Shown in pieces: positions 1-64,000 of a stretch of DNA of 64,000 bases. Under the pieces are notes generated by a model. The model was not told the origin of the DNA. It saw only the letters and a program-made list of their open reading frames with translations, and made no database searches. This stretch comes from Salvelinus alpinus. Lineage: Eukaryota; Chordata; Actinopteri; Salmoniformes; Salmonidae. Made by a program: the position numbers and the translations under genes. The DNA lies in contig NC_092091.1 in assembly GCF_045679555.1 (NCBI RefSeq), positions 92,460,190 to 92,524,189 of the forward strand. The letters run 5' to 3'. Position 1 is the first letter of the stretch. Every line of letters starts with the position of its first letter.

Positions 1-1892
1 GCGACACTTGACATGGACACGGGTCCCTGCACCGACCATCCAAAGGTGCTCTCTAAAGCAACCAGCGTCTCCGTCAGTCGCTCCACTCTGCCTGATACTA
101 TCTGCCAGTAGTAGTCTGCTCCTATCAGGACAGAGAGTTCAGGATCATTGTCATCTCCTGGAAAGTCTGCGAGCTGCAGTCCCTTTCTATTGAGCTCATG
201 TCGAATCTGTTCACCAGGAACCTTCATCACAGCTGTGCACACTTGTGGGGTTTCAATTGCCTCTATCTCTATTCTCTGCTGTTTGTCCCAGACATTCTCC
301 AAGATGACTTTCACTGTGTTGCGTTGGGACGTTGCTGGGGCAGAGGAGCCAAACGTGTGAAGAGTGAGTGCCTCTTGTCTGATTACTGGTAGCTTCAAGC
401 CCTTCACAAGGTTTTCATGTATGAAGCTTCTCTGACTGCCTCCATCTAGTAAGCAACGAGCTATCTTCCTGCCTGATGGGCCTTCTACCCATGCCTTTGC
501 CGTTTGTAGCAACACAGTGTTCTGTCCATCTGGTTTCATCTTCACTGAATGGGGAATAACTGAGGAAACAACAGCATCTGCAGAAACAGTAGGGGGTTGC
601 ACCTCACTCCTCTTACCGGTACACACAGCAATGTGATGTCTGCTTCCACATGTTGCACATGACACATCTTTGACTTTACAGAATTTTGCTGTGTGTTTCT
701 GTCCTAAACATACAAAGCATCTTCCCATTTTCTTCAGTTTCTCTTTGCGTGTAGCAATATTGTGGTCAGGGCAGTTTTCTGATTTGTGGTCTGCACTGTC
801 ACAGAATAGACAGTTTTGTTCCTTCTGGCTGGCTGTATGCAGTGCTGCAGCAGAGGGCATGTTGGGTCTTTTTGTTTTCATTTCATTGGAGAAGCATGAC
901 TTGTTCCATGGTTTGCTCTCTTTCTGTTGGTTGCATGATCTTGTCATTTGTAGCGCTCTCTCCCTTCTCTGAACCTCCTTCTGTAGGAAACTGACAATCT
1001 CAGACACTTTCCATTCATCATCTACTCCCCTCTGACGACTATAGTCAAGAGCTATGTCCTCTGGAATCATCTGCAGTAAGATTGGGCATAGTAGGCTTCC
1101 ATAGGTTTCTGACACTACACCCAGTGATTCCAGGCTCCTAATCTGAATTTCACATTCATCATATAGCTGCCTCAATGCATTTAGATCAGAGGATTTCTTC
1201 ACAGGAGTGAGATTCAGCAGCTTTGACATATGAGCACTAATCACAAGATCTTTCCTTCCAAATCTGCTCTTGAGTAGAGCGATTGCATCATCATAGTTAC
1301 TGTCTGTTAACATCAGTCCTGCTACTGCCTTTGCAGCTGGTCCAGTGAGATATGTTTTCAGATAGGTAAACTTCTCTTTATTACACAGTGAATCATTGTT
1401 GTGAATAGCAGTCTCATACTGACTCCAAAACTCCTGCCACATACTGACATCTCCATAGAATTTCTCAATAATCAACTTTGGTAGCCTTACTGATTGTCTC
1501 TGTGATCTGTTTGAGTTAGCGTCACTCACCCGTGCTGGTAGTGGATTGAGATCCTGGTTTTTCTTTATCACTCGTTGTGCACGGCTCTTAAGCATGATAA
1601 CGCGCTCTTTGTAATCCTCCGTGCATGCAATCTCTGCCTCCAATCCGTCCAATGGGGTTAACTGTTCAATTCCACCATCAAGTTCAAACAAACTGTTCTC
1701 CTTAGCTAACAGCAATTCCAACAATGTACTCAAGTGATCGGTATCCGGATTTGACTGGGATATTTCCACGTCAATCTGATTCAAAATCCGTGTTGTGGCA
1801 CCTCGAATGGTACCCCGCTTTCGTCTCATTCTTTCGATTTCATTCCGACGTTCTTCCTCAGCCATTTCAGCCACTTCTTCGTCGCAGCTCAT
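1..1892 (-). CDS. BEL/Pao retrotransposon gag-protease (partial, runs off the window)
   Basis: The minus strand reads open from an ATG at 1892 to the window edge, about 630 residues without a stop in my translation. The first ~300 residues look like the BEL/Pao gag domain (DUF1759 type), including the stretch 'KFYGDVSMWQEFW'. Three zinc knuckles follow: CLFCDSADHKSENC and CFVCLGQKHTAKFC both fit CX2CX4HX4C, and a third CX2C...HH...C motif lies just after them. Next comes a DUF1758-type aspartic protease with 'LLDGGSQRSF' (DGGS in place of the usual DTGS/DSGS) and the family-typical 'VLIGADYYW' and 'GWSVQGP'. Reverse transcriptase, RNase H and integrase would lie outside the window to the left. 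A second in-frame ATG at 1865 is possible. A primer binding site lies 2 bp upstream of the ATG, which supports the start. The open frame suggests a fairly young copy. Confidence 0.9.
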   Translation of the reverse strand, partial: MSCDEEVAEMAEEERRNEIERMRRKRGTIRGATTRILNQIDVEISQSNPDTDHLSTLLELLLAKENSLFELDGGIEQLTPLDGLEAEIACTEDYKERVIMLKSRAQRVIKKNQDLNPLPARVSDANSNRSQRQSVRLPKLIIEKFYGDVSMWQEFWSQYETAIHNNDSLCNKEKFTYLKTYLTGPAAKAVAGLMLTDSNYDDAIALLKSRFGRKDLVISAHMSKLLNLTPVKKSSDLNALRQLYDECEIQIRSLESLGVVSETYGSLLCPILLQMIPEDIALDYSRQRGVDDEWKVSEIVSFLQKEVQRRERALQMTRSCNQQKESKPWNKSCFSNEMKTKRPNMPSAAALHTASQKEQNCLFCDSADHKSENCPDHNIATRKEKLKKMGRCFVCLGQKHTAKFCKVKDVSCATCGSRHHIAVCTGKRSEVQPPTVSADAVVSSVIPHSVKMKPDGQNTVLLQTAKAWVEGPSGRKIARCLLDGGSQRSFIHENLVKGLKLPVIRQEALTLHTFGSSAPATSQRNTVKVILENVWDKQQRIEIEAIETPQVCTAVMKVPGEQIRHELNRKGLQLADFPGDDNDPELSVLIGADYYWQIVSGRVERLTETLVALESTFGWSVQGPVSMSSV

Positions 1893-1894
1893 AT

Positions 1895-1912
1895 TCCCGG
1901 GTTTCGGCACCA
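1895..1912 (-). other. tRNA primer binding site of the BEL/Pao element
   Basis: The minus strand reads TGGTGCCGAAACCCGGGA immediately 5' of the gag ATG. It starts with TGG, complementary to a tRNA 3' CCA, as expected for a retrotransposon primer binding site. I did not identify the tRNA. Confidence 0.75.
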
Positions 1913-2246
1913 AAATATGGTTTAACTATCTTCAAAGTAATGACTCGGGACGTCGGGTTTGATATGAAAGCTTCTTTTAGTAATAATTCTTGATCACGTT
2001 ACATTTAACAACTTTAGATTCTACAAAGCAATGCTAAGATGCTAGCGCAAAGGAGCCAAAAATAATCACCTGTTAATTGCACTTAACTAGCGCGTTCACT
2101 CTCTACTTCCTGTCGCAAGGCATTCTGGAACTTGCAGTCAAAAGCGTAATTCAATACTAACCAATACAATTACATATGTAAATAACTGTAAAGAAATATC
2201 TTCAGATACAGCTCACTGAATTAACTTAAACATTAACTCTGTAACA
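1913..2246 (-). mobile_element. probable 5' LTR of the BEL/Pao element
   Basis: This is about 330 bp of non-coding sequence between the primer binding site and the minisatellite. On the minus strand it could begin TGTTACAGAG (at 2246) and end in CA close to the primer binding site. Both ends are inferred: the matching 3' LTR is outside the window and no target duplication could be checked. Confidence 0.45.
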
Positions 2247-2261
2247 CATTAAAGTTACAAC

Positions 2262-3601
2262 AAATATAGACCTAATCCAGTCCATATCACTAGTAATATA
2301 GTCCTATTCCAGTCCATACCACTAGTAATATAGTCCTATTCCAGTCCATATCACTAGTAATATAGTCCTATTCCAGTCCATATCACTAGTAATATAGTCC
2401 TATTCCAGTCCATATCACTAGTAATATAGTCCTATTCCAGTCCATATCACTAGTAATATAGTCCTATTCCAGTCCATATCACTAGTAATATAGTCCTATT
2501 CCAGTCCACATCACTAGTAATATAGTCCTATTCCAGTCCATATCACTAGTAATATAATCCTATTCCCGTCCATATCACTAGTAATATAGTCCTATTCCAG
2601 TCCACATCACTAGTAATATAGTCCTATTCCAGTCCATATCACTAGTAATATAGTTCCAGTCCATATCACTAGTAATATAGTCCTATTCCAGTCCATATCA
2701 CTAGTAATATAGTCCTATTCCAGTCCATATCACTAGTAATATAGTCCTATTCCAGTCCATATCACTAGTAATATAGACCTAATCCAGTCCATATCACTGG
2801 TAATATAGTCCTATTCCGGTCCATATCACTAGTAATATAGTCCTATTCCAGTCCATATCACTAGTAATATAGTCCTATTCCAGTCCATATCACTAGTTAT
2901 ATAGACCTATTCCAGTCCATAGCACTAGTAATATAGTCCTATTCCAGTCCACATCACTAGTAATATAGTCCTATTCCAGTCCATATCACTAGTAATATAG
3001 TCCTAATCCAGTCAATATCACTAGTAATATAGTCCTATTCCAGTCCATATCACTAGTAATATAGTCCTATTCCAGTCCATATCACTAGTAATATAGTCCT
3101 ATTCCAGTCCACATCACTAGTAATATAGTCCTATTCCAGTCCACATCACCAGTAATATAGTCCTATTCCAGTCATATCACTAGTAATATAGTCCTATTCC
3201 GGTCCATATCACTAGTAATATAGTCCTATTCCAGTCATATCACTAGTAATATAGTCCTATTCCAGTCCACATCACTAGTAATATAGTCCTATTCCAGTCA
3301 TATCACTAGTAATACAGTCCTATTCCAGTCCACATCACTAGTAATATAGTCCTATTCCAGTCCATATCACTAGTAATATAGTCCTATTCCAGTCCACATC
3401 ACTAGTAATATAGTCCTATTCCAGTCATATCACTAGTAATATTGTCCTTTTCCAGTCCACATCACTAGTAATATAGTCCTATTCCAGTCATATCACTAGT
3501 AATATAGTCCTATTCCAGTCCATATCACTAGTGATATAAAACTATTCCAGTCCATATCACTAGTAATATAGTCCTATTCCAGTCCACATCACTAGTAATA
3601 T
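2262..3601 (+). repeat. 32-bp minisatellite, left part (~42 copies)
   Basis: This is a tandem array of a 32-bp unit containing CCAGTCCATATCACTAGTAA followed by TATAGTCCTATT. Variants include CATATC/CACATC, a 31-bp form missing one base, and sparse substitutions. The same array resumes at 7100 after a LINE insertion and runs into the assembly gap. Confidence 0.97.
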
Positions 3602-6600
3602 ATGTGCGCAGGCGCCGGAAAGAGATGGCTGCCTCGCTTCGCGTTCCTTGGAAAATATGCAGTATTTTGTTTTTTTACGTGTTATTTCTTACATCGGTAC
3701 CCCGGGTAATCTTAGGTTTCATTACATACAGTCGGGAGGAACTACTGAATATACGATTAACGTCAACTCATCATCGTTCCTACCAGGAATATGACTTTCC
3801 CGAAACGGATCCAGTGTCTTGCCTTCCACACAATACAATGGATCTGATCCCAGCCGGCGACCCTGTGCGTCGCCGGAAAAGGGGAAAACGTGGCGGTCTC
3901 GTGGTCAGGCTTCGGAGACGGGCACATCGCGCTCCACTCCCTAGCATACTACTCGCCAATGTCCAGTCTCTTGACAATAAGGTTGATGAAATCCGAGCAC
4001 GGGTAGCATTCCAGAGAGACATCAGGGATTGCAACGTGCTCTGCTTCACGGAAACATGGCTAACTCAAGGGACGCTAACGGAGTCGGTGCAGCCAGCTGG
4101 TTTCTCCATGCATCGCGCCGACAGAAACAAACATCTTTCCGGTAAGAAGAGGGGCGGGGGGGTATGCCTTATGATTAACGAGAAGTGGTGTGATCATCAT
4201 AACAACACACAAGAACTCAAGTCGTTCTGTTCACCTGATCTAGAACTCCTCACAATCAAATGTCGACCGCATTATCTACCAAGGGAATTCTCGTCAATCA
4301 TAATCACAGCCGTATACATTCCCCCCCAAGCAGACACATCGATGGCCCTGAACGAACTTTATCTGACTCTTTGTAAACTGGAAACCACACACCCTGAGGC
4401 TGCATTCATCGTAGCTGGGGATTTTAACAAGGCTAATCTAAAAACAAAACTCCCTAAATTCTATCAGCATATCGATTGTGCTACCAGGGCTGGAAAAACA
4501 CTAGACCATTGTTACACTAATTTCCGCGACGCTTATAAGGCCCTCCCCCGCCCCCCTTTCGGAAAAGCTGACCACGACTCCATTTTGTTGATTCCAGCCT
4601 ACAAACAAAAACTCAAACAACAAGCTCCCGCGCTCAGGTCTGTTCAACGCTGGTCCGACCAATCTGAATCCACGCTTCAAGACTGCTTCGATCACGCAGA
4701 TTGGAATATGTTCCGCATCGCGTCCAACAACAATATTGACGAATATGCTGATTCGGTGAGCGAGTTCATTAGGAAGTGCATTGACGATGTCGTACCCACA
4801 GCAACGATAAAAACATTCCCAAACCAGAAACCGTGGATTGACGGCAGCATTCGCGTGAAACTGAAAGCGCGAACCACTGCTTTTAACCAGGGCAAGGTGA
4901 CCGGAAGCATGACCGAATACAAACAGTGTAGCTATTCTCTCCGCAAGGCAATCAAACAGGCCAAGTCTCAGTACAGAGACAAAATCGAGTCGAAATTCAA
5001 CAGCTCAGACACAAGAGGTATGTGGCAGGGTCTGCAGTCAATCACGGATTACAAAAAGAAAACCAGCCCCGTCGAGGACCAGGATGTCTTGCTCCCAGAC
5101 AGGCTAAACAACTTTTTTGCCCGCTTTGAGGACAATACAGTGCCACTGACACGGCCCCCTACCAAAACCTGCGGGCTCTCCTTCACTGCAGCCGAGGTGA
5201 GTAAAACATTTAAACGTGTTAACCCTCGCAAGGCTGCAGGCCCAGACGGCATTCCCAGCCGCGTCCTCAGAGCATGCGCAGACCAGCTGGCTGGTGTGTT
5301 TACGGACATATTCAATCAATCCTTATCCCAGTCTGCTGTTCCCACATGCTTCAAGAGGGCCACCATTGTTCCTGTTCCCAAGAAAGCTAAGGTAACTGAG
5401 CTAAACGACTACCGCCCCGTAGCACTCACTTCCGTCATCATGAAGTGCTTTGAGAGACTAGTCAAGGACCATATCACCTCCACCCTACCGGACACCCTAG
5501 ACCCACTCCAATTTGCTTACCGACCCAATAGGTCCACAGACGACGCAATCGCAACCACACTGCACACTGCCCTAACCCATCTGGACAAGAGGAATACCCA
5601 TGTGAGAATGCTGTTCATCGATTACAGCTCAGCATTTAACACCATAGTACCCTCCAAACTCGTCATCAAGCTCGAGACCCTGGGTCTCGACCCCGCCCTG
5701 TGCAACTGGGTCCTGGACTTCCTGACGGGCCGCCCCCAGGTGGTGAGGGTAGGTAACAACATCTCCACCCCGCTGATCCTCAACACTGGGGCCCCACAAG
5801 GGTGCGTTCTGAGCCCTCTCCTGTACTCCCTGTTCACCCACGACTGCGTGGCCATGCACGCCTCCAACTCAATCATCAAGTTTGCGGATGACACTACAGT
5901 GGTAGGCTTGATCACCAACAACGACGAGACGGCCTACAGGGAGGAGGTGAGGGCCCTCGGAGTGTGGTGTCAGGAAAATAACCTCATACTCAACGTCAAC
6001 AAAACAAAGGAGATGATTGTGGACTTCAGGAAACAGCAGAGGGAGCACCCCCCTATCCACATCGACGGGTCAGTAGTGGAGAAGGTGGAAAGTTTTAAGT
6101 TCCTCGGTGTACACATCACGGACAAACTGAACTGGTCCACCCACACAGACAGCGTTGTGAAGAAGGCGCAGCAGCGCCTCTTCAACCTCAGGAGGCTGAA
6201 GAAATTCGGCTTGTCACCAAAAGCACTCACAAACTTCTACAGATGCACAATCGAGAGCATCCTGTCGGGCTGTATCACCGCCTGGTACGGCAACTGCTCC
6301 GCCCACAACCGTAAGGCTCTCCAGAGGGTAGTGAGGTCTGCAGAACGCATCACCAGGGGCAAACTACCTGCCCTCCAGGACACCTACACCACCCGATGTC
6401 ACAGGAAGGCCATAAAGATCATCAAGGACAACAACCACCCAAGCCACTGCCTGTTCACCCCGCTATCATCCAGAAGGCGAGGTCAGTACAGGTGCATCAA
6501 AGCAGGGACCGAGAGACTGAAAAACAGCTTCTATCTCAAGGCCATCAGACTGTTAAACAGCCACCACTAACATTTAGCGGCCGCTGCCAACATACTGACT

Positions 6601-7099
6601 CAACTCCAGCCACTTTAAAAATGGGAATTGATGGAAATTATGTAAAAATGTACCACTAGCCACTTTAAGCAATGCCACTTAATACAATGTTTACATACCC
6701 TACATTACCCATCTCATATGTATATATACTGTACTCTATATCATCTACTGCATCTTGCCATCTTTATGCAATACATGTACCACTAGCCACTTTAAACTAT
6801 GCCACTTTATGTTTACATACCCTACAGTACTCATCTCATATGTATATACCGTACTCTATACCATCTACTGCATCTGCCATGCCGTTCTGTACCACCACTC
6901 ATCCATATATCTTTATGTACATATTCTTTATCCCTTACACTTGTGTGTGTGTGTAAGGTAGTAGTGTGGAATTGTTAGGTTAGATTACTGTTGGTTATTA
7001 CTGCATTGTCGGAACTAGAAGCACAAGCATTTCGCTACACTCGCATTAACATCTGCTAACCATGTGTATGTGACTAATAAAATTTGATTTGATTTGATT
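3602..7099 (+). mobile_element. jockey-superfamily LINE (Rex1/CR1-like) inserted in the minisatellite
   Basis: This non-LTR retrotransposon is about 3.5 kb. It has a ~20-bp leader, one long ORF, and a 3' UTR ending in AATAAAATTTGATTTGATTT, a short-repeat tail. The flanking sequence on both sides is the same 32-bp minisatellite, so the borders are sharp. The 3' UTR contains the 'AACATCTGCTAACCATG' stretch common in salmonid genomes. Clade assignment (Rex1/CR1/L2 group) is by general resemblance only. Confidence 0.9.
3625..6570 (+). CDS. LINE endonuclease-reverse transcriptase (intact, 981 aa)
   Basis: The protein nicks target DNA and copies the LINE RNA at the nick. It has an N-terminal APE-type endonuclease (roughly residues 90-330) with 'FTETWLTQG', 'GGGVCLMI', 'AGDFNKA' and the terminal 'ADHDS' motif. 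The reverse transcriptase (roughly 480-800) shows 'DYRPVALTS', 'FIDYSSAFNTI', 'GAPQGCVLSPLLYSLF' and the catalytic 'FADDTTVVGL'. A C-terminal connector follows. I chose the ATG at 3625 because codons upstream in frame run into the insertion border. No ORF1 is visible, and the leader is very short, so the copy may be slightly 5' truncated. No frameshift or stop is seen, so the enzyme could be functional. Confidence 0.92.
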   Translation: MAASLRVPWKICSILFFYVLFLTSVPRVILGFITYSREELLNIRLTSTHHRSYQEYDFPETDPVSCLPHNTMDLIPAGDPVRRRKRGKRGGLVVRLRRRAHRAPLPSILLANVQSLDNKVDEIRARVAFQRDIRDCNVLCFTETWLTQGTLTESVQPAGFSMHRADRNKHLSGKKRGGGVCLMINEKWCDHHNNTQELKSFCSPDLELLTIKCRPHYLPREFSSIIITAVYIPPQADTSMALNELYLTLCKLETTHPEAAFIVAGDFNKANLKTKLPKFYQHIDCATRAGKTLDHCYTNFRDAYKALPRPPFGKADHDSILLIPAYKQKLKQQAPALRSVQRWSDQSESTLQDCFDHADWNMFRIASNNNIDEYADSVSEFIRKCIDDVVPTATIKTFPNQKPWIDGSIRVKLKARTTAFNQGKVTGSMTEYKQCSYSLRKAIKQAKSQYRDKIESKFNSSDTRGMWQGLQSITDYKKKTSPVEDQDVLLPDRLNNFFARFEDNTVPLTRPPTKTCGLSFTAAEVSKTFKRVNPRKAAGPDGIPSRVLRACADQLAGVFTDIFNQSLSQSAVPTCFKRATIVPVPKKAKVTELNDYRPVALTSVIMKCFERLVKDHITSTLPDTLDPLQFAYRPNRSTDDAIATTLHTALTHLDKRNTHVRMLFIDYSSAFNTIVPSKLVIKLETLGLDPALCNWVLDFLTGRPQVVRVGNNISTPLILNTGAPQGCVLSPLLYSLFTHDCVAMHASNSIIKFADDTTVVGLITNNDETAYREEVRALGVWCQENNLILNVNKTKEMIVDFRKQQREHPPIHIDGSVVEKVESFKFLGVHITDKLNWSTHTDSVVKKAQQRLFNLRRLKKFGLSPKALTNFYRCTIESILSGCITAWYGNCSAHNRKALQRVVRSAERITRGKLPALQDTYTTRCHRKAIKIIKDNNHPSHCLFTPLSSRRRGQYRCIKAGTERLKNSFYLKAIRLLNSHH

Positions 7100-7334
7100 T
7101 AATACAGTCATATTCCAGTCCACATCACTAGTAATATAGTCCTATTCCAGTCCATATCACTAGTAATATAGTCCTATTCCAGTCCATATCACTAGTAATA
7201 TAGTCCTATTCCAGTCCATATCACTAGTAATATAGTCCTATTCCAGTCCATATCACTAGTAATATAGTCCTATTCCAGTCCATATCACTAGTAATATAGT
7301 CCTATTCCAGTCCATATCACTAGTAATATAGTCC
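7100..7334 (+). repeat. 32-bp minisatellite, right part, running into the gap
   Basis: At least seven further copies of the unit at 2262-3601 start directly after the LINE tail and stop at the run of N, so the true array length is unknown. Confidence 0.96.
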
Positions 7335-7434
7335 NNNNNNNNNNNNNNNNNNNNNNNNNNNNNNNNNNNNNNNNNNNNNNNNNNNNNNNNNNNNNNNNNN
7401 NNNNNNNNNNNNNNNNNNNNNNNNNNNNNNNNNN
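7335..7434. other. assembly gap (100 N)
   Basis: Exactly 100 N sit between minisatellite sequence and unrelated sequence. This is a typical placeholder length for a gap of unknown size. Confidence 0.98.
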
Positions 7435-8929
7435 TATTTCTTCCTAACCCTTTAAGAGAATACAGCCTACACACCATCATTTCTTGTTCTGGTTTAATAG
7501 TTGCCTACAAGGTGATACGCATTGCTTTGTTATGCAAGAAAATGTCAAAAAATCGAAACATTGGTTTGTCTGGCAAGTACGTTTGATTGTTGAGCTGGGG
7601 TGTACGACTTAGAGCACACCGTACCAAACCGTTGCAAAACGTTTTGGAACGACAACGAGTTTCAAATTCAGGTAATTCAGAGCCGGACCGACTTTTGGGA
7701 ACCATGATTTAGTCAACATTTACATCGTTTATGTGCCAATTTGTTGCATGTCACTTTTGCTTGACCGATTTGACGAGACGGACTAGTTTCTTTAGCGACA
7801 GATTTACACAATTGCGATGCACGTCTTCTTTCGGGAATTGAAACAACGCAAAGTGTCGACTGTGTTGGGGATCACGCGGATAGCAAATCACAATAATGTG
7901 CTATCAATCGCCTATAACAACTACTCTATACCTCATAGCCTATAACATCACATCATATTAATTAGGCTAATCAATATGAATCAACATAAAAGCCTAAAAT
8001 GATTATTCTTGAAAGTTGAAATCAGTATTGTAATCATTTTAAAATTCTGCGGATGTTTAACCCCCCAAATCACCTCTCTCTACAATAGTCTTAAGTTCTC
8101 AAACACTTTTCTATATTCAATTGTAAAAGGCTACAAACCTGAAACATGTTTCTTCGGCCGTTATTTCTCTACTTCCTTATAAAATGTTGGCTACTTCCCA
8201 TTTCAGCACAGTCGACACGTACAACATGTATAGGTTTATATTATATGATCATATTTATGTCATATAAAGTCTTCATACACTTCATGCAGGTGTTCAGCCC
8301 ATAAATTCATATTCTATCTGGTAAAAGTGGATTTTGTATTATTTTATTTCAGGATTTGATTGCGTGATGTTTTGCAGTGCTACCAGCAGAGGGAAGTGTG
8401 TCAACAACCAGGTTCGGCAGAAGGACGCTAGACGGTCATATCTGCGTTGTTATGGTAACATGGTAGGGTTAGGGTCACATGACAGGATGGGTAACCGATG
8501 ATAGACAATGAATCTGCAGAACCCCAAAACAGACTGATTACAATGTGTAGTAGATGACGTTACATTGAACTAATCACATTTATTAAAGACCACAGAGACA
8601 CATAAATACATTTCATTCTTTTTCATTTTATTTATTGAAAATGTATTTGACAGGGATACTGCACATCAATCAAAATTTCTGTAAATGTGACAGATTTAGC
8701 CAGCTGGCTAGTTTTCAACTGTAGTCCCTGGGCAGGTAGATAAACATTTTAATAAAAACTAAATAAATGTTTTTGTCCTATCACAACTGATTCTACTAAT
8801 CAAAGGCTTGATGATAATGAGTTAATTCGTTTAATCTAAGGTGTTCGTTGTCGGGTAAGAACTAAAACATGCAGCCCCTGGGGGTCCCAGAGGAGAGGTT
8901 TGGAATAAACTGACCTAGAATAATGTGAT
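7435..8929. other. non-coding; holds a dispersed R-module copy at ~7730-8210
   Basis: No gene is seen. From about 7730 to 8210 the plus strand matches modules found again in the inverted arms: 'CATGTCACTTTTGCTTGACC' near the start, 'TTAGGCTAATCAATATGAAT' in the middle, and 'CCTGAAACATGTTTCTTC' near the end. This orphan copy lies outside the arms. The remainder is AT-rich and unassigned. Confidence 0.7.
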
Positions 8930-9336
8930 ACAAATCAACTCATTATTTATTCAATATCTCACCAATTCACAGCACACAGAAATAGACACAGACACACAGA
9001 GAGATTAAAACACTACAGGATAACACCATATTTAACTTTTACTAAAAATATAATTTAGGTCTATATTTTCATAGTGACTATGTACATGGTTGGGGTCACA
9101 TCCATTTTAATTCCAGTCAATTCAGAAAATAAACCAAATTATAATCCAAATTGTCTTAATTGAAAAGCATTGAGGAGAATTGGAATTAGAATTTCAGTCT
9201 ACTTCCTGAATTGACTGGAATTTAAATGGAATTGACCCTAACCCTGACTATGTATTGGTTTACCAACCTTTCTCAATATATTTTTCAATTATGAATTCTC
9301 ACATCCAGGGGCCATTTAAATCAAATCACATTTTAT
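8930..9336 (-). repeat. X block, copy 1 (dispersed repeat)
   Basis: The reverse complement of this block matches 63630-64000 and 17196-17455. It contains the stretch around 'TTCCAGTCAATTCAGGAAG' and ends in the LINE-tail-like 'AAATGTGATTTGATT' next to the 30-bp minisatellite. Confidence 0.8.
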
Positions 9337-9667
9337 TGGTCCATACACATATTTAGCAGATTTTATTGGTCCATACACATATTTAACAGACGTTATTGGT
9401 CCATACACATATTTAACAGACGTTATTGGTCCATACACATATTTATCAGATGTTATTGGTCCATACACATATTTAACAGATGTTATTGGTCCATACACAT
9501 ATTTAACAGATGTTATTGGTCCATACACATATTTAACAGATGTTATTGGTCCATACACATATTTAACAGATGTTATTGGTCCATACACATATTTAGCAGA
9601 TGTTATTGGTCCATACACATATTTAGCAGATGTTATTGGTCCATACACATATTTAGCAGATGTTATT
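9337..9667 (-). repeat. 30-bp minisatellite, 11 copies
   Basis: Eleven units on the minus strand read AACATCTG(T/C)TAAATATG followed by TGTATGGACCAAT. The unit resembles the last ~30 bp of the LINE at 3602-7099. Its length is a multiple of three, so it gives a long but meaningless reading frame. Confidence 0.95.
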
Positions 9668-9812
9668 GTGGGTATAGATAAATGCTTGTGTTTCTCGCTC
9701 CAACAGTGCAGTAGTATCTAACAATACACAACAATACACACACATCTAAAAGTAGAAGAAAGGAATAAAAAAAATATTAAAATATGTGAAGACACACAGA
9801 CACACAGACAGC

Positions 9813-9848
<36 letters not shown>

Positions 9849-10549
9849 ACAGAAACAGACGCACACACACTCTCCTTCCCGCTAACTTTAGACAATGCGT
9901 ATGCACCGTTTCTAGTGGTTGAAGTATTGCATTTCAAGAAGGCCAGTAGATTAGTATTTAGTGTAAATGTGGGATATGATGGACACGCTTATTCATAACA
10001 ATAACAAGGTTAATAACAAGATGCAATCATTTACCGTTAGTGAGAAGAGAGAACATCCGTTCAGTTTATCTTTGCATTTTAAAATAATTAGAAATAGTCG
10101 TTTATTTCCTAGGTTATTATTTATTTCGTTTCCATGATCGTTGCATAATAAATCCCTCACCTTTTCTGTGATGGTTTCATTCTCACGAGGTAGCATACAG
10201 GCCTACAACGAGGTTACCATTCGTCCCATCTCTCGTTTAATTGGACCCACTTCACAGCAGTAAATAGATAAACTATTTCAAGTATTTTGCTCTATGTAAA
10301 ATACCAGGGGCCTCATTTGTAAACTTTCTCACAGGCATCTCAGCTCCGAAGTAGGCTGAGAGGGAAGACAGACACATCTGGGACGCAACTGCGCGCATCC
10401 TTCTTATCAAATTCCGATGCGCATATTGAAAATGTTAGAAGAACTGTCCAGTTTATTTTCGTCAGCCAACAAGATGAGTAGGCCTAACGAACAGCAAAAG
10501 CACTAGCCTATGTCATTGGGACCGAACTAGAGTGGAAACCGGTCGCATT
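9668..10549. other. non-coding with a (CA)n microsatellite at ~9814-9845
   Basis: 9675-9760 repeats sequence seen at 16860-16930. 9880-10190 is related to 14755-14960, as if the L2 LINE interrupted or separated two copies. No gene is seen. Confidence 0.6.
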
Positions 10550-11340
10550 CCGCTTCGCTCCTCAGGTAGTATCACATTTTCACATTCTCATTTCATTTCA
10601 TTACAGTACAACGGTTTGATTTGTTTAATCTTAGCTAGCTACTTAGCCGTCTTTGTATCAAAGATAATTGCGTAGCTAGCCAGCTATTCTTCGTTCTTTT
10701 AACGTAACTTTTAACGTAACGTAGTCAACACTGCTACCTAGCCAGCTTCGCTACCTTCCGCTTCGCTCCTCAGGTAGTATCACATTTTCACATTCTCATT
10801 TCATTTCATTACAGTACAACGGTTTGATTTGTTTAATCTTAGCTAGCTACTTAGCCGTCTTTGTATCAAAGATAATTGCGTAGCTAGCCAGCTATTCTTC
10901 GTTCTTTTAACGTAACTTTTAACGTAACGTAGTCAACACTGCTACCTAGCCAGCTAGCCACCGAACAGCAACACTGTAGTAACTATTACATTCAACGGAA
11001 CGACTCGATTAGTGTAGTGTTAGCTAGCTACATAGTTGTCTTTGCTGTCTTTGTTTCTAAGATAACTGCGTAGTTTAGACTAATTCGGTTAGCTAGCCAG
11101 CTATTTTTCGTCCTTTTAACGTAACGTAACGTAGTCAACACTGCTCGCTAGCCAGCTAGCCACCGAATAGCAACACTGTAGAAACTATTACATTCAACGG
11201 ATCAACGGAACGATTGATTAGTGTAGTGTTAGCTAGCTACATAGTTGTCTTTGCTGTCCTTGTATCTAAGACAATTGTGTAGTTTATACTAATTAACGAG
11301 CCAGTTACCGAGGTTACATAGCTAGCTACCGAGGTTACCT
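10550..11340 (+). promoter_or_regulatory. L2 5' UTR: four tandem ~200-bp monomers
   Basis: Units begin near 10550, 10758, 10966 and 11159. The first two are 208 bp apart and nearly identical. The later two are diverged but share TAGCTAGC-rich stretches and 'CTTTTAACGTAACGTAACG'. Repeated 5' monomers are known to carry promoter activity in some mammalian L1 families. A promoter role here is inference. Confidence 0.7.
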
Positions 11341-11541
11341 AGCCAGCGACACTCTCAAACAAAGTCAACAACGCAGCCACTGCTAGCTAGCCCACTTCCG
11401 CAGTACTGTATCATTTTAATAATTTTGGTCAATAAGATTTCTGCAACGCAAGCTTAACTTTCTGAACATTCGAGACGTGTAGTTCACGTGTCATTCCAAT
11501 CTCCTTTGCATTAGCGTAGCCTCTTCTGTAGCCTGTCAACT

Positions 11542-14481
11542 ATGTGTCTGTCTATCCCTGTTCTCTCCTCTCTGCACAGACCATACAAACGCTTCACACC
11601 GCGTGGCCGCGGCCACCCTAACCTGGTGGTCCCAGCGCGCACCACCCACGTGGAGTCCCAGGTCTCCGGCAGCCTCTGGAACTGCCGATCTGCGGCCAAC
11701 AAGGCAGAGTTCATCTCAGCCTATGCTTCCCTCCAGTCCCTCGACTTCTTGGCACTGACGGAAACATGGATCACCACAGATAACACTGCTACTCCTACTG
11801 CTCTCTCCTCGTCTGCCCACGTGTTCTCGCACACCCCGAGAGCTTCTGGTCAGCGGGGTGGCGGCACCGGGATCCTCATCTCTCCCAAGTGGTCTTTCTC
11901 CCTTTCTCCCCTTACCCATCTGTCTATCGCCTCCTTTGAATTCCATGCTGTCACAGTTACCAGCCCTTTCAAGCTTAACATCCTTATCATTTATCGCCCT
12001 CCAGGTTCCCTTGGAGAGTTCATCAATGAGCTTGATGCCCTGATAAGCTCCTTTCCTGAGGACGGCTCACCTCTCACAGTTCTGGGTGACTTTAACCTCC
12101 CCACGTCTACCTTTGACTCATTCCTCTCTGCCTCCTTCTTTCCACTCCTCTCCTCTTTTGACCTCACCCTCTCACCTTCCCCCCCTACTCACAAGGCAGG
12201 CAATACGCTCGACCTCATCTTTACTAGATGCTGTTCTTCCACTAACCTCATTGCAACTCCCCTCCAAGTCTCCGACCACTACCTTGTATCCTTTTCCCTC
12301 TCGCTCTCATCCATCACTTCCCACACTGCCCCTACTCGGATGGTATCGCGCCGTCCCAACCCTCGCTCTCTCTCCCCCGCTACTCTCTCCTCTTCCATCC
12401 TATCATCTCTTCCCTCTGCTCAAACCTTCTCCAACCTATCTCCTGATTCTGCCTCCTCAACCCTCCTCTCCTCCCTTTCTGCATCCTTTGACTCTCTATG
12501 TCCCCTATCCTCCAGGCCGGCTCGGTCCTCCCCTCCTGCTCCGTGGCTCGACGACTCATTGCGAGCTCACAGAACAGGGCTCCGGGCAGCCGAGCGGAAA
12601 TGGAGGAAAACTCGCCTCCCTGCGGACCTGGCATCCTTTCACTCCCTCCTCTCTACATTTTCCTCTTCTGTCTCTGCTGCTAAAGCCACTTTCTACCACT
12701 CTAAATTCCAAGCATCTGCCTCTAACCCTAGGAAGCTCTTTGCCACCTTCTCCTCCCTCCTGAATCCTCCTCCCCCTCCTCCCCCCTCCTCCCTCTCTGC
12801 AGATGACTTCGTCAACCATTTTGAAAAGAAGGTCGACGACATCCGATCCTCGTTTGCTAAGTCAAACGACACCGCTGGTTCTGCTCACACTGCCCTACCC
12901 TGTGCTCTGACCTCTTTCTCCCCTCTCTCTCCAGATGAAATCTCGCGTCTTGTGACGGCCGGCCGCCCAACAACCTGCCCGCTTGACCCTATCCCCTCCT
13001 CTCTTCTCCAGACCATTTCCGGAGACCTTCTCCCTTACCTCACCTCGCTCATCAACTCATCCTTGACCGCTGGCTACGTCCCTTCCGTCTTCAAGAGAGC
13101 GAGAGTTGCACCCCTGCTGAAAAAACCTACACTCGATCCCTCCGATGTCAACAACTACAGACCAGTATCCCTTCTTTCTTTTCTCTCCAAAACTCTCGAA
13201 CGTGCCGTCCTTGGCCAGCTCTCCCGCTATCTCTCTCAGAATGACCTTCTTGATCCAAATCAGTCAGGTTTCAAGACTAGTCATTCAACTGAGACTGCTC
13301 TTCTCTGTATCACGGAGGCGCTCCGCACTGCTAAAGCTAACTCTCTCTCCTCTGCTCTCATCCTCCTAGACCTATCGGCTGCCTTCGATACTGTGAACCA
13401 TCAGATCCTCCTCTCCACCCTCTCCGAGTTGGGCATCTCCGGCGCGGCCCACGCTTGGATTGCGTCCTACCTGACAGGTCGCTCCTACCAGGTGGCGTGG
13501 CGAGAATCTGTCTCCTCACCACGTGCTCTCACCACTGGTGTCCCCCAGGGCTCTGTTCTAGGCCCTCTCCTATTCTCGCTATACACCAAGTCACTTGGCT
13601 CTGTCATAACCTCACATGGTCTCTCCTATCATTGCTATGCAGACGACACACAATTAATCTTCTCCTTTCCCCCTTCTGATGACCAGGTGGCGAATCGCAT
13701 CTCTGCATGTCTGGCAGACATATCAGTGTGGATGACGGACCACCACCTCAAGCTGAACCTCGGCAAGACGGAGCTGCTCTTCCTCCCGGGGAAGGACTGC
13801 CCGTTCCATGATCTCGCCATCACGGTTGACAACTCCATTGTGTCCTCCTCCCAGAGCGCTAAGAACCTTGGCGTGATCCTGGACAACACCCTGTCGTTCT
13901 CAACTAACATCAAGGCGGTGGCCCGTTCCTGTAGGTTCATGCTCTACAACATCCGCAGAGTACGACCCTGCCTCACACAGGAAGCGGCGCAGGTCCTAAT
14001 CCAGGCACTTGTCATCTCCCGTCTGGATTACTGCAACTCGCTGTTGGCTGGGCTCCCTGCCTGTGCCATTAAACCCCTACAACTCATCCAGAACGCCGCA
14101 GCCCGTCTGGTGTTCAACCTTCCCAAGTTCTCTCACGTCACCCCGCTCCTCCGCTCTCTCCACTGGCTTCCAGTTGAAGCTCGCATCCGCTACAAGACCA
14201 TGGTGCTTGCCTACGGAGCTGTGAGGGGAACGGCACCTCAGTACCTTCAGGCTCTGATCAGGCCCTACACCCAAACAAGGGCACTGCGTTCATCCACCTC
14301 TGGCCTGCTCGCCTCCCTACCACTGAGGAAGTACAGTTCCCGCTCAGCCCAGTCAAAACTGTTCGCTGCTCTGGCACCCCAATGGTGGAACAAACTCCCT
14401 CACGACGCCAGGACAGCGGAGTCAATCACCACCTTCCGGAGACACCTGAAACCCCACCTCTTCAAGGAATACCTAGGATAG
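11542..14481 (+). CDS. L2 LINE endonuclease-reverse transcriptase (intact, 979 aa)
   Basis: The N-terminal APE-type endonuclease (about residues 45-260) shows 'NCRSAANKAEF', 'ALTETWI', 'RGGGTGILI', 'YRPPG', 'GDFNLP', 'NTLDLIF' and 'SDHYLVSF'. A Ser/Pro-rich spacer follows. The reverse transcriptase (about 500-770) contains 'NNYRPVSLLSFLSKTLERA', 'LLDLSAAFDTVNH', 'GVPQGSVLGPLLFSLY' and the catalytic 'CYADDTQLIF'. The C-terminal part carries 'SRLDYCNSLLAGLP', typical of the L2 clade. The ATG at 11542 is the first in the open frame. No interruption is seen, and endonuclease and polymerase signature residues are present, so it may be competent. Codon use is strikingly C/T-rich in the N-terminal half. 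Confidence 0.94.
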   Translation: MCLSIPVLSSLHRPYKRFTPRGRGHPNLVVPARTTHVESQVSGSLWNCRSAANKAEFISAYASLQSLDFLALTETWITTDNTATPTALSSSAHVFSHTPRASGQRGGGTGILISPKWSFSLSPLTHLSIASFEFHAVTVTSPFKLNILIIYRPPGSLGEFINELDALISSFPEDGSPLTVLGDFNLPTSTFDSFLSASFFPLLSSFDLTLSPSPPTHKAGNTLDLIFTRCCSSTNLIATPLQVSDHYLVSFSLSLSSITSHTAPTRMVSRRPNPRSLSPATLSSSILSSLPSAQTFSNLSPDSASSTLLSSLSASFDSLCPLSSRPARSSPPAPWLDDSLRAHRTGLRAAERKWRKTRLPADLASFHSLLSTFSSSVSAAKATFYHSKFQASASNPRKLFATFSSLLNPPPPPPPSSLSADDFVNHFEKKVDDIRSSFAKSNDTAGSAHTALPCALTSFSPLSPDEISRLVTAGRPTTCPLDPIPSSLLQTISGDLLPYLTSLINSSLTAGYVPSVFKRARVAPLLKKPTLDPSDVNNYRPVSLLSFLSKTLERAVLGQLSRYLSQNDLLDPNQSGFKTSHSTETALLCITEALRTAKANSLSSALILLDLSAAFDTVNHQILLSTLSELGISGAAHAWIASYLTGRSYQVAWRESVSSPRALTTGVPQGSVLGPLLFSLYTKSLGSVITSHGLSYHCYADDTQLIFSFPPSDDQVANRISACLADISVWMTDHHLKLNLGKTELLFLPGKDCPFHDLAITVDNSIVSSSQSAKNLGVILDNTLSFSTNIKAVARSCRFMLYNIRRVRPCLTQEAAQVLIQALVISRLDYCNSLLAGLPACAIKPLQLIQNAAARLVFNLPKFSHVTPLLRSLHWLPVEARIRYKTMVLAYGAVRGTAPQYLQALIRPYTQTRALRSSTSGLLASLPLRKYSSRSAQSKLFAALAPQWWNKLPHDARTAESITTFRRHLKPHLFKEYLG

Positions 14482-14645
14482 GATAAAGTAATCCTTCTGA
14501 CCCCCCCCCCCCCCCTTAAAAGATTTAGATGCACTATTGTAAAGTGGTTGTTCCACTGGATGTCATAAGGTGAATGCACCAATTTGTAAGTCGCTCTGGA
14601 TAAGAGCGTCTGCTAAATGACTTAAATGTAAAAATGTAAATGTAA

Positions 14646-15008
14646 ACGTTGTCTACACACAAAATATGCCACAAAACATCCATGTGCCAGTTTTCACGCA
14701 AATGTTGTCATTGATAAAAAGTGAATTTGACATGAGAATGTGCTAATCCTCCCGCTAACTTTAGACCAGGCGTCCTTACACTTTCTAGTGGTTGAAGTCT
14801 TGCATTGCAAGAAGACAAAAGTAGACTAGTAGTAGCCTGGTGCAGGTGGGGAATATATGACGAGACTGTTATGTGACATTTCTTGCTTACACAATATTTA
14901 ATTTATAAACATAATACATCATAATAAATAATAATACATTCCTCACCTTTTCTGGCCATGACGAGTCCCACTCAGCACGTGATGTCCACGTACGGCTAAT
15001 TTTCAGCT
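14646..15008. other. non-coding, related to 9880-10190
   Basis: It shares 'TTTCTAGTGGTTGAAGT' and 'CCTCACCTTTTCTG' with the region left of the L2 insertion. No gene is seen. Confidence 0.55.
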
Positions 15009-15295
15009 GTATCAGGACTATATCAGGACTATATCAGGACTATATCAGGACTGTATCAGGACTATATAAGGACTATATCAGGACTGTATCAGGACTATAT
15101 CAGGACTATATCAGGACTATATCAGGTCTATATCAGGACTATATCAGGTCTATATCAGGACTGTATCAGGACTATATCAGGACTATATCAGGACTATATC
15201 AGGTCTATATCAGGACTATATCAGGACTATATCAGGACTATATAAGGTCAATATCAGGTCTATATCAGGACTATATCAGGTCTATATCAGGTCCG
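15009..15295 (+). repeat. 11-bp minisatellite
   Basis: About 25 copies of TATATCAGGAC, with variants such as TATATCAGGTC and TGTATCAGGAC. Confidence 0.95.
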
Positions 15296-16199
15296 TTGGT
15301 CATCTTATATCAGGTCCGTTGGTATTTAGTCCGTCCGTTTTGGTCCAAATATAGCCGAAGGTCAGCCTGATCAGCTTGTACTCATTGAAATGCATGAGAT
15401 ACACCAATACAATTATACAATATTGAATATAGTATAAGTTTGATTATTATTTTGATATTAACAATATAATAAAATATATTGATTTAAAATTGTATAAAAT
15501 CAAATAGCTTGTTAGATATTCTGATATAGACAGAATGACTGAAAATTACCTGTAATTTAAAGTCATTAGTTTACAATTTCACAACGGAATTTATTACAAT
15601 TTATAACCTTCGTGCCTCAAAACTGGGAGGCAGAATGACGCAGTGTTGCCAATTTGGGTTCGACTTTGTCGCTATATTTAGCGAGTATTCAGACCCCTCT
15701 AGCGACACATTTTCAAAAAAGCGACTAGCGACAAATCTAGCGACTTTTTCTGGTGTTATTGTAGACTTTTGGAGGCTCTGACTTGAAAGCACGTATCGTT
15801 CTTACTCTTCTCAACGAGCAGCTGATTTAGGGCCAGACTAGTTACCATCATTTTCTCACATTGCCATTGACAGTTTATTCTATTGTCTTTTTTTGGTCCA
15901 TTTAGATTGTTTTTGTATACAATGTAAAAAATGTAATGATTAAAAACGTTCATGTTTTACTGTGACTTGTTGTAGGCTCCTAAGTGGACCATAAGGTTAA
16001 AAACCAAATTAAGAAAAAGGGGGAAAAAGAATGAAAAACAAAGTAACTCCGCCAGAGTGTCTCTTTTGTGTCACTTCTGCCGGTCCTGAGCCCGGATAAA
16101 AGAGGAGGGTTGGAATTGTGACATAAAAAAAAACAGGAATCGACAGAAGAAAGTTCATTTGTAATTCTAAACATATTTAGGGTATTTTTTACTCACTAT
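15296..16199. other. non-coding; TE-like stretch at ~15650-15760
   Basis: 15650-15760 contains repeated 'AGCGAC' words ('GTCGCTATATTTAGCGAG', 'GCGACTAGCGACAAATC'), a pattern I associate with fish repeats. No coding signal is seen. Confidence 0.5.
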
Positions 16200-16735
16200 T
16201 TGTCTCTCCACCTTGGCAGTGCCATTAATTACCACAGCTATAAGAGCCACAGAGTCCACCTTCTCTCCACCTTGGCAGTGCAATTAATTACCACAGCTAT
16301 AAAGGCCACAAAGTCCACCTTGGCAGTGCCCTTAATTACCACAGCTATAAAGGCCACAAAGTCCACCTTCTCTCCACCTTGGCAGTGCCATTAATTACCA
16401 CAGCTATAAAGGCCACAAAGTCCACCTTCTCTCCACCTTGGCAGTGCCATTAATTACCACAGCTATAAAGGCCACAAAGTCCACCTTCTCTCCACCTTGG
16501 CAGTGCCATTAATTACCACAGCTATAAAGGCCACAAAGTCCACCTTCTCTCCACCTTGGCAGTGCCATTAATTACCACAGCTATAAAGGCCACAGAGTCC
16601 ACCTTCTCTCCACCTTGGCAGTGCAATTAATTACCACAGCTATAAAGGCCACAAAGTCCACCTTCTCTCCACCTTGGCAGTGCCATTAATTACCACAGCT
16701 ATAAAGGCCACAAAGTCCACCTTCTTGACCTTTAA
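16200..16735 (+). repeat. 59-bp minisatellite, ~9 copies
   Basis: The unit contains CTCCACCTTGGCAGTGCC, then ATTAATTACCACAGCTAT, then AAAGGCCACAAAGTC. One copy (near 16320) lacks the CTTCTCTC part. Confidence 0.95.
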
Positions 16736-16859
16736 AATGTCAGGATCCTGCTGGTGAAAGGAAACCCCTGCATCCTGCAGTGTAGGCCAATCCACCACCA
16801 TGAACTCTTCTGATGCACCATTCAAACCCTCAACCCCTTTTCACAGCTGCTAAACTAAA

Positions 16860-16972
16860 TGCTTGTGTTCCTAGCTCCAACAGTGCAGTAGTATCTAACA
16901 ATACACAACAATACCGACAAATCTAAAATAATTAAGAAATATAGATATATGTGAAGAGACAGAGACAGAGAC

Positions 16973-17015
<43 letters not shown>

Positions 17016-17455
17016 CACAGACACACAGACGAACACACACTCCCCTTCCTGCCATATTTAGACCATTTTTCACTACACCCACAATAACATCTGTTAAATA
17101 TGTGTATGGACCAATAACATCTGTTAAATATGTGTATGGACCAATAACATCTGTTAAATATGTGTATGTGACAAATAACATGTGATTTGATTTAAATGGG
17201 CCCTGGGTGTGAGAATTCATAATTAAAAAATATATTGAGAAAGGTTGGTAAACCAATACATAGTCAAAGTTGGGGTCAATTCCATTTAAATTCCAGTCAA
17301 TTCAGGAAGTAGACTGAAATTCTAATTCCAATTCTCCTAAATGCTTTTCAATTAAGACAATTTGGATTATAATTTTGTTTATTTTCTGAATTGACTAGAA
17401 TTAAAATGGTAGTGACCCCAACCATGTACATAGTCACTATGAACATATAGACCTC
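16860..17455 (+). repeat. X block, copy 2, with three 30-bp units
   Basis: It begins with the same sequence as 9680-9760, then a (CAGA)n tract at ~16975-17015, then about three units of the 30-bp repeat (17083-17170). The LINE-tail-like 'ACATGTGATTTGATTT' and the X block follow in plus orientation. This low-copy version preserves the LINE-tail context of the 30-bp repeat. Confidence 0.8.
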
Positions 17456-17529
17456 AACGATATCTCTCTCTCTCTCTCCCTGTGTCTGTCTGTGTACCTC
17501 TCTCTCTCTCCCTGTGTGTCTGTGTGTAA

Positions 17530-18235
17530 CCGATGTGAAATGGCTAGCTAGTTAGCGAAGGTGTGCGCTAATAGCATTTTAATCGGTGACGTCACTTGCT
17601 CTGAGACCTTGAAGTAGTGGCTTTTGTGGAGCAATTGTCAGGACCCGGTGTGAGAAACAGTCACTAAATAAATCGGCAGAACCCAGAAGATGAGGCAGAC
17701 ACAGCAGTACAAGAGACGGTGGTTTAATCAAAGAAAAGATCTTCCGGCAAAAATATAAATCCACAACGTCCAAAGAAAAGCCAAGAGACAAAAATAGATA
17801 TCTTCCAAAATACAAAGAAAATCCACAAAGTGGTAAGAACAGCAAGGGAAAAAACAAATCTCAAAAGACTAATCCAAAATAAACAAGAACAAAACCAGCG
17901 AACCTCTGGAAAATCCAACAAGAGAAAAAGTTTAACAGCATGGCTGGGGCTGGGTGCTAACTTACAAACACTGAGCAAAGAACTGAGGAACACACAGGGT
18001 TTAAATACTAACAAGGGAACGACACACAGGTGCAAACAATAATAGAGCAAGGAAAAAACAAAAGGTACAAAAAAGGTGCAATGGGGACATCTAGTGACCA
18101 AAACCTGAACAGTCCTGGCCAAAACCTGACAGCAATGGGTAACGATGCTTCGTGGGTGACTGTTGTCTGTGTGCAGAGGGTCCCTGGTTCGCGCCCGGGT
18201 CGGGGCGAGGGGACGGACTAAAGCTATACTGTTAC
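17530..18235 (+). repeat. SINE-like repeat, split by a solo LTR
   Basis: The left part starts 'AACCGATGTGAAATGGCTAG'. The right part has 'GGTTCGCGCCCGGG', which resembles an RNA polymerase III B box from a tRNA-derived SINE. A fragment of the same repeat lies inverted at ~63045-63093. Family name not assigned. Confidence 0.6.
17636..18131 (-). mobile_element. solo LTR (496 bp) with 5-bp target duplication
   Basis: The block runs TGTCAGGACC ... AAACCTGACA and is flanked on both sides by GCAAT (17631-17635 and 18132-18136). TG...CA ends with a 5-bp duplication are the hallmark of an LTR. On the minus strand 'TATTTAAACCC' could be a TATA region. No internal retroviral-type genes lie between, so this is a recombined solo LTR. 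Confidence 0.85.
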
Positions 18236-18247
18236 ATGTGTCCCTCC

Positions 18248-18278
<31 letters not shown>

Positions 18279-18330
18279 CCTGTGTGTTCCTGTGTACCTC
18301 TCTCTCTCTCTCTCCCTGTGTGTGTAGAAC
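18236..18330 (+). repeat. CT-rich microsatellite
   Basis: CTCTCTCT runs are separated by CCCTGTGTGT. The counterpart in arm 2 is the GA run at 62920-63035. Confidence 0.85.
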
Positions 18331-18417
18331 TCTGTCCAGACACCACTGGACCACTGCCAAGCTAGGAATAATTATACAGGGACCTGTTGGTCTTCATGGA
18401 GATACAGCATCTTGACT

Positions 18418-18945
18418 TTTAACACATTTTGATTCGTTACAGCCTCATAAAAAAAAAAAAAAAAATTATTCCCCTCAACAATACTCCATAATGACAAAGC
18501 AAAAACAGTTGTATTTTTTATTTTTGAAATATTTTATTTTTAAAGAACCCGGAAATATCACATTTACATAAGTATTCAGACCCTTTACTCAGTACTTTGT
18601 TGAAGAACCTTTGGCAGCGATTACAGCCTTGTGAATTTTTGGGTATGACACTACAAGCTTGGCACACCTGTATTTGGGGAGTTTCTCCAATTCTTCTCTG
18701 CAGATCCTGACAAGTTGGATGAGGACTGTTGCTGCGCAGCTATTTTCAGGTCACGCCAGAGATGGTTGATATGGTTCAAGTCCTGGCTGGTTGGGTAACT
18801 GAGAATGTGTCTGTGGAAACTGGCTCTGAGAATGGTTGTGTTGATATTCAGTCTCTCTCATGAACCTCTATCAGTGCCTTCGGAAAGCATTCAGACCCCT
18901 TGACTTTTTCCAAATTTTGTTCCATTACAGCTGTATTCAGCATAT
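18418..18945 (-). mobile_element. Tc1-like transposon remnant (arm 1)
   Basis: It has the salmonid Tc1-type ends 'AGTGCCTTCGGAAAGCATTC' and the 'ACAAAGCAAAAACAG' region, but most of the transposase is missing. The minus strand encodes a C-terminal transposase fragment with 'LTELVRICREELEKL'-type residues, broken by substitutions. The same remnant sits at the equivalent place in arm 2, so it predates the duplication. Confidence 0.85.
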
Positions 18946-19392
18946 CTTTATTGTAATATATTCTAAATATATACCACAGCATATCTTTACTGTAATATAT
19001 TCTAAATATATACCACAGTATATCTTTACTGTAATATATTCTAAATATATACCACAGCATATCATTATTGTAATATATTATAAATATATACCACAGCATA
19101 TCTTTACTGTAATATATTCTAAATATATACACCAGCATATCTTTACTGTAATTTATTCTAAATATATACCACAGCATATCTTTACTGTAATATATTCTAA
19201 ATATATACCACAGCATATCTTTACTGTAATATATTCTAAATATATACCACAGCATATCTTTAATGTAATATATTCTAAATATATACCACAGCATATCTTT
19301 ACTGTAATATATTCTAAATATATACCACAGCATATCTTTACTGTAATATATTCTAAATATATACCACAGCATATCTTTATTGTAATAAATTC
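18946..19392 (+). repeat. 39-bp minisatellite, first segment
   Basis: About 11 copies of a unit with CAGCATATCTTTACTG then TAATATATTCTAAATATATA. The length is 13 codons, so frames stay open on both strands. The array begins exactly at the Tc1 remnant end. Confidence 0.96.
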
Positions 19393-19650
19393 TAAATATT
19401 TACAAATCAAATTAAAATCAATTTTATTTATTTTTGTACATCAGCTGAAATCTCCAAGTGCTGTACAGAAACCCAGCCTAAAACCCCAAACAGCAAGCAA
19501 TGCAGGTGTAGAAGCACGGTGGCTAGGAAAAACTCCCTAGAAAGGCCAGAACCTAGGAAGAAACCTAGAGGGGAACCAGGCTATAAGGGGTGGCCTGTCC
19601 TCTTCTGGCTCTGCCATGTGGAGATTATAACAGAACGTGGCCAAGATTAC
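19393..19650 (-). mobile_element. salmonid retroelement 3'-end copy interrupting the 39-bp array
   Basis: It contains 'CAGCCTAAAACCCCAAACAG' and 'GTGGCTAGGAAAAACTCCC'. The opposite-orientation copy at 24705-24965 ends in TTGA repeats. I recognise it as a very common salmonid repeat. Its insertion splits the array. Confidence 0.75.
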
Positions 19651-20735
19651 CACAGCATATCTTTACTGTAATATATTCAAAATCTATACCACAGCATATC
19701 TTTACTGTAATATATTCTAAATATATACCACAGCATATCTTTACTGTAATATATTCTAAATATATACCACAGCATATCTTTACTGTAATATATTCTAAAT
19801 ATATACACCAGCATATCTTTACTGTAATTTATTCTAAATATATACCACAGCATATCTTTATTGTAATATATTCTAAATATATACCACAGCATATCTTTAT
19901 TGTAATATATTCTAAATATATACCACAGCATATCTTTACTGTAATATATTCTAAATATATACCACAGCATATCTTTATTGTAATATATTCTACATATTTA
20001 CCACAGCATATCTTTACTGTAATATATTCTAAATATATACCACAGCATATCTTTACTGTAATATATTCTAAATATATACACCAGCATATCTTTACTGTAA
20101 TTTATTCTAAATATATACCACAGCATATCTTTACTGTAATATATTCTACATATATACCACAGCATATCTTTACTGTAATATATTCTAAATATATACCACA
20201 GCATATCTTTACTGTAATATATTCTAAATATATACACCAGCATATCTTTACTGTAATTTATTCTAAATATATACACCAGCATATCTTTACTGTAATATAT
20301 TCTAAATATATACACCAGCATATCTTTACTGTAATTTATTCTAAATATATACCACAGCATATCTTTACTGTAATATATTCTACATATATACCACAGCATA
20401 TCTTTACTGTAGTATATTCTACATATATACCACAGCATATCTTTACTGTAATATATTCTACATATATACCACAGCATATCTTTACTGTAATATATTCTAA
20501 ATATATACCACAGCATATCTTTACTGTAATATATTCTACATATATACCACAGCATATCTTTACTGTAATATATTCTAAATATATACACCAGCATATCTTT
20601 ACTGTAATATATTCTACATATACACCACAGCATATCTTTACTGTAATATATTCTAAATATATACCACAGCATATCTTTACTGTAATATATTCTAAATATA
20701 TACCACAGCATATCATTATTGTAATATATCTAGTG
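19651..20735 (+). repeat. 39-bp minisatellite, second segment
   Basis: About 28 copies of the unit at 18946-19392. Variants such as ACACCAGC for ACCACAGC and ATTTATTC for ATATATTC recur in a block pattern, which suggests higher-order duplication. Confidence 0.96.
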
Positions 20736-20755
20736 TAGTCAGTCTGTTAAGGTGA

Positions 20756-20790
20756 GGTGTGTGTGTGTGTGTGTGTGTGAGTGTGTGAGT

Positions 20791-20867
<77 letters not shown>
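20756..20867 (+). repeat. (GT)n microsatellite
   Basis: About 110 bp of GT with a few GA interruptions. The counterpart in arm 2 is a much shorter CA run at 61984-62013. Confidence 0.97.
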
Positions 20868-20989
20868 ACAGATCCTTTGTCAATAATCTATAAGGTCCTA
20901 TGCTACTACACAGTGTATAGAGTGCGTACCCTCAAATGACACCCTTTTCCCTATATAGTGCACTACTTTTACAGTATATCACTGATACC

Positions 20990-21200
20990 TCTCTACCTTC
21001 CTCTCTCCTCCATTCCCCTCTCCCTGTCTCCTCTCTCCACCTCTCCATGTCTTCTCCCTCTCCCTCCCCCTCTCTCCCTCCCTCACTCTTTCCTCCCGCC
21101 ACCTCTCCATGTCTTCTCCCTCCCCCTCTCTCCTTCTTCCACTTCTCTCCTCCCCTCCCCCTCTCTCCCTCCTGTACTCTTTCCTCCCTCCACCTCATGT
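20990..21200 (+). repeat. polypyrimidine tract
   Basis: About 210 bp of almost pure C/T in CTCTCCTC-like words. The complementary purine tract is at 61645-61860. This kind of strand asymmetry can form triplex DNA. Confidence 0.9.
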
Positions 21201-21229
21201 CCCAACTCAGGAAGTCCATGTTTAAGCAA

Positions 21230-21900
21230 CAAGAGGAAGAAATGGACTTTACGGGTAGAAGACTAAAACATCAGAGGTTTGTAGCGTCTTTTATAATTTA
21301 ATATAGAAAAGTGTCGTGGAGAAGTTAGACTTTCATAGAGAGTCAGATGATTTAAGGGAAAGACATTGAAGAACTGTAACGTTAATACAATACTGATTTC
21401 AACTTTACAAAATGATAAGTCACATTTTATTTACATTGGTGTTGATTAGTGTTGATTAGCCTAATCAATATGATCCAATGTGATGTTATAGGCTACAGGG
21501 CTATGAGGTAGGGTATTATTGGTAAAGGCGACGGACAGCGCCTTATCGTGATTATTATCCGCATGATGAAACTAGTTAGAAGAAATGACTCGGGAATAAT
21601 GTAAATCTGTCACTAAAGAAAACACTCTGTTTCGACAAGTCAGTCAAGTAAAATGACGAGCAACAATGGGCATAGAAACTACTTGAATGTAGGGCTAAAT
21701 CAACGTTGAAAATGCTTTCTGGCGACACGGATCAGGAAAGTGGTGGTCCGTTTTGCTCACGGCTGTGCACTCGATATAACTTGGCCGGTGCACCGTTGCA
21801 TAACGTTACCCACTGGTTCAGTCGTTGTCGACACACCTTTCTTCTGAATACAAGCCCCGGTACAACGGACGAGATAAACTGATCGCACCTCATGGATCTC
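21230..21900 (-). repeat. R-module, arm 1 outer copy
   Basis: It matches 61130-61620 inverted, including 'GGTAAAGGCGACGGACAGCG' and 'CGACAAGTCAGTCAAGTAAA'. It is related to the other R-modules in both arms and to 7730-8210. Confidence 0.8.
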
Positions 21901-22022
21901 AAGCAGTGCTGAATGTATTTACAGCTGTCTTGTAGTTTCTTTTAATCTTTTGTTGTTGTATTGATGGAATTGTTGTCCTCAAGACTCCATTACAAATGAG
22001 ACACTGGTCTCAACTGGGCTTC

Positions 22023-22488
22023 TGTCACGTTCCTGACCTGTTTTCTGTTGTTTTGTATGTGTTAGTCGGTCAGGGCGTGAGTGTGGGTGGGCATTTCTAT
22101 GTTATGTGTTTCTATGTTGGGTTTAATGTGCCTGATATGGTTCTCAATTAGAGGCAGGTGTTTGACGTTCCTCTGATTGAGAACCATATTTAAGGTAGGC
22201 TGTTCTCACTGTTTGTTTGTGGGTGATTGTCTTCCGTGTCTGTGTCTGCGCACCACACGGGACTGTTTCGGTTGTTCGTTCGTTTGATGTAGTCTGTTCC
22301 TGTTCGTGTAGTTATGTAAGTTCCATGTTCAGGTCTGTCTACGTCGTTTTGTTATTTTGTAATTTTCCAAGTGTTTTTCGTGTTCGTCTTTAAATAAATA
22401 TCATTTATGTCTACATACCTCGCTGCGTGTTGGTCCGACCCATGCTCCTCCTCGTCTGAGGAGGAGAACGAATATGACGGTCGTTACA
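22023..22488 (+). mobile_element. solo LTR (466 bp), absent from arm 2
   Basis: The LTR runs TGTCACGTTCC ... GTCGTTACA and is flanked by GCTTC (22018-22022) and GCTCC (22489-22493), a 5-bp duplication with one change. Arm 2 keeps the uninterrupted site, reading CAACTGGGCTCCCCTGATT on its reverse strand (60833-60851). 'ATATTTAAGG' near 22185 and AATAAA near 22393 fit an LTR promoter and polyadenylation signal in plus orientation. Confidence 0.92.
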
Positions 22489-22764
22489 GCTCCCCTGATT
22501 CATTTAAATGAAATAAAGAAATAAAAAATAAACCATATTTAATTTATTTACATAATTTACATATGAAAGTAGGCTAATTCGAGGCTTAATTCACATAAAC
22601 AGCGTTTATTTTAATTTGACTTTAGGTTACTAACAACAAGAGGGATTTGTGTTGCATATAGAATATCATTGGTTTGTCTCTATGACATTCAGAGGCTGTG
22701 CTACAACCTTCAAAAACATGGACTTTGCTGGGAAATAATGTCGGATTCTGTCACTGTCAAATTA

Positions 22765-23012
22765 CTTTCATAATTTCAACTGGTTACTAAACAACATACT
22801 AACTCTGAATCAGTCAGGAACAATGACTTTCATCATTTCAACTGGTTACTAAACAACATACTAACTCTGAATCAGTCAGGAACAATGACTTTCATCATTT
22901 CAACTGGCTACTAAACAACATACTAACTCTGAATCAGTCAGGAACAATGACTTTCATCATTTCAACTGGCTATTAAACAACATACTAACTCTGAATCAGT
23001 CAGGAACAAGAC
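22765..23012 (+). repeat. 62-bp minisatellite, 4 copies
   Basis: The unit contains 'AACTCTGAATCAGTCAGGAA' then 'CATCATTTCAACTGG'. The equivalent array in arm 2 (60083-60515) has 7 copies. Confidence 0.95.
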
Positions 23013-23417
23013 ATTTAGCCTATATTATTATTATTATTATTATTATTTATTTTATTATTATTTCAAGGCCAGTTCAGAAATAAATTGTGAAGTATGTGTG
23101 ACATGCTAGAGGCTGGCAGGAGCGCTCAGCATTTCAACAACTCATCAACAACAGCACTTCAACATCATGCCTATACATTTCGCCTTTAGGCTGAATAAAA
23201 TAAATATATTACTTCAATGCATTATTAGGATATACAGTCATTCTACACAGCCTTTGAATTCACTTTTAGAAACACGTTATTGTGAGTGTTTATCCAGGGA
23301 TATTTAGGTCTCAAGCTGACAGTATTTTCTGTTAGTTCTGTCGTTAAAGGAGCAGACTATCCCGATACAGACATTCAGACACAGACATCACCTTTTCTTC
23401 TGTAAATGATTGTTTTA

Positions 23418-24929
23418 TGTTTATTAGTTGACCGTCTCCTGCATTCTCTCTCCTCGTGAATGAAGTTAAAATGTCACTTGTGCATTATTTAGGTAGAGTT
23501 ACTTCCTTCTTGGGACATTGCATTTGGGAGTTTTTGGGTTGGCGCCCCCCCTTGGTTTGTGCTGTGGTGGAGACCTTTGTGGGCTATACTCGGCCTTGTC
23601 TCAGGATTGTAAGTTGGTGGTTGAGGATTTCCCTCTAGTGGTGCGGGGGCTGTGCTTTGGCAAAGTGGGTGGGGTTATATCCTTCCTGTTTGGCCCTGTC
23701 CGGGGGTTTCTTCGGATGGGGCCACAGTGTCTCCTGACCGCTCCTGTCTCAGCCTCCAGTATTTATGCTGCAGTAGTTTGTGTCGGGGGGCTAGGGTCAG
23801 TTGGTTACCTGGAGTACTTCTCCTGTCTTATCCAGTGTCCTGTGTGAATTTAAGTATGCTCTCTCTAATTCTCTCGTTCTCTCTTTCTCTCTGAGAACCT
23901 GAGCCCTAGGACCATACGTCAGGACTACCGGGCATGATGACACCTTGCTGTCCCCAGTCCGCCTGGCCTTGCTGCTATTCCAGTTTCAACTGCTCTGCCT
24001 GCGGTTACGGAACCCCTACCTGTCCCAGACCTGCTGTTCTCAACTCTTAATGATCGGCTATGAAAAGCCAACTGAGATTTATTCCTGATTATTATTTGAC
24101 CATGCTTGTCATTTATGAACATTTTGAAAATCTTGTCTCTCTCTAATTTTCTCCTTCTCTCTTTCTTTCTCTCGGAGGACCTGAGCCCTAGGACCATACG
24201 TCGGGACTACCGGCCGTGGTGACTCCTTGCTGTCCCCAGTCCGCCTGGCCTTGCTGCTATTCCAGTTTCAACTGTTCTGCCTGCGGTTATGGAACCCCTA
24301 CCTGTCCCAGACCTGCTGTTTTCAACTCTTAATGATCGGCTATGAAAAGCCAACTGAGATTTATTCCTGATTATTATTTGACCATGCTTGTCATTTATGA
24401 ACATTTTGAAAATCTTGGCTCTCTCTAATTTTCTCCTTCTCTCTTTCTTTCTCTCGGAGGACCTGGGCCCTAGGACCATGCGTCGGGACTGCCGCCCGTG
24501 GTGACTCCTTGCTGTCCCCAGTCCGCCTGGCCTTGATGCTATTCCAGTTTCAGCTGTTCTGCCTGCGGTTATGGAACCGCCACCTGTCCCAGACCTGTTG
24601 TTTTTCAACTCTTGATGATCGGCTATGAAAAGCCAACTGAAAATTATTCATGATTATTATTTGACCATGCTTGTCACTTATGAACATTTTTTTGAACATC
24701 TTGGCATAGTTCTGTTATAATCTCCACCCGGCACAGCCAGAAGAGGACTGGCCACCCCTCATAGCCTGGTTCCTCTCTAGGTTTCTTCCTAGGTTTTGGC
24801 CTTTCTAGGGAGTTTTTCCTAGCCACCGTGCTTCTACACCTGCATTACTAGCTGTTTGGGGTTTTAGGCTGGGTGTCTGTACAGCACTTCGAGATATTAG
24901 CTGATGTACGAAGGGCTATATAAAATAAA

Positions 24930-24969
<40 letters not shown>

Positions 24970-25080
24970 CATCTCGGGTCTGAGATTATTATTATACATT
25001 TTTTATTTAAAGAATATTCATAATTAATTCATAAATAATTAATCAGCCTAGAAAACATGAATCAATGTTATATTCTAGTC
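23418..25080 (+). mobile_element. retroelement-derived insertion with three ~282-bp tandem units
   Basis: The segment is missing from the matching place in arm 2. Three tandem units start near 23898, 24180 and 24463, each with 'ACCTGAGCCCTAGGACCAT' or a close variant and 'GGCTATGAAAAGCCAACTGA'. 24705-24965 is a common salmonid retroelement 3' end with a (TTGA)n tail. 23440-23890 looks like the upstream non-coding part of the same family. No intact ORF is seen. Confidence 0.7.
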
Positions 25081-26450
25081 TACAGGGCTATGAGGTCGGG
25101 TATGGGAGATTGACTGCACATGACCGTGATTATTATCTTTGCGCTCATTCACTTCCCTGAGAAAGACGTGTATCACCTCAAGTAGTTTCTTTGGAGAAAA
25201 AAAAGTAATTCTCGTCAATTCGGCCAAGTAAAAGTGACGTGCAGCAATGGGCATTGAAACTAAATGAAGGTCTAATGTGGAAAGTTTATGCCACGTTCAC
25301 AACAACTGGGAACTCGGAAAAATACGATGTCAACGCCCGAGAAAGAGGACCGTTCAAATCGATGTTTCCAAGTCGGATTTCGTTTTTACCGAGTTCCCTG
25401 TTGTTTTGAACGCGACATTAGGTTGGAAACTCAGGAAGGTGGTGATCTGTTTTGCTCACTAGTTACCACAGCCACAAAGTCAGAAGGTCTGCCTACCCGA
25501 CCAATCAGATGAGGGAGTCTGATTACGCATTAGCTTACCCGACCAATCATATGGTTGCGGGAAACTCTCGAAATGGTAAATCTCGAGTTCAGGTTTTGAG
25601 GACCAAAAAACGAAATACATTTGGGAACAAGGATTCGCAACGTCACTAAAATTCATAACATTAGCAAAATACAAACGTTTTGGCCAAAAAAGTAATTTGG
25701 CGTTTTCTTTTTTTCGATAACTAGTATTTAAATTATTCAGATCACCTGTTGTTTTTTACGCTCTACAAAGCCTTGACAAGAATGACGCGCTCTCCCCACT
25801 ATTTATTGTTTCTGCAGTCAGGATTCACCCTCTTTAGAGAATTATTGTGTAACTTATCTGAAGGTAATCGTTGTTTTGAGCTGAAAAAGCACCTCGTAGC
25901 TGTATGGAAACCAGGGAGCTAAATGAAGGCTCTTTCACCGGTGCAATTCGGTTACCGACGTTCACCAAAAAGATCGTTCAAAAACAACCTTTCGTTATCG
26001 AACGACCCATCAGTAGTTGAAACAGGAAATACTAGTATAAGGAAGTAGAGGAAGTAACGGGCGTTATCGTCGAAGAAACACGTTTCAGAGGTTTGTAGCG
26101 TTCTTTTACAATGTCATGTAGAAAAGTATTTTTGAGAAGTTAGATTATCATAAAGAGAGAGATGATTTAGGGGGTAAGACATCCGCCAAGTTAATACAAT
26201 ATTGATTTAAACTTTCAAGAATGATTATTTTAGGTTTATTTACATTGTTGTTGATTCATAGTGATTAGTCTAATCAATAAGATCCTATGTGATGTGATAT
26301 AGGCTACAGGGCTATGAGCTATGGTATTATTGTTATAGGAGATTGACAGCACATTCATGTGATTATTATCTGAGGAAACTGGCTCACTTTCACTTCCTGA
26401 AAGAAGAGGTGCATCAGAGTTATATATAGCTGTCATTAAATAAATCTTGT
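25060..26450 (-). repeat. two inner R-modules of arm 1 and their linker
   Basis: 25080-25300 and 26060-26440 are R-module copies. Between them 25300-25640 matches 54790-55030 inverted, apart from a ~110-bp insertion, and 25990-26030 matches the 'GTGATGGGTCGTTCGATAAC' region of arm 2. The CCTCATAGCCCTGTAG word occurs once here (near 26310, reverse), against ~19 times in arm 2. Confidence 0.75.
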
Positions 26451-26464
26451 TGTTGAAACATTTT

Positions 26465-27960
26465 GCTCTGCTACCACGTTAATTATCCTAACCTACCACG
26501 TTAATTATCCTATCCTACCACGTTAATTATCCTAACCTACCACGTTAATTATCCTATCCTGCCATGTTAATTATCCTATCCTACCACGTTATTATCCTAA
26601 CCTACCACGTTAATTATCCTAACCTGCCATGTTAATTATCCTATCCTACCACGTTAATTATCCTAACCTACCACGTTATTTATCCTATCCTACCACGTTA
26701 ATTATCCTAACCTGCCATGTTAATTATCCTATCCTACCACGTTAATTATCCTAACCTACCACGTTAATTATCCTATCCTGCCATGTTAATTATCCTATCC
26801 TACCACGTTAATTATCCTATCCTACCACGTTAATTATCCTAACCTGCCACGTTAATTATCCTAACCTGCCACGTTAATTATCCTAACCTGCCATGTTAAT
26901 TATCCTATCCTACCACGTTAATTATCCTAACCTGCCACGTTAATTATCCTATCCTGCCATGTTAATATCCTATCCTACCACGTTAATTATCCTAACCTAC
27001 CACGTTATTTATCCTATCCTACCACGTTAATTATCCTAACCTACCACGTTAATTATCCTATCCTACCACGTTATTTATCCTATCCTACCACGTTAATTAT
27101 CCTAACCTGCCATGTTAATTATCCTATCATGCCATGTTAATTATCCTATCCTACCACATTAATTATCCTAACCTACCACGTTAATTATCCTATCCTACCA
27201 CGTTATTTATCCTAACCTGCCACGTTAATTATCCTATCCTACCACGTTAATTATCCTAACCTACCACGTTAATTATCCTATCCTGCCATGTTAATTATCC
27301 TATCCTACCACGTTATTATCCTAACCTGCCACGTTAATTATCCTAACCTGCCACGTTAATTATCCTAACCTACCACGTTATTTATCCTAACCTGCCATGT
27401 TAATTATCCTATCCTACCACGTTATTTATCCTAACCTGCCACGTTAATTATCCTAACCTGCCATGTTAATTATCCTATCCTACCACGTTAATTATCTTAA
27501 CCTGCCATGTTAATTATCCTATCCTACCACGTTAATTATCCTAACCTGCCATGTTAATTAGCCTATCCTACCACGTTAATTATCCTAACCTGCCATGTTA
27601 ATTATCCTATCCTACCACGTTCATTTTCCTAACCTGCCATGTTAACTATCCTATCCTACCACGTTAATTATCCTAACCTGAAATGTTAATTATCCTAACC
27701 TGCCACGTTAATTATCCTAACCTGCCACGTTTATTATCCTAACTTGCCACGTTAATTATCCTAACCTGCCACGTTAATTATCCTTATTCTGCCAGGTTAA
27801 TTATCCTAACCTACAGTACCACGTTAATTATCCCAACCTGCCACGTTTATTATCCTAACTTGCCACGTTAATTATCCTAACCTGCCACGTTAATTATCCT
27901 TATTCTGCCAGGTTAATTATCCTAACCTACAGTACCATGTTAATTATCCTAACCTGCCAC
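26465..27960 (+). repeat. 22-bp minisatellite, ~68 copies
   Basis: The unit is TACCACGTTAATTATCCTAA plus CC, with alternating TGCCATG/TACCACG and CTAACC/CTATCC subtypes. The last copies include 'TACAGTACCACG' variants. Confidence 0.97.
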
Positions 27961-28298
27961 GTAAATTTGATATATTGTAAAAATTAATAAAAACAGCTAT
28001 TTTCATTTTGGTCTTATTTTAAGGTAATGGTTAGGCACAAGGTTAGCAGTGTGGTTAAGGTTAGGTTAAAAATTATATTTAATAAAAATAAATTGAAGAT
28101 ATACGCATTGAATAACAGATAGTCATTACTGCTATTAGCCAATAGAAACACAACAAATAACAGAAAGCTCTGGGGAAAATTAATGGGAAAGAATAGGGGT
28201 TTGGGATAAACGCTGAATATAAGGTCAGAGGTTAACGCAGGCTTAGTAGATCTGATAGGATTTTGTTCTGTGATATAATATCAGTCAGGTATCACGAC

Positions 28299-28520
28299 CT
28301 TGATGAATTATGACCTTTATGAATTACGACCTTCATGAATCATGACCTTTTTGAATCATGACCTTTATGAATCATGACCTTTATGAATCATGACCTTTAT
28401 GAATCATGACCTTTATGAATTATGACCTTTATAAATCATGACCTTTATGAATTATGACCTTTATAAATCATGACCTTTATGAATCATGACCTTTATGAAT
28501 TATGACCTTTATGAATTAGA
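28299..28520 (+). repeat. 16-bp minisatellite, ~14 copies
   Basis: The unit is GACCTTTATGAATCAT with ATTAT/ATCAT variants. The DNA on either side (27961-28298 and 28521-28980) is AT-rich with no gene. Confidence 0.95.
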
Positions 28521-29269
28521 TCTCCTAAGCCTGTGTTTACCACAGACCTTATTTTCAGCGTTTATCCAAAACCACTACATGAACTCCATTAATTTCCCCA
28601 TAGGCTTCGTCTAGTAAACCATGGTGGAGATAGTGCCTACAAAAATATACGCTACTACTATTGGTCTCTATTGGTAGAGAGGTTTGTTATTGCTCTATTA
28701 ACCAATTTATAAATGAAACCTAACCTGACCTAATCGCCTGACGCATCACCTTCTGTATCACTGCCCCCCAGTGGCAAGAAGTGACGTCCCCCAAAAACAT
28801 AACGATAGGCACAACATCGCCCAGACTTCCTGCTTGAGAAACCAGGCCGGTGTTTGAGAAGTCAATGAGAGAAGTGAAATATTCTTCATTAGTTGTTAAT
28901 TTTTTTATAATCTAAAAGCACAACTTAGATTTGATCCAATATCTTAAGTAGTTGATCATGTTGTTACTCCTACCTTGTGAAAGTGACAAATGTATATGTT
29001 TTTATTTTTGTCAAAAACGACTTTATATCGAAGGAGGGCCTTTGATTTGACGGCACAGTTCGGTGCGAGACGACCTTTAGACCAGATGACGTTTTTTCGC
29101 CATGACGTCACCTACAGGTGTGATCGGGGATTTCTATTGGAGCAGCAGGTTCTGCCTATCTTTATACTGTCTTTGCTATTGGACTACAAAACATACATGT
29201 CTCCTAGCCTCCAACACAGGCTACTGTCTGTCCCTAACACTGAAACTAAATCATAGAACAAATAAATAG
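28521..29269. other. non-coding
   Basis: No coding signal is supported. A short open stretch at 28990-29256 has no recognisable domain. Confidence 0.5.
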
Positions 29270-29765
29270 AATGTGCACAGTATTCTGCAGCGATACGCCA
29301 TCCAATCTGGTTTGCGCTTAGTGGGACTATCATTTGTTATTCAACAGGACAATGACCCAAAACACACCTCCAGGCTGTGTAAGGGCTATTTGACCAAGAA
29401 GGAGAGTGACAGAGTGCTGCATCAGATGACCTGGCCTCTACAATCACCCGACCTCAACCCAATTGAGGTGGTTTGGGATGAGTTGGACCGCAGAGTGAAG
29501 GAAAAGCAACTAACAAGTGCTCAGCATATGTGGGAATTCCTTCAAGATTGTTGGAAAAACATTCCAGGTGAAGCTGGTTGAGAGAATGCCAAGAGTGTGC
29601 AAAGCTGTCATCAAGGCAAAGGGTGGCTACTTTGAAGAATCTAAAATATATTTTATTTGTTTATAACTTACTACATGATTCCATATGTTATTTAATAGTT
29701 TATGTCTTCACTATTATTCTAAAGTTCAGAAAATAGTTTAAAAAATGAGGTGTGTCCAAACTTTT
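29270..29765 (+). pseudogene. Tc1-like transposase fragment (3' part of a transposon)
   Basis: The frame at ~29285-29581 encodes the C-terminal DDE part of a Tc1/mariner transposase, with 'IQQDNDPKHTS' and 'QSPDLNPIEVVWDELDR'. A stop at 29579-29581 (shift) interrupts it. The next frame continues with a family-like 'VCKAVIKAKGGYFEE'. It ends with 'GTGTCCAAACTTTTGAAC', the usual Tc1 terminal region. The N-terminal DNA-binding part and the left end are missing, so it cannot move by itself. Confidence 0.88.
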
Positions 29766-31897
29766 GAACTTCAACGACAAAAAACTAGAAAGTGTAGTGT
29801 TGGTTCCGTTTTTCTGTGCTCCATTTGTTTACTTAACAAATAAGGAACACTCAAAATGTGCACTTATAAATCATAACAATTTAAATCAAAATACAGCTGT
29901 AGACAGAAGTCAAAGATCAAACATCACACAACTGATGTCTGTCGTGTTTTTGCTATGCCGGATTAAGTGAAATGACATGCTATTCTATAAAATAATTTCT
30001 ACTGTAATTAATATTACCTGATTAAACTAATCATGTAAATGTAATAAACTAGAAAGTCGGGGCACCACGAAATAATGTTTATAGAGCTGTTATCTTCCAA
30101 ATTAACACTTAAAGACCTGGTCATCTTTTACATCAATAGCGGTCAATTATTAATCGTTGCCTTATTCAGTCTCATCTGAACATCGTCAACTCTTGGTTAT
30201 CTTCACAAACCCTGGCTAACAAAATACCTAAACAATCACACAGAATTTCATATACACAGGATGGGTCATACATTGATTACTAATTATGTCACAAAAGAAA
30301 ACGTCCCTAGCGGACGGAACAGATATGACGGCTGGTTACACAAAGAAAGGGGGTTGGGTGAAATTAAGGCGCGGGAAGACCAAAGGACAAAAGGTTTGGA
30401 TCTCAATGCAGTTATGCTATCGTAAATACAGATCTTATGCATTCTATATAACCGCCCATTTGGAAAAGGAAAATGCAAGAAATATTTACTCTGAGCTGCG
30501 CTTCGATAGGTTGGTCGTAGATGGGAGGCCAGGTTGCCCAGCAGGGATCTCTTGTCCTCTGAAGAATGTCTGGTGGTAAAATGAATACGTTGTAGTACCG
30601 TCGTGGTGTGGTAGAACAAATACTTTGTCCGTCCTTTCCTAGCCCACGTTTACAGCTGCTGCTGCTGCTAACTCAACGGCTAGGAGGTATCACTTCTTAA
30701 GTGAATAAGAGTTCAAAGTTCATACCAAGTTGCCATAATTTGAGCTCACGCTAAGGTTGGCTTAGTTCTATAGTTGATATTACCCCTTTTAACGTCTGGA
30801 CAGCCGTCCTCACGTCCTCGGGAACACAAGTTGAATTTTACATCAACGGGCTTTTATAGTGGTGGGAGAGAAGGGCGTGTTTCATAGTTCACAACCAATG
30901 TCTGTTTACTTGGGCGGGGCCACTGAGTGAGCGGAGTTTTACTTTATGAAAACAATTCTCTCATTTAGAAGCTAAAATCAAATTTTATCTTCTCACAAAC
31001 AATTTTATATTTAAACATTTAAATTGCACAACAATTCCATATGAATCTGATAACTAGAATGTGTAGACTTTCCAAGTTACAGTTTATGTCATCCTATCAT
31101 TAGTAATAATGTCTCAGACAACAACTGATCTGACATCATATTCTTTAAGTACCAATGGATATTTTCAACTGGTTGGATTACCAAAATATGGTTCCGTTCC
31201 CGACCCTTTTGATGTTAACAGACTCTCTCTATGTTAACAAAGGGCTTTCCAAGAGTCACATCTGTAGAGTAGAGAGAGGAAATGGGGGAAAGTATTTACA
31301 GGGTTCATAAACCTCACCAACAGGGCAACGTCATGACATGTCTCTCCTGAGTTCTGCCCCATAGGAAAAGTCCTAAGTTATTTTATGAAGCCCGAAGTCC
31401 AGCCCGAGTGATGTCACTACATACATCATTACCTTCTACTCATCAGACCAAGCCCATGCATACACAGCTATACAAACCTGCAAGAGAGATACAACAGTTC
31501 CAGGGTTTTCTAAGGGCTCAGCAGTAAATGTCCCCAAGTTGATTAATAGTGGAATGTCTGACGAGTCTCTAATCTCTTCTACTCCCCTGCTGGAGTCCCG
31601 GTTCTGTGTTTATCTTTGAAGGCCTTTGTTCACTGACACCCTGTTTTGACTGCAACAACTCACACATCTCAGATACCTTTTCTTTATAAGAGGCAGAGAC
31701 TAGAAAAGAACTGTGAAACAATTTTAAACCTTGTAATGCATATGTATTGTTCATCTGTAGTCCAGGACCCTATACATGTAGTGGGGGAGGGGTCTTATAA
31801 CCCCTCCCCTTCTATTAATACAACATAAGCATAATCAATTATTATAATACATCAAACATCTGGTGCAGCCCCTATCATGACCCCAATTTGACCCCAT
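29766..31897. other. non-coding 3' flank of the NLR; retroelement-like in part
   Basis: 30790-31870 resembles LTR-type salmonid repeat sequence (AT-rich with 'GGGGAGGGGTCTTATAACCC'), but no ends could be fixed. An open frame at 30286-30579 shows no domain and is not called. Confidence 0.45.
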
Positions 31898-32065
31898 CAG
31901 TACCCCAACACTGTTACTATCCATTCTACCATTAGGATGGTACCCCAACACTGCTACTATCCATTCTACCATTAGGTTGGTACCCCAACACTGTTACTAT
32001 CGATTTTACCATTAGGTTAGTACCCCAACACTGTTACTATCCATTCTATCATTAGGTTGGTACCC
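31898..32065 (+). repeat. ~40-bp minisatellite overlapping the NLR stop codon
   Basis: Four to five copies contain TACCCCAACACTGTTACTAT then CCATTCTACCATTAGG. On the minus strand the first copy supplies the last codons and the TAA of the NLR gene. Confidence 0.92.
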
Positions 32066-32386
32066 CAACACTGTTGATCTGAAGCTCTGTGCAAAGATAG
32101 GGGTCCAGCTCCACTAGAAGGATGACCATCCTGGAACTTGACTCATTTCCTTTTCTCAACACCATGTCGATGATGACTCGTGCCTTCTCTGCCCTCTCAG
32201 CTATCACCTTCACTGACTCCATTTCCTCCTGGTTGATGACTGTGTGTTGCAAGAGTCTGTCCAGCAGACCATCCAGGACAGGTCCTGATACTCGTTTCAA
32301 AAACTCTGTCCGTACAGAACGCAGCTGCTGCTCTGTAGAACCAGTCAGACTGCTTTCAGCCGGACCTCCTGCCCCCAACACAGCAC
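32052..32386 (-). CDS. NLR exon 19: C-terminal CARD
   Basis: The last exon encodes a ~95-residue death-fold domain: '[20 protein letters not shown]', '[17 protein letters not shown]', '[13 protein letters not shown]' and '[13 protein letters not shown]'. The six-helix pattern and the 'VIN..E' loop fit CARDs of the NLRP1/ASC/caspase-1 group. The final residues NSVGVPT and the TAA fall in the 40-bp minisatellite. Confidence 0.88.
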
Positions 32387-35300
32387 CTGAGAGAGTCAGG
32401 TTACAAAATAACTACATTTGTACATTTACATTTCAGACATTTAGAAGCAGAATCCTAAAATAAAAGTATTGAGAAAATATTATATTTTACAATAACGACC
32501 TGAACATATCACATATTCACATTTAGGGATGGTTTCACAGACATAGAAAAACAGTCTGGGTCATTCAGAACCAGGCTAATCTACATCAAGTCCTGGAGGA
32601 GATGTCATTGTTTTTGAGACAGTCTTTTATAATCAGGACTAGTCCAGGTCCTACAGTAAACCATGTTGACTGGCCCTCAAGTCATTGGTTTGTATCTCTC
32701 ATGTTTACTTACTAGTTGAATGGGTTTCAGTGATGTATTCATCTGAAAGAAACAGAAATAGGTTTTATCACTCTAAATAGCATCTGTCAGAAAAAAACAC
32801 AGTTATGATTGACATCTGCTCCTACCTATTGGTACCATCTCACTCCATACTGTCCTCTCATCATCCCCGATTAACTCCATCTCAATGTCAACCCCTGTGT
32901 TTCTCATGATCATCTTACAACAGCTTGGTGTGGTGTCTGCAGGTAATAGCTGAATCTTCTGTAGGAGGCCATATGGTGCAACGATTGAGACAACAGACAG
33001 AGAGAAATAGTGAAATAGAATGATATTACAGTTATTCATATACAATATGACAGATTCATGTCCTCAGCCTTATAAAACTGCACCTCTGGATTGATGGAAG
33101 TGGAGTGGGGATTCTTGAGTGCAAACCAACTGTTCAGCTTTAAAGACCCGTTTGGACTTGACAGGACCAATTCTGAATATCCTTTGGACACCTGATTTTT
33201 CTCCCGTTCCTGAACAGCCTACAAAATGAGCAATGTAGTAGTCAGTCAGAACAATGTAGTCTCGTAATTCACACATTATACAGCTAATGAATGTTACAAC
33301 AGAAATAGATTTCTCACAGAGCTGCATGTTGTCTTTGTAATCTAGAGATTTTCAACAAACTATCAGCTTTCCTTTAGTAAGTTTCAACATACTGTTGTCA
33401 CTTCAATGATAGTGCCTCACCTCTTTCTGACTGGAGTTTCTGAGGAGCAGGTACAGCCTTGAAATTACTGTTGACCTTTTTACTGCCATATAGAGGACCA
33501 CGTCACAGTGGACATCTATGTTCCAAGAAAAGATATAGCTCAGTATAACAGAGATAGTTGAGAACTTGGGATGGAGAATCTTAGCATGGAATCTGGTGAC
33601 CTCATGCACTTCCTCTAAAGACACTCCATGTTCCTCTACATGAAGAATCTTCATCTCATTCCTCAGGGAAGGGTTGGTCCCTGAACAACACAATAAAAGG
33701 AGACAGAAAGACAAATATTGTATTATTCATCCTACTAAAACACAAATAATATGCAGTAGCAGATCACAGTAAACTCAAACTCCCAGAATAGTTAATTCAT
33801 TAATTCAGGAAGTGAAACTCAGTTACATGGAAATGTCTTTCTGAATACTATTTCTATATGGTTTTACCTAAACAGACAAAGTGTGGCAGATGAACTTCCT
33901 CCAGTTCACCTAACTCCATAGTGATGTCCAGCAATGGACCACCTTGTGTGTACTGCATGTCTTTCAGAAGTTCACTGTAGGGTTCCCAGTTCCTGAAGTG
34001 ATACTTCAGAATGACATCTCTCTCACACAGCCAGCGGAGGCCAGACACTGTGCACTCATAACTCCCTTTGGGTGTCCTGTGTCTGAGGGCAACAACAAGA
34101 TATGGTAGAGAGGGTCAATGGTCAAATGGAGAGGTTGGATTAGAAGAATATTCCCAAAGGTAATGGGGAAATACACTAGCAAGTGGAATGAAATGTTAAA
34201 AGTAGTTATTTTACCTGAACATTGTCACTCCCTGGACAGTGGAAGTCAAGGGTTCAATCTGAAGCCAGTGTGTGGAGTCCTGAACAAGGACAAGCATGTC
34301 AGTAATACATATGGGGCCTGTTTCCTGGACACAGATTGAGTCTACTGCTGGACTAAATGCATGCTCAATGGAAGTTTCAATAGAAAGTTCTTTAAGGTCC
34401 AGGACTAGACTTAATCTGTGTCTGGGAAACTGGCCCATTAACCAAAGTAACTAATCTAATGTATTTATTCAATGTTACATGGAATGCTGGGGATTTATCA
34501 ATTAAACTGTCTAATGACAAAATCTGACAACAGCTAAAATCCTGCATACCTACAAGCAGAACACAGGACTGTCTATATCCCAGTATGAATGGTTGGTCAG
34601 TACACACCTGGCGTTGAGACTGTGTTCATATTACTAAAGCAGAACACAGGGCTGTCTATATCCCAGTATGAATGGTTGGTCAGCACACCTGGCTTTGAGA
34701 CTGTGTTTATATTACTAAAGCAGAACACAGGACTGTCTATATCCCAGTATGAATGGTTGGTCAGTACACACCTGGCTTTGAGACTGTGTTTATATTACTA
34801 AAGCGGAACACAGGACTGTCTATATCCCAGTATGAATGGTTGGTCAGTACACACCTGGCTTTGGGACAGTGTTTATATTACTAAAGTAGAACACAGGACT
34901 GTCTATATCCCAGTATGAATGGTTGGTCAGTACACACCTGGCTTTGAGACTGTGTTTATATTACTAAAGCAGAACACAGGACTGTCTATATCCCAGTATG
35001 AATGGTTGGTCAGTACACACCTGGCTTTGAGACTGTGTTTATATTACTAAAGCAGAACACAGGACTGTCTATATCCCAGTTTGAATGGTTGGTCAGTACA
35101 CACCTGGCTTTGAGACTGTGTTTATATTACTAAAGCAGAACACAGGACTGTCTATATCCCAGTATGAATGGTTGGTTGGTACACACCTGGCGTTGAGACT
35201 GTGCCTGACTCCTGCAGGTATGTAAAAGTAAGAATTGACATTATGACTTACCTCAACATGGTCACAGGTCTTACAGCTCTGAGGAATCCCTGAAGTCAAA

Positions 35301-38300
35301 AGTAGTTATTTAAAATGGACAATCTCATGTAATAACTAACTAATAATTATTAAATAGACCTCTAATAAAAATGAATATAAGTGAGCAACAGTCTCAGAAT
35401 GTACATTCATTAGCATACCATAATCTGACATTAGTGTTATATTAATTAATGTTTGTGGAAGCAGGAAACAACATCGTTCTAATCCATGTTTTGTAGATGT
35501 TGGGGTCTGATTTCTGGTAGATCCTAGGATGAGAGCTTAAAGGTAGCTTAAAGGAGTCAAAAGGAAGGAGTCAAAAGCTTAAAGGAGTCAGCTAAATTAT
35601 GTTGTACGAGCAGCACCACAGATATTGTGATGAGCAAGATGCCTGACTTCTCTCTCACAGTCACACACAGTATCTGCTCATGTGCAAGGGTTCTCTTCAC
35701 TCTCTTACAGACTGTTAGCCACGGGACCAAAACAGCAGAGAAGTTTAGCCTTGTGCTCCAACACTCTTAGTTGTTGTAGAAATTGACCCACTATGCTGTT
35801 TACTTTGTGCTTCTACGTCATATCGCTGACTCACCCTTTATTAAGTTTGTTTTGACCAAATAGATCGTGATTGTGTTCCTTGCCTGGGAATCAACTATAA
35901 TGAACGCTTTAAAACTATTTTGATTTAAAAACAATTAAATCAAATAACACTCACATTTCTCAGGTCCAGGCTTGATACAACACTCTCCACCATGGTCTCT
36001 GGTGTTCTCAGGTCCAGGTTTGATCCAACTCTCTCCACCATGGTCTCTGGTGTCCTCAGGTCCAGGCTTGATCCAACACTCTCCACCATGGTCTCTGGTG
36101 TCCTCAGGTCCAGGCTTGATCCAACTCTCTCCACCATGGTCTCTGGTGTCCTCAGGTCCAGGCTTAATCCAACACTCTCCACCATGGTCTCTGGTGTTGG
36201 TAAAACAGTAGGATAGACTGTGATTAAACTAAACTAAATACAACTTATTAAGGCTTGATATAACATACATACAGTCGTCATAGGCAATACAAAGGGTGTT
36301 TAAAGGTTGACAGACTAGCTCCCTATGTAGGGCACATTACCTAAATGTGACATAACCCACTATGTCACCTTCCATAAAGTCAATACTGATGGTGACATTT
36401 AACTAGGCACAGTCTAACTGTCTGTAGGTCCAACAGAACACATTAAAACACACCACCACTACTAATCTAACTGTCTGTAGGTCCAACAGAACACATTAAA
36501 ACACACCACTACTACTAATCTAACTGTCTGTAGGTCCAACAGAACACATTAAAACACACCACTACTACTAATCGAACTGTCTGTAGGTCCAACAGAACAC
36601 ATTAAAACACACCACTACTACTAATCTAACTGTCTGTAGGTCCAACAGAACACATTAAAACACACCACTACTACTAATCTAACTGTCTGTAGGTCCAACA
36701 GAACACATTAAAACACATCACTACTACTAATCTAACTGTCTGTAGGTCCAACAGAACACATTAAAACACACCACTACTACTAATCTAACTGTCTGTAGGT
36801 CCACCAGAACACATTAAAACACACCACTACTACTAATCTAACTGTCTGTAGGTCCACCAGAACACATTAAAACACACCACTACTACTAATCTAACTGTCT
36901 GTAGGTCCACCAGAACACATTAAAACACACCACTACTACTAATCTAACTGTCTGTAGGTCCACCAGAACACATTAAAACACACCACTACTACTAATCTAA
37001 CTGTCTGTAGGTCCACCAGAACACATTAAAACACACCACTACTACTAATCTAACTGTCTGTAGGTCCAACAGAACACATTAAAACACACCACTACTACTA
37101 ATCTAACTGTCTGTAGGTCCACCAGAACACATTAAAACACACCACTACTAATGTAATTATACGAATGATTCCAGAGGAAAACAAATGATAAAACATTGCT
37201 ATGACTCACCTCTGAATGTGTTGGTCATCTATCTGATACAGGGTCACTGAAGAGGAGATGGAGGAAACCCCAAACCCAGGATGGAGGGGTTCAGTGAATG
37301 TGGTGTGTCTTGTGTAACGGTGTGTCAGTGTACCAGAGGAGGACACACTATAGAAGGACAAAGTACCAGCTGGCCAGTCCAGATACACACCAACTCTGTT
37401 AGGAACAGGACCAGGGATGGATCTGCTACTGACTCCAGCATGGTAAAAGTGATGACCACTGTCAGAGCAGACTAAACACCAGGACATCCTATTGGCTCCA
37501 ATCCTGCGGTCATCCCTCCATCCATTCCTCATCAATCCTTTGTACACCACACCAATGACAGTCATGCCACCATCCCAGTAACCATCCATCTCCACCTCCC
37601 AGTAATAACGAGATCCAGATAAGCCTTCTCTGCAGAGAAATTGTGGAAAACAATCAAATCTGTCTGGATGGTCTTCATAATGCTGCTTCTCTTTCACACA
37701 TGTCACCTTCCTGTTCCCCTCAGACAGTTTCAGGTGTGGGTGTGCTGTATTTGGGTCCAGGGTGAGATGACAGGCATCTGTAGACAAAATGAGAGTTTAA
37801 TCAAACCACATCTTCATATAACATTTTGTTTTGTAGTTACAGAACAAGTATTGATGAGTTACTATGTTACAATAGTTCTGAATATTCAGTTAATTAGGAT
37901 TGAAGAGACTTACATTTCCTCAGCCCTGATTTCAGCCTGCACTCTCCACCATGATCCACACTGTAGGAGAAACAGGTTATTGACTGACAAAGACCTAATA
38001 AAGCAGTCAACATTTAAACCATATTGTTGTGTTCTGGTGCACTATCCAAGTTCATTACTAGAGACATACAGGTATTCTATCCTACCTACTGCATACAGAA
38101 CGGAGTACAATTCATTACTAGAGACATACAGGTATTCTATCCTACCTACTGCATACAGAACGGAGTACAATTCATTACTAGAGACATACAGGTATTCTAT
38201 CCTACCTACTGCATACAGAATGGAGTACAATTCATTACTAGAGACATACAGGTATTCTATCCTACCTACTGCATACAGAACGGAGTACAATTCATTACTA

Positions 38301-41300
38301 GAGACATACAGGTTTTCTATCCTACCTACTGCATACAGAATGGAGTACAATTCCAACAGGATATCAGAGATGCAGAAGAAGAGTATTCATGTGGTGATGA
38401 TGTATGCTGTGATGGAGTGCTCAGCCTGCTGAGTAAACTTCCCCTTAATTCTACCATCATGTCCTCATGTTACTGATCCTACTACACTACATAGGACACA
38501 ACCGCTGCTCACACTATTAGGACATCTATTCTGACTTACTTCAGCTTCATCAGTTTATATGTGGGATCCACCAGAGCAGCTGAAAGCAGTCCCCCTGCAG
38601 AGTCTCCTGGGTGATTGTAGCTCAGGTCCAGCTCTTTCAGGTGGGAGGGGTTTGACCTCAGAGCTGAAGACAGAGCAGCACAGCCCTCCTCTGTGACCAG
38701 ACAGCCAGACAGCCTACAGAGAGACACAACAGCTGTCTAGGTTGGTGTACTGGTGTCAATCATCTTGTAGGACACCCATACATTTGTCCATGACACAAAC
38801 ATTGTGATAAAACATCAGATTTATACAGTATTTGTTTTACTAAGCTCAGTACCGACCTGACTGAAACAGCTGTACTTACCCCAGTGTGTGTAGTTTACAG
38901 TCTGGATCCTCCAGTCCAGCAGACAGCAGTGTAACTCAGCTCAGTACCGACCTGACTGAAACAGCTGTACTTACCACAGTGTGTGTAGTTTACAGTCTGG
39001 ATCCTCCAGTCCAGCAGACAGCAGTGTAACTCCTGAGTCCTGCAGGTCATTGTCTCTCAGCTCCAGTTGTTTCAGTTGTGAGTTGGGTGAACTCAGGACT
39101 GAGGCCAGATCTGAACAGCAACCCTCTGTCAGACCACATTGACCTAGACTAGAGGGCAGAAGAGCACATGATTAAAACATGTTTAAAACATCCACATAAT
39201 AACTCATACTGAAGATATTTAACTCACTGTTATGGGAATTTTATGAATAATGACTAAATGAGGTATACATTTAACGTAGAATTATAACTAACATAATTAT
39301 TTCTTGTCTGATGAATAATGTTTGTCCATAAGAAAGAGGGACTGTTGGTAGGCAAGGAACTGTGGTAGACAACTTGTGACCACTGTGGAACTGATAACAG
39401 GGAAGGAAGTCTCCCCACCCAGGGAGGGGAGAAACCTTGGGCTTGTAGTAGATTGTATAACAGGTGAGGGTCAATGTAAGACTTGTGAACTATGTTGTAT
39501 CTGAGAGAAGGAGGGACGTTTATGATGAAATGTGAGGTATATAGACCAATGTACCGGAAATGATAAGCAGAACGTTCGGGTAAATAAACATTTGACTTTG
39601 GTAGACTGGGCCTCTGTCTGTTTTTATTTCTATCAGTATCCTACAAATCCTGATATAGCAGACTGAGTAATTTAATTTAATTGGTTAACTTCTTTGATAT
39701 AGGGGGCAGCATTTTCACTTTTGGATGAATTGCGTGCCTATAGTGAACTGCCTCCTACTCTGTCCCAAATGCTAATATATGCATATTATTATTACTATTG
39801 GATATAAAACACTCTGATGTTTCTAAAAATGTTTTAATGATGTCTGTGAGTATAACAGAAATCATATGGCAGGCAAAAACCTGAGAAACAATCCAAACAG
39901 GAAGTGAGAATTCTGAGATGGGTCGATGTTAAAGTCATCGCCTATTTAATTCCCTGTAATATATGGATCTGTTTGCACTTCCTACGCCTTCCACTAGATG
40001 TCAATAGTCTGTAGAACGCTGAATGAAGCCTCTAGTGTGATGTGGGGCCGGATGGGAGGTGTTTCAGTCACTGGTCTGGCAGATTGCCAGTTCTTGCTCA
40101 CACGCTTTCCCCATGATATCGCCTTGCGTTCCATTACTTATACAGACATGAAGAAATGCTTCGGTTGGAACGTTATTGGATATATATGATAACAACAATC
40201 TGAAGATTGATTCTCTACTAAGTTTGACCAGTTTATTCGACTTGTAATATAACTTTTTGAAGTTTTCGTCCAACGTTTGCCTGCATCTGCGCGAGCGTTT
40301 GGACACGCAAAATAAGCTAAGTAGCAAAAGTAGCTAATTGGACATAAGTAATTGACATTATCGAACAAAACAACGATTTATTGTGGAACTAGGATTCCTG
40401 GGAGTGCATTCTGATGAACATAATCAAAGGTAAGGGAATATTTATGATGTAATTTCGTATTTCTGTTGACACCAAAATGGCGGAGAAATGTTGTTAAATC
40501 TGAGCGCTGTCTCAGATTAATGCATGGTGTGCTTTTTACATAAAGTTTTTTTTAAATCTGACACAGCGGTTGCATTAAGAACAAGTGTATCTTTAATTCT
40601 GTGTAAAACATGTATCTTTCATCACAGTTTATGATGAGTATTTCTGTTATTTGACGTGGCTCTCTGTAATTACTCCGGATATTTTAGAGGCATTTCTGAA
40701 CATGGAGCCAATGTAAACCGAGATTTGTGGATATAAATATGCACATTATCGAACAAAACATAAATGTATTGTGTAACATGATATACTATGAGTGTCATCT
40801 GATGAAGATCATCAAAGGTTAGTGATTCATTTTCTCTCTATTTCTGCTTTTTGATACTACTATCTTTTGCTGGGAAAATGGCTGTGTTTTTCTGTGGCTA
40901 TGTACTAAGCTAACATAATCGTTTGGTGTGCTTTCCCCGTAAATCCTTTTTGAAATCAGACATGTTGGCTGGATTCACAACACGTGTAGCTTTACTTTGG
41001 TGTCTTTCATGTGTGATTTCATGAAAGATTGATTTTTATAGTAATATATTTGAATTTGGCGCGCTACATTTTTTCTGGATTTTGGCCAAGTGGGACGCTA
41101 CCGTCCCACCTATCCCAGGGAAGTTAAAGAATATGAGAACTTAATTCTCTTAACACTCACACTAGTCTCTGTATATTGCAGAGTGGACTGGTTAGTCCAA
41201 CACAGAGCAGATCCACTCCTCTGTCTCCCAGATCATTGTAGCTGAGGTCCAGTTCTCTCAGGGGGGAGTTCGGTGTCTGCAGAGCTGAGGCCAGAGTCTT

Positions 41301-44300
41301 ACAGGATTCATATGTGATTTTACAGCCAGCCAGTCTGGAGAGAGGAGATATGTTGACACACTGTTAAATATGCAAAGATTTAAGAATAATGAGATGCATT
41401 AAGACAATAACAGAAGGACATGATTAGACTATGTTAAAGACATACTAACTCACTCAATATATTTAACCTTAGTTTCTTATATTTATCACATTGTATGTAT
41501 GTTTCTGCATATTTACCATGATGGTAAAATAATGTTAAAACATTATAACACATAATTACTACAGATATAAACACTATAAAGACAGTGGATACTGAAGATA
41601 TTTAACTCACACAAGTGTCTGTATGTTGCGGAGTGGACTGGTTAGTCCAAAACAGAGCAGCTCCACTCCTCTGTCTCCCAGGTCATTGTAGCTGAGGTCC
41701 AGTTCTCTCAGGTGGGAGTTTGGTGTCTGCAGAGCTGAGGCCAGAGTCTTACAGGATTCATATGTGATTTTACAGCCAGCCAGTCTGGAGAGAGGAGATA
41801 TGTTGACACACTGTTAAATATGCAAAGATTTAAGAATAATGAGATGCATTAAGACAATAACAGAAGGACATGATTAGACTATGTTAAAGACATACTAACT
41901 CACTCAATATATTTAACCTTAGTTTCTTATATTTATCACATTGTATGTATGTTTCTGCATATTTACCATGATGGTAAAATAATGTTAAAAACACAATAAC
42001 ACATAATTACTACAAATATAAACACTATAAAGACAGTGGATACTGAAGATATTTAACTCACACAAGTGTCTGTATGTTGCAGAGTGGACTGGTTAGTCCA
42101 ACACAGAGCAGAATCACTACAAAGTCTCCCAGGTCATTGTAGCTGAGGTCCAGTTCTCTCAGGGGGGAGTTTGGTGTCTGCAGAGCTGAGGTCAGAATCT
42201 CCCAGGATTCATATGTGAGTTTACAGCGATCCAGTCTGGAGAGAGGAGATAATCAGTTAGATATAATCAGTTAGATAATGATACTGTAAACATCAACTCA
42301 ATAACAGAACTCACAGTGCTCTCTTGCAGGTTTTCACGACCGGCAGCAACCTCTGATAACCTTTCTCTGATGTGTTGTATGTCTTCAGGTCAAACTCCTC
42401 CAGCACCTCCTCTGACATCAGTAACAGGTAGGCCAGGGCTGAACATTGGTCAGGTTTAAGCTCTGTTTCTGAAAGAGTTCCTGAATGCAGGGAGGTCTGC
42501 ATGTCTTCAACTAGAGAGTTGGCACCAAGTTCATTCAGACAGTGGAACAAGTTGATGATCCTTTCTGGTGAGGATTCCTCCTCGATCTTGTATGAAAGGT
42601 ACCTGACTGTTCTCTTAACTGTTTCCTCATTGGTCTGTGTTGTACTTCCTGTCTGTGTCAGAAGGCCTCGTAACAGATTCTGATTGGACTCCAGTGAGAG
42701 ACCCAGAAGGAAGCGGAGGAACAGGTCCAGGTGTCCATTCTCACTCTTCAAGGCCTGGTCCACTGCGCTCCTGTGTAAGTCAGACAACTGGATTGACTTC
42801 TTCTCTTCATCATCACTAGTGGGGGAGAAAACATTTTCCTTCTTGTCCAGACATGATTCTAAAGCATGCACTGCTGCTAGAAACTCCTGAATGCTCAGAT
42901 GCACAAAGCTGTAGACCTTCTCTTGGTACAGCCCAGATTCTTCTTTAAAGATCTCTGTACACAATGCTGAGTACTCTGATGCCTCTGTGACATCAAGGCC
43001 ACACTCTCTCAGGTCCTCCTCATAGAAGATCAGGTTGCCCTTCTGCAGCTGTTGGAAAGCCAGCTTTGCCAGTTTCAGGATCATCTCTTTGTCTGACTGA
43101 GACAGTTCCTTTGGGTTTGTCTCTGTGGCTTTGTTGTACTTCTTGTTCTTCACAATGATTTGGATGAGCATGAAGTGTGAGTACATTTGGGTCAGAGTTT
43201 TGGGGACTTCATCCTTCTCTGCCACTTTCAGTATCATCTCAAGGACAGTGGCTGATATCCAACAGAAGACTGGCATGTGGCACATGATGTGGAGGCTCCT
43301 TGATGTCTTCATGTGTTTGATGATATCATTGGCCAGATTCTGATCTGTGATTTTCTTCCTGAAGTACTCCTCCTTCTGTGGATCATTGAACCCTCGTACC
43401 TCTGTCACCTGGTCAACACACTCAGGAGGGATCTGATTGGCTGCTGCAGGCCGTGAGGTTACCCAGAGGAGAGCAGAGGGAAGCAGATTCCCCTCGATGA
43501 GGTTTGTCAGCAGCACGTCCACTGAGGTTGGCTTCGTGACATCACAGCACTTCTCATTGTTTTTGAAGTCTAGAGGAAGTCGAGACTCATCCAGACCATC
43601 AAAAATGAAAACAGTTTTGGTTTCACCATCTTCAATGCTGTCAATCTCTTTCAGCTCTGGGAAGTAGTGGGAAAGAAGTTGCATCAGACTGCATTGGTCC
43701 TTTTTCAGGTTCAGATCACGGAAAGGAAGAGGAAACATGAAATGAACGTCCTGATTTGCTTTTCCCTCTGCCCAGTCAAGGATGACCTTCTGCACAGAGA
43801 CTGTTTTTCCAATGCCAGCGATTCCTTTTGTCAGCACAGTTCTGATAGGTTTGTCTTGTCCAGGTAAAGGCTTGAAGATGTCGTTGCATTTGATTGATGT
43901 CTCTTGTGTAGTTTGTTTCTTGGATGCCATCTCTATCTGTCTAACCTCATGTTCATTATTGAGCCCTCCACTTCCACCCTCTGTGATGTAGAGCTCTGTG
44001 TAGATATCCTTGAACAGACTTTGGTTTCCATGGTGTCCAATTCCTTCAGATATGTGTTGATACTTGTGTTTCAGTTTAGCCTTAATGTCTTGTTGGACTG
44101 TCAGCAGAGTTTGCCCTGTAGGAAAACAATGAGAGTTGAGACTCATAAGTTTGTTTGTGTGTTTTATAAGGTCCTTTGTACAGTTCTTTGTAATATTGAA
44201 TGAAACACAGTCTTACTTCTTCTGTCCAGAAGGTTGTGTGTGATCTTTAATGCATCCTCACTGTCCAAACTCTCCACTTCCTTATTGTCATCTGGTAATG

Positions 44301-45170
44301 GTTCCTGGCTGAAAGCAGGTGGCTGATCACTCTTCATTGATAGCAGGCTGGTTGTAGGTGACTCTGCTCTGGGCTTCTGGACACTGAACAAAACAGGGAG
44401 ACAGATCAGCTCATCAATATCTCATCAATACCTCATCTACTTCATTTTAACAACAACAATTTAAATTGATGATATAGACCTACAGTTTATGTAATATGGG
44501 AACACTTTTCTCTTTAGTTTATATCTTTAAGATAACTGTATATTTTACATTTAATCTCTTACCTTTTAGAACTGGTGTTTTGAGTCATTTTAGAGGCAGT
44601 TGTGTCCTCTCTCTCCCCAGAGAGACTCATTTTAGAGGCAGTGGTCCCCTCCTCTCTCTCCCCAGAGAGACTCATTTTAGAGGCAGTGGTCCCATCCTCT
44701 CTCTCCCCAGAGTGACACATTTTAGAGGCAGTGGTCCCGTCCTCTCTCTCCCCAGAGAGACTCATTTTAGAGGCAGTGGTCCCCTCCTCTCTCTCCCCAG
44801 AGAGACTCATTTTAGAGGCAGTGGTCCCCTCCTCTCTCTCCCCAGAGAGACTCATTTTAGAGGCAGTGGTCCCCTCCTCTCTCTCCCCAGAGAGACTCAT
44901 TTTAGAGGCAGTGGTCCCCTGCTCTCTCTCCCCAGAGAGACTCATTTTAGAGGCAGTGGTCCCCTCCTCTCTCTCCCCAGAGAGACTCATTTTAGAGGCA
45001 GTGGTCCCCTCCTCTCTCTCCCCAGAGAGACTCATTTTAGAGGCAGTGGTCCCCTGCTCTCTCTCCCCAGAGAGACTCATTTTAGAGGCAGTGGTCCCCT
45101 CCTCTCTCTCCCCAGAGAGACTCATATTAGAGGCAGTGGTCCCCTCCTCTCTCTCCCCAGAGAGACTCAT
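32052..45170 (-). CDS. NLR: FISNA-NACHT-LRR-B30.2-FIIND-CARD (19 exons, 1,835 aa)
   Basis: Predicted cytosolic innate immune sensor. Exons, 5' to 3' on the minus strand: 45170-44563, 44383-44217, 44115-42315, 42235-42062, 41784-41611, 41334-41161, 39148-38975, 38713-38540, 37960-37914, 37777-37210, 36190-35955, 35289-35252, 34279-34215, 34082-33868, 33680-33421, 33218-33084, 32958-32826, 32742-32713, 32386-32052. All junctions are GT-AG and phases agree throughout (5,508 nt). FISNA-NACHT plus B30.2 is the fish NLR-C pattern. FIIND-CARD is the NLRP1/CARD8 pattern, in which autoproteolysis frees a UPA-CARD fragment that nucleates caspase-1 filaments. No stop or frameshift breaks the chain. The start is the first ATG of the open N-terminal repeat. 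A 5' UTR exon further upstream is possible. The alternative is two genes, one ending at the B30.2 exon and one FIIND-CARD gene, but the in-phase donor and the downstream exon repeats argue against it. Confidence 0.82.
32713..32958 (-). CDS. NLR exons 17-18: end of UPA and linker
   Basis: Exon 17 (32826-32958) ends the UPA with '[12 protein letters not shown]' and '[13 protein letters not shown]', which parallels the NLRP1 segment before its CARD. Exon 18 (32713-32742, 30 nt) is a short linker, [10 protein letters not shown]. Phases are 1 and 1. Confidence 0.8.
33084..35289 (-). CDS. NLR exons 12-16: FIIND (ZU5 and first part of UPA)
   Basis: Exons are 35252-35289, 34215-34279, 33868-34082, 33421-33680 and 33084-33218. 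ZU5 features include '[16 protein letters not shown]' and '[12 protein letters not shown]', matching the NLRP1/CARD8 FIIND. Exon 15 has His1552 in 'KILHVEEHG' and Phe1578-Ser1579 in 'HPKFSTIS'. The His-to-Ser spacing of 27 residues equals that of human NLRP1 His1186 to Ser1213 as I recall it. Autoproteolysis at Phe-Ser is therefore predicted. UPA continues through '[12 protein letters not shown]' and '[10 protein letters not shown]'. Confidence 0.88.
34581..35200 (+). repeat. ~83-bp intronic minisatellite, 8 copies
   Basis: The unit contains 'CAGTATGAATGGTTGGTCAG', 'CACACCTGGCTTTGAGAC' and 'ACTAAAGCAGAACACAGG'. It lies in the intron between FIIND exons 12 and 13. Confidence 0.95.
35955..36190 (-). 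CDS. NLR exon 11: five tandem 16-aa linker-like repeats
   Basis: Five 48-bp units encode DHGGE(C/S)[10 protein letters not shown], alternating Cys and Ser at one position. The unit resembles the exon 9 linker ([11 protein letters not shown]), so it probably grew from a copy of that exon. Phase 2 in and phase 1 out match exons 10 and 12. Each unit starts after ACACCAG, so each could serve as a splice acceptor. Confidence 0.8.
36413..37150 (+). repeat. 53-bp intronic minisatellite, ~14 copies
   Basis: The unit contains 'CTAACTGTCTGTAGGTCCA' then 'GAACACATTAAAACACACCA' and a CTA run. It lies between the B30.2 exon and exon 11. Confidence 0.95.
37210..37777 (-). CDS. NLR exon 10: B30.2 (PRY-SPRY) domain
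   Basis: The exon is 568 nt (residues ~1165-1353). PRY starts '[20 protein letters not shown]' and the SPRY core has '[15 protein letters not shown]', 'SWCLVCSD', '[18 protein letters not shown]' and 'LHPGFGV'. B30.2 domains bind proteins and usually end fish NLR-C receptors. Here the frame meets TGA only inside the donor CAGAG|GTGAGT, so splicing removes the stop and joins to exon 11 in phase 2. Without splicing the protein would end 'QHIQR'. Confidence 0.93.
37914..37960 (-). CDS. NLR exon 9: linker before B30.2
   Basis: This 47-nt exon encodes '[15 protein letters not shown]', the short linker usually found between LRRs and B30.2 in fish NLR-C proteins. The acceptor is CTACAG and the donor is AAAT|GTAAGT. 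Phases are 2 in, 1 out. Confidence 0.85.
38046..38355 (+). repeat. 60-bp intronic minisatellite, 5 copies
   Basis: The unit contains 'TTCATTACTAGAGACATACA' and 'CTACCTACTGCATACAGAA'. It lies between the last LRR exon and the linker exon. Open frames on both strands come from the 60-bp period. Confidence 0.95.
38540..42235 (-). CDS. NLR exons 4-8: five 174-nt LRR exons
   Basis: Exons 42062-42235, 41611-41784, 41161-41334, 38975-39148 and 38540-38713 are each exactly 174 nt with phase 2 at both ends, so each could be skipped or duplicated without breaking frame. Each encodes two ribonuclease-inhibitor-type repeats, e.g. '[13 protein letters not shown]'. The first three are near copies, including the introns between the first two (41340-41610 and 41790-42060), so they arose by recent tandem duplication. 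Confidence 0.94.
38843..39032 (-). repeat. 95-bp tandem duplication of the 3' end of an LRR exon
   Basis: 38843-38937 repeats 38938-39032 and so copies the last ~58 nt of exon 7 with its donor and intron start. The copy lacks an acceptor. Use of the second donor would add 95 nt and shift frame. Confidence 0.85.
39229..39647 (+). mobile_element. possible solo LTR in the intron between LRR exons 6 and 7
   Basis: About 420 bp start TGTTATGGGAATT and could end TATCCTACA, with AATAAA near 39583. No clear target duplication was found, so the call is weak. Confidence 0.4.
39685..41127 (+). mobile_element. TTAA-ended non-autonomous element (piggyBac-like?), intronic
   Basis: The ends read TTAACTTCTTTGATATAGG and, inverted, TTAACTTCCCTGGGATAGG, giving imperfect 19-bp terminal inverted repeats that start at TTAA. 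There is no ORF. Internal modules such as 'TCTGATGAA(G/C)ATCATCAAAGG' recur. Two more family members lie at 45290-46285 and 46889-48725. A TTAA target would suggest piggyBac, but this is inference. Confidence 0.65.
42315..44383 (-). CDS. NLR exons 2-3: FISNA and NACHT ATPase
   Basis: Exon 2 (44217-44383) encodes an acidic linker. Exon 3 (42315-44115, 1,801 nt) holds the FISNA domain (about residues 259-340, '[10 protein letters not shown]') and the NACHT. The P-loop is 'GIAGIGKT' at 356-363 and Walker B is '[11 protein letters not shown]' with FDGLDE at 430-435. '[11 protein letters not shown]' (sensor region), '[12 protein letters not shown]' and '[11 protein letters not shown]' follow, all typical of fish NLR-C. 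All catalytic motifs are intact, so ATP-driven oligomerisation is expected. Confidence 0.95.
44563..45170 (-). CDS. NLR exon 1: thirteen N-terminal 15-aa repeats
   Basis: The exon encodes 13 units of [15 protein letters not shown] (variants EQ, ED, MCHS, one 14-aa unit) and a short tail MTQNTSSK. The DNA unit is 45 bp. Every unit starts with ATG, so translation could start at several places. One more degenerate unit upstream has ACC instead of ATG and is preceded by an in-frame stop. The donor AAAG|GTAAGA overlaps the ORF stop. Similar MSLSGE repeats occur at the N terminus of fish NLR-C proteins. Confidence 0.85.
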
Positions 45171-45289
45171 ATTAGAGGCAGTGGTCCCCTCCTCTCTCTC
45201 CCCAGAGAGACTGGTTTTAGATGTAAGTCACAGCTCACTCAGCTACAATAAGAAATACCAGAACAGTCAATATTTCTGAACATTGTTGA

Positions 45290-46285
45290 AGAACCATTAG
45301 CTTCTTATGGCTGAGATCCTGTTAACGAGATCGATATGACAACAGCCAGTGAAAGTGCAGGGCGGCAAATTCAAAACAACAGAAATCTCATAATTAAAAT
45401 TCCTCAGACATACAAGTATTTTACACCAATTTAAAGATAAACTTGTTTTTAATCCCACCAGTGTCCGATTTAAAAAAGCCTTTACGACGAAAGCACACCA
45501 AACGATTATGTTAGGTCTACACCTAGTCACAGAAAAACACAGCCATTTTTTTTTACCTTTGATGATCTTCATCAGATGACACTCATAGGACTTCATGTTA
45601 CACAATACATGTATGTTTTGTTCGATAAAATTCATTTTTATAATCCAAAAATCTCAGTTTACATTGGCGCGTTACATTCAATAATGTTTTGCTTCCAAAA
45701 CATCCGGTGATTTTGCAGAGAGCCACAACAATTTACAGAAATACTCATCATAAATGTTGATGAAAATGCAAGTGTTATGCACGGAACTTTAGATAGACTT
45801 CTCCTTAATGCAACTGCTGTGTCAGATTTTAAAAAATCTTTACGGAAAAAGCACACCATGCAATAATCTGAGTACTGCTCTCAGAGACCAAAACAACCAT
45901 ACAGATATCCGCCATGTTGTGGAGTCAACAGAAGTCAGAATAGCATTATAAATGTTCACTTACCTTTGATGATCTTCATCAGAATGCAGGAATCCCAGTT
46001 CCACAATAAATGTTTGATTTGTTCGATAAAGTCCATCATTGATGTCCAAATACCTCCTTTTTGTTTGCACGTTTAGTACACAAGCCAAACTCACGACGCG
46101 CGGGCAAGTCCAGGCAAAAGTTCAGACGAAAAGTCATATTACAGTTTGTAGAAACATGTCAAACGAAGTATAGAATCAATGTTTAGGATGTTTTTATCAT
46201 AAATCTTCAATAATGTTCCAACCGGAGAATTCCTTTGTCTGTAGAAATGCAATGGACCAGAGCTAACTCTCACGGGAGCGCGCGA
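45290..46285 (-). mobile_element. TTAA-ended element family, copy at the NLR 5' end
   Basis: The reverse complement matches the modules of 39685-41127, including two 'ACCTTTGATGATCTTCATCAG' copies on the plus strand. It starts about 60 bp upstream of the NLR repeat exon and is cut at 46285 by the 40-bp minisatellite. Confidence 0.7.
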
Positions 46286-46289
46286 GACT

Positions 46290-46850
46290 GAGCTCGTGGT
46301 TGGATCCCCTGACTCCATAACAACAGCTAGTCTACCTGGTTGGATCCCCTGACTCCATAACAACAGCTAGTCCACCTGGTTGGATCCCCTGACTCTATAA
46401 CAACAGCTAGTCCACCTGGTTGGTTCCCCTGACTCCATAACAACAGCTAGTCCACCTGGTTGGATCCCCTGACTCCATAACAACAACTAGTCTACCTGGT
46501 TGGCCTCCTGACTCCATAACAACAGCTAGTCTACCTGGTTGGATCCCCTGACTCCATAACAACAGCTAGTCTACCTGGTTGGATCCCCTGACTCCATAAC
46601 AACAACTAGTCCACCTGGTTGGATCCCCTGACTCCATAACAACAGCTAGTCCACCTGGTTGGATCCACTGACTCCATAACAACAGATAGTCCACCTGGTT
46701 GGATCCCCTGACTCCATAACAACAGCTAGTCTACCTGGTTGGATCCCCTGACTCCATAACAACAGCTAGTCTACCTGGTTGGATCCCCTGACTCCATAAC
46801 AACAGCTAGTCTACCTGGTTGGATCCCCTGACTACATAACAGCCCCGTTT
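46290..46850 (+). repeat. 40-bp minisatellite, ~14 copies
   Basis: The unit contains 'CTACCTGGTTGGATCCCCTG' then 'ACTCCATAACAACAGCTAGT'. Confidence 0.96.
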
Positions 46851-46888
46851 TGGGGAGAAATCCATTACAGCAAAGTACTTCATTAATT

Positions 46889-48725
46889 GTTAACTTCTAC
46901 TTAGTACTCATCCCGGATCCGGGAGCACCCTCATCAGTAAAAAAGCTGACTAGCATAGCCTAGCATAGCGCCACAAGTAAATACTAGCATCTAAATATCA
47001 TTAAAACACAAGTCCAAGACACCAGATGAAAGATACAGATCTTGTGAATCCAGCCATCATTTCTGATTTTTAAAATGTTTTACAGGGAAGACACAATATG
47101 TAAATCTATTAGCTAACCACGATAGCAAAAGACACAACTTTTTTTTCCCACCATTTTTTTCCTGCATGGGCAGCTATCACAATTTCGACCAAATAAAGAT
47201 ATATATAGCCACTAAACAAGAAGAAACTTCATAAGATGACAGTCTGATAACATATCTATTGTATAGCATATGTTTTTTTAGAAAAATGTGCATATTTCAG
47301 GTATAAATCACAGTTCTACATTGCAGCTGCAATCTGAAATAGCGTTGGAAGCAGCCGGAATAATTACAGAGACCGACGTCAATTACCCAAATACTCATCC
47401 TAAAACATTTCTGAAAAATACATGGTGTACAGCAAATGAAAGCCCAACATCTTGTGAATCCAGCCAATATTTCAGATTTCTCAAGTGTTTTACAGCGAAA
47501 ACACAAGATAGCATTATATTAGCTTACCACCATAGCCAGAAAAACAAGCAATTTACCAGCAGCACAGGTTAGCGATCGTAGCAATACAGCAAAATATATA
47601 TAATTTTGGACTAACCTTGATATACTTCATCAGATGACAGTCCTGTAACATCATATTACACAATACATATAGGTTTTGTTCGAAAATGTGCATATGTAGC
47701 AGCACAAATCGTTGTTATTCAATGTGATCAGTGGCAACAGGTCATGCATTCTGGCCGGCGCCATCTTGGAAAGGCACCTAATCTAATCAATAAATAATCG
47801 TAAACTTGACTAAAAAATACAGGTTGGACAGCAAATGAAAGATGCATTAGTTATTAATGCAACCGCTGAGTTAGATTTTTAAAATTAACGTTAATAGACA
47901 TACAGTGTGCGTTACAGCCAGACTAGTGCCGCAATAATTGCGGACAAATGCGGTTACATTTTTCCACATAAATACGGAATAACATCATAAATAGCTCTTA
48001 CTTTTGGACGAGCTTCCATCAGAATCTTGGGCAAGGTGTCCTTTGTCCAAAAGAATCGTTGCTTGGTTGTAAAACGTCGTCTTCAACTTCGGAATTAGCA
48101 GCTAACAATAGCCATGTGGAGCAGACATGCCCAAACCCTCAAAATGCAATACTAAGGAAATTCCGAAAATAGCAATATACTCGCATAAACTGATATAACT
48201 CGGTTTAAAATAACTTCGTTATGATGTTTCTAACACCTATATCGAATTAAATTGCAGACGGATACATCTAAGGCCGATAACTGAGCGTTCCAAAATTTCA
48301 TCCTGAGGTCTTGCTTCGCGTCATGACGTACGGCAAAAAGAGAGGTCCCTTCGTTCCTTGGAGCTTTATAAGCTCTGAGATCTACGTAGACACTCCATTC
48401 CAATTCTCATTGGTTACTGACATCCAGGGGAAGGCGGGTGCAGTTCATGTCGACCCATAGGATACATACAGAGTTTTAAACTGATCTGAGAACAGAGCCT
48501 CGTTTTCAGACCTTCGCAGTTCCTGTCATGATTTTCGCTGCAAAACGAGTTCTGTTTCACCCACAGACATAATTCAAACGGTTTTAGAAACTAGAGATTG
48601 TTTTCTATCCAATAGTAATAATAATATGCATATTGTACGAGCAAGAATTGAGTATGAGGCAGTTTAATTTGGAGACGATATTTTCCAAAGTGGAAACAGC
48701 ACCGCCTATATTGAGAAAAGGTTTT
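46889..48725 (-). mobile_element. TTAA-ended element family, longer copy
   Basis: It begins TTAACTTCTACTTAG at 46889. Its right end, inverted, aligns with the left end of 39685-41127 ('GCATATTATTATTACTATTG'). It contains no ORF with a recognisable domain. Confidence 0.65.
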
Positions 48726-49269
48726 AACCAGAAATGATTTGATATTGATATAAACATGCCTGCATTGGGTCTTTAAAGCTAGAATCCTTAGTTGCTACAT
48801 CCATGTTTGGACTTATAAATGAATGATATACTGATTCATTCTTGAAGAATCTAACTTATAAATGTCTCATGAGCTCAGTTCAACTGTTGTCCTCCATCAG
48901 AACCCAAAATATAAGCTTGTTTAACTCCAATGTTTGTAAAAACACCATAGCCTTAAAACATGGTTAAAACTGTAATTTAATGTTGATATCATGTATGGTC
49001 AGTCCTTGCATCCATAGCTCCATCTATGAATTTAAAAACCCTTAGCCTACAATGGTCGCACCCCCGCGGAAATCAAATTAACATAAAACAATCCCATCGA
49101 AAAACTTTTTTTTTGCATGGGCTGCGTCTTAATCCACACCATCCGCCGATATCGCCCTTCAGCATCTGCGGTGAAAGGTGGTAGAGCTAGAGCGGTGTTG
49201 GTCAGACCATGAGACATCCTGAAAATAGTTTTTCTCACATAATGTTACGTAGCTTCCGAACGGTTTGGC
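48726..49269. other. non-coding
   Basis: No gene, array or element end was recognised here. Confidence 0.5.
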
Positions 49270-49975
49270 CTACAAACTAAACTCAGGGGGAAGTCGGAGA
49301 TGTTTACATTAAGCAGAGAGGAAGAGGTGTATCGAAGGGGGAAGTCAGAGATGTTTACATTAAGCAGAGAGGAAGAGGTGAAGCAACAGGGGGAAGTCAG
49401 AGATGTTTACATTAAGCAGAGAGGAAGAGGTGAAGCAACAGGGGGAAGTCAGAGATGTTTACATTAAGCAGAGAGGAAGAGGTGAAGCAACAGAGGGATG
49501 TCAGAGATGTTTACATTAAGCAGAGAGGAAGAGGTGAAGCGACAGGGGGAAGTCAGAGATGTTTACATTAAGCAGAGAGGAAGAGGTGAAGCGACAGGGG
49601 GAAGTCAGAGATGTTTACATTAAGCAGAGAGGAAGAGGTGAAGCGACAGGGGGAAGTCAGAGATGTTTACATTAAGCAGAGAGGAAGAGGTGAAGAGACA
49701 GGGGGAAGTCAGAGATGTTTACATTAAGCAGAGAGGTAGAGGTGAAGCGACAGGGGGAAGTCAGAGATGTTTACATTAAGCAGAGAGGAAGAGGTGAAGC
49801 GACAGGGGGAAGTCAGAGATGTTTACATTAAGCAGAGAGGAAGAGGTGTAGCGACAGGGGGAAGTCAGAGATGTTTACATTAAGCAGAGAGGTAGAGGTG
49901 AAGCGACAGGGGGAAGTCAGAGATGTTTACATTAAGCAGAGAGGTAGAGGTGAAGCGACAGGGGTAAGTTGGCAG
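49270..49975 (+). repeat. 52-bp minisatellite, ~13 copies
   Basis: The unit contains 'CAGAGATGTTTACATTAAGC' then 'AGAGAGGAAGAGGTGAAGCG'. Confidence 0.96.
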
Positions 49976-50429
49976 AAAATCACTCCCACCAATCGAGGAT
50001 TTTTTGTATGGAGGTGAATTTGGTCAGCAAAAAAACCTATGGCTTATTTGCTGCGTGTGGTTTATTTGATCAAATAGAAGTTTTGTAATGATTGGGTTGT
50101 TACAAGTGGACTGATATAAGTTGGACACATGACATCCCGGCAACAAGGAGAAAATTAACCTTTATATCGGAATATATCTTTTTAAAATATGACCTTAACC
50201 AGACTGCTAACCTTGTGCCTAAGCATGACCTTAAATTAAGACCAAAAAGAAAATTCGTTTTTATTTATTTTTATGATAGAACAAATTTGGACTTTGTGGC
50301 TGTGGTAACTAGTGGAAACCGTTATGCCCGTTTTTCACACGTGTGTATCTGCCCTGTCATTGGCTAGAATGCTCCCACCTGATCTGCCTTCCATTTTTAA
50401 AGACATTTTAATTGTTAGAGCACTATAGT
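49976..50429. other. non-coding
   Basis: No coding signal. It shares words with 51816-52150 ('TCAAATAGAAGTTTTGTAAT' against 'TCGAATAGAAGTTTCTGAAT'), so it is part of a diverged dispersed repeat. Confidence 0.5.
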
Positions 50430-50693
50430 ACCTTTTAATTTTATTTCACCTTTATTTAACCAGGTAAGCCAGTTGAGAACAAGTTCTCATTTACAACTGC
50501 GACCTGGCCAAGATAAAGCAAAGCAGTGCAACACAAACAACAACACAGAGTTACACATGTAATAAACATACAGTCAATAACACAGTAGAAAAAGTCTATA
50601 TACAGTGTGTGCAAATGAGGTAGGATAACGGAGGTAAGACAATAAATAGGCCATAGTGGCGAAAAAATTACAATATAGCAATTAAACACTGGA
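50430..50693 (+). mobile_element. dispersed fish repeat, left inverted end
   Basis: It starts 'TTTTATTTCACCTTTATTTA' and continues 'ACCAGGTAAGCCAGTTGAG'. The complementary end sits at 51560-51615, on the other side of a 45-bp array. Confidence 0.65.
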
Positions 50694-51518
50694 GTACCTG
50701 GTCAATATAATGGGTAATCTGATAGAGCAGCCACTATAGTACCTGGTCAATATAATGGATAATCTGATACAGCGGCCACTATAGTACCTGGTCAATATAA
50801 TGGATAATCTGATACAGCAGCCACTATAGTACCTGGTCAATATAATGGATAATCTGATAGAGCAGCCACTATAGTACCTGGTCAATATAATGGATAATCT
50901 GATAGAGCAGCCACTATAGTACCTGGTCAATCTAATGGATAATCTGATACAGCAGCCACTATAGTACCTGGTCAATATAATGGATAATCTGATAGAGCAG
51001 CCACTATAGTACCTGGTCAATATAATGGATAATCTGATACAGCGGCCACTATAGTACCTGGTCAATATAATGGATAATCTGATAGAGCAGCCACTATAGT
51101 ACCTGGTCAATCTAATGGATAATCTGATACAGCAGCCACTATAGTACCTGGTCAATATAATGGGTAATCTGATATAGCAGCCACTATAGTACCTGGTCAA
51201 TATAATGGATAATCTGATACAGCAGCCACTATAGTACCTGGTCAATATAATGGATAATCTGATAGAGCAGCCACTATAGTACCTGGTCAATATAATGGAT
51301 AATCTGATAGAGCAGCCACTATAGTACCTGGTCAATCTAATGGATAATCTGATACAGCAGCCACTATAGTACCTGGTCAATATAATGGATAATCTGATAG
51401 AGCAGCCACTATAGTACCTGGTCAATCTAATGGATAATCTGATACAGCAGCCACTATAGTACCTGGTCAATATAATGGGTAATCTGATATAGCAGCCACT
51501 ATAGTACCTGGTCAATCA
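50694..51518 (+). repeat. 45-bp minisatellite, ~18 copies
   Basis: The unit contains 'CACTATAGTACCTGGTCAAT' then 'ATAATGGATAATCTGATA'. The single word 'CACTATAGTACCT' at 50420-50432 before the left repeat end may be the seed copy. Confidence 0.96.
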
Positions 51519-51559
51519 AACCTTCTATTAGATCTAATAATCCTCACGTAACTCCACAC

Positions 51560-51615
51560 TCTCATAGAACTTGTTCTCAACTGGCCTACCTGGTTAAATA
51601 AAGGTGAAATAAAAC
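51560..51615 (-). mobile_element. dispersed fish repeat, right inverted end
   Basis: 'CTCAACTGGCCTACCTGGTT' followed by 'AAATAAAGGTGAAATAAAA' is the inverse of 50435-50480. Confidence 0.65.
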
Positions 51616-51655
51616 TTTAAAAAGACATCCATACAAAAAAGGGCTTATCTCACAA

Positions 51656-51815
51656 GGACAGATTTAGGGCGGAGTAAATCCTCTCACTTCGCCTCTTCTT
51701 CTCTGTTCCAACTGACCCTGGAATTTATACAGACATGTATCAGAGAAGAAGAGGCGAAGCGAGAGGTTTTACTCAGCGCAACCTCTGTCCACGAAAATAA
51801 GCCCAGGAAGTGAGG
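51656..51815. repeat. inverted repeat with ~33-bp arms
   Basis: The left arm includes 'CTCACTTCGCCTCTTCTTCT' and the right arm its near-perfect reverse 'AGAAGAAGAGGCGAAGCGAG', separated by about 35 bp. It could form a hairpin or be the ends of a small MITE. Confidence 0.75.
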
Positions 51816-53289
51816 AGTTTGTTGAATTTGGTCAACAAAAAAACGGAATTACTCATTCGCTACGTGAGGCTGATTTGATCGAATAGAAGTTTCTGAATAA
51901 TTAGGTTGTTAGGAGAAAAAATAACAACTACATATCGGAGTTGTGCCTGTTGTCATAGAGATGGAAGACTCATGGATATAATCTCTTTTAGCATGGACAT
52001 TGCTCTTGAGGCCTCCCACCATTTTAAAGTAGTCAACTGGGTGGGGATTCCTATGAGTTTGGAGCAATCAGCCAATGAAGAAAATGGACTACTTTAAAAT
52101 GGAGATATCCTCAATGGCACTGCCCATGCTGTCATAGAGGCTATAATGGCTAGATGGTCCCACCGGATCTCACCTCCTCCCACCTGCCTTCCATCTTTGA
52201 GGACATGCATTTCCATTGTTAGAGCGGTCACTTGAGTATCTTCTCAGTATAATAGACAATCTTTGCTTGCATGCAGGAACATTGGTACATTGTGGGAGGC
52301 AACCTGTCTGTCCAGGGAGACTAGTGATGAACAAGTTGGGCCTATTTGAAACATCACCATCTCCTGCCAGCATTTACCAGACAATGTACAGAAGGGAAAA
52401 ATAACTGAACATCATTTATTATGGTTTTTATTTATGTTTTGGAGTCAATGATTATATTTGTATTTTTTTCAAACGAGTTTCTTAATTATTTTAGTGTCAG
52501 ATTTGGTATCCTAATTAAGAGTTTTAATCATTTAATAATGAATAAATAAAAATTTATATCAGTAACCCACAATCATACACCCCCCCTTCTCCTGCACACG
52601 TTGCCATGGGGACATGTTGCATTAGGGCGTAGTGAAAATGATGTAGACATTTTCTAACTAATTTCCTGCAATTCAAAGAAAAGATTTTCAGTTTTACAGA
52701 TAATTCTACTCATGTTGCCATGGGGACATGTTGCCATGGGGTGGAGGTAAATGTTAGCAGTTTTAAATATGATAACTGATGATCAACGTGCCCCACCCCG
52801 GTTGGTAATTCAACCATGCTTACTACAAGTTTAGCCGCTAGACTAATTTACCAATCTAAAAACATGTAGCTAACATGGGCCAATAGACTGACTGCTGATG
52901 CTCAACCACATTTACACACTGCACCATGTGTTTTCTATTATTCTAACGGTCAACAGGAAGTTGAGATCCAGACTGAGTCCCAAAACAATGTTTTTATTAT
53001 TGGTCCCAGAACGCCAGTTGCCCATCCCTGGTTTAGTGAATAGACCCATGTACTGCTTGAGTTCATTTGAGTTGCGATCAGTTTATCTCGCCCGGCGCAC
53101 CAGGGTTTTCATTCTGAGAAAAGGTGTGGCTATGATTCAACCCGTGGTTCACAATGTACATAGATGAGCCGATGAAGTTATATCGAGCGCAACTGCAGTG
53201 AGCCAAACGGACCACCGCCATCCTGATCTGTCGTCAGAAAGCTTTAAACATAACATGTGATTTAGCCCTACATTTAAATAGTTTCTATG
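51816..53289. other. non-coding
   Basis: 52985-53290 resembles the start of the R-module region at 61000-61200. The rest holds diverged repeats and no gene. Confidence 0.5.
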
Positions 53290-53431
53290 CACATTGTTGA
53301 ACGTCACATTTACTCGACGAGACTTTACTTAATGACAGCTTTACATAATTCCGATGCATGTCTTCTTTCAAGAAGTGAAAGTGAGCCAGTTTCCTCAGAT
53401 AATAATCACCTTAATGTGCTGTCAATCTCCT

Positions 53432-54115
53432 ATAACAATAACACCCTACCTCATATCCCTGTAGCCTATAACAATAATACCATACCTCATAGCCCTGTAG
53501 CCTATAACAATAATACCATACCTCATAGCCCTGTAGTCTATAACAATAATACCATACCTCATAGCCCTGTAGTCTATAACAATAATACCATACCTCATAT
53601 CCCTGTAGTCTATAACAATAATACCATACCTCATAGCCCTGTAGTCTATAACAATAACACCATACCTCATAGCCCTGTAGCCTATAACAATAATACCATA
53701 CCTCATATCCCTGTAGCCTATAACAATAATACCATACCTCATAGCCCTGTAGTCTATAACAATAATACCATACCTCATAGCCCTGTAGTCTATAACAATA
53801 ATACCATACCTCATATCCCTGTAGTCTATAACAATAATACCATACCTCATAGCCCTGTAGTCTATAACAATAACACCATACCTCATATCCCTGTAGTCTA
53901 AAACAATAATACCATACCTCATAGCCCTGTAGCCTAGAACAATAATACCATACCTCATATCCCTGTAGTCTATAACAATAATACCATACCTCATAGCCCT
54001 GTAGCCTATAACAATAATACCATACCTCATAGCCCTGTAGTCTATAACAATAATACCATACCTCATAGCCCTGTAGCCTATAACAATAATACCATACCTC
54101 ATAGCCCTGTAGCCT
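53432..54115 (+). repeat. 36-bp minisatellite, ~19 copies, inside an R-module
   Basis: The unit contains 'CTATAACAATAATACCATAC' then 'CTCATAGCCCTGTAG'. The same sequence is single copy in the other R-modules (7900, 26310, 61345), so this is a local expansion. Confidence 0.95.
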
Positions 54116-54369
54116 ATATCACATCACATCTTATTGATTAGGCTAATCACTATGAATCAATACCAATGTAAATAAGCCTAAAATAATAATTATTGAAAGT
54201 TTAAATCAATATTGTATTAACTTGGCGGATGTTTTACCCCCTAAATCATTTCTCTCTTTGTGATAATCTAACTTCTCAAAAATACTTTTCTACGTGACAT
54301 TGTAAAAGAACGCTGCAAACCTCTGAAACATGTTTCTTCTACGATAACGTCCGTTACTTCCTCTACTTC

Positions 54370-55576
54370 CTTATACTAGTATTTCCTGTTTCAACTAGTG
54401 ATGGGTCGTTCGATAACGAAAGGTTGTTTTTGAACGATCTTTTTGGTGAACGTCGGTAACCGATTTGCATCGGTGAAAGAGCCGTTCATTTAGCTCCCTG
54501 GTTTACATACAGCTACGAGGTGCTTTTTTTTAAGCTCAAAACAACGATTACCTGCAGATAAGTTACACAATAATAATTCTCTAAAGAGGGTGAATCCTTA
54601 CTGCAGAAACAATAAATAGTGGGGAGAGCGCGTCATTCTTGTCAAGACTTTGTAGTGCGTAAAAAAACAGGTGATCTAATAATATAAATACTAGTTATCC
54701 AAAAAAATGTAAACGCCAACTTACTTTTTGGGCCAAAACTTTTGTATTTTCCTGATGTTATGAATTTTAGTGACGTTCCCGAATGTATTTCGTTATTTGG
54801 TCCTCAAAACCTGAACTTGAGATTTACCATTTGGAGAACGCAGCGTTTCCCGCAACCATATGATTGGTCGGGTAAGATAACGCGTCATCACACTCCCTCA
54901 TCTGATTGGTCGGGTAGGCGGATCTTCTGACTTTGTCCGACTGGGAAACATCGATTTCCGAACGGTCCTCTTTCTTGGGCGTTGACATCGTATTTTTCTG
55001 AGTTCCCTGTTGTTGTGAACGCGGCATAAACTTTCCACATTAGCCCTTCATTTAGTTTCAATGCCCATTGCTGCACGTCACTTTTACTTGGCCGAATTGA
55101 CGAGAAGGACTTTTATTTTTCAAAGAAACTAGTTTACGTGATACACGTCTTTCTCCGGGAAGTGAAAGAGCGCAAAGATAATCATCACGATCATGTGCAG
55201 TCAATCGCCCATACCCTACCTCATAGCCCTTAAAACAATCATTTACAGAAGAAAAGGTGATGTCTGTGTCTGAATGTCTGTATCGGGATAGTATGCACCT
55301 TTAACGACAGAACTAACAGAAAATACTGTCAGCTTGAGACCTAAATATCCCTGGATAAACACTCACAATAATGTTTTTCTAAAAGTGAATTCAAAGGCTG
55401 TGTAGAATGGCTGTATATCCTAATAATGCATTTAAGTAATATATTTATTTTATATAGACTAAACGCGAAATGTATTGGCATGATGTTGAAGTGCTGTTGT
55501 TGATGAGTTGTTGAAATGCTGAGCGCTCCTGCCAGCCTCTAGCATGTCACACATACTTCACAATTTATTTCTGATC
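54370..55576 (+). repeat. arm 2 linker and second R-module
   Basis: It contains 'GTGATGGGTCGTTCGATAAC' (hAT-like start, uncertain), the segment paired with 25300-25640, an R-module fragment at 55050-55240, and 55240-55576, which pairs with 23040-23430 inverted. No gene. Confidence 0.65.
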
Positions 55577-55577
55577 A

Positions 55578-55595
55578 GGGGCCTGTTGCACAAAA
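55578..55595 (+). repeat. Harbinger left terminal inverted repeat
   Basis: GGGGCCTGTTGCACAAAA, 18 bp, matches the right end perfectly. Confidence 0.93.
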
Positions 55596-55802
55596 GTAGA
55601 ATTAAGACATCCGGGATAAATGACTCAGCTGAGCTCAATGAAGCCAAAACATGTGCGTCCAGGCTTAATTGGTTGCACAAAGACCAAGCCAGGATGAGCA
55701 GACACGGATTCATTAAGCCAGGTGAAACCAATCCTGGATAGGTGCGCGCTCACGGCTCACTCAAATAGACCCCGCCACAGATCACAGATTAACTGATTTA
55801 CC

Positions 55803-56222
55803 ATGGCAACTAGAGCCGCGTACTTTTCCCCGTCGGAAGCACAAATCCTCATGGAGGCATACGAGGAGGTAAAAGATATAATTAAGAAGAAAGGCAACAC
55901 CGCCACAGTGATAAAGCAAAGAGAAAAAGCGTGGCAAAGTATTGCAGACCGCCTGAATGCGTAAGTAGTGCACAATTACACACTCACCGCTCCGCTGAAA
56001 CATCACAATTACAATTCAAATATTTAATTCACATCTCCAAAAATGCAGTTGTACTGTAATTATGAAACGGTTAAATTTTTAATTGAAATGCACTGCAGAT
56101 ATGAGTGAAATTGTGTAAAGTAACTCCATCACACTGTATAAAGCTATGATAAATTTTTTGATATTTTTACTGAAAACAAGACAAAAATACCAAGTAATTT
56201 TTTGCAGTGTGACTCCATTAAA

Positions 56223-56253
<31 letters not shown>

Positions 56254-57393
56254 TAAACATGAACGGGCCAAAACGGACATGGCAGCAGGTCAAAATCAAA
56301 TACAAGAACATTCTGCAGAATGGTATGGTCCCTGACTAATATTTAACAAAGCACAAGCATATATTGTACCCAGAAGGTGCCTGCTCACACATTGTCTGTA
56401 CTGTTTTAGCAGTGAAAAAGAATACCCACAGACAAGGCACGGGTGGTGGGTCACCAAAGGCTGACCTTACCCCAGCAGAGGACATGGCCTTGGAGCTAAA
56501 TAAAGGCAGGCCCGTCTTAGAGGGGATCCCTGGGGGGAAAGAGACGAGCATAGGTTCCTCCCAAGATGCCACCCGCTTCATTCAAGGTATGTCCTTCCAT
56601 CTCTACATGGGATACAACCACATTCATATTGAATCAATTTGGACTGTCTGACTTTGGTTTACCTATTGCCTTGCAGTGTCTGGCAGCACTGTGTTCCTGT
56701 TAGAGCCACCAGCACAAGCACCAGACGATGCTGATCCAGTGAGTACTCCATCAAAGGCATACTGTAGGCCTGGCATGTCTTGTCTACTAGCTTCAATATG
56801 AATCCGATTAAATGTGATAGGGTGAAGGCCCCAGTGCAGCAGCAACAGCACATGATGGAGACGATGATGAGGAGGAGACCATCTCTCTGGATTCCAGAAG
56901 GCATGAGGTATCATGTTAAGACTGTGAAAGTACTATTTACTCTACAATGGTGAGGAGTCCTCATCAAAATCAAAAAATCTAATTTCTTTTACAGGACCCA
57001 GATGCTATACAGTGGGAAAACCAGCCTGGCAACATAGTGCGTATTAATAAAAGGACACCACATCCTGCCAAATTCCAGCTGCGCTAATTGTATTGTGTTC
57101 ACAGAGCTCACAAGCTATCAGAAAGTTGTATGGCAACCACCTCCAGCGCCAAATAGAACTGGCAGACATAGACATTCAGTACAAGAAGAAAAAGATGGAA
57201 AATCTTGCACTGGAGTCCGAAATAAAAAAGAGGACAATTAGGAAACTGGACCTTGAAATAAAAAAACTTGAGAGGGAGGTGAGATATGCCTTCAATGTAC
57301 ACTGTATGCTAACTGTAACACAAATGTATTAATCATTATTTTTCTTTCCTCCCCCAGCTCCAAGAAGATGACACAGCTCAAAATAAAAATTAG
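55803..57393 (+). CDS. Harbinger Myb/SANT-like DNA-binding protein (8 exons, 268 aa)
   Basis: In PIF/Harbinger elements the Myb-like partner helps bring the transposase into the nucleus and to the element ends. Exons are 55803-55960, 56252-56322, 56410-56586, 56677-56738, 56821-56907, 56995-57036, 57105-57278 and 57358-57393. All introns are GT-AG and the phases chain to 807 nt. Residues 1-80 form a Myb/SANT-like domain with spaced aromatic residues: 'RAAYFSPSEAQILMEAYEE', 'KAWQSIADRLN' and 'RTWQQVKIKYKN'. The middle is acidic and low complexity. Residues ~205-262 are a Lys/Glu-rich coiled coil. The start is the first ATG in a good context (CCATGG). Confidence 0.88.
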
Positions 57394-57613
57394 GTATATT
57401 CTCGTAAAGTCAAGTGAGCCATGACATATGAGCTCTTATTGTGAGCACACAGGACGGTGGCATCTTTCTAAGGTTTTTTTTATTTTCCCAGCAATCAGTA
57501 CAACCAAGTCATCGTTATAAGGCATCGCCCTCTTTTGCCCACCCCCCCAGCACCAGGTGTGGCCACTAGCCTATATGAAGGCCCAAAGTTGTGTGTTCCT
57601 TTCTGCTCTGACA

Positions 57614-58904
57614 ATGGCATGCCCATTCGTGCGAGATGTGGTGGATGAAGAAGCACTTGTGCTGAGGAGAGCCTTCAGGCGAGAAAGGGTCTTCAGGGAC
57701 CGGTTGGACCCACTGGCCTTCCCTGATGACCATCTATATGAAAGATACAGGTTTTCTGCAGATGGCATCAGGTATCTATGCAGACTACTGGGTCCCAGGA
57801 TTAAGCACCGCACTGCACGGAGCCATGCACTGAGTGTGGAGCAAATGGTTTGTGTGGCCTTGCGCTTTTTTGCTAGTGGAGCCTTCCTGTACTCAGTGGG
57901 GGATGCAGAACAGCTGAACAAGGCCACAATTTGCCGCACAATAAGGAGTGTGTGTCTGGCTATCAAAGCATTAGCAGATGTCTTCATCTCCTTCCCTGGC
58001 CACAGAAGACTCTGTGACATCAAAGAGGAGTTCTATAGGATTGCAGGTAAGAGGATCTACAAATTACAGGACAACTGTTAACACATAGTAGGATACTCAT
58101 TACTTTGTGTGACAGGTTTCCCCAATGTCATTGGTGCAGTGGACTGCACACACATAAGGATAAAAGCCCCCTCAGGTGCCCATGAGGCCGATTTTGTGAA
58201 TAGGAAATCCTTTCACAGCATTAATGTTCAGGTGAACATAACTTTTTGATATTGTCCATTGACGAACACTCTGCATTGCCAGTGATGTGCATTGATTGGT
58301 GTAATATTCCTCATCTTATGATTTCAGATGGTCTGCAATGCTGACTGTGTGATCAGCAATGTTGTGGCAAAATGGCCTGGCTCAGTCCATGACTCCAGAA
58401 TCTTTCGGGCCTCTGAAATCTATCAGTGCCTATCACAAGGTAAGCCACACAACCCCTATTTATAACCATCATGGCTGTGTCAAGAATATCACTGTGTTTA
58501 TGAGGTAGTAATGATGAGATTTTGTGTTGACAGGTGAATTCTCTGGTGTGTTGCTGGGAGACAGGGGGTATGGCTGCCAGCCTTTTCTCCTGACACCTTT
58601 CACAGACCCCCAGGAAGCACAGCAGGCCTACAACCATGCCCATGCCAGGACCAGGGCCAGAGTTGAAATGACCTTTGGCCTCCTGAAGGCACGCTTTCAC
58701 TGCCTTCACAAATTAAGGGTCAGCCCTGTTAGGGCATGTGATATTACTGTGGCTTGTGCTGTCCTCCACAATGTGGCCTGCCTGAGGAAGGAGAGGGCCC
58801 CCAGAGTGCCACCAGCCATGGACTGGGACAATCCGGCAATCTTCCCTGATGACGACAGTGGTCGGCTGCTGAGGGACCAATATGTGTTGAATTATTTTAG
58901 TTAG
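57614..58904 (+). CDS. Harbinger DDE transposase, HARBI1-like (4 exons, 343 aa)
   Basis: Exons are 57614-58046, 58116-58231, 58328-58439 and 58534-58904 (1,032 nt), with GT-AG introns in phases 1, 0 and 1. The N-terminal half has the helix-turn-helix-like region '[17 protein letters not shown]'. The DDE_Tnp_4 catalytic triad is complete: Asp154 in 'IGAVDCTHI', Asp230 in 'LLGDRGYG' and Glu265 in '[13 protein letters not shown]'. The last two are 35 residues apart. I chose the ATG at 57614 (MACPFV) because HARBI1-like proteins start close to this point. An in-frame ATG at 57575 would add 13 residues. It lies downstream of the Myb-like gene on the same strand. The length fits the family (~340-350 aa). 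Confidence 0.93.
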
Positions 58905-59265
58905 TATGTGTGCTTTCAATTTTGGTTAAATATGTCCTGCGGTGGCAGAGGAATTTGGGTTTTTTTGGGTTCGTTTTTTGACGAATTTGGCCTCTTATGA
59001 TGTTTGTGCGGTATACTGTGTGTAATACAAGGCTGCAGGGAGGCTACTGCATCCATTCATTTGTCTGTTCAGTTGATGTGTATGGATTTGTCCTGCATTT
59101 ATTTTAGTGTGCAGACATGCAGGGTGTGTTATATACAGACCTTTGAATGTGTATGTATCATTTTGTATAATATGCTTGGATTCTGTGCTTTCCATCTTGT
59201 AGAGTCACTGTGACTTCAGTTTCGAAAGGAGCTGATGGTTTACCTGCTTTGTTTTGTCCTTATTC

Positions 59266-59271
59266 AATAAA
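59266..59271 (+). terminator. polyadenylation signal of the transposase gene
   Basis: AATAAA lies about 360 bp after the stop codon. It is the first such hexamer I noticed downstream. Confidence 0.6.
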
Positions 59272-59279
59272 GGAACATA

Positions 59280-60012
59280 ATGTTACACATTGTGTTTTTA
59301 TATTCATATGGAATGTGTATTTGTTTATATGACAGAGTACTAGGGCCACACTGAAGAAAAAGGATAAAGTCATAAATTTATGAGGCTGGTTCTTTCTGCA
59401 GAAAAGCTACATATTGTTTTTACAGTTTTGATACTTATGACAATGTGATACTTAATATTCTGGCACATCAGCATGTCTTTGTTTATGAAACCATACTGAA
59501 GTACAATTTCACGAAATGCCCCACATCTGTCATTTTAACTGTCCTCCTTTAAAACAACTGGTTACAATATTATGACTTGTGTTTTTTTCCCCTCTGTGGC
59601 CCTAATATTCTATCATTTTATATATAGCCTTATAGTCTATGGGAAACTGTAAATTATCTAATGATAGCAACATCATCTAAAAATCATTTTTTATCCAAAA
59701 TCATTGAAATTAATGATCACAAACGTTTAAATAATAACAGTGGGTCTAGTTATATGTGATAACAATGTATAGTGAGCAGTGAAATAACTATTGGTTTCCA
59801 TTTGTGGTGACTGCTGACTGACATTAGGGATGAGATTAAATAGATCCTGGAATTTAGCCTGGTCTGGAGCAGGCTAGCTCCACAGAATAAATCTCCATGG
59901 TAATTTATACCATAACATATCCTCCTGCCCCCTATCCATCTTTAGTGCAACCGGATTACGGATCAATTGAGCCAGGATCACCAAGATATCCTGGCTTAAT
60001 CCCTTATCCTAG
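59280..60012. other. non-coding 3' part of the Harbinger element
   Basis: AT-rich, with no gene. It runs to the right terminal repeat. Confidence 0.7.
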
Positions 60013-60030
60013 TTTTGTGCAACAGGCCCC
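60013..60030 (-). repeat. Harbinger right terminal inverted repeat
   Basis: TTTTGTGCAACAGGCCCC is the exact reverse complement of the left repeat. Confidence 0.93.
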
Positions 60031-60082
60031 TGGCCTTGAAATAATAATAATAATATTAATAATAATAATATAGGCTAAATGT

Positions 60083-60515
60083 CTTGTTCCTGACTGATTC
60101 AGAGTTAGTATGTTGTTTAGTAGCCAGTTGAAATGATGAAAGTCATTGTTCCTGACTGATTCAGAGTTAGTATGTTGTTTAGTAACCAGTTGAAATGATG
60201 AAAGTCATTGTTCCTGACTGATTCAGAGTTAGTATGTTGTTTAGTAACCAGTTGAAATGATGAAAGTCGTTGTTCCTGACTGATTCAGAGTTAGTATGTT
60301 GTTTAGTAACCAGTTGAAATGATGAAAGTCGTTGTTCCTGACTGATTCAGAGTTAGTATGTTGTTTAGTAACCAGTTGAAATGATGAAAGTCATTGTTCC
60401 TGACTGATTCAGAGTTAGTATGTTGTTTAGTAACCAGTTGAAATGATGAAAGTCGTTGTTCCTGACTGATTCAGAGTTAGTATGTTGTTTAGTAACCAGT
60501 TGAAATTATGAAAGT
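60083..60515 (-). repeat. 62-bp minisatellite, 7 copies (arm 2)
   Basis: It is the reverse of the arm 1 array at 22765-23012, which has 4 copies. Confidence 0.95.
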
Positions 60516-61129
60516 AATTTGATAGTGACAGAATCCGACATTATTTCCCAGCAAAGTCCATGTTTTTGTCTCCTCCCTATAGAAGGTTGTAGCACAGCCT
60601 CTGAATGTCATAGAGACAAACCAATGATATTCTATATGCAACACAAATCCCTCTTGTTGTTTTTAACCTATAGTCAAATTAAAATAAACGCTGTTTATGA
60701 GAATTAAGCCTCGAATTAGCCTACTTTCAGCACTCATGCGCTGTTCATCTCCGCGGCTACCGCTTCATATGTAAATTATGTAAATGAATTAAATATGGTT
60801 TATTGTTTATTTCTATATTTAATTGAAATGAATCAGGGGAGCCCAGTTGAGACCAGTGTCTCATTTGTAATGGAGTCTTGAGGACAACAATTCCATCAAT
60901 ACAACAACAAAAGATTAAAAGAAACTACAAGACAGCTGTAAATACATTCAGGACTGCTTGAGATCACATGAGGCGCGATCAGTTTCTCGTCCGTTGTACC
61001 GGGGCTTGTATTCAGAAGAAAGGTGTGTCGACAACGACTGAACCAGTGGGTAACGTTATGCAACGGTGCACCGGCCAAGTTATATCGAGCGCACAGCAGT
61101 GAGCAAAACGGACCACCACTTTCCTGATC

Positions 61130-61620
61130 CGTGTCGCCAGAAAGCATTTTCAACGTTGATTTAGCCCTACATTCAAATAGTTTCTATGCCCATTGTTGCA
61201 CGTCACTTTTACTTGACTGACTTGTCGAAACAGAGTGTTTTCTTTAGTGACAGCTTTACATAATTCCGATTCACGTCTTCTAACGTGGTTTCATCATGCG
61301 GATAATAATCACGATAAGGCGCTGTCCGTCGCCTTTACCAATAATACCCTACATCATAGCCCTGTAGCCTATAACATCACATTGGATCATAATGATTAGG
61401 CTAATCAACACTAATCAACACCAATGTAAATAAGATGTGACTTATCATTTTGTAAAGTTGAAATCAGTATTGTATTAACGTTACAGTTCTTCAATGTCTT
61501 TCCCTTAAATCATCTGACTCTCTATGAAAGTCTAACTTCTCCACGACACTTTTCTACATTAAATTATAAAAGACGCTACAAACCTCTGATGTTTTAGTCT
61601 TCTACCCGTAAAGTCCATTT
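61130..61620 (+). repeat. R-module, arm 2 outer copy
   Basis: It pairs with 21230-21900 inverted. It keeps a single copy of the CCTGTAGCCTATAACATCAC word that is expanded at 53432-54115. Confidence 0.8.
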
Positions 61621-61644
61621 CTTCCTCTTGTTGCTTAAACATGG

Positions 61645-61860
61645 ACTTCCTGAGTTGGGACATGAGGTGGAGGGAGGGAGAGAGGGGGAGGGGAGGAGAG
61701 AAGTGGAAGAAGGAGAGAGGGGGAGGGAGAAGACATGGAGAGGTGGAGGGAGGAAAGAGTGAGGGAGGGAGAGAGGGGGAGGGAGAGGGAGAAGACATGG
61801 AGAGGTGGAGAGAGGAGACAGGGAGAGGGGAATGGAGGAGAGAGGAAGGTAGAGAGGTAT
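61645..61860 (+). repeat. polypurine tract
   Basis: GGGAGAGAGG-type words; the partner of the polypyrimidine tract at 20990-21200. Confidence 0.9.
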
Positions 61861-61982
61861 CAGTGATATACTGTAAAAGTAGTGCACTATAAAGGGAAAA
61901 GGGTGTCATTTGAGGGTACGCACTCTATACACTGTGTAGTAGCATAGGACCTTATAGATTATTGACAAAGGATCTGTCTCAC

Positions 61983-61983
<1 letters not shown>

Positions 61984-62013
<30 letters not shown>
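61984..62013 (+). repeat. (CA)n microsatellite
   Basis: About 15 CA units. The arm 1 partner at 20756-20867 is almost four times longer. Confidence 0.95.
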
Positions 62014-62016
<3 letters not shown>

Positions 62017-62044
62017 CACTTTAACAGACTGACTACACTAGATA

Positions 62045-62340
62045 TGTTACAGTAAAGATATGCTGTGGTATATATTTAGAATATATTACAATAAAGATAT
62101 GCTGTGGTATATATTTAAAATATATTACAGTAAAGATATGCTGTGGTATATATTTAGAATATATTACAATAAGGATATGCTGTGGTATATATTTAGAATA
62201 TATTACAATAAAGATATGCTGTGGTATATATTTAGAATATATGACAATAAAGATATGTTGTGGTATATATTTAGAATATATTACAGTAAAGATATGCTAT
62301 GGTATATATTTTGAATATATTACAATAAAGATATGCTGAA
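62045..62340 (-). repeat. 39-bp minisatellite, ~7 copies (arm 2)
   Basis: Reverse of 18946-20735. There are about 7 copies against ~39 in arm 1, and no retroelement interruption. Confidence 0.95.
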
Positions 62341-62815
62341 TAAAGCTGTAATGGAACAACATTTGGTAAAAGTCAAGGGGTCTGAATGCTTTCCGAAGGC
62401 ACTGATAGAGGTTCATGAGAGAGACTGAATATCAACACAACCACCTCAGAGCCAGTTTCCACAGACACATTCTCAGTTACCCAACTAGCCAGGACTTGAA
62501 CCATATAAACCATCTCTGGCGTGACCTGAAAATAGCTGCGCAGCAACAGTCCTCATCCAACCTGACAGAACTTGTCAGGATCTGCAGAGAAGAATTGGAG
62601 AAACTCCCCAAATACAGGTGTGCCAAACTTGTAGCGTCATATCCAAGAATACCCAAGTACTGAATAAAGGGTCTGAATACTTATGTAAATGTGATATTTC
62701 CTGGTTCTTTTAAATAAAAAAAATTCTAAAAACCTGTTTTTGCTTTGTCATTATGGAGTATTGTTGAGGGGAATAAAAAAAATTTTTTTAATAAGGCTGT
62801 AACGAATCAAAATGT
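62341..62815 (+). pseudogene. Tc1-like transposon remnant (arm 2)
   Basis: The frame at 62415-62663 encodes the C-terminal end of a Tc1-like transposase: 'NHLWRDLKIAAQQQS', 'NLTELVRICREELEKLPKY' and 'CAKLVASYP'. The residue expected to be the catalytic Glu (IEHLW) is Asn (INHLW). Most of the gene is deleted. It pairs with 18418-18945. Confidence 0.88.
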
Positions 62816-62919
62816 GTTAAAAGTCAAGATGCTGTATCTCCATGAAGACCAACAGGTCCCTGTATCATTATTCCTAGCTTGGCAGTGGTCCAGTGGTGTC
62901 TGGACAGAGTTCTACACAC

Positions 62920-62988
<69 letters not shown>

Positions 62989-63035
62989 AAGAGAGAGGTA
63001 CACAGACACACACAGAGAGAGAGAGAGAGGGAGGT
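62920..63035 (+). repeat. (GA)n microsatellite
   Basis: GAGAGA runs with a CACACA island at ~63001-63012. The partner is 18236-18330. Confidence 0.93.
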
Positions 63036-63044
63036 ACACATGTA

Positions 63045-63093
63045 ACAGTATAGCTTTAGTCCGTCCCCTGGCCCCGACCCGGGCGCGAACCAG
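63045..63093 (-). repeat. SINE-like fragment with B-box-like motif
   Basis: 'CCGACCCGGGCGCGAACCAG' is the reverse of the B-box-like region at 18190-18210. It is truncated at the 30-bp array. Confidence 0.7.
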
Positions 63094-63095
63094 AA

Positions 63096-63629
63096 ATATG
63101 TGTATGGACCAATAACATCTGTTAAATATGTGTATGGACCAATAACATCTGCTAAATATGTGTATGGACCAATAACATCTGTTAAATATGTGTATGGACC
63201 AATAACATCTGTTAAATATGTGTATGGACCAATAACATCTGCTAAATATGTGTATGGACCAATAACGTCTGTTAAATATGTGTATGGACCAATAACATCT
63301 GTTAAATATGTGTATGGACCAATAACATCTGTTAAATATGTGTATGGACCAATAACATCTGTTAAATATGTGTATGGACCAATAACATCTGTTAAATATG
63401 TGTATGGACCAATAGCATCTGTTAAATATGTGTATGGACCAATAACATCTGTTAAATATGTGTATGGACCAATAACATCTGTTAAATATGTGTATGGACC
63501 AATAACATCTGTTAAATATGTGTATGGACCAATAACATCTGTTAAATATGTGTATGGACCAATAACATCTGTTAAATATGTGTATGGACCAATAACATCT
63601 GTTAAATATGTGTATGGACCAATAACATT
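63096..63629 (+). repeat. 30-bp minisatellite, 18 copies
   Basis: Same unit as 9337-9667, in the opposite orientation. The last copy runs into 'ACATTTGATTTAAATGG', a relic of the LINE tail. Confidence 0.96.
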
Positions 63630-64000
63630 TGATTTAAATGGCCCCTGGGTGTTAGAATTCATAATTGAAAAATATATTGAGAAAGGTTGGTAAACCAATA
63701 CATAGTCAGGGTTGGGGTCAATTCCATTTAAATTCCAGTCAATTCAGGAAGTAGACTGAAATTCGATTTGCAATTCTGGAATTTGGTTTACTTTCTGAAT
63801 TGACTGGAATTAAAATGGAAGTGACCCCCATCATGTACATAGTCACTATGAAAATATAGACCTAAATGATATTTTTAGTAAAAGTTAAATATGGTGTTAT
63901 CCTGTAGTGTTTTAATCTCTCTGTGTGTCTGTGTCTATTTCTGTGTGTTGTGAATTGGTGAGATATTGAAAAAATAATGAGTTGATTTGTATCACATTAT
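63630..64000 (+). repeat. X block, copy 3 (runs off the window)
   Basis: Reverse complement of 8930-9336 and same orientation as 17196-17455. No gene. Confidence 0.8.

Follow-up and report, generated by a model that had tools for sequence, protein, structure and literature searches.

The window, by which we mean the whole 64,000-nucleotide stretch of Salvelinus alpinus (char) DNA analysed here, carries on its minus strand a gene model spanning 45170-32052. Read from genomic sequence alone, it runs from N-terminal repeats through FISNA-NACHT-LRR, B30.2, a repeat linker and FIIND (ZU5-UPA) to a CARD. The first-pass annotation had chained nineteen exons into this model. We rebuilt all of them and obtained the same chain: phases match at each junction, all introns are GT...AG, and the spliced frame is open throughout, giving 1,835 aa and one terminal stop. 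Exon 1 (44563-45170, first ATG at 45170) carries 45-bp tandem repeats in 14.2 copies of a 15-residue unit, and exon 2 (44217-44383) is a linker preceding FISNA. Exon 3 (42315-44115) encodes FISNA, NACHT with the Walker A motif GIAGIGKT, the winged helix and HD2. Five LRR exons of 174 nt each follow: exons 4 (42062-42235), 5 (41611-41784), 6 (41161-41334), 7 (38975-39148) and 8 (38540-38713). Exon 9 (37914-37960) has 47 nt and, in a comparison of size and position only, corresponds to the 47-bp exon that PMC11192531 describes directly before B30.2 in zebrafish NLR-B30.2 genes. Exon 10 (37210-37777) encodes the B30.2 domain (PRY-SPRY) and ends in the donor CAGAG/gtgagt; without splicing, translation would end at the TGA within this donor.

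The second part of the gene starts with exon 11 (35955-36190), five 48-nt units of 16 residues each. In six paralogues this exon is a single 44-nt unit, and we read it as a copy of exon 9. Exon 12 (35252-35289) is a linker with a CKTC motif leading into FIIND. The ZU5 part begins in exon 13 (34215-34279) and continues in exon 14 (33868-34082); exon 15 (33421-33680) spans the ZU5/UPA boundary, and exons 16 (33084-33218) and 17 (32826-32958) encode UPA. After a 30-nt linker, exon 18 (32713-32742), exon 19 (32052-32386) encodes the CARD (Pfam match 32330-32079) and ends in a TAA at 32054-32052. The only non-obvious junction is the exon 16 donor. A donor at ATT/gtatat breaks the frame; we took CCAGAG/gtgcag after 33084 instead, which is backed by the UPA profile and yields a contiguous UPA-FIIND match covering profile positions 1-116 of 117. 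This donor is kept in the 11 paralogues where exon 16 aligns from its start, the other 9 being too diverged to compare.

A Pfam search of the translated exons, suggested in the first-pass annotation, recovered the domains named there. Single exons matched FISNA (1.2e-31), NACHT (2.7e-34), PRY (9.9e-22), SPRY (1.3e-13), FIIND (3.1e-23 and 5.4e-10) and CARD (2e-15), and the spliced tail matched FIIND (1.4e-37), UPA (3.3e-17) and CARD (1.8e-14). An LRR_6 match in the one LRR exon scanned fell below the cut-off. A DeaD_C match on exon 1 was discounted as low complexity. Alignment to NLRP1 (6x6c) and CARD8 (7jkq) placed the retained catalytic residues in exon 15: His1552 (33642-33640), Glu1561 (33615-33613), and a predicted cut between Phe1578 (33564-33562) and Ser1579 (33561-33559). 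Cutting of NLRP1 and CARD8 requires the His, according to PMC8081665. In the alignment of the 120 best matches listed, 104 homologues span the site; all 104 have Phe-Ser and 93 have His, Glu and Phe-Ser together. A regular-expression count of the motif (65/120) was too strict and was set aside in favour of the alignment.

An array of related genes

The annotation had called the gene single. It is one member of an array: contig C6, to which the window belongs, holds 21 FIIND loci of this type, window included, leaving out of the counts a 22nd match, a fragment at 94.9 Mb. Exons 13, 14 and 15 are free of stops in 21/21 loci. A same-strand CARD lies downstream of every one with no intervening FIIND, taking the nearest same-strand CARD for each locus (one is 17.7 kb off). 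A B30.2 exon was found upstream in 18 of the 21, and none in the sequence stretch examined at L009, L013 and L026. The exon 10 frame is kept in 17 of these 18 copies, length changes being multiples of three; L012 is frameshifted. The B30.2 donor (CAGAG or CAAAG before gtgagt), which bypasses the in-frame stop and is phase-matched to exon 11, is likewise kept in 17/18, having been lost in L020. Because the paralogues repeat exons 9 to 17, where found, in the same order and on the same strand, with nearly always the same splice sites, chance is excluded. NCBI models of two neighbouring members unite the same NLR-C/B30.2 and FIIND-CARD parts. The claim that one gene model holds both FISNA-NACHT-LRR-B30.2 and FIIND-CARD stands, with the B30.2 stop inside a conserved splice donor.

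We then compared sequence variation among the copies. DNA identity to the window's exon is 78-100% for B30.2 and 97-99% for exon 14. The ratio of mean dN to mean dS is 1.31 for B30.2, 0.55 for FIIND exon 14 and 0.69 for exon 15. Ratios above 1 occur elsewhere too: exon 8 (3.16, with few changes), exon 16 (1.81) and exon 17 (1.39). Mean dN is higher for exon 17 (0.170) than for B30.2 (0.127), so by this measure B30.2 is not the most divergent domain. With L012 excluded for its frameshift, dN exceeds dS on B30.2 in 109 of 136 pairs among 17 copies. A bootstrap over the 11 distinct copies gave a 95% range for the excess of -0.005 to 0.070; the ranges for exons 14 and 15 include zero too. The dN excess on B30.2 is suggestive only, and since its range touches zero we do not claim positive selection. 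A structure predicted for B30.2 from 17 array sequences has low confidence (mean pLDDT 57.9) yet matches PRY-SPRY structures. Variable sites are somewhat commoner off its strands (p 0.037, residues 44-184), an observation of little weight in so weak a model.

Two classes of CARD

The CARDs of the array fall into two dissimilar classes without cross-match, 11 of class A, window included, and 10 of class B. Among solved CARDs, the window's class A CARD is nearest to ICEBERG (7.2e-10) and caspase-1 (1.7e-9). CARD8 follows at E 0.0017, and neither ASC nor NLRP1 matched at E up to 0.01. The class B CARD of L015, in turn, has ASC as its best match and also matches NLRP1. Against a reference set of 20 of the genome's non-FIIND CARD places, the 11 class A CARDs score 51-58 bits with L049, which adjoins a caspase domain in the genome, and 15-26 bits with the ASC-like L056 and L060. 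The 10 class B CARDs score 29-42 bits with L056; with L049 they reach no more than 16 bits or do not match. The tail had been called NLRP1-type. This holds for the FIIND with its catalytic residues, but the window's CARD is nearest to ICEBERG and caspase-1, and it is the sister class in the array that resembles ASC and NLRP1.

B30.2 and CARD class are independent of each other. B30.2 distance is 0.112 both within and between the CARD classes (2641/5000 permutations were as large), and identical B30.2s occur with either class: the window gene and L017, of class A, have the B30.2 of L015, of class B. Distance in exon 16 is related to CARD class (12/5000 permutations), and exons 15 and 17 show a weaker relation (291/5000 and 234/5000).

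Relatives in other fishes

In line with the check proposed at the outset, we looked for the same domain order in other teleosts, working from the best 120 of 328 and the best 120 of 4825 protein matches. Automatically predicted salmonid and cyprinid proteins have it, as does one from Alosa. The statement that no characterised protein has both parts in this order holds in that we found no paper describing it; the order itself is present in many automatic salmonid and cyprinid predictions. The literature covered does not include PMC12586150, which mentions both FIIND and B30.2. A FIIND tree, built from 220 sequences including the window model (201 with a match, 182 after length filtering, 39 after 85% clustering), shows at least five changes in B30.2 presence; P0107 and P0114 are long-branched and of unsure placement. 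For NACHT we used 40 sequences hand-picked from the 220, a set without the characterised zebrafish NLRP1. Two cypriniform "NLRP1 homolog" sequences, P0174 and P0189, are set apart together with P0169 by very long branches (100/100), whereas P0212, named NLRP1a, falls on the FISNA side with the char gene.

Discussion

The char gene shares with NLRP1 (human, rat, zebrafish) the order NACHT-LRR-FIIND-CARD, though B30.2 intervenes between LRR and FIIND, and with NLRP1 and CARD8 the ZU5-UPA arrangement, the catalytic His and Glu and the Phe-Ser. It differs from both by its class A CARD, by FISNA, which its NACHT carries as in NLR-C, and by the 47-nt exon, B30.2 and repeat linker ahead of FIIND. With teleost NLR-C/NLR-B30.2 genes it shares the repeats at the N-terminus, a single 1.8-kb exon for FISNA and NACHT, the LRR exons, the 47-nt exon and the B30.2 exon. 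In those genes, however, B30.2, where present, ends the protein; the char model continues from B30.2 through further spliced exons into FIIND and CARD. Zebrafish and flounder NLRP3 (PYD-NACHT-LRR-B30.2) are also inflammasome NLRs with B30.2, but their output is an N-terminal PYD, and the domain account in PMC9978379 names no FIIND or CARD. Group 6 NLR-C genes of round goby likewise have a C-terminal CARD and a recent local expansion, but PMC6988351 describes them without B30.2 and, in its main text, without FIIND.

We consider it probable that the gene is a working member of a shuffled array of about 21 inflammasome sensors of the functional-degradation type, in which B30.2 varies and is paired with one of two CARD outputs. 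The LRR and B30.2 would form a variable sensing arm. If the message is spliced in cells as modelled, FIIND would cut itself between Phe1578 and Ser1579, and UPA-CARD would stay non-covalently bound to the N-terminal part. Pathogen activity that perturbs or destroys that part would free UPA-CARD, which may then nucleate an inflammasome as in NLRP1/CARD8. We predict that the caspase-1-like CARD of the window gene depends less on ASC when engaging caspase-1, and that the ASC/NLRP1-like CARD nucleates ASC. The earlier proposal of a recognition domain coupled to an autoproteolytic inflammasome trigger is supported in part, by the variability of B30.2 and the conserved catalytic residues; the signalling itself we infer. 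Some observations count against this reading. The B30.2 of zebrafish NLRP3 is reported to have no influence on caspase activity (PMC8122782, PMC9978379). In the FIIND-less salmonid models P0085, P0101, P0110 and P0116, B30.2 runs into the repeat with no FIIND match, and in the salmonid model P0094 the repeat is followed by CARD; these are either short forms or bad models.

Could the model instead merge two genes, an NLR-C gene stopping at B30.2 and a separate FIIND-CARD gene downstream, joined by gene finders? The unspliced B30.2 exon does meet its TGA one codon on, and ten FIIND-less NLR-C proteins among the homologues, compared at their ends, finish 0-4 residues past the B30.2 match. An AATAAA in intron 11, at 35842, and the lack of AATAAA or ATTAAA within 2.3 kb past the CARD stop also weigh against the reading that we favour. 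Yet the stop sits inside the conserved, phase-matched donor, intron 10 has neither AATAAA nor ATTAAA, and the two parts stand in one protein in automatic models of several salmonid genera and of cyprinids, so we regard two genes as improbable. Even less credible to us is that most copies, the window's included, are pseudogenes or assembly mosaics. The damage in L012 and L020 and the three loci without a detected B30.2 exon would fit this, and misassembly could also produce such mosaics, but the window copy is open and the frames of exon 10 and exons 13-15 are almost everywhere intact. A somewhat better alternative, though still unlikely, concerns output: a released class A CARD could act as a decoy that caps caspase-1 and dampens inflammasomes, with class B activating. 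ICEBERG was found as an inhibitor (PMC7555848), and since it is class A's nearest solved CARD, resemblance is no proof of partner. On the other hand, CARD8 is a case of a FIIND-released CARD that recruits caspase-1 directly (PMC7483925), and the char gene retains UPA, which contributes to CARD self-oligomerization in NLRP1/CARD8 (PMC7794386).

Within the sensor array that we favour, the B30.2 exon would be reassorted against the two CARD outputs. We put forward only tentatively that recombination pairs each B30.2 with either FIIND-released CARD, and that teleosts either put the composite together on more than one occasion or repeatedly lost and regained its B30.2. If this module mixing is true, a single ligand could set off two different inflammasome programmes, or act through both an activator and a brake. 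Fish NLR-C genes number in the hundreds; according to PMC11192531 their function is mostly unclear, and few zebrafish ones have a death-fold domain. One branch of B30.2 NLRs would have a built-in output of known mechanism, so that FIIND release could serve as a direct readout of B30.2 specificity, and near-identical B30.2s on two CARD classes would be natural matched pairs for learning what the CARD decides.

Gene model and its array on C6

The first-pass annotation had proposed a single gene joining B30.2 to a FIIND-CARD end. We rebuilt its 19-exon chain (45170-32052) from the minus strand, and all junctions were GT...AG and in phase, with a product of exactly 1,835 aa. Searched as single exons, FISNA, NACHT, winged helix, HD2, PRY, SPRY, FIIND and CARD each matched in Pfam, and the spliced tail contained contiguous FIIND, UPA-FIIND and CARD. 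A 40-bp tandem repeat (31900-32075) covers the stop codon and the final 24 nt of the CARD exon. Two long plus-strand ORFs in the window (3535-6570 and 11515-14481) carry reverse transcriptase and endonuclease domains, by which they are putative LINE-type retrotransposons.

The gene is not a single case, being one of 21 FIIND loci on C6. A search of the 2.37-Gb genome for FIIND gave at least 122 matches; 21 first-half FIIND exons, the window's included, lie at 89.4-93.3 Mb of C6 (101,172,370 bases), and a 22nd match there, a fragment at 94.9 Mb, was excluded from counts. Other matches, several clustered, lie on C2 (94.5-96.2 Mb), C31 (22.4-22.8 Mb), C1 (26.3-26.8 Mb), C25, C24 and C18. In 10-kb stretches around the 20 non-window C6 loci, the window's exons are repeated in the same order and strand. 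Exons 13, 14 and 15 are present and free of stops in all 21 copies. The B30.2 exon was located in 18 of 21 copies, with none within the stretches of L009, L013 and L026, which may not reach it; its frame is intact in 17 of the 18 (exception, L012), and its donor, gtgagt, is retained in 17 (exception, L020). Four of the 20 stretches (L020, L021, L022 and L027) contain pieces of the NACHT exon, most of the others stopping short of its position. In a genome-wide CARD search, a same-strand CARD lies 1.8-17.7 kb downstream of every one of the 21 loci with no other FIIND intervening, and from this position we infer that CARD and FIIND are parts of one gene at each locus. One class B CARD, L048 (C6:92567252, plus strand), has no assigned FIIND.

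The domain order in public proteins and in the literature

A protein search with window residues 1300-1835 returned 328 homologues, and we analyzed the best 120. With the window gene's domains as probes, the joined architecture recurred complete, as NACHT-LRR-B30.2-repeat-ZU5-UPA-CARD, in 50 of these best 120 of 328; the rest had one or more parts missing or a CARD undetected by the window-derived probes. Genera among the 120 include Oncorhynchus, Salmo, Salvelinus and Coregonus and, more remotely, Megalobrama, Labeo, Rhinichthys, Pimephales and Alosa; a second search starting at the cyprinid side gave further homologues. The B30.2 of P0008 (Salvelinus alpinus; full-length identity to the window model, 83%) is 100% identical to that of L025, and that of P0054, from the same species, is 100% identical to those of L016 and L019. 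Two array members thus already exist as fused gene models at NCBI, labeled, for example, "NACHT, LRR and PYD domains-containing protein 5-like." Three FIIND-bearing proteins, P0084, P0089 and P0090, lack NACHT among their listed domains, and P0084 (Salmo trutta) and P0089 (Esox lucius) are named SAMD9-like at source.

In the accessible portions of the literature on fish FIIND/ZU5-UPA, B30.2, NLR-B30.2 and NLRP1, with subscription journals largely outside this scope, we found no description of B30.2 and FIIND in one protein. Certain fish NLRPs are described as carrying B30.2 "or" FIIND-CARD (PMC11508797, in part), and NACHT-LRR-FIIND-CARD is given as the fish NLRP1 architecture (PMC12436146 and PMC9978379, in part). 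The combination is absent from the available part of PMC8122782, and the term FIIND is absent from the main texts of PMC4852459, PMC2268669, PMC6988351 and PMC11192531.

B30.2 is followed by a repeat linker

Ten FIIND-less NLR-C proteins end 0-4 residues past B30.2; proteins of the window family continue into a repeat, including five without a FIIND match. Exon 9, ahead of B30.2, is 47 nt long, like the corresponding exon of zebrafish NLR-B30.2 genes (PMC11192531, in part). We read exon 11, on the other side of B30.2, as a copy of exon 9. It is a single 44-nt unit in six paralogues, and in the window it is expanded to five in-frame 48-nt units, the last of which agrees with exon 9 in 29 of 44 bases, ungapped and with the same exon end (none of 2000 shuffles equaled 29; the top shuffle reached 27). 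Inner units end in CACCAG (36148, 36100, 36052 and 36004), resembling the exon's own acceptor, so alternative splicing might lengthen or shorten the linker in 16-aa steps. Intron 10, directly 3′ of the B30.2 exon, consists largely of a 53-bp repeat (36413-37150; 13.9 copies) whose units contain an acceptor-like string, CCTACAG. P0092 (Megalobrama amblycephala) has four tandem B30.2 domains before FIIND-CARD, each preceded by a motif resembling that of the 47-nt exon.

Two CARD classes and their proposed reassortment with B30.2

The array CARDs split into two classes with no BLAST cross-match. Class A (n = 11) comprises the window gene, L010, L011, L014, L016, L017, L018, L019, L025, L026 and L027; class B (n = 10) comprises L009, L012, L013, L015, L020, L021, L022, L023, L024 and L028. 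The closest solved CARDs to the window's are ICEBERG and caspase-1; for L015 they are ASC (5gpq), a GBP-like protein, more ASC, CARD8 and NLRP1, caspase-1 ranking close to last. Elsewhere in the genome, the CARD of L049 (C22), also closest to ICEBERG and caspase-1, adjoins a same-strand caspase domain, as does that of L055 (C21); both caspase matches span stop codons, as can happen where introns intervene. The L056 CARD is closest to ASC, making this locus a putative char ASC gene only. Against L049, bit scores are 51-58 for all 11 class A CARDs, which reach 15-26 against L056 and L060; the 10 class B CARDs all score 29-42 against L056, and with L049 they give no more than 16 or no match. Among 20 references, the top one for nine of 11 class A CARDs is L050, without an adjoining caspase match; L059 or L061, neither matched to a named gene, is top for class B. 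Across 201 sequences carrying ZU5-UPA, a set picked by similarity with the window model counted, 133 have B30.2 (class A, 52; class B, 51; neither, 30) and 68 do not (class B, 53; class A, 5; neither, 10).

B30.2 codons are identical between L015 (class B) and L017 (class A), and the window's is one change away from both; L018 (A) and L023 (B) are near-identical there. The window and L017 share 99.7% identity over 41416-35396 versus 80% at 32965-32731; the window and L018 resemble each other in the tail (94.8%, 34624-32557) but not in B30.2. B30.2 distance is 0.112 both within and between CARD classes (17 copies; 2641 of 5000 permutations as large). Distance in exon 16 tracks CARD class (12 of 5000 permutations; 12 copies), and exons 15 and 17 do so less strongly (291 and 234 of 5000).

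Mean dN in B30.2 is 0.127 and dS 0.097, with dN above dS in 109 of 136 pairs, an excess not clear of zero over 11 distinct copies. This divergence is far above that of exons 7, 8 and 14 (exon 14: dN 0.014, dS 0.026). Exon 15 has dN 0.099 and dS 0.143, exon 17 is more diverged than B30.2 (0.170 and 0.122), and the dN/dS ratio also exceeds 1 in exons 8 and 16.

Origin of the composite

In a ZU5-UPA tree of 39 sequences, the distribution of B30.2 takes no fewer than five changes, a minimum imposed by well-supported branches, with gains and losses indistinguishable. In a NACHT tree of 40 sequences, salmonid members group with a pike protein without B30.2, and cypriniform members stand beside cypriniform NLR-C; three B30.2-less FIIND proteins, two named NLRP1 homolog, lie far off, and one named NLRP1a does not. 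This pattern fits independent assembly of the composite in cypriniforms and salmonids, or there may have been a single old B30.2-FIIND fusion with exchange afterwards.

A candidate functional-degradation sensor

Window residues His1552, Glu1561 and Phe1578-Ser1579 align with the catalytic positions of solved NLRP1 and CARD8, the Glu1561 position being what we take to be the catalytic Glu. All four are kept in 93 of 104 homologues spanning the site, and Phe-Ser in all 104. Nine of the 11 exceptions, all of them cypriniform B30.2-FIIND proteins, replace His by Ser or Thr but retain Phe-Ser (P0092, P0104, P0105, P0109, P0111, P0113, P0115, P0119 and P0120); P0115 also has Gln for Glu. The other two are P0049 (His to Asn) and the Alosa protein P0107 (Glu to Lys). 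Mutating the catalytic His abolishes cutting of NLRP1 and CARD8 (PMC8081665, in part); the His-less cypriniform proteins may be uncut, or another residue may serve.

In functional degradation, the mechanism reviewed for NLRP1 and CARD8, the C-terminal fragment is set free once the N-terminal part is lost (PMC7483925, in part). A sensing role for the window B30.2 is unproven, since caspase activity was unaffected by the B30.2 of zebrafish NLRP3 (PMC8122782, in part). A brake is a real alternative role for the class A CARD because its closest solved relative, ICEBERG, is an inhibitor (PMC7555848, in part). The anatomy of the gene and its conservation are observed directly, and from them we propose a functional-degradation sensor: spliced in cells as modeled and cut at the FIIND, the protein would have a variable N-terminal arm that restrains the UPA-CARD fragment, and a ligand, release of the fragment and CARD partners are likewise predicted.
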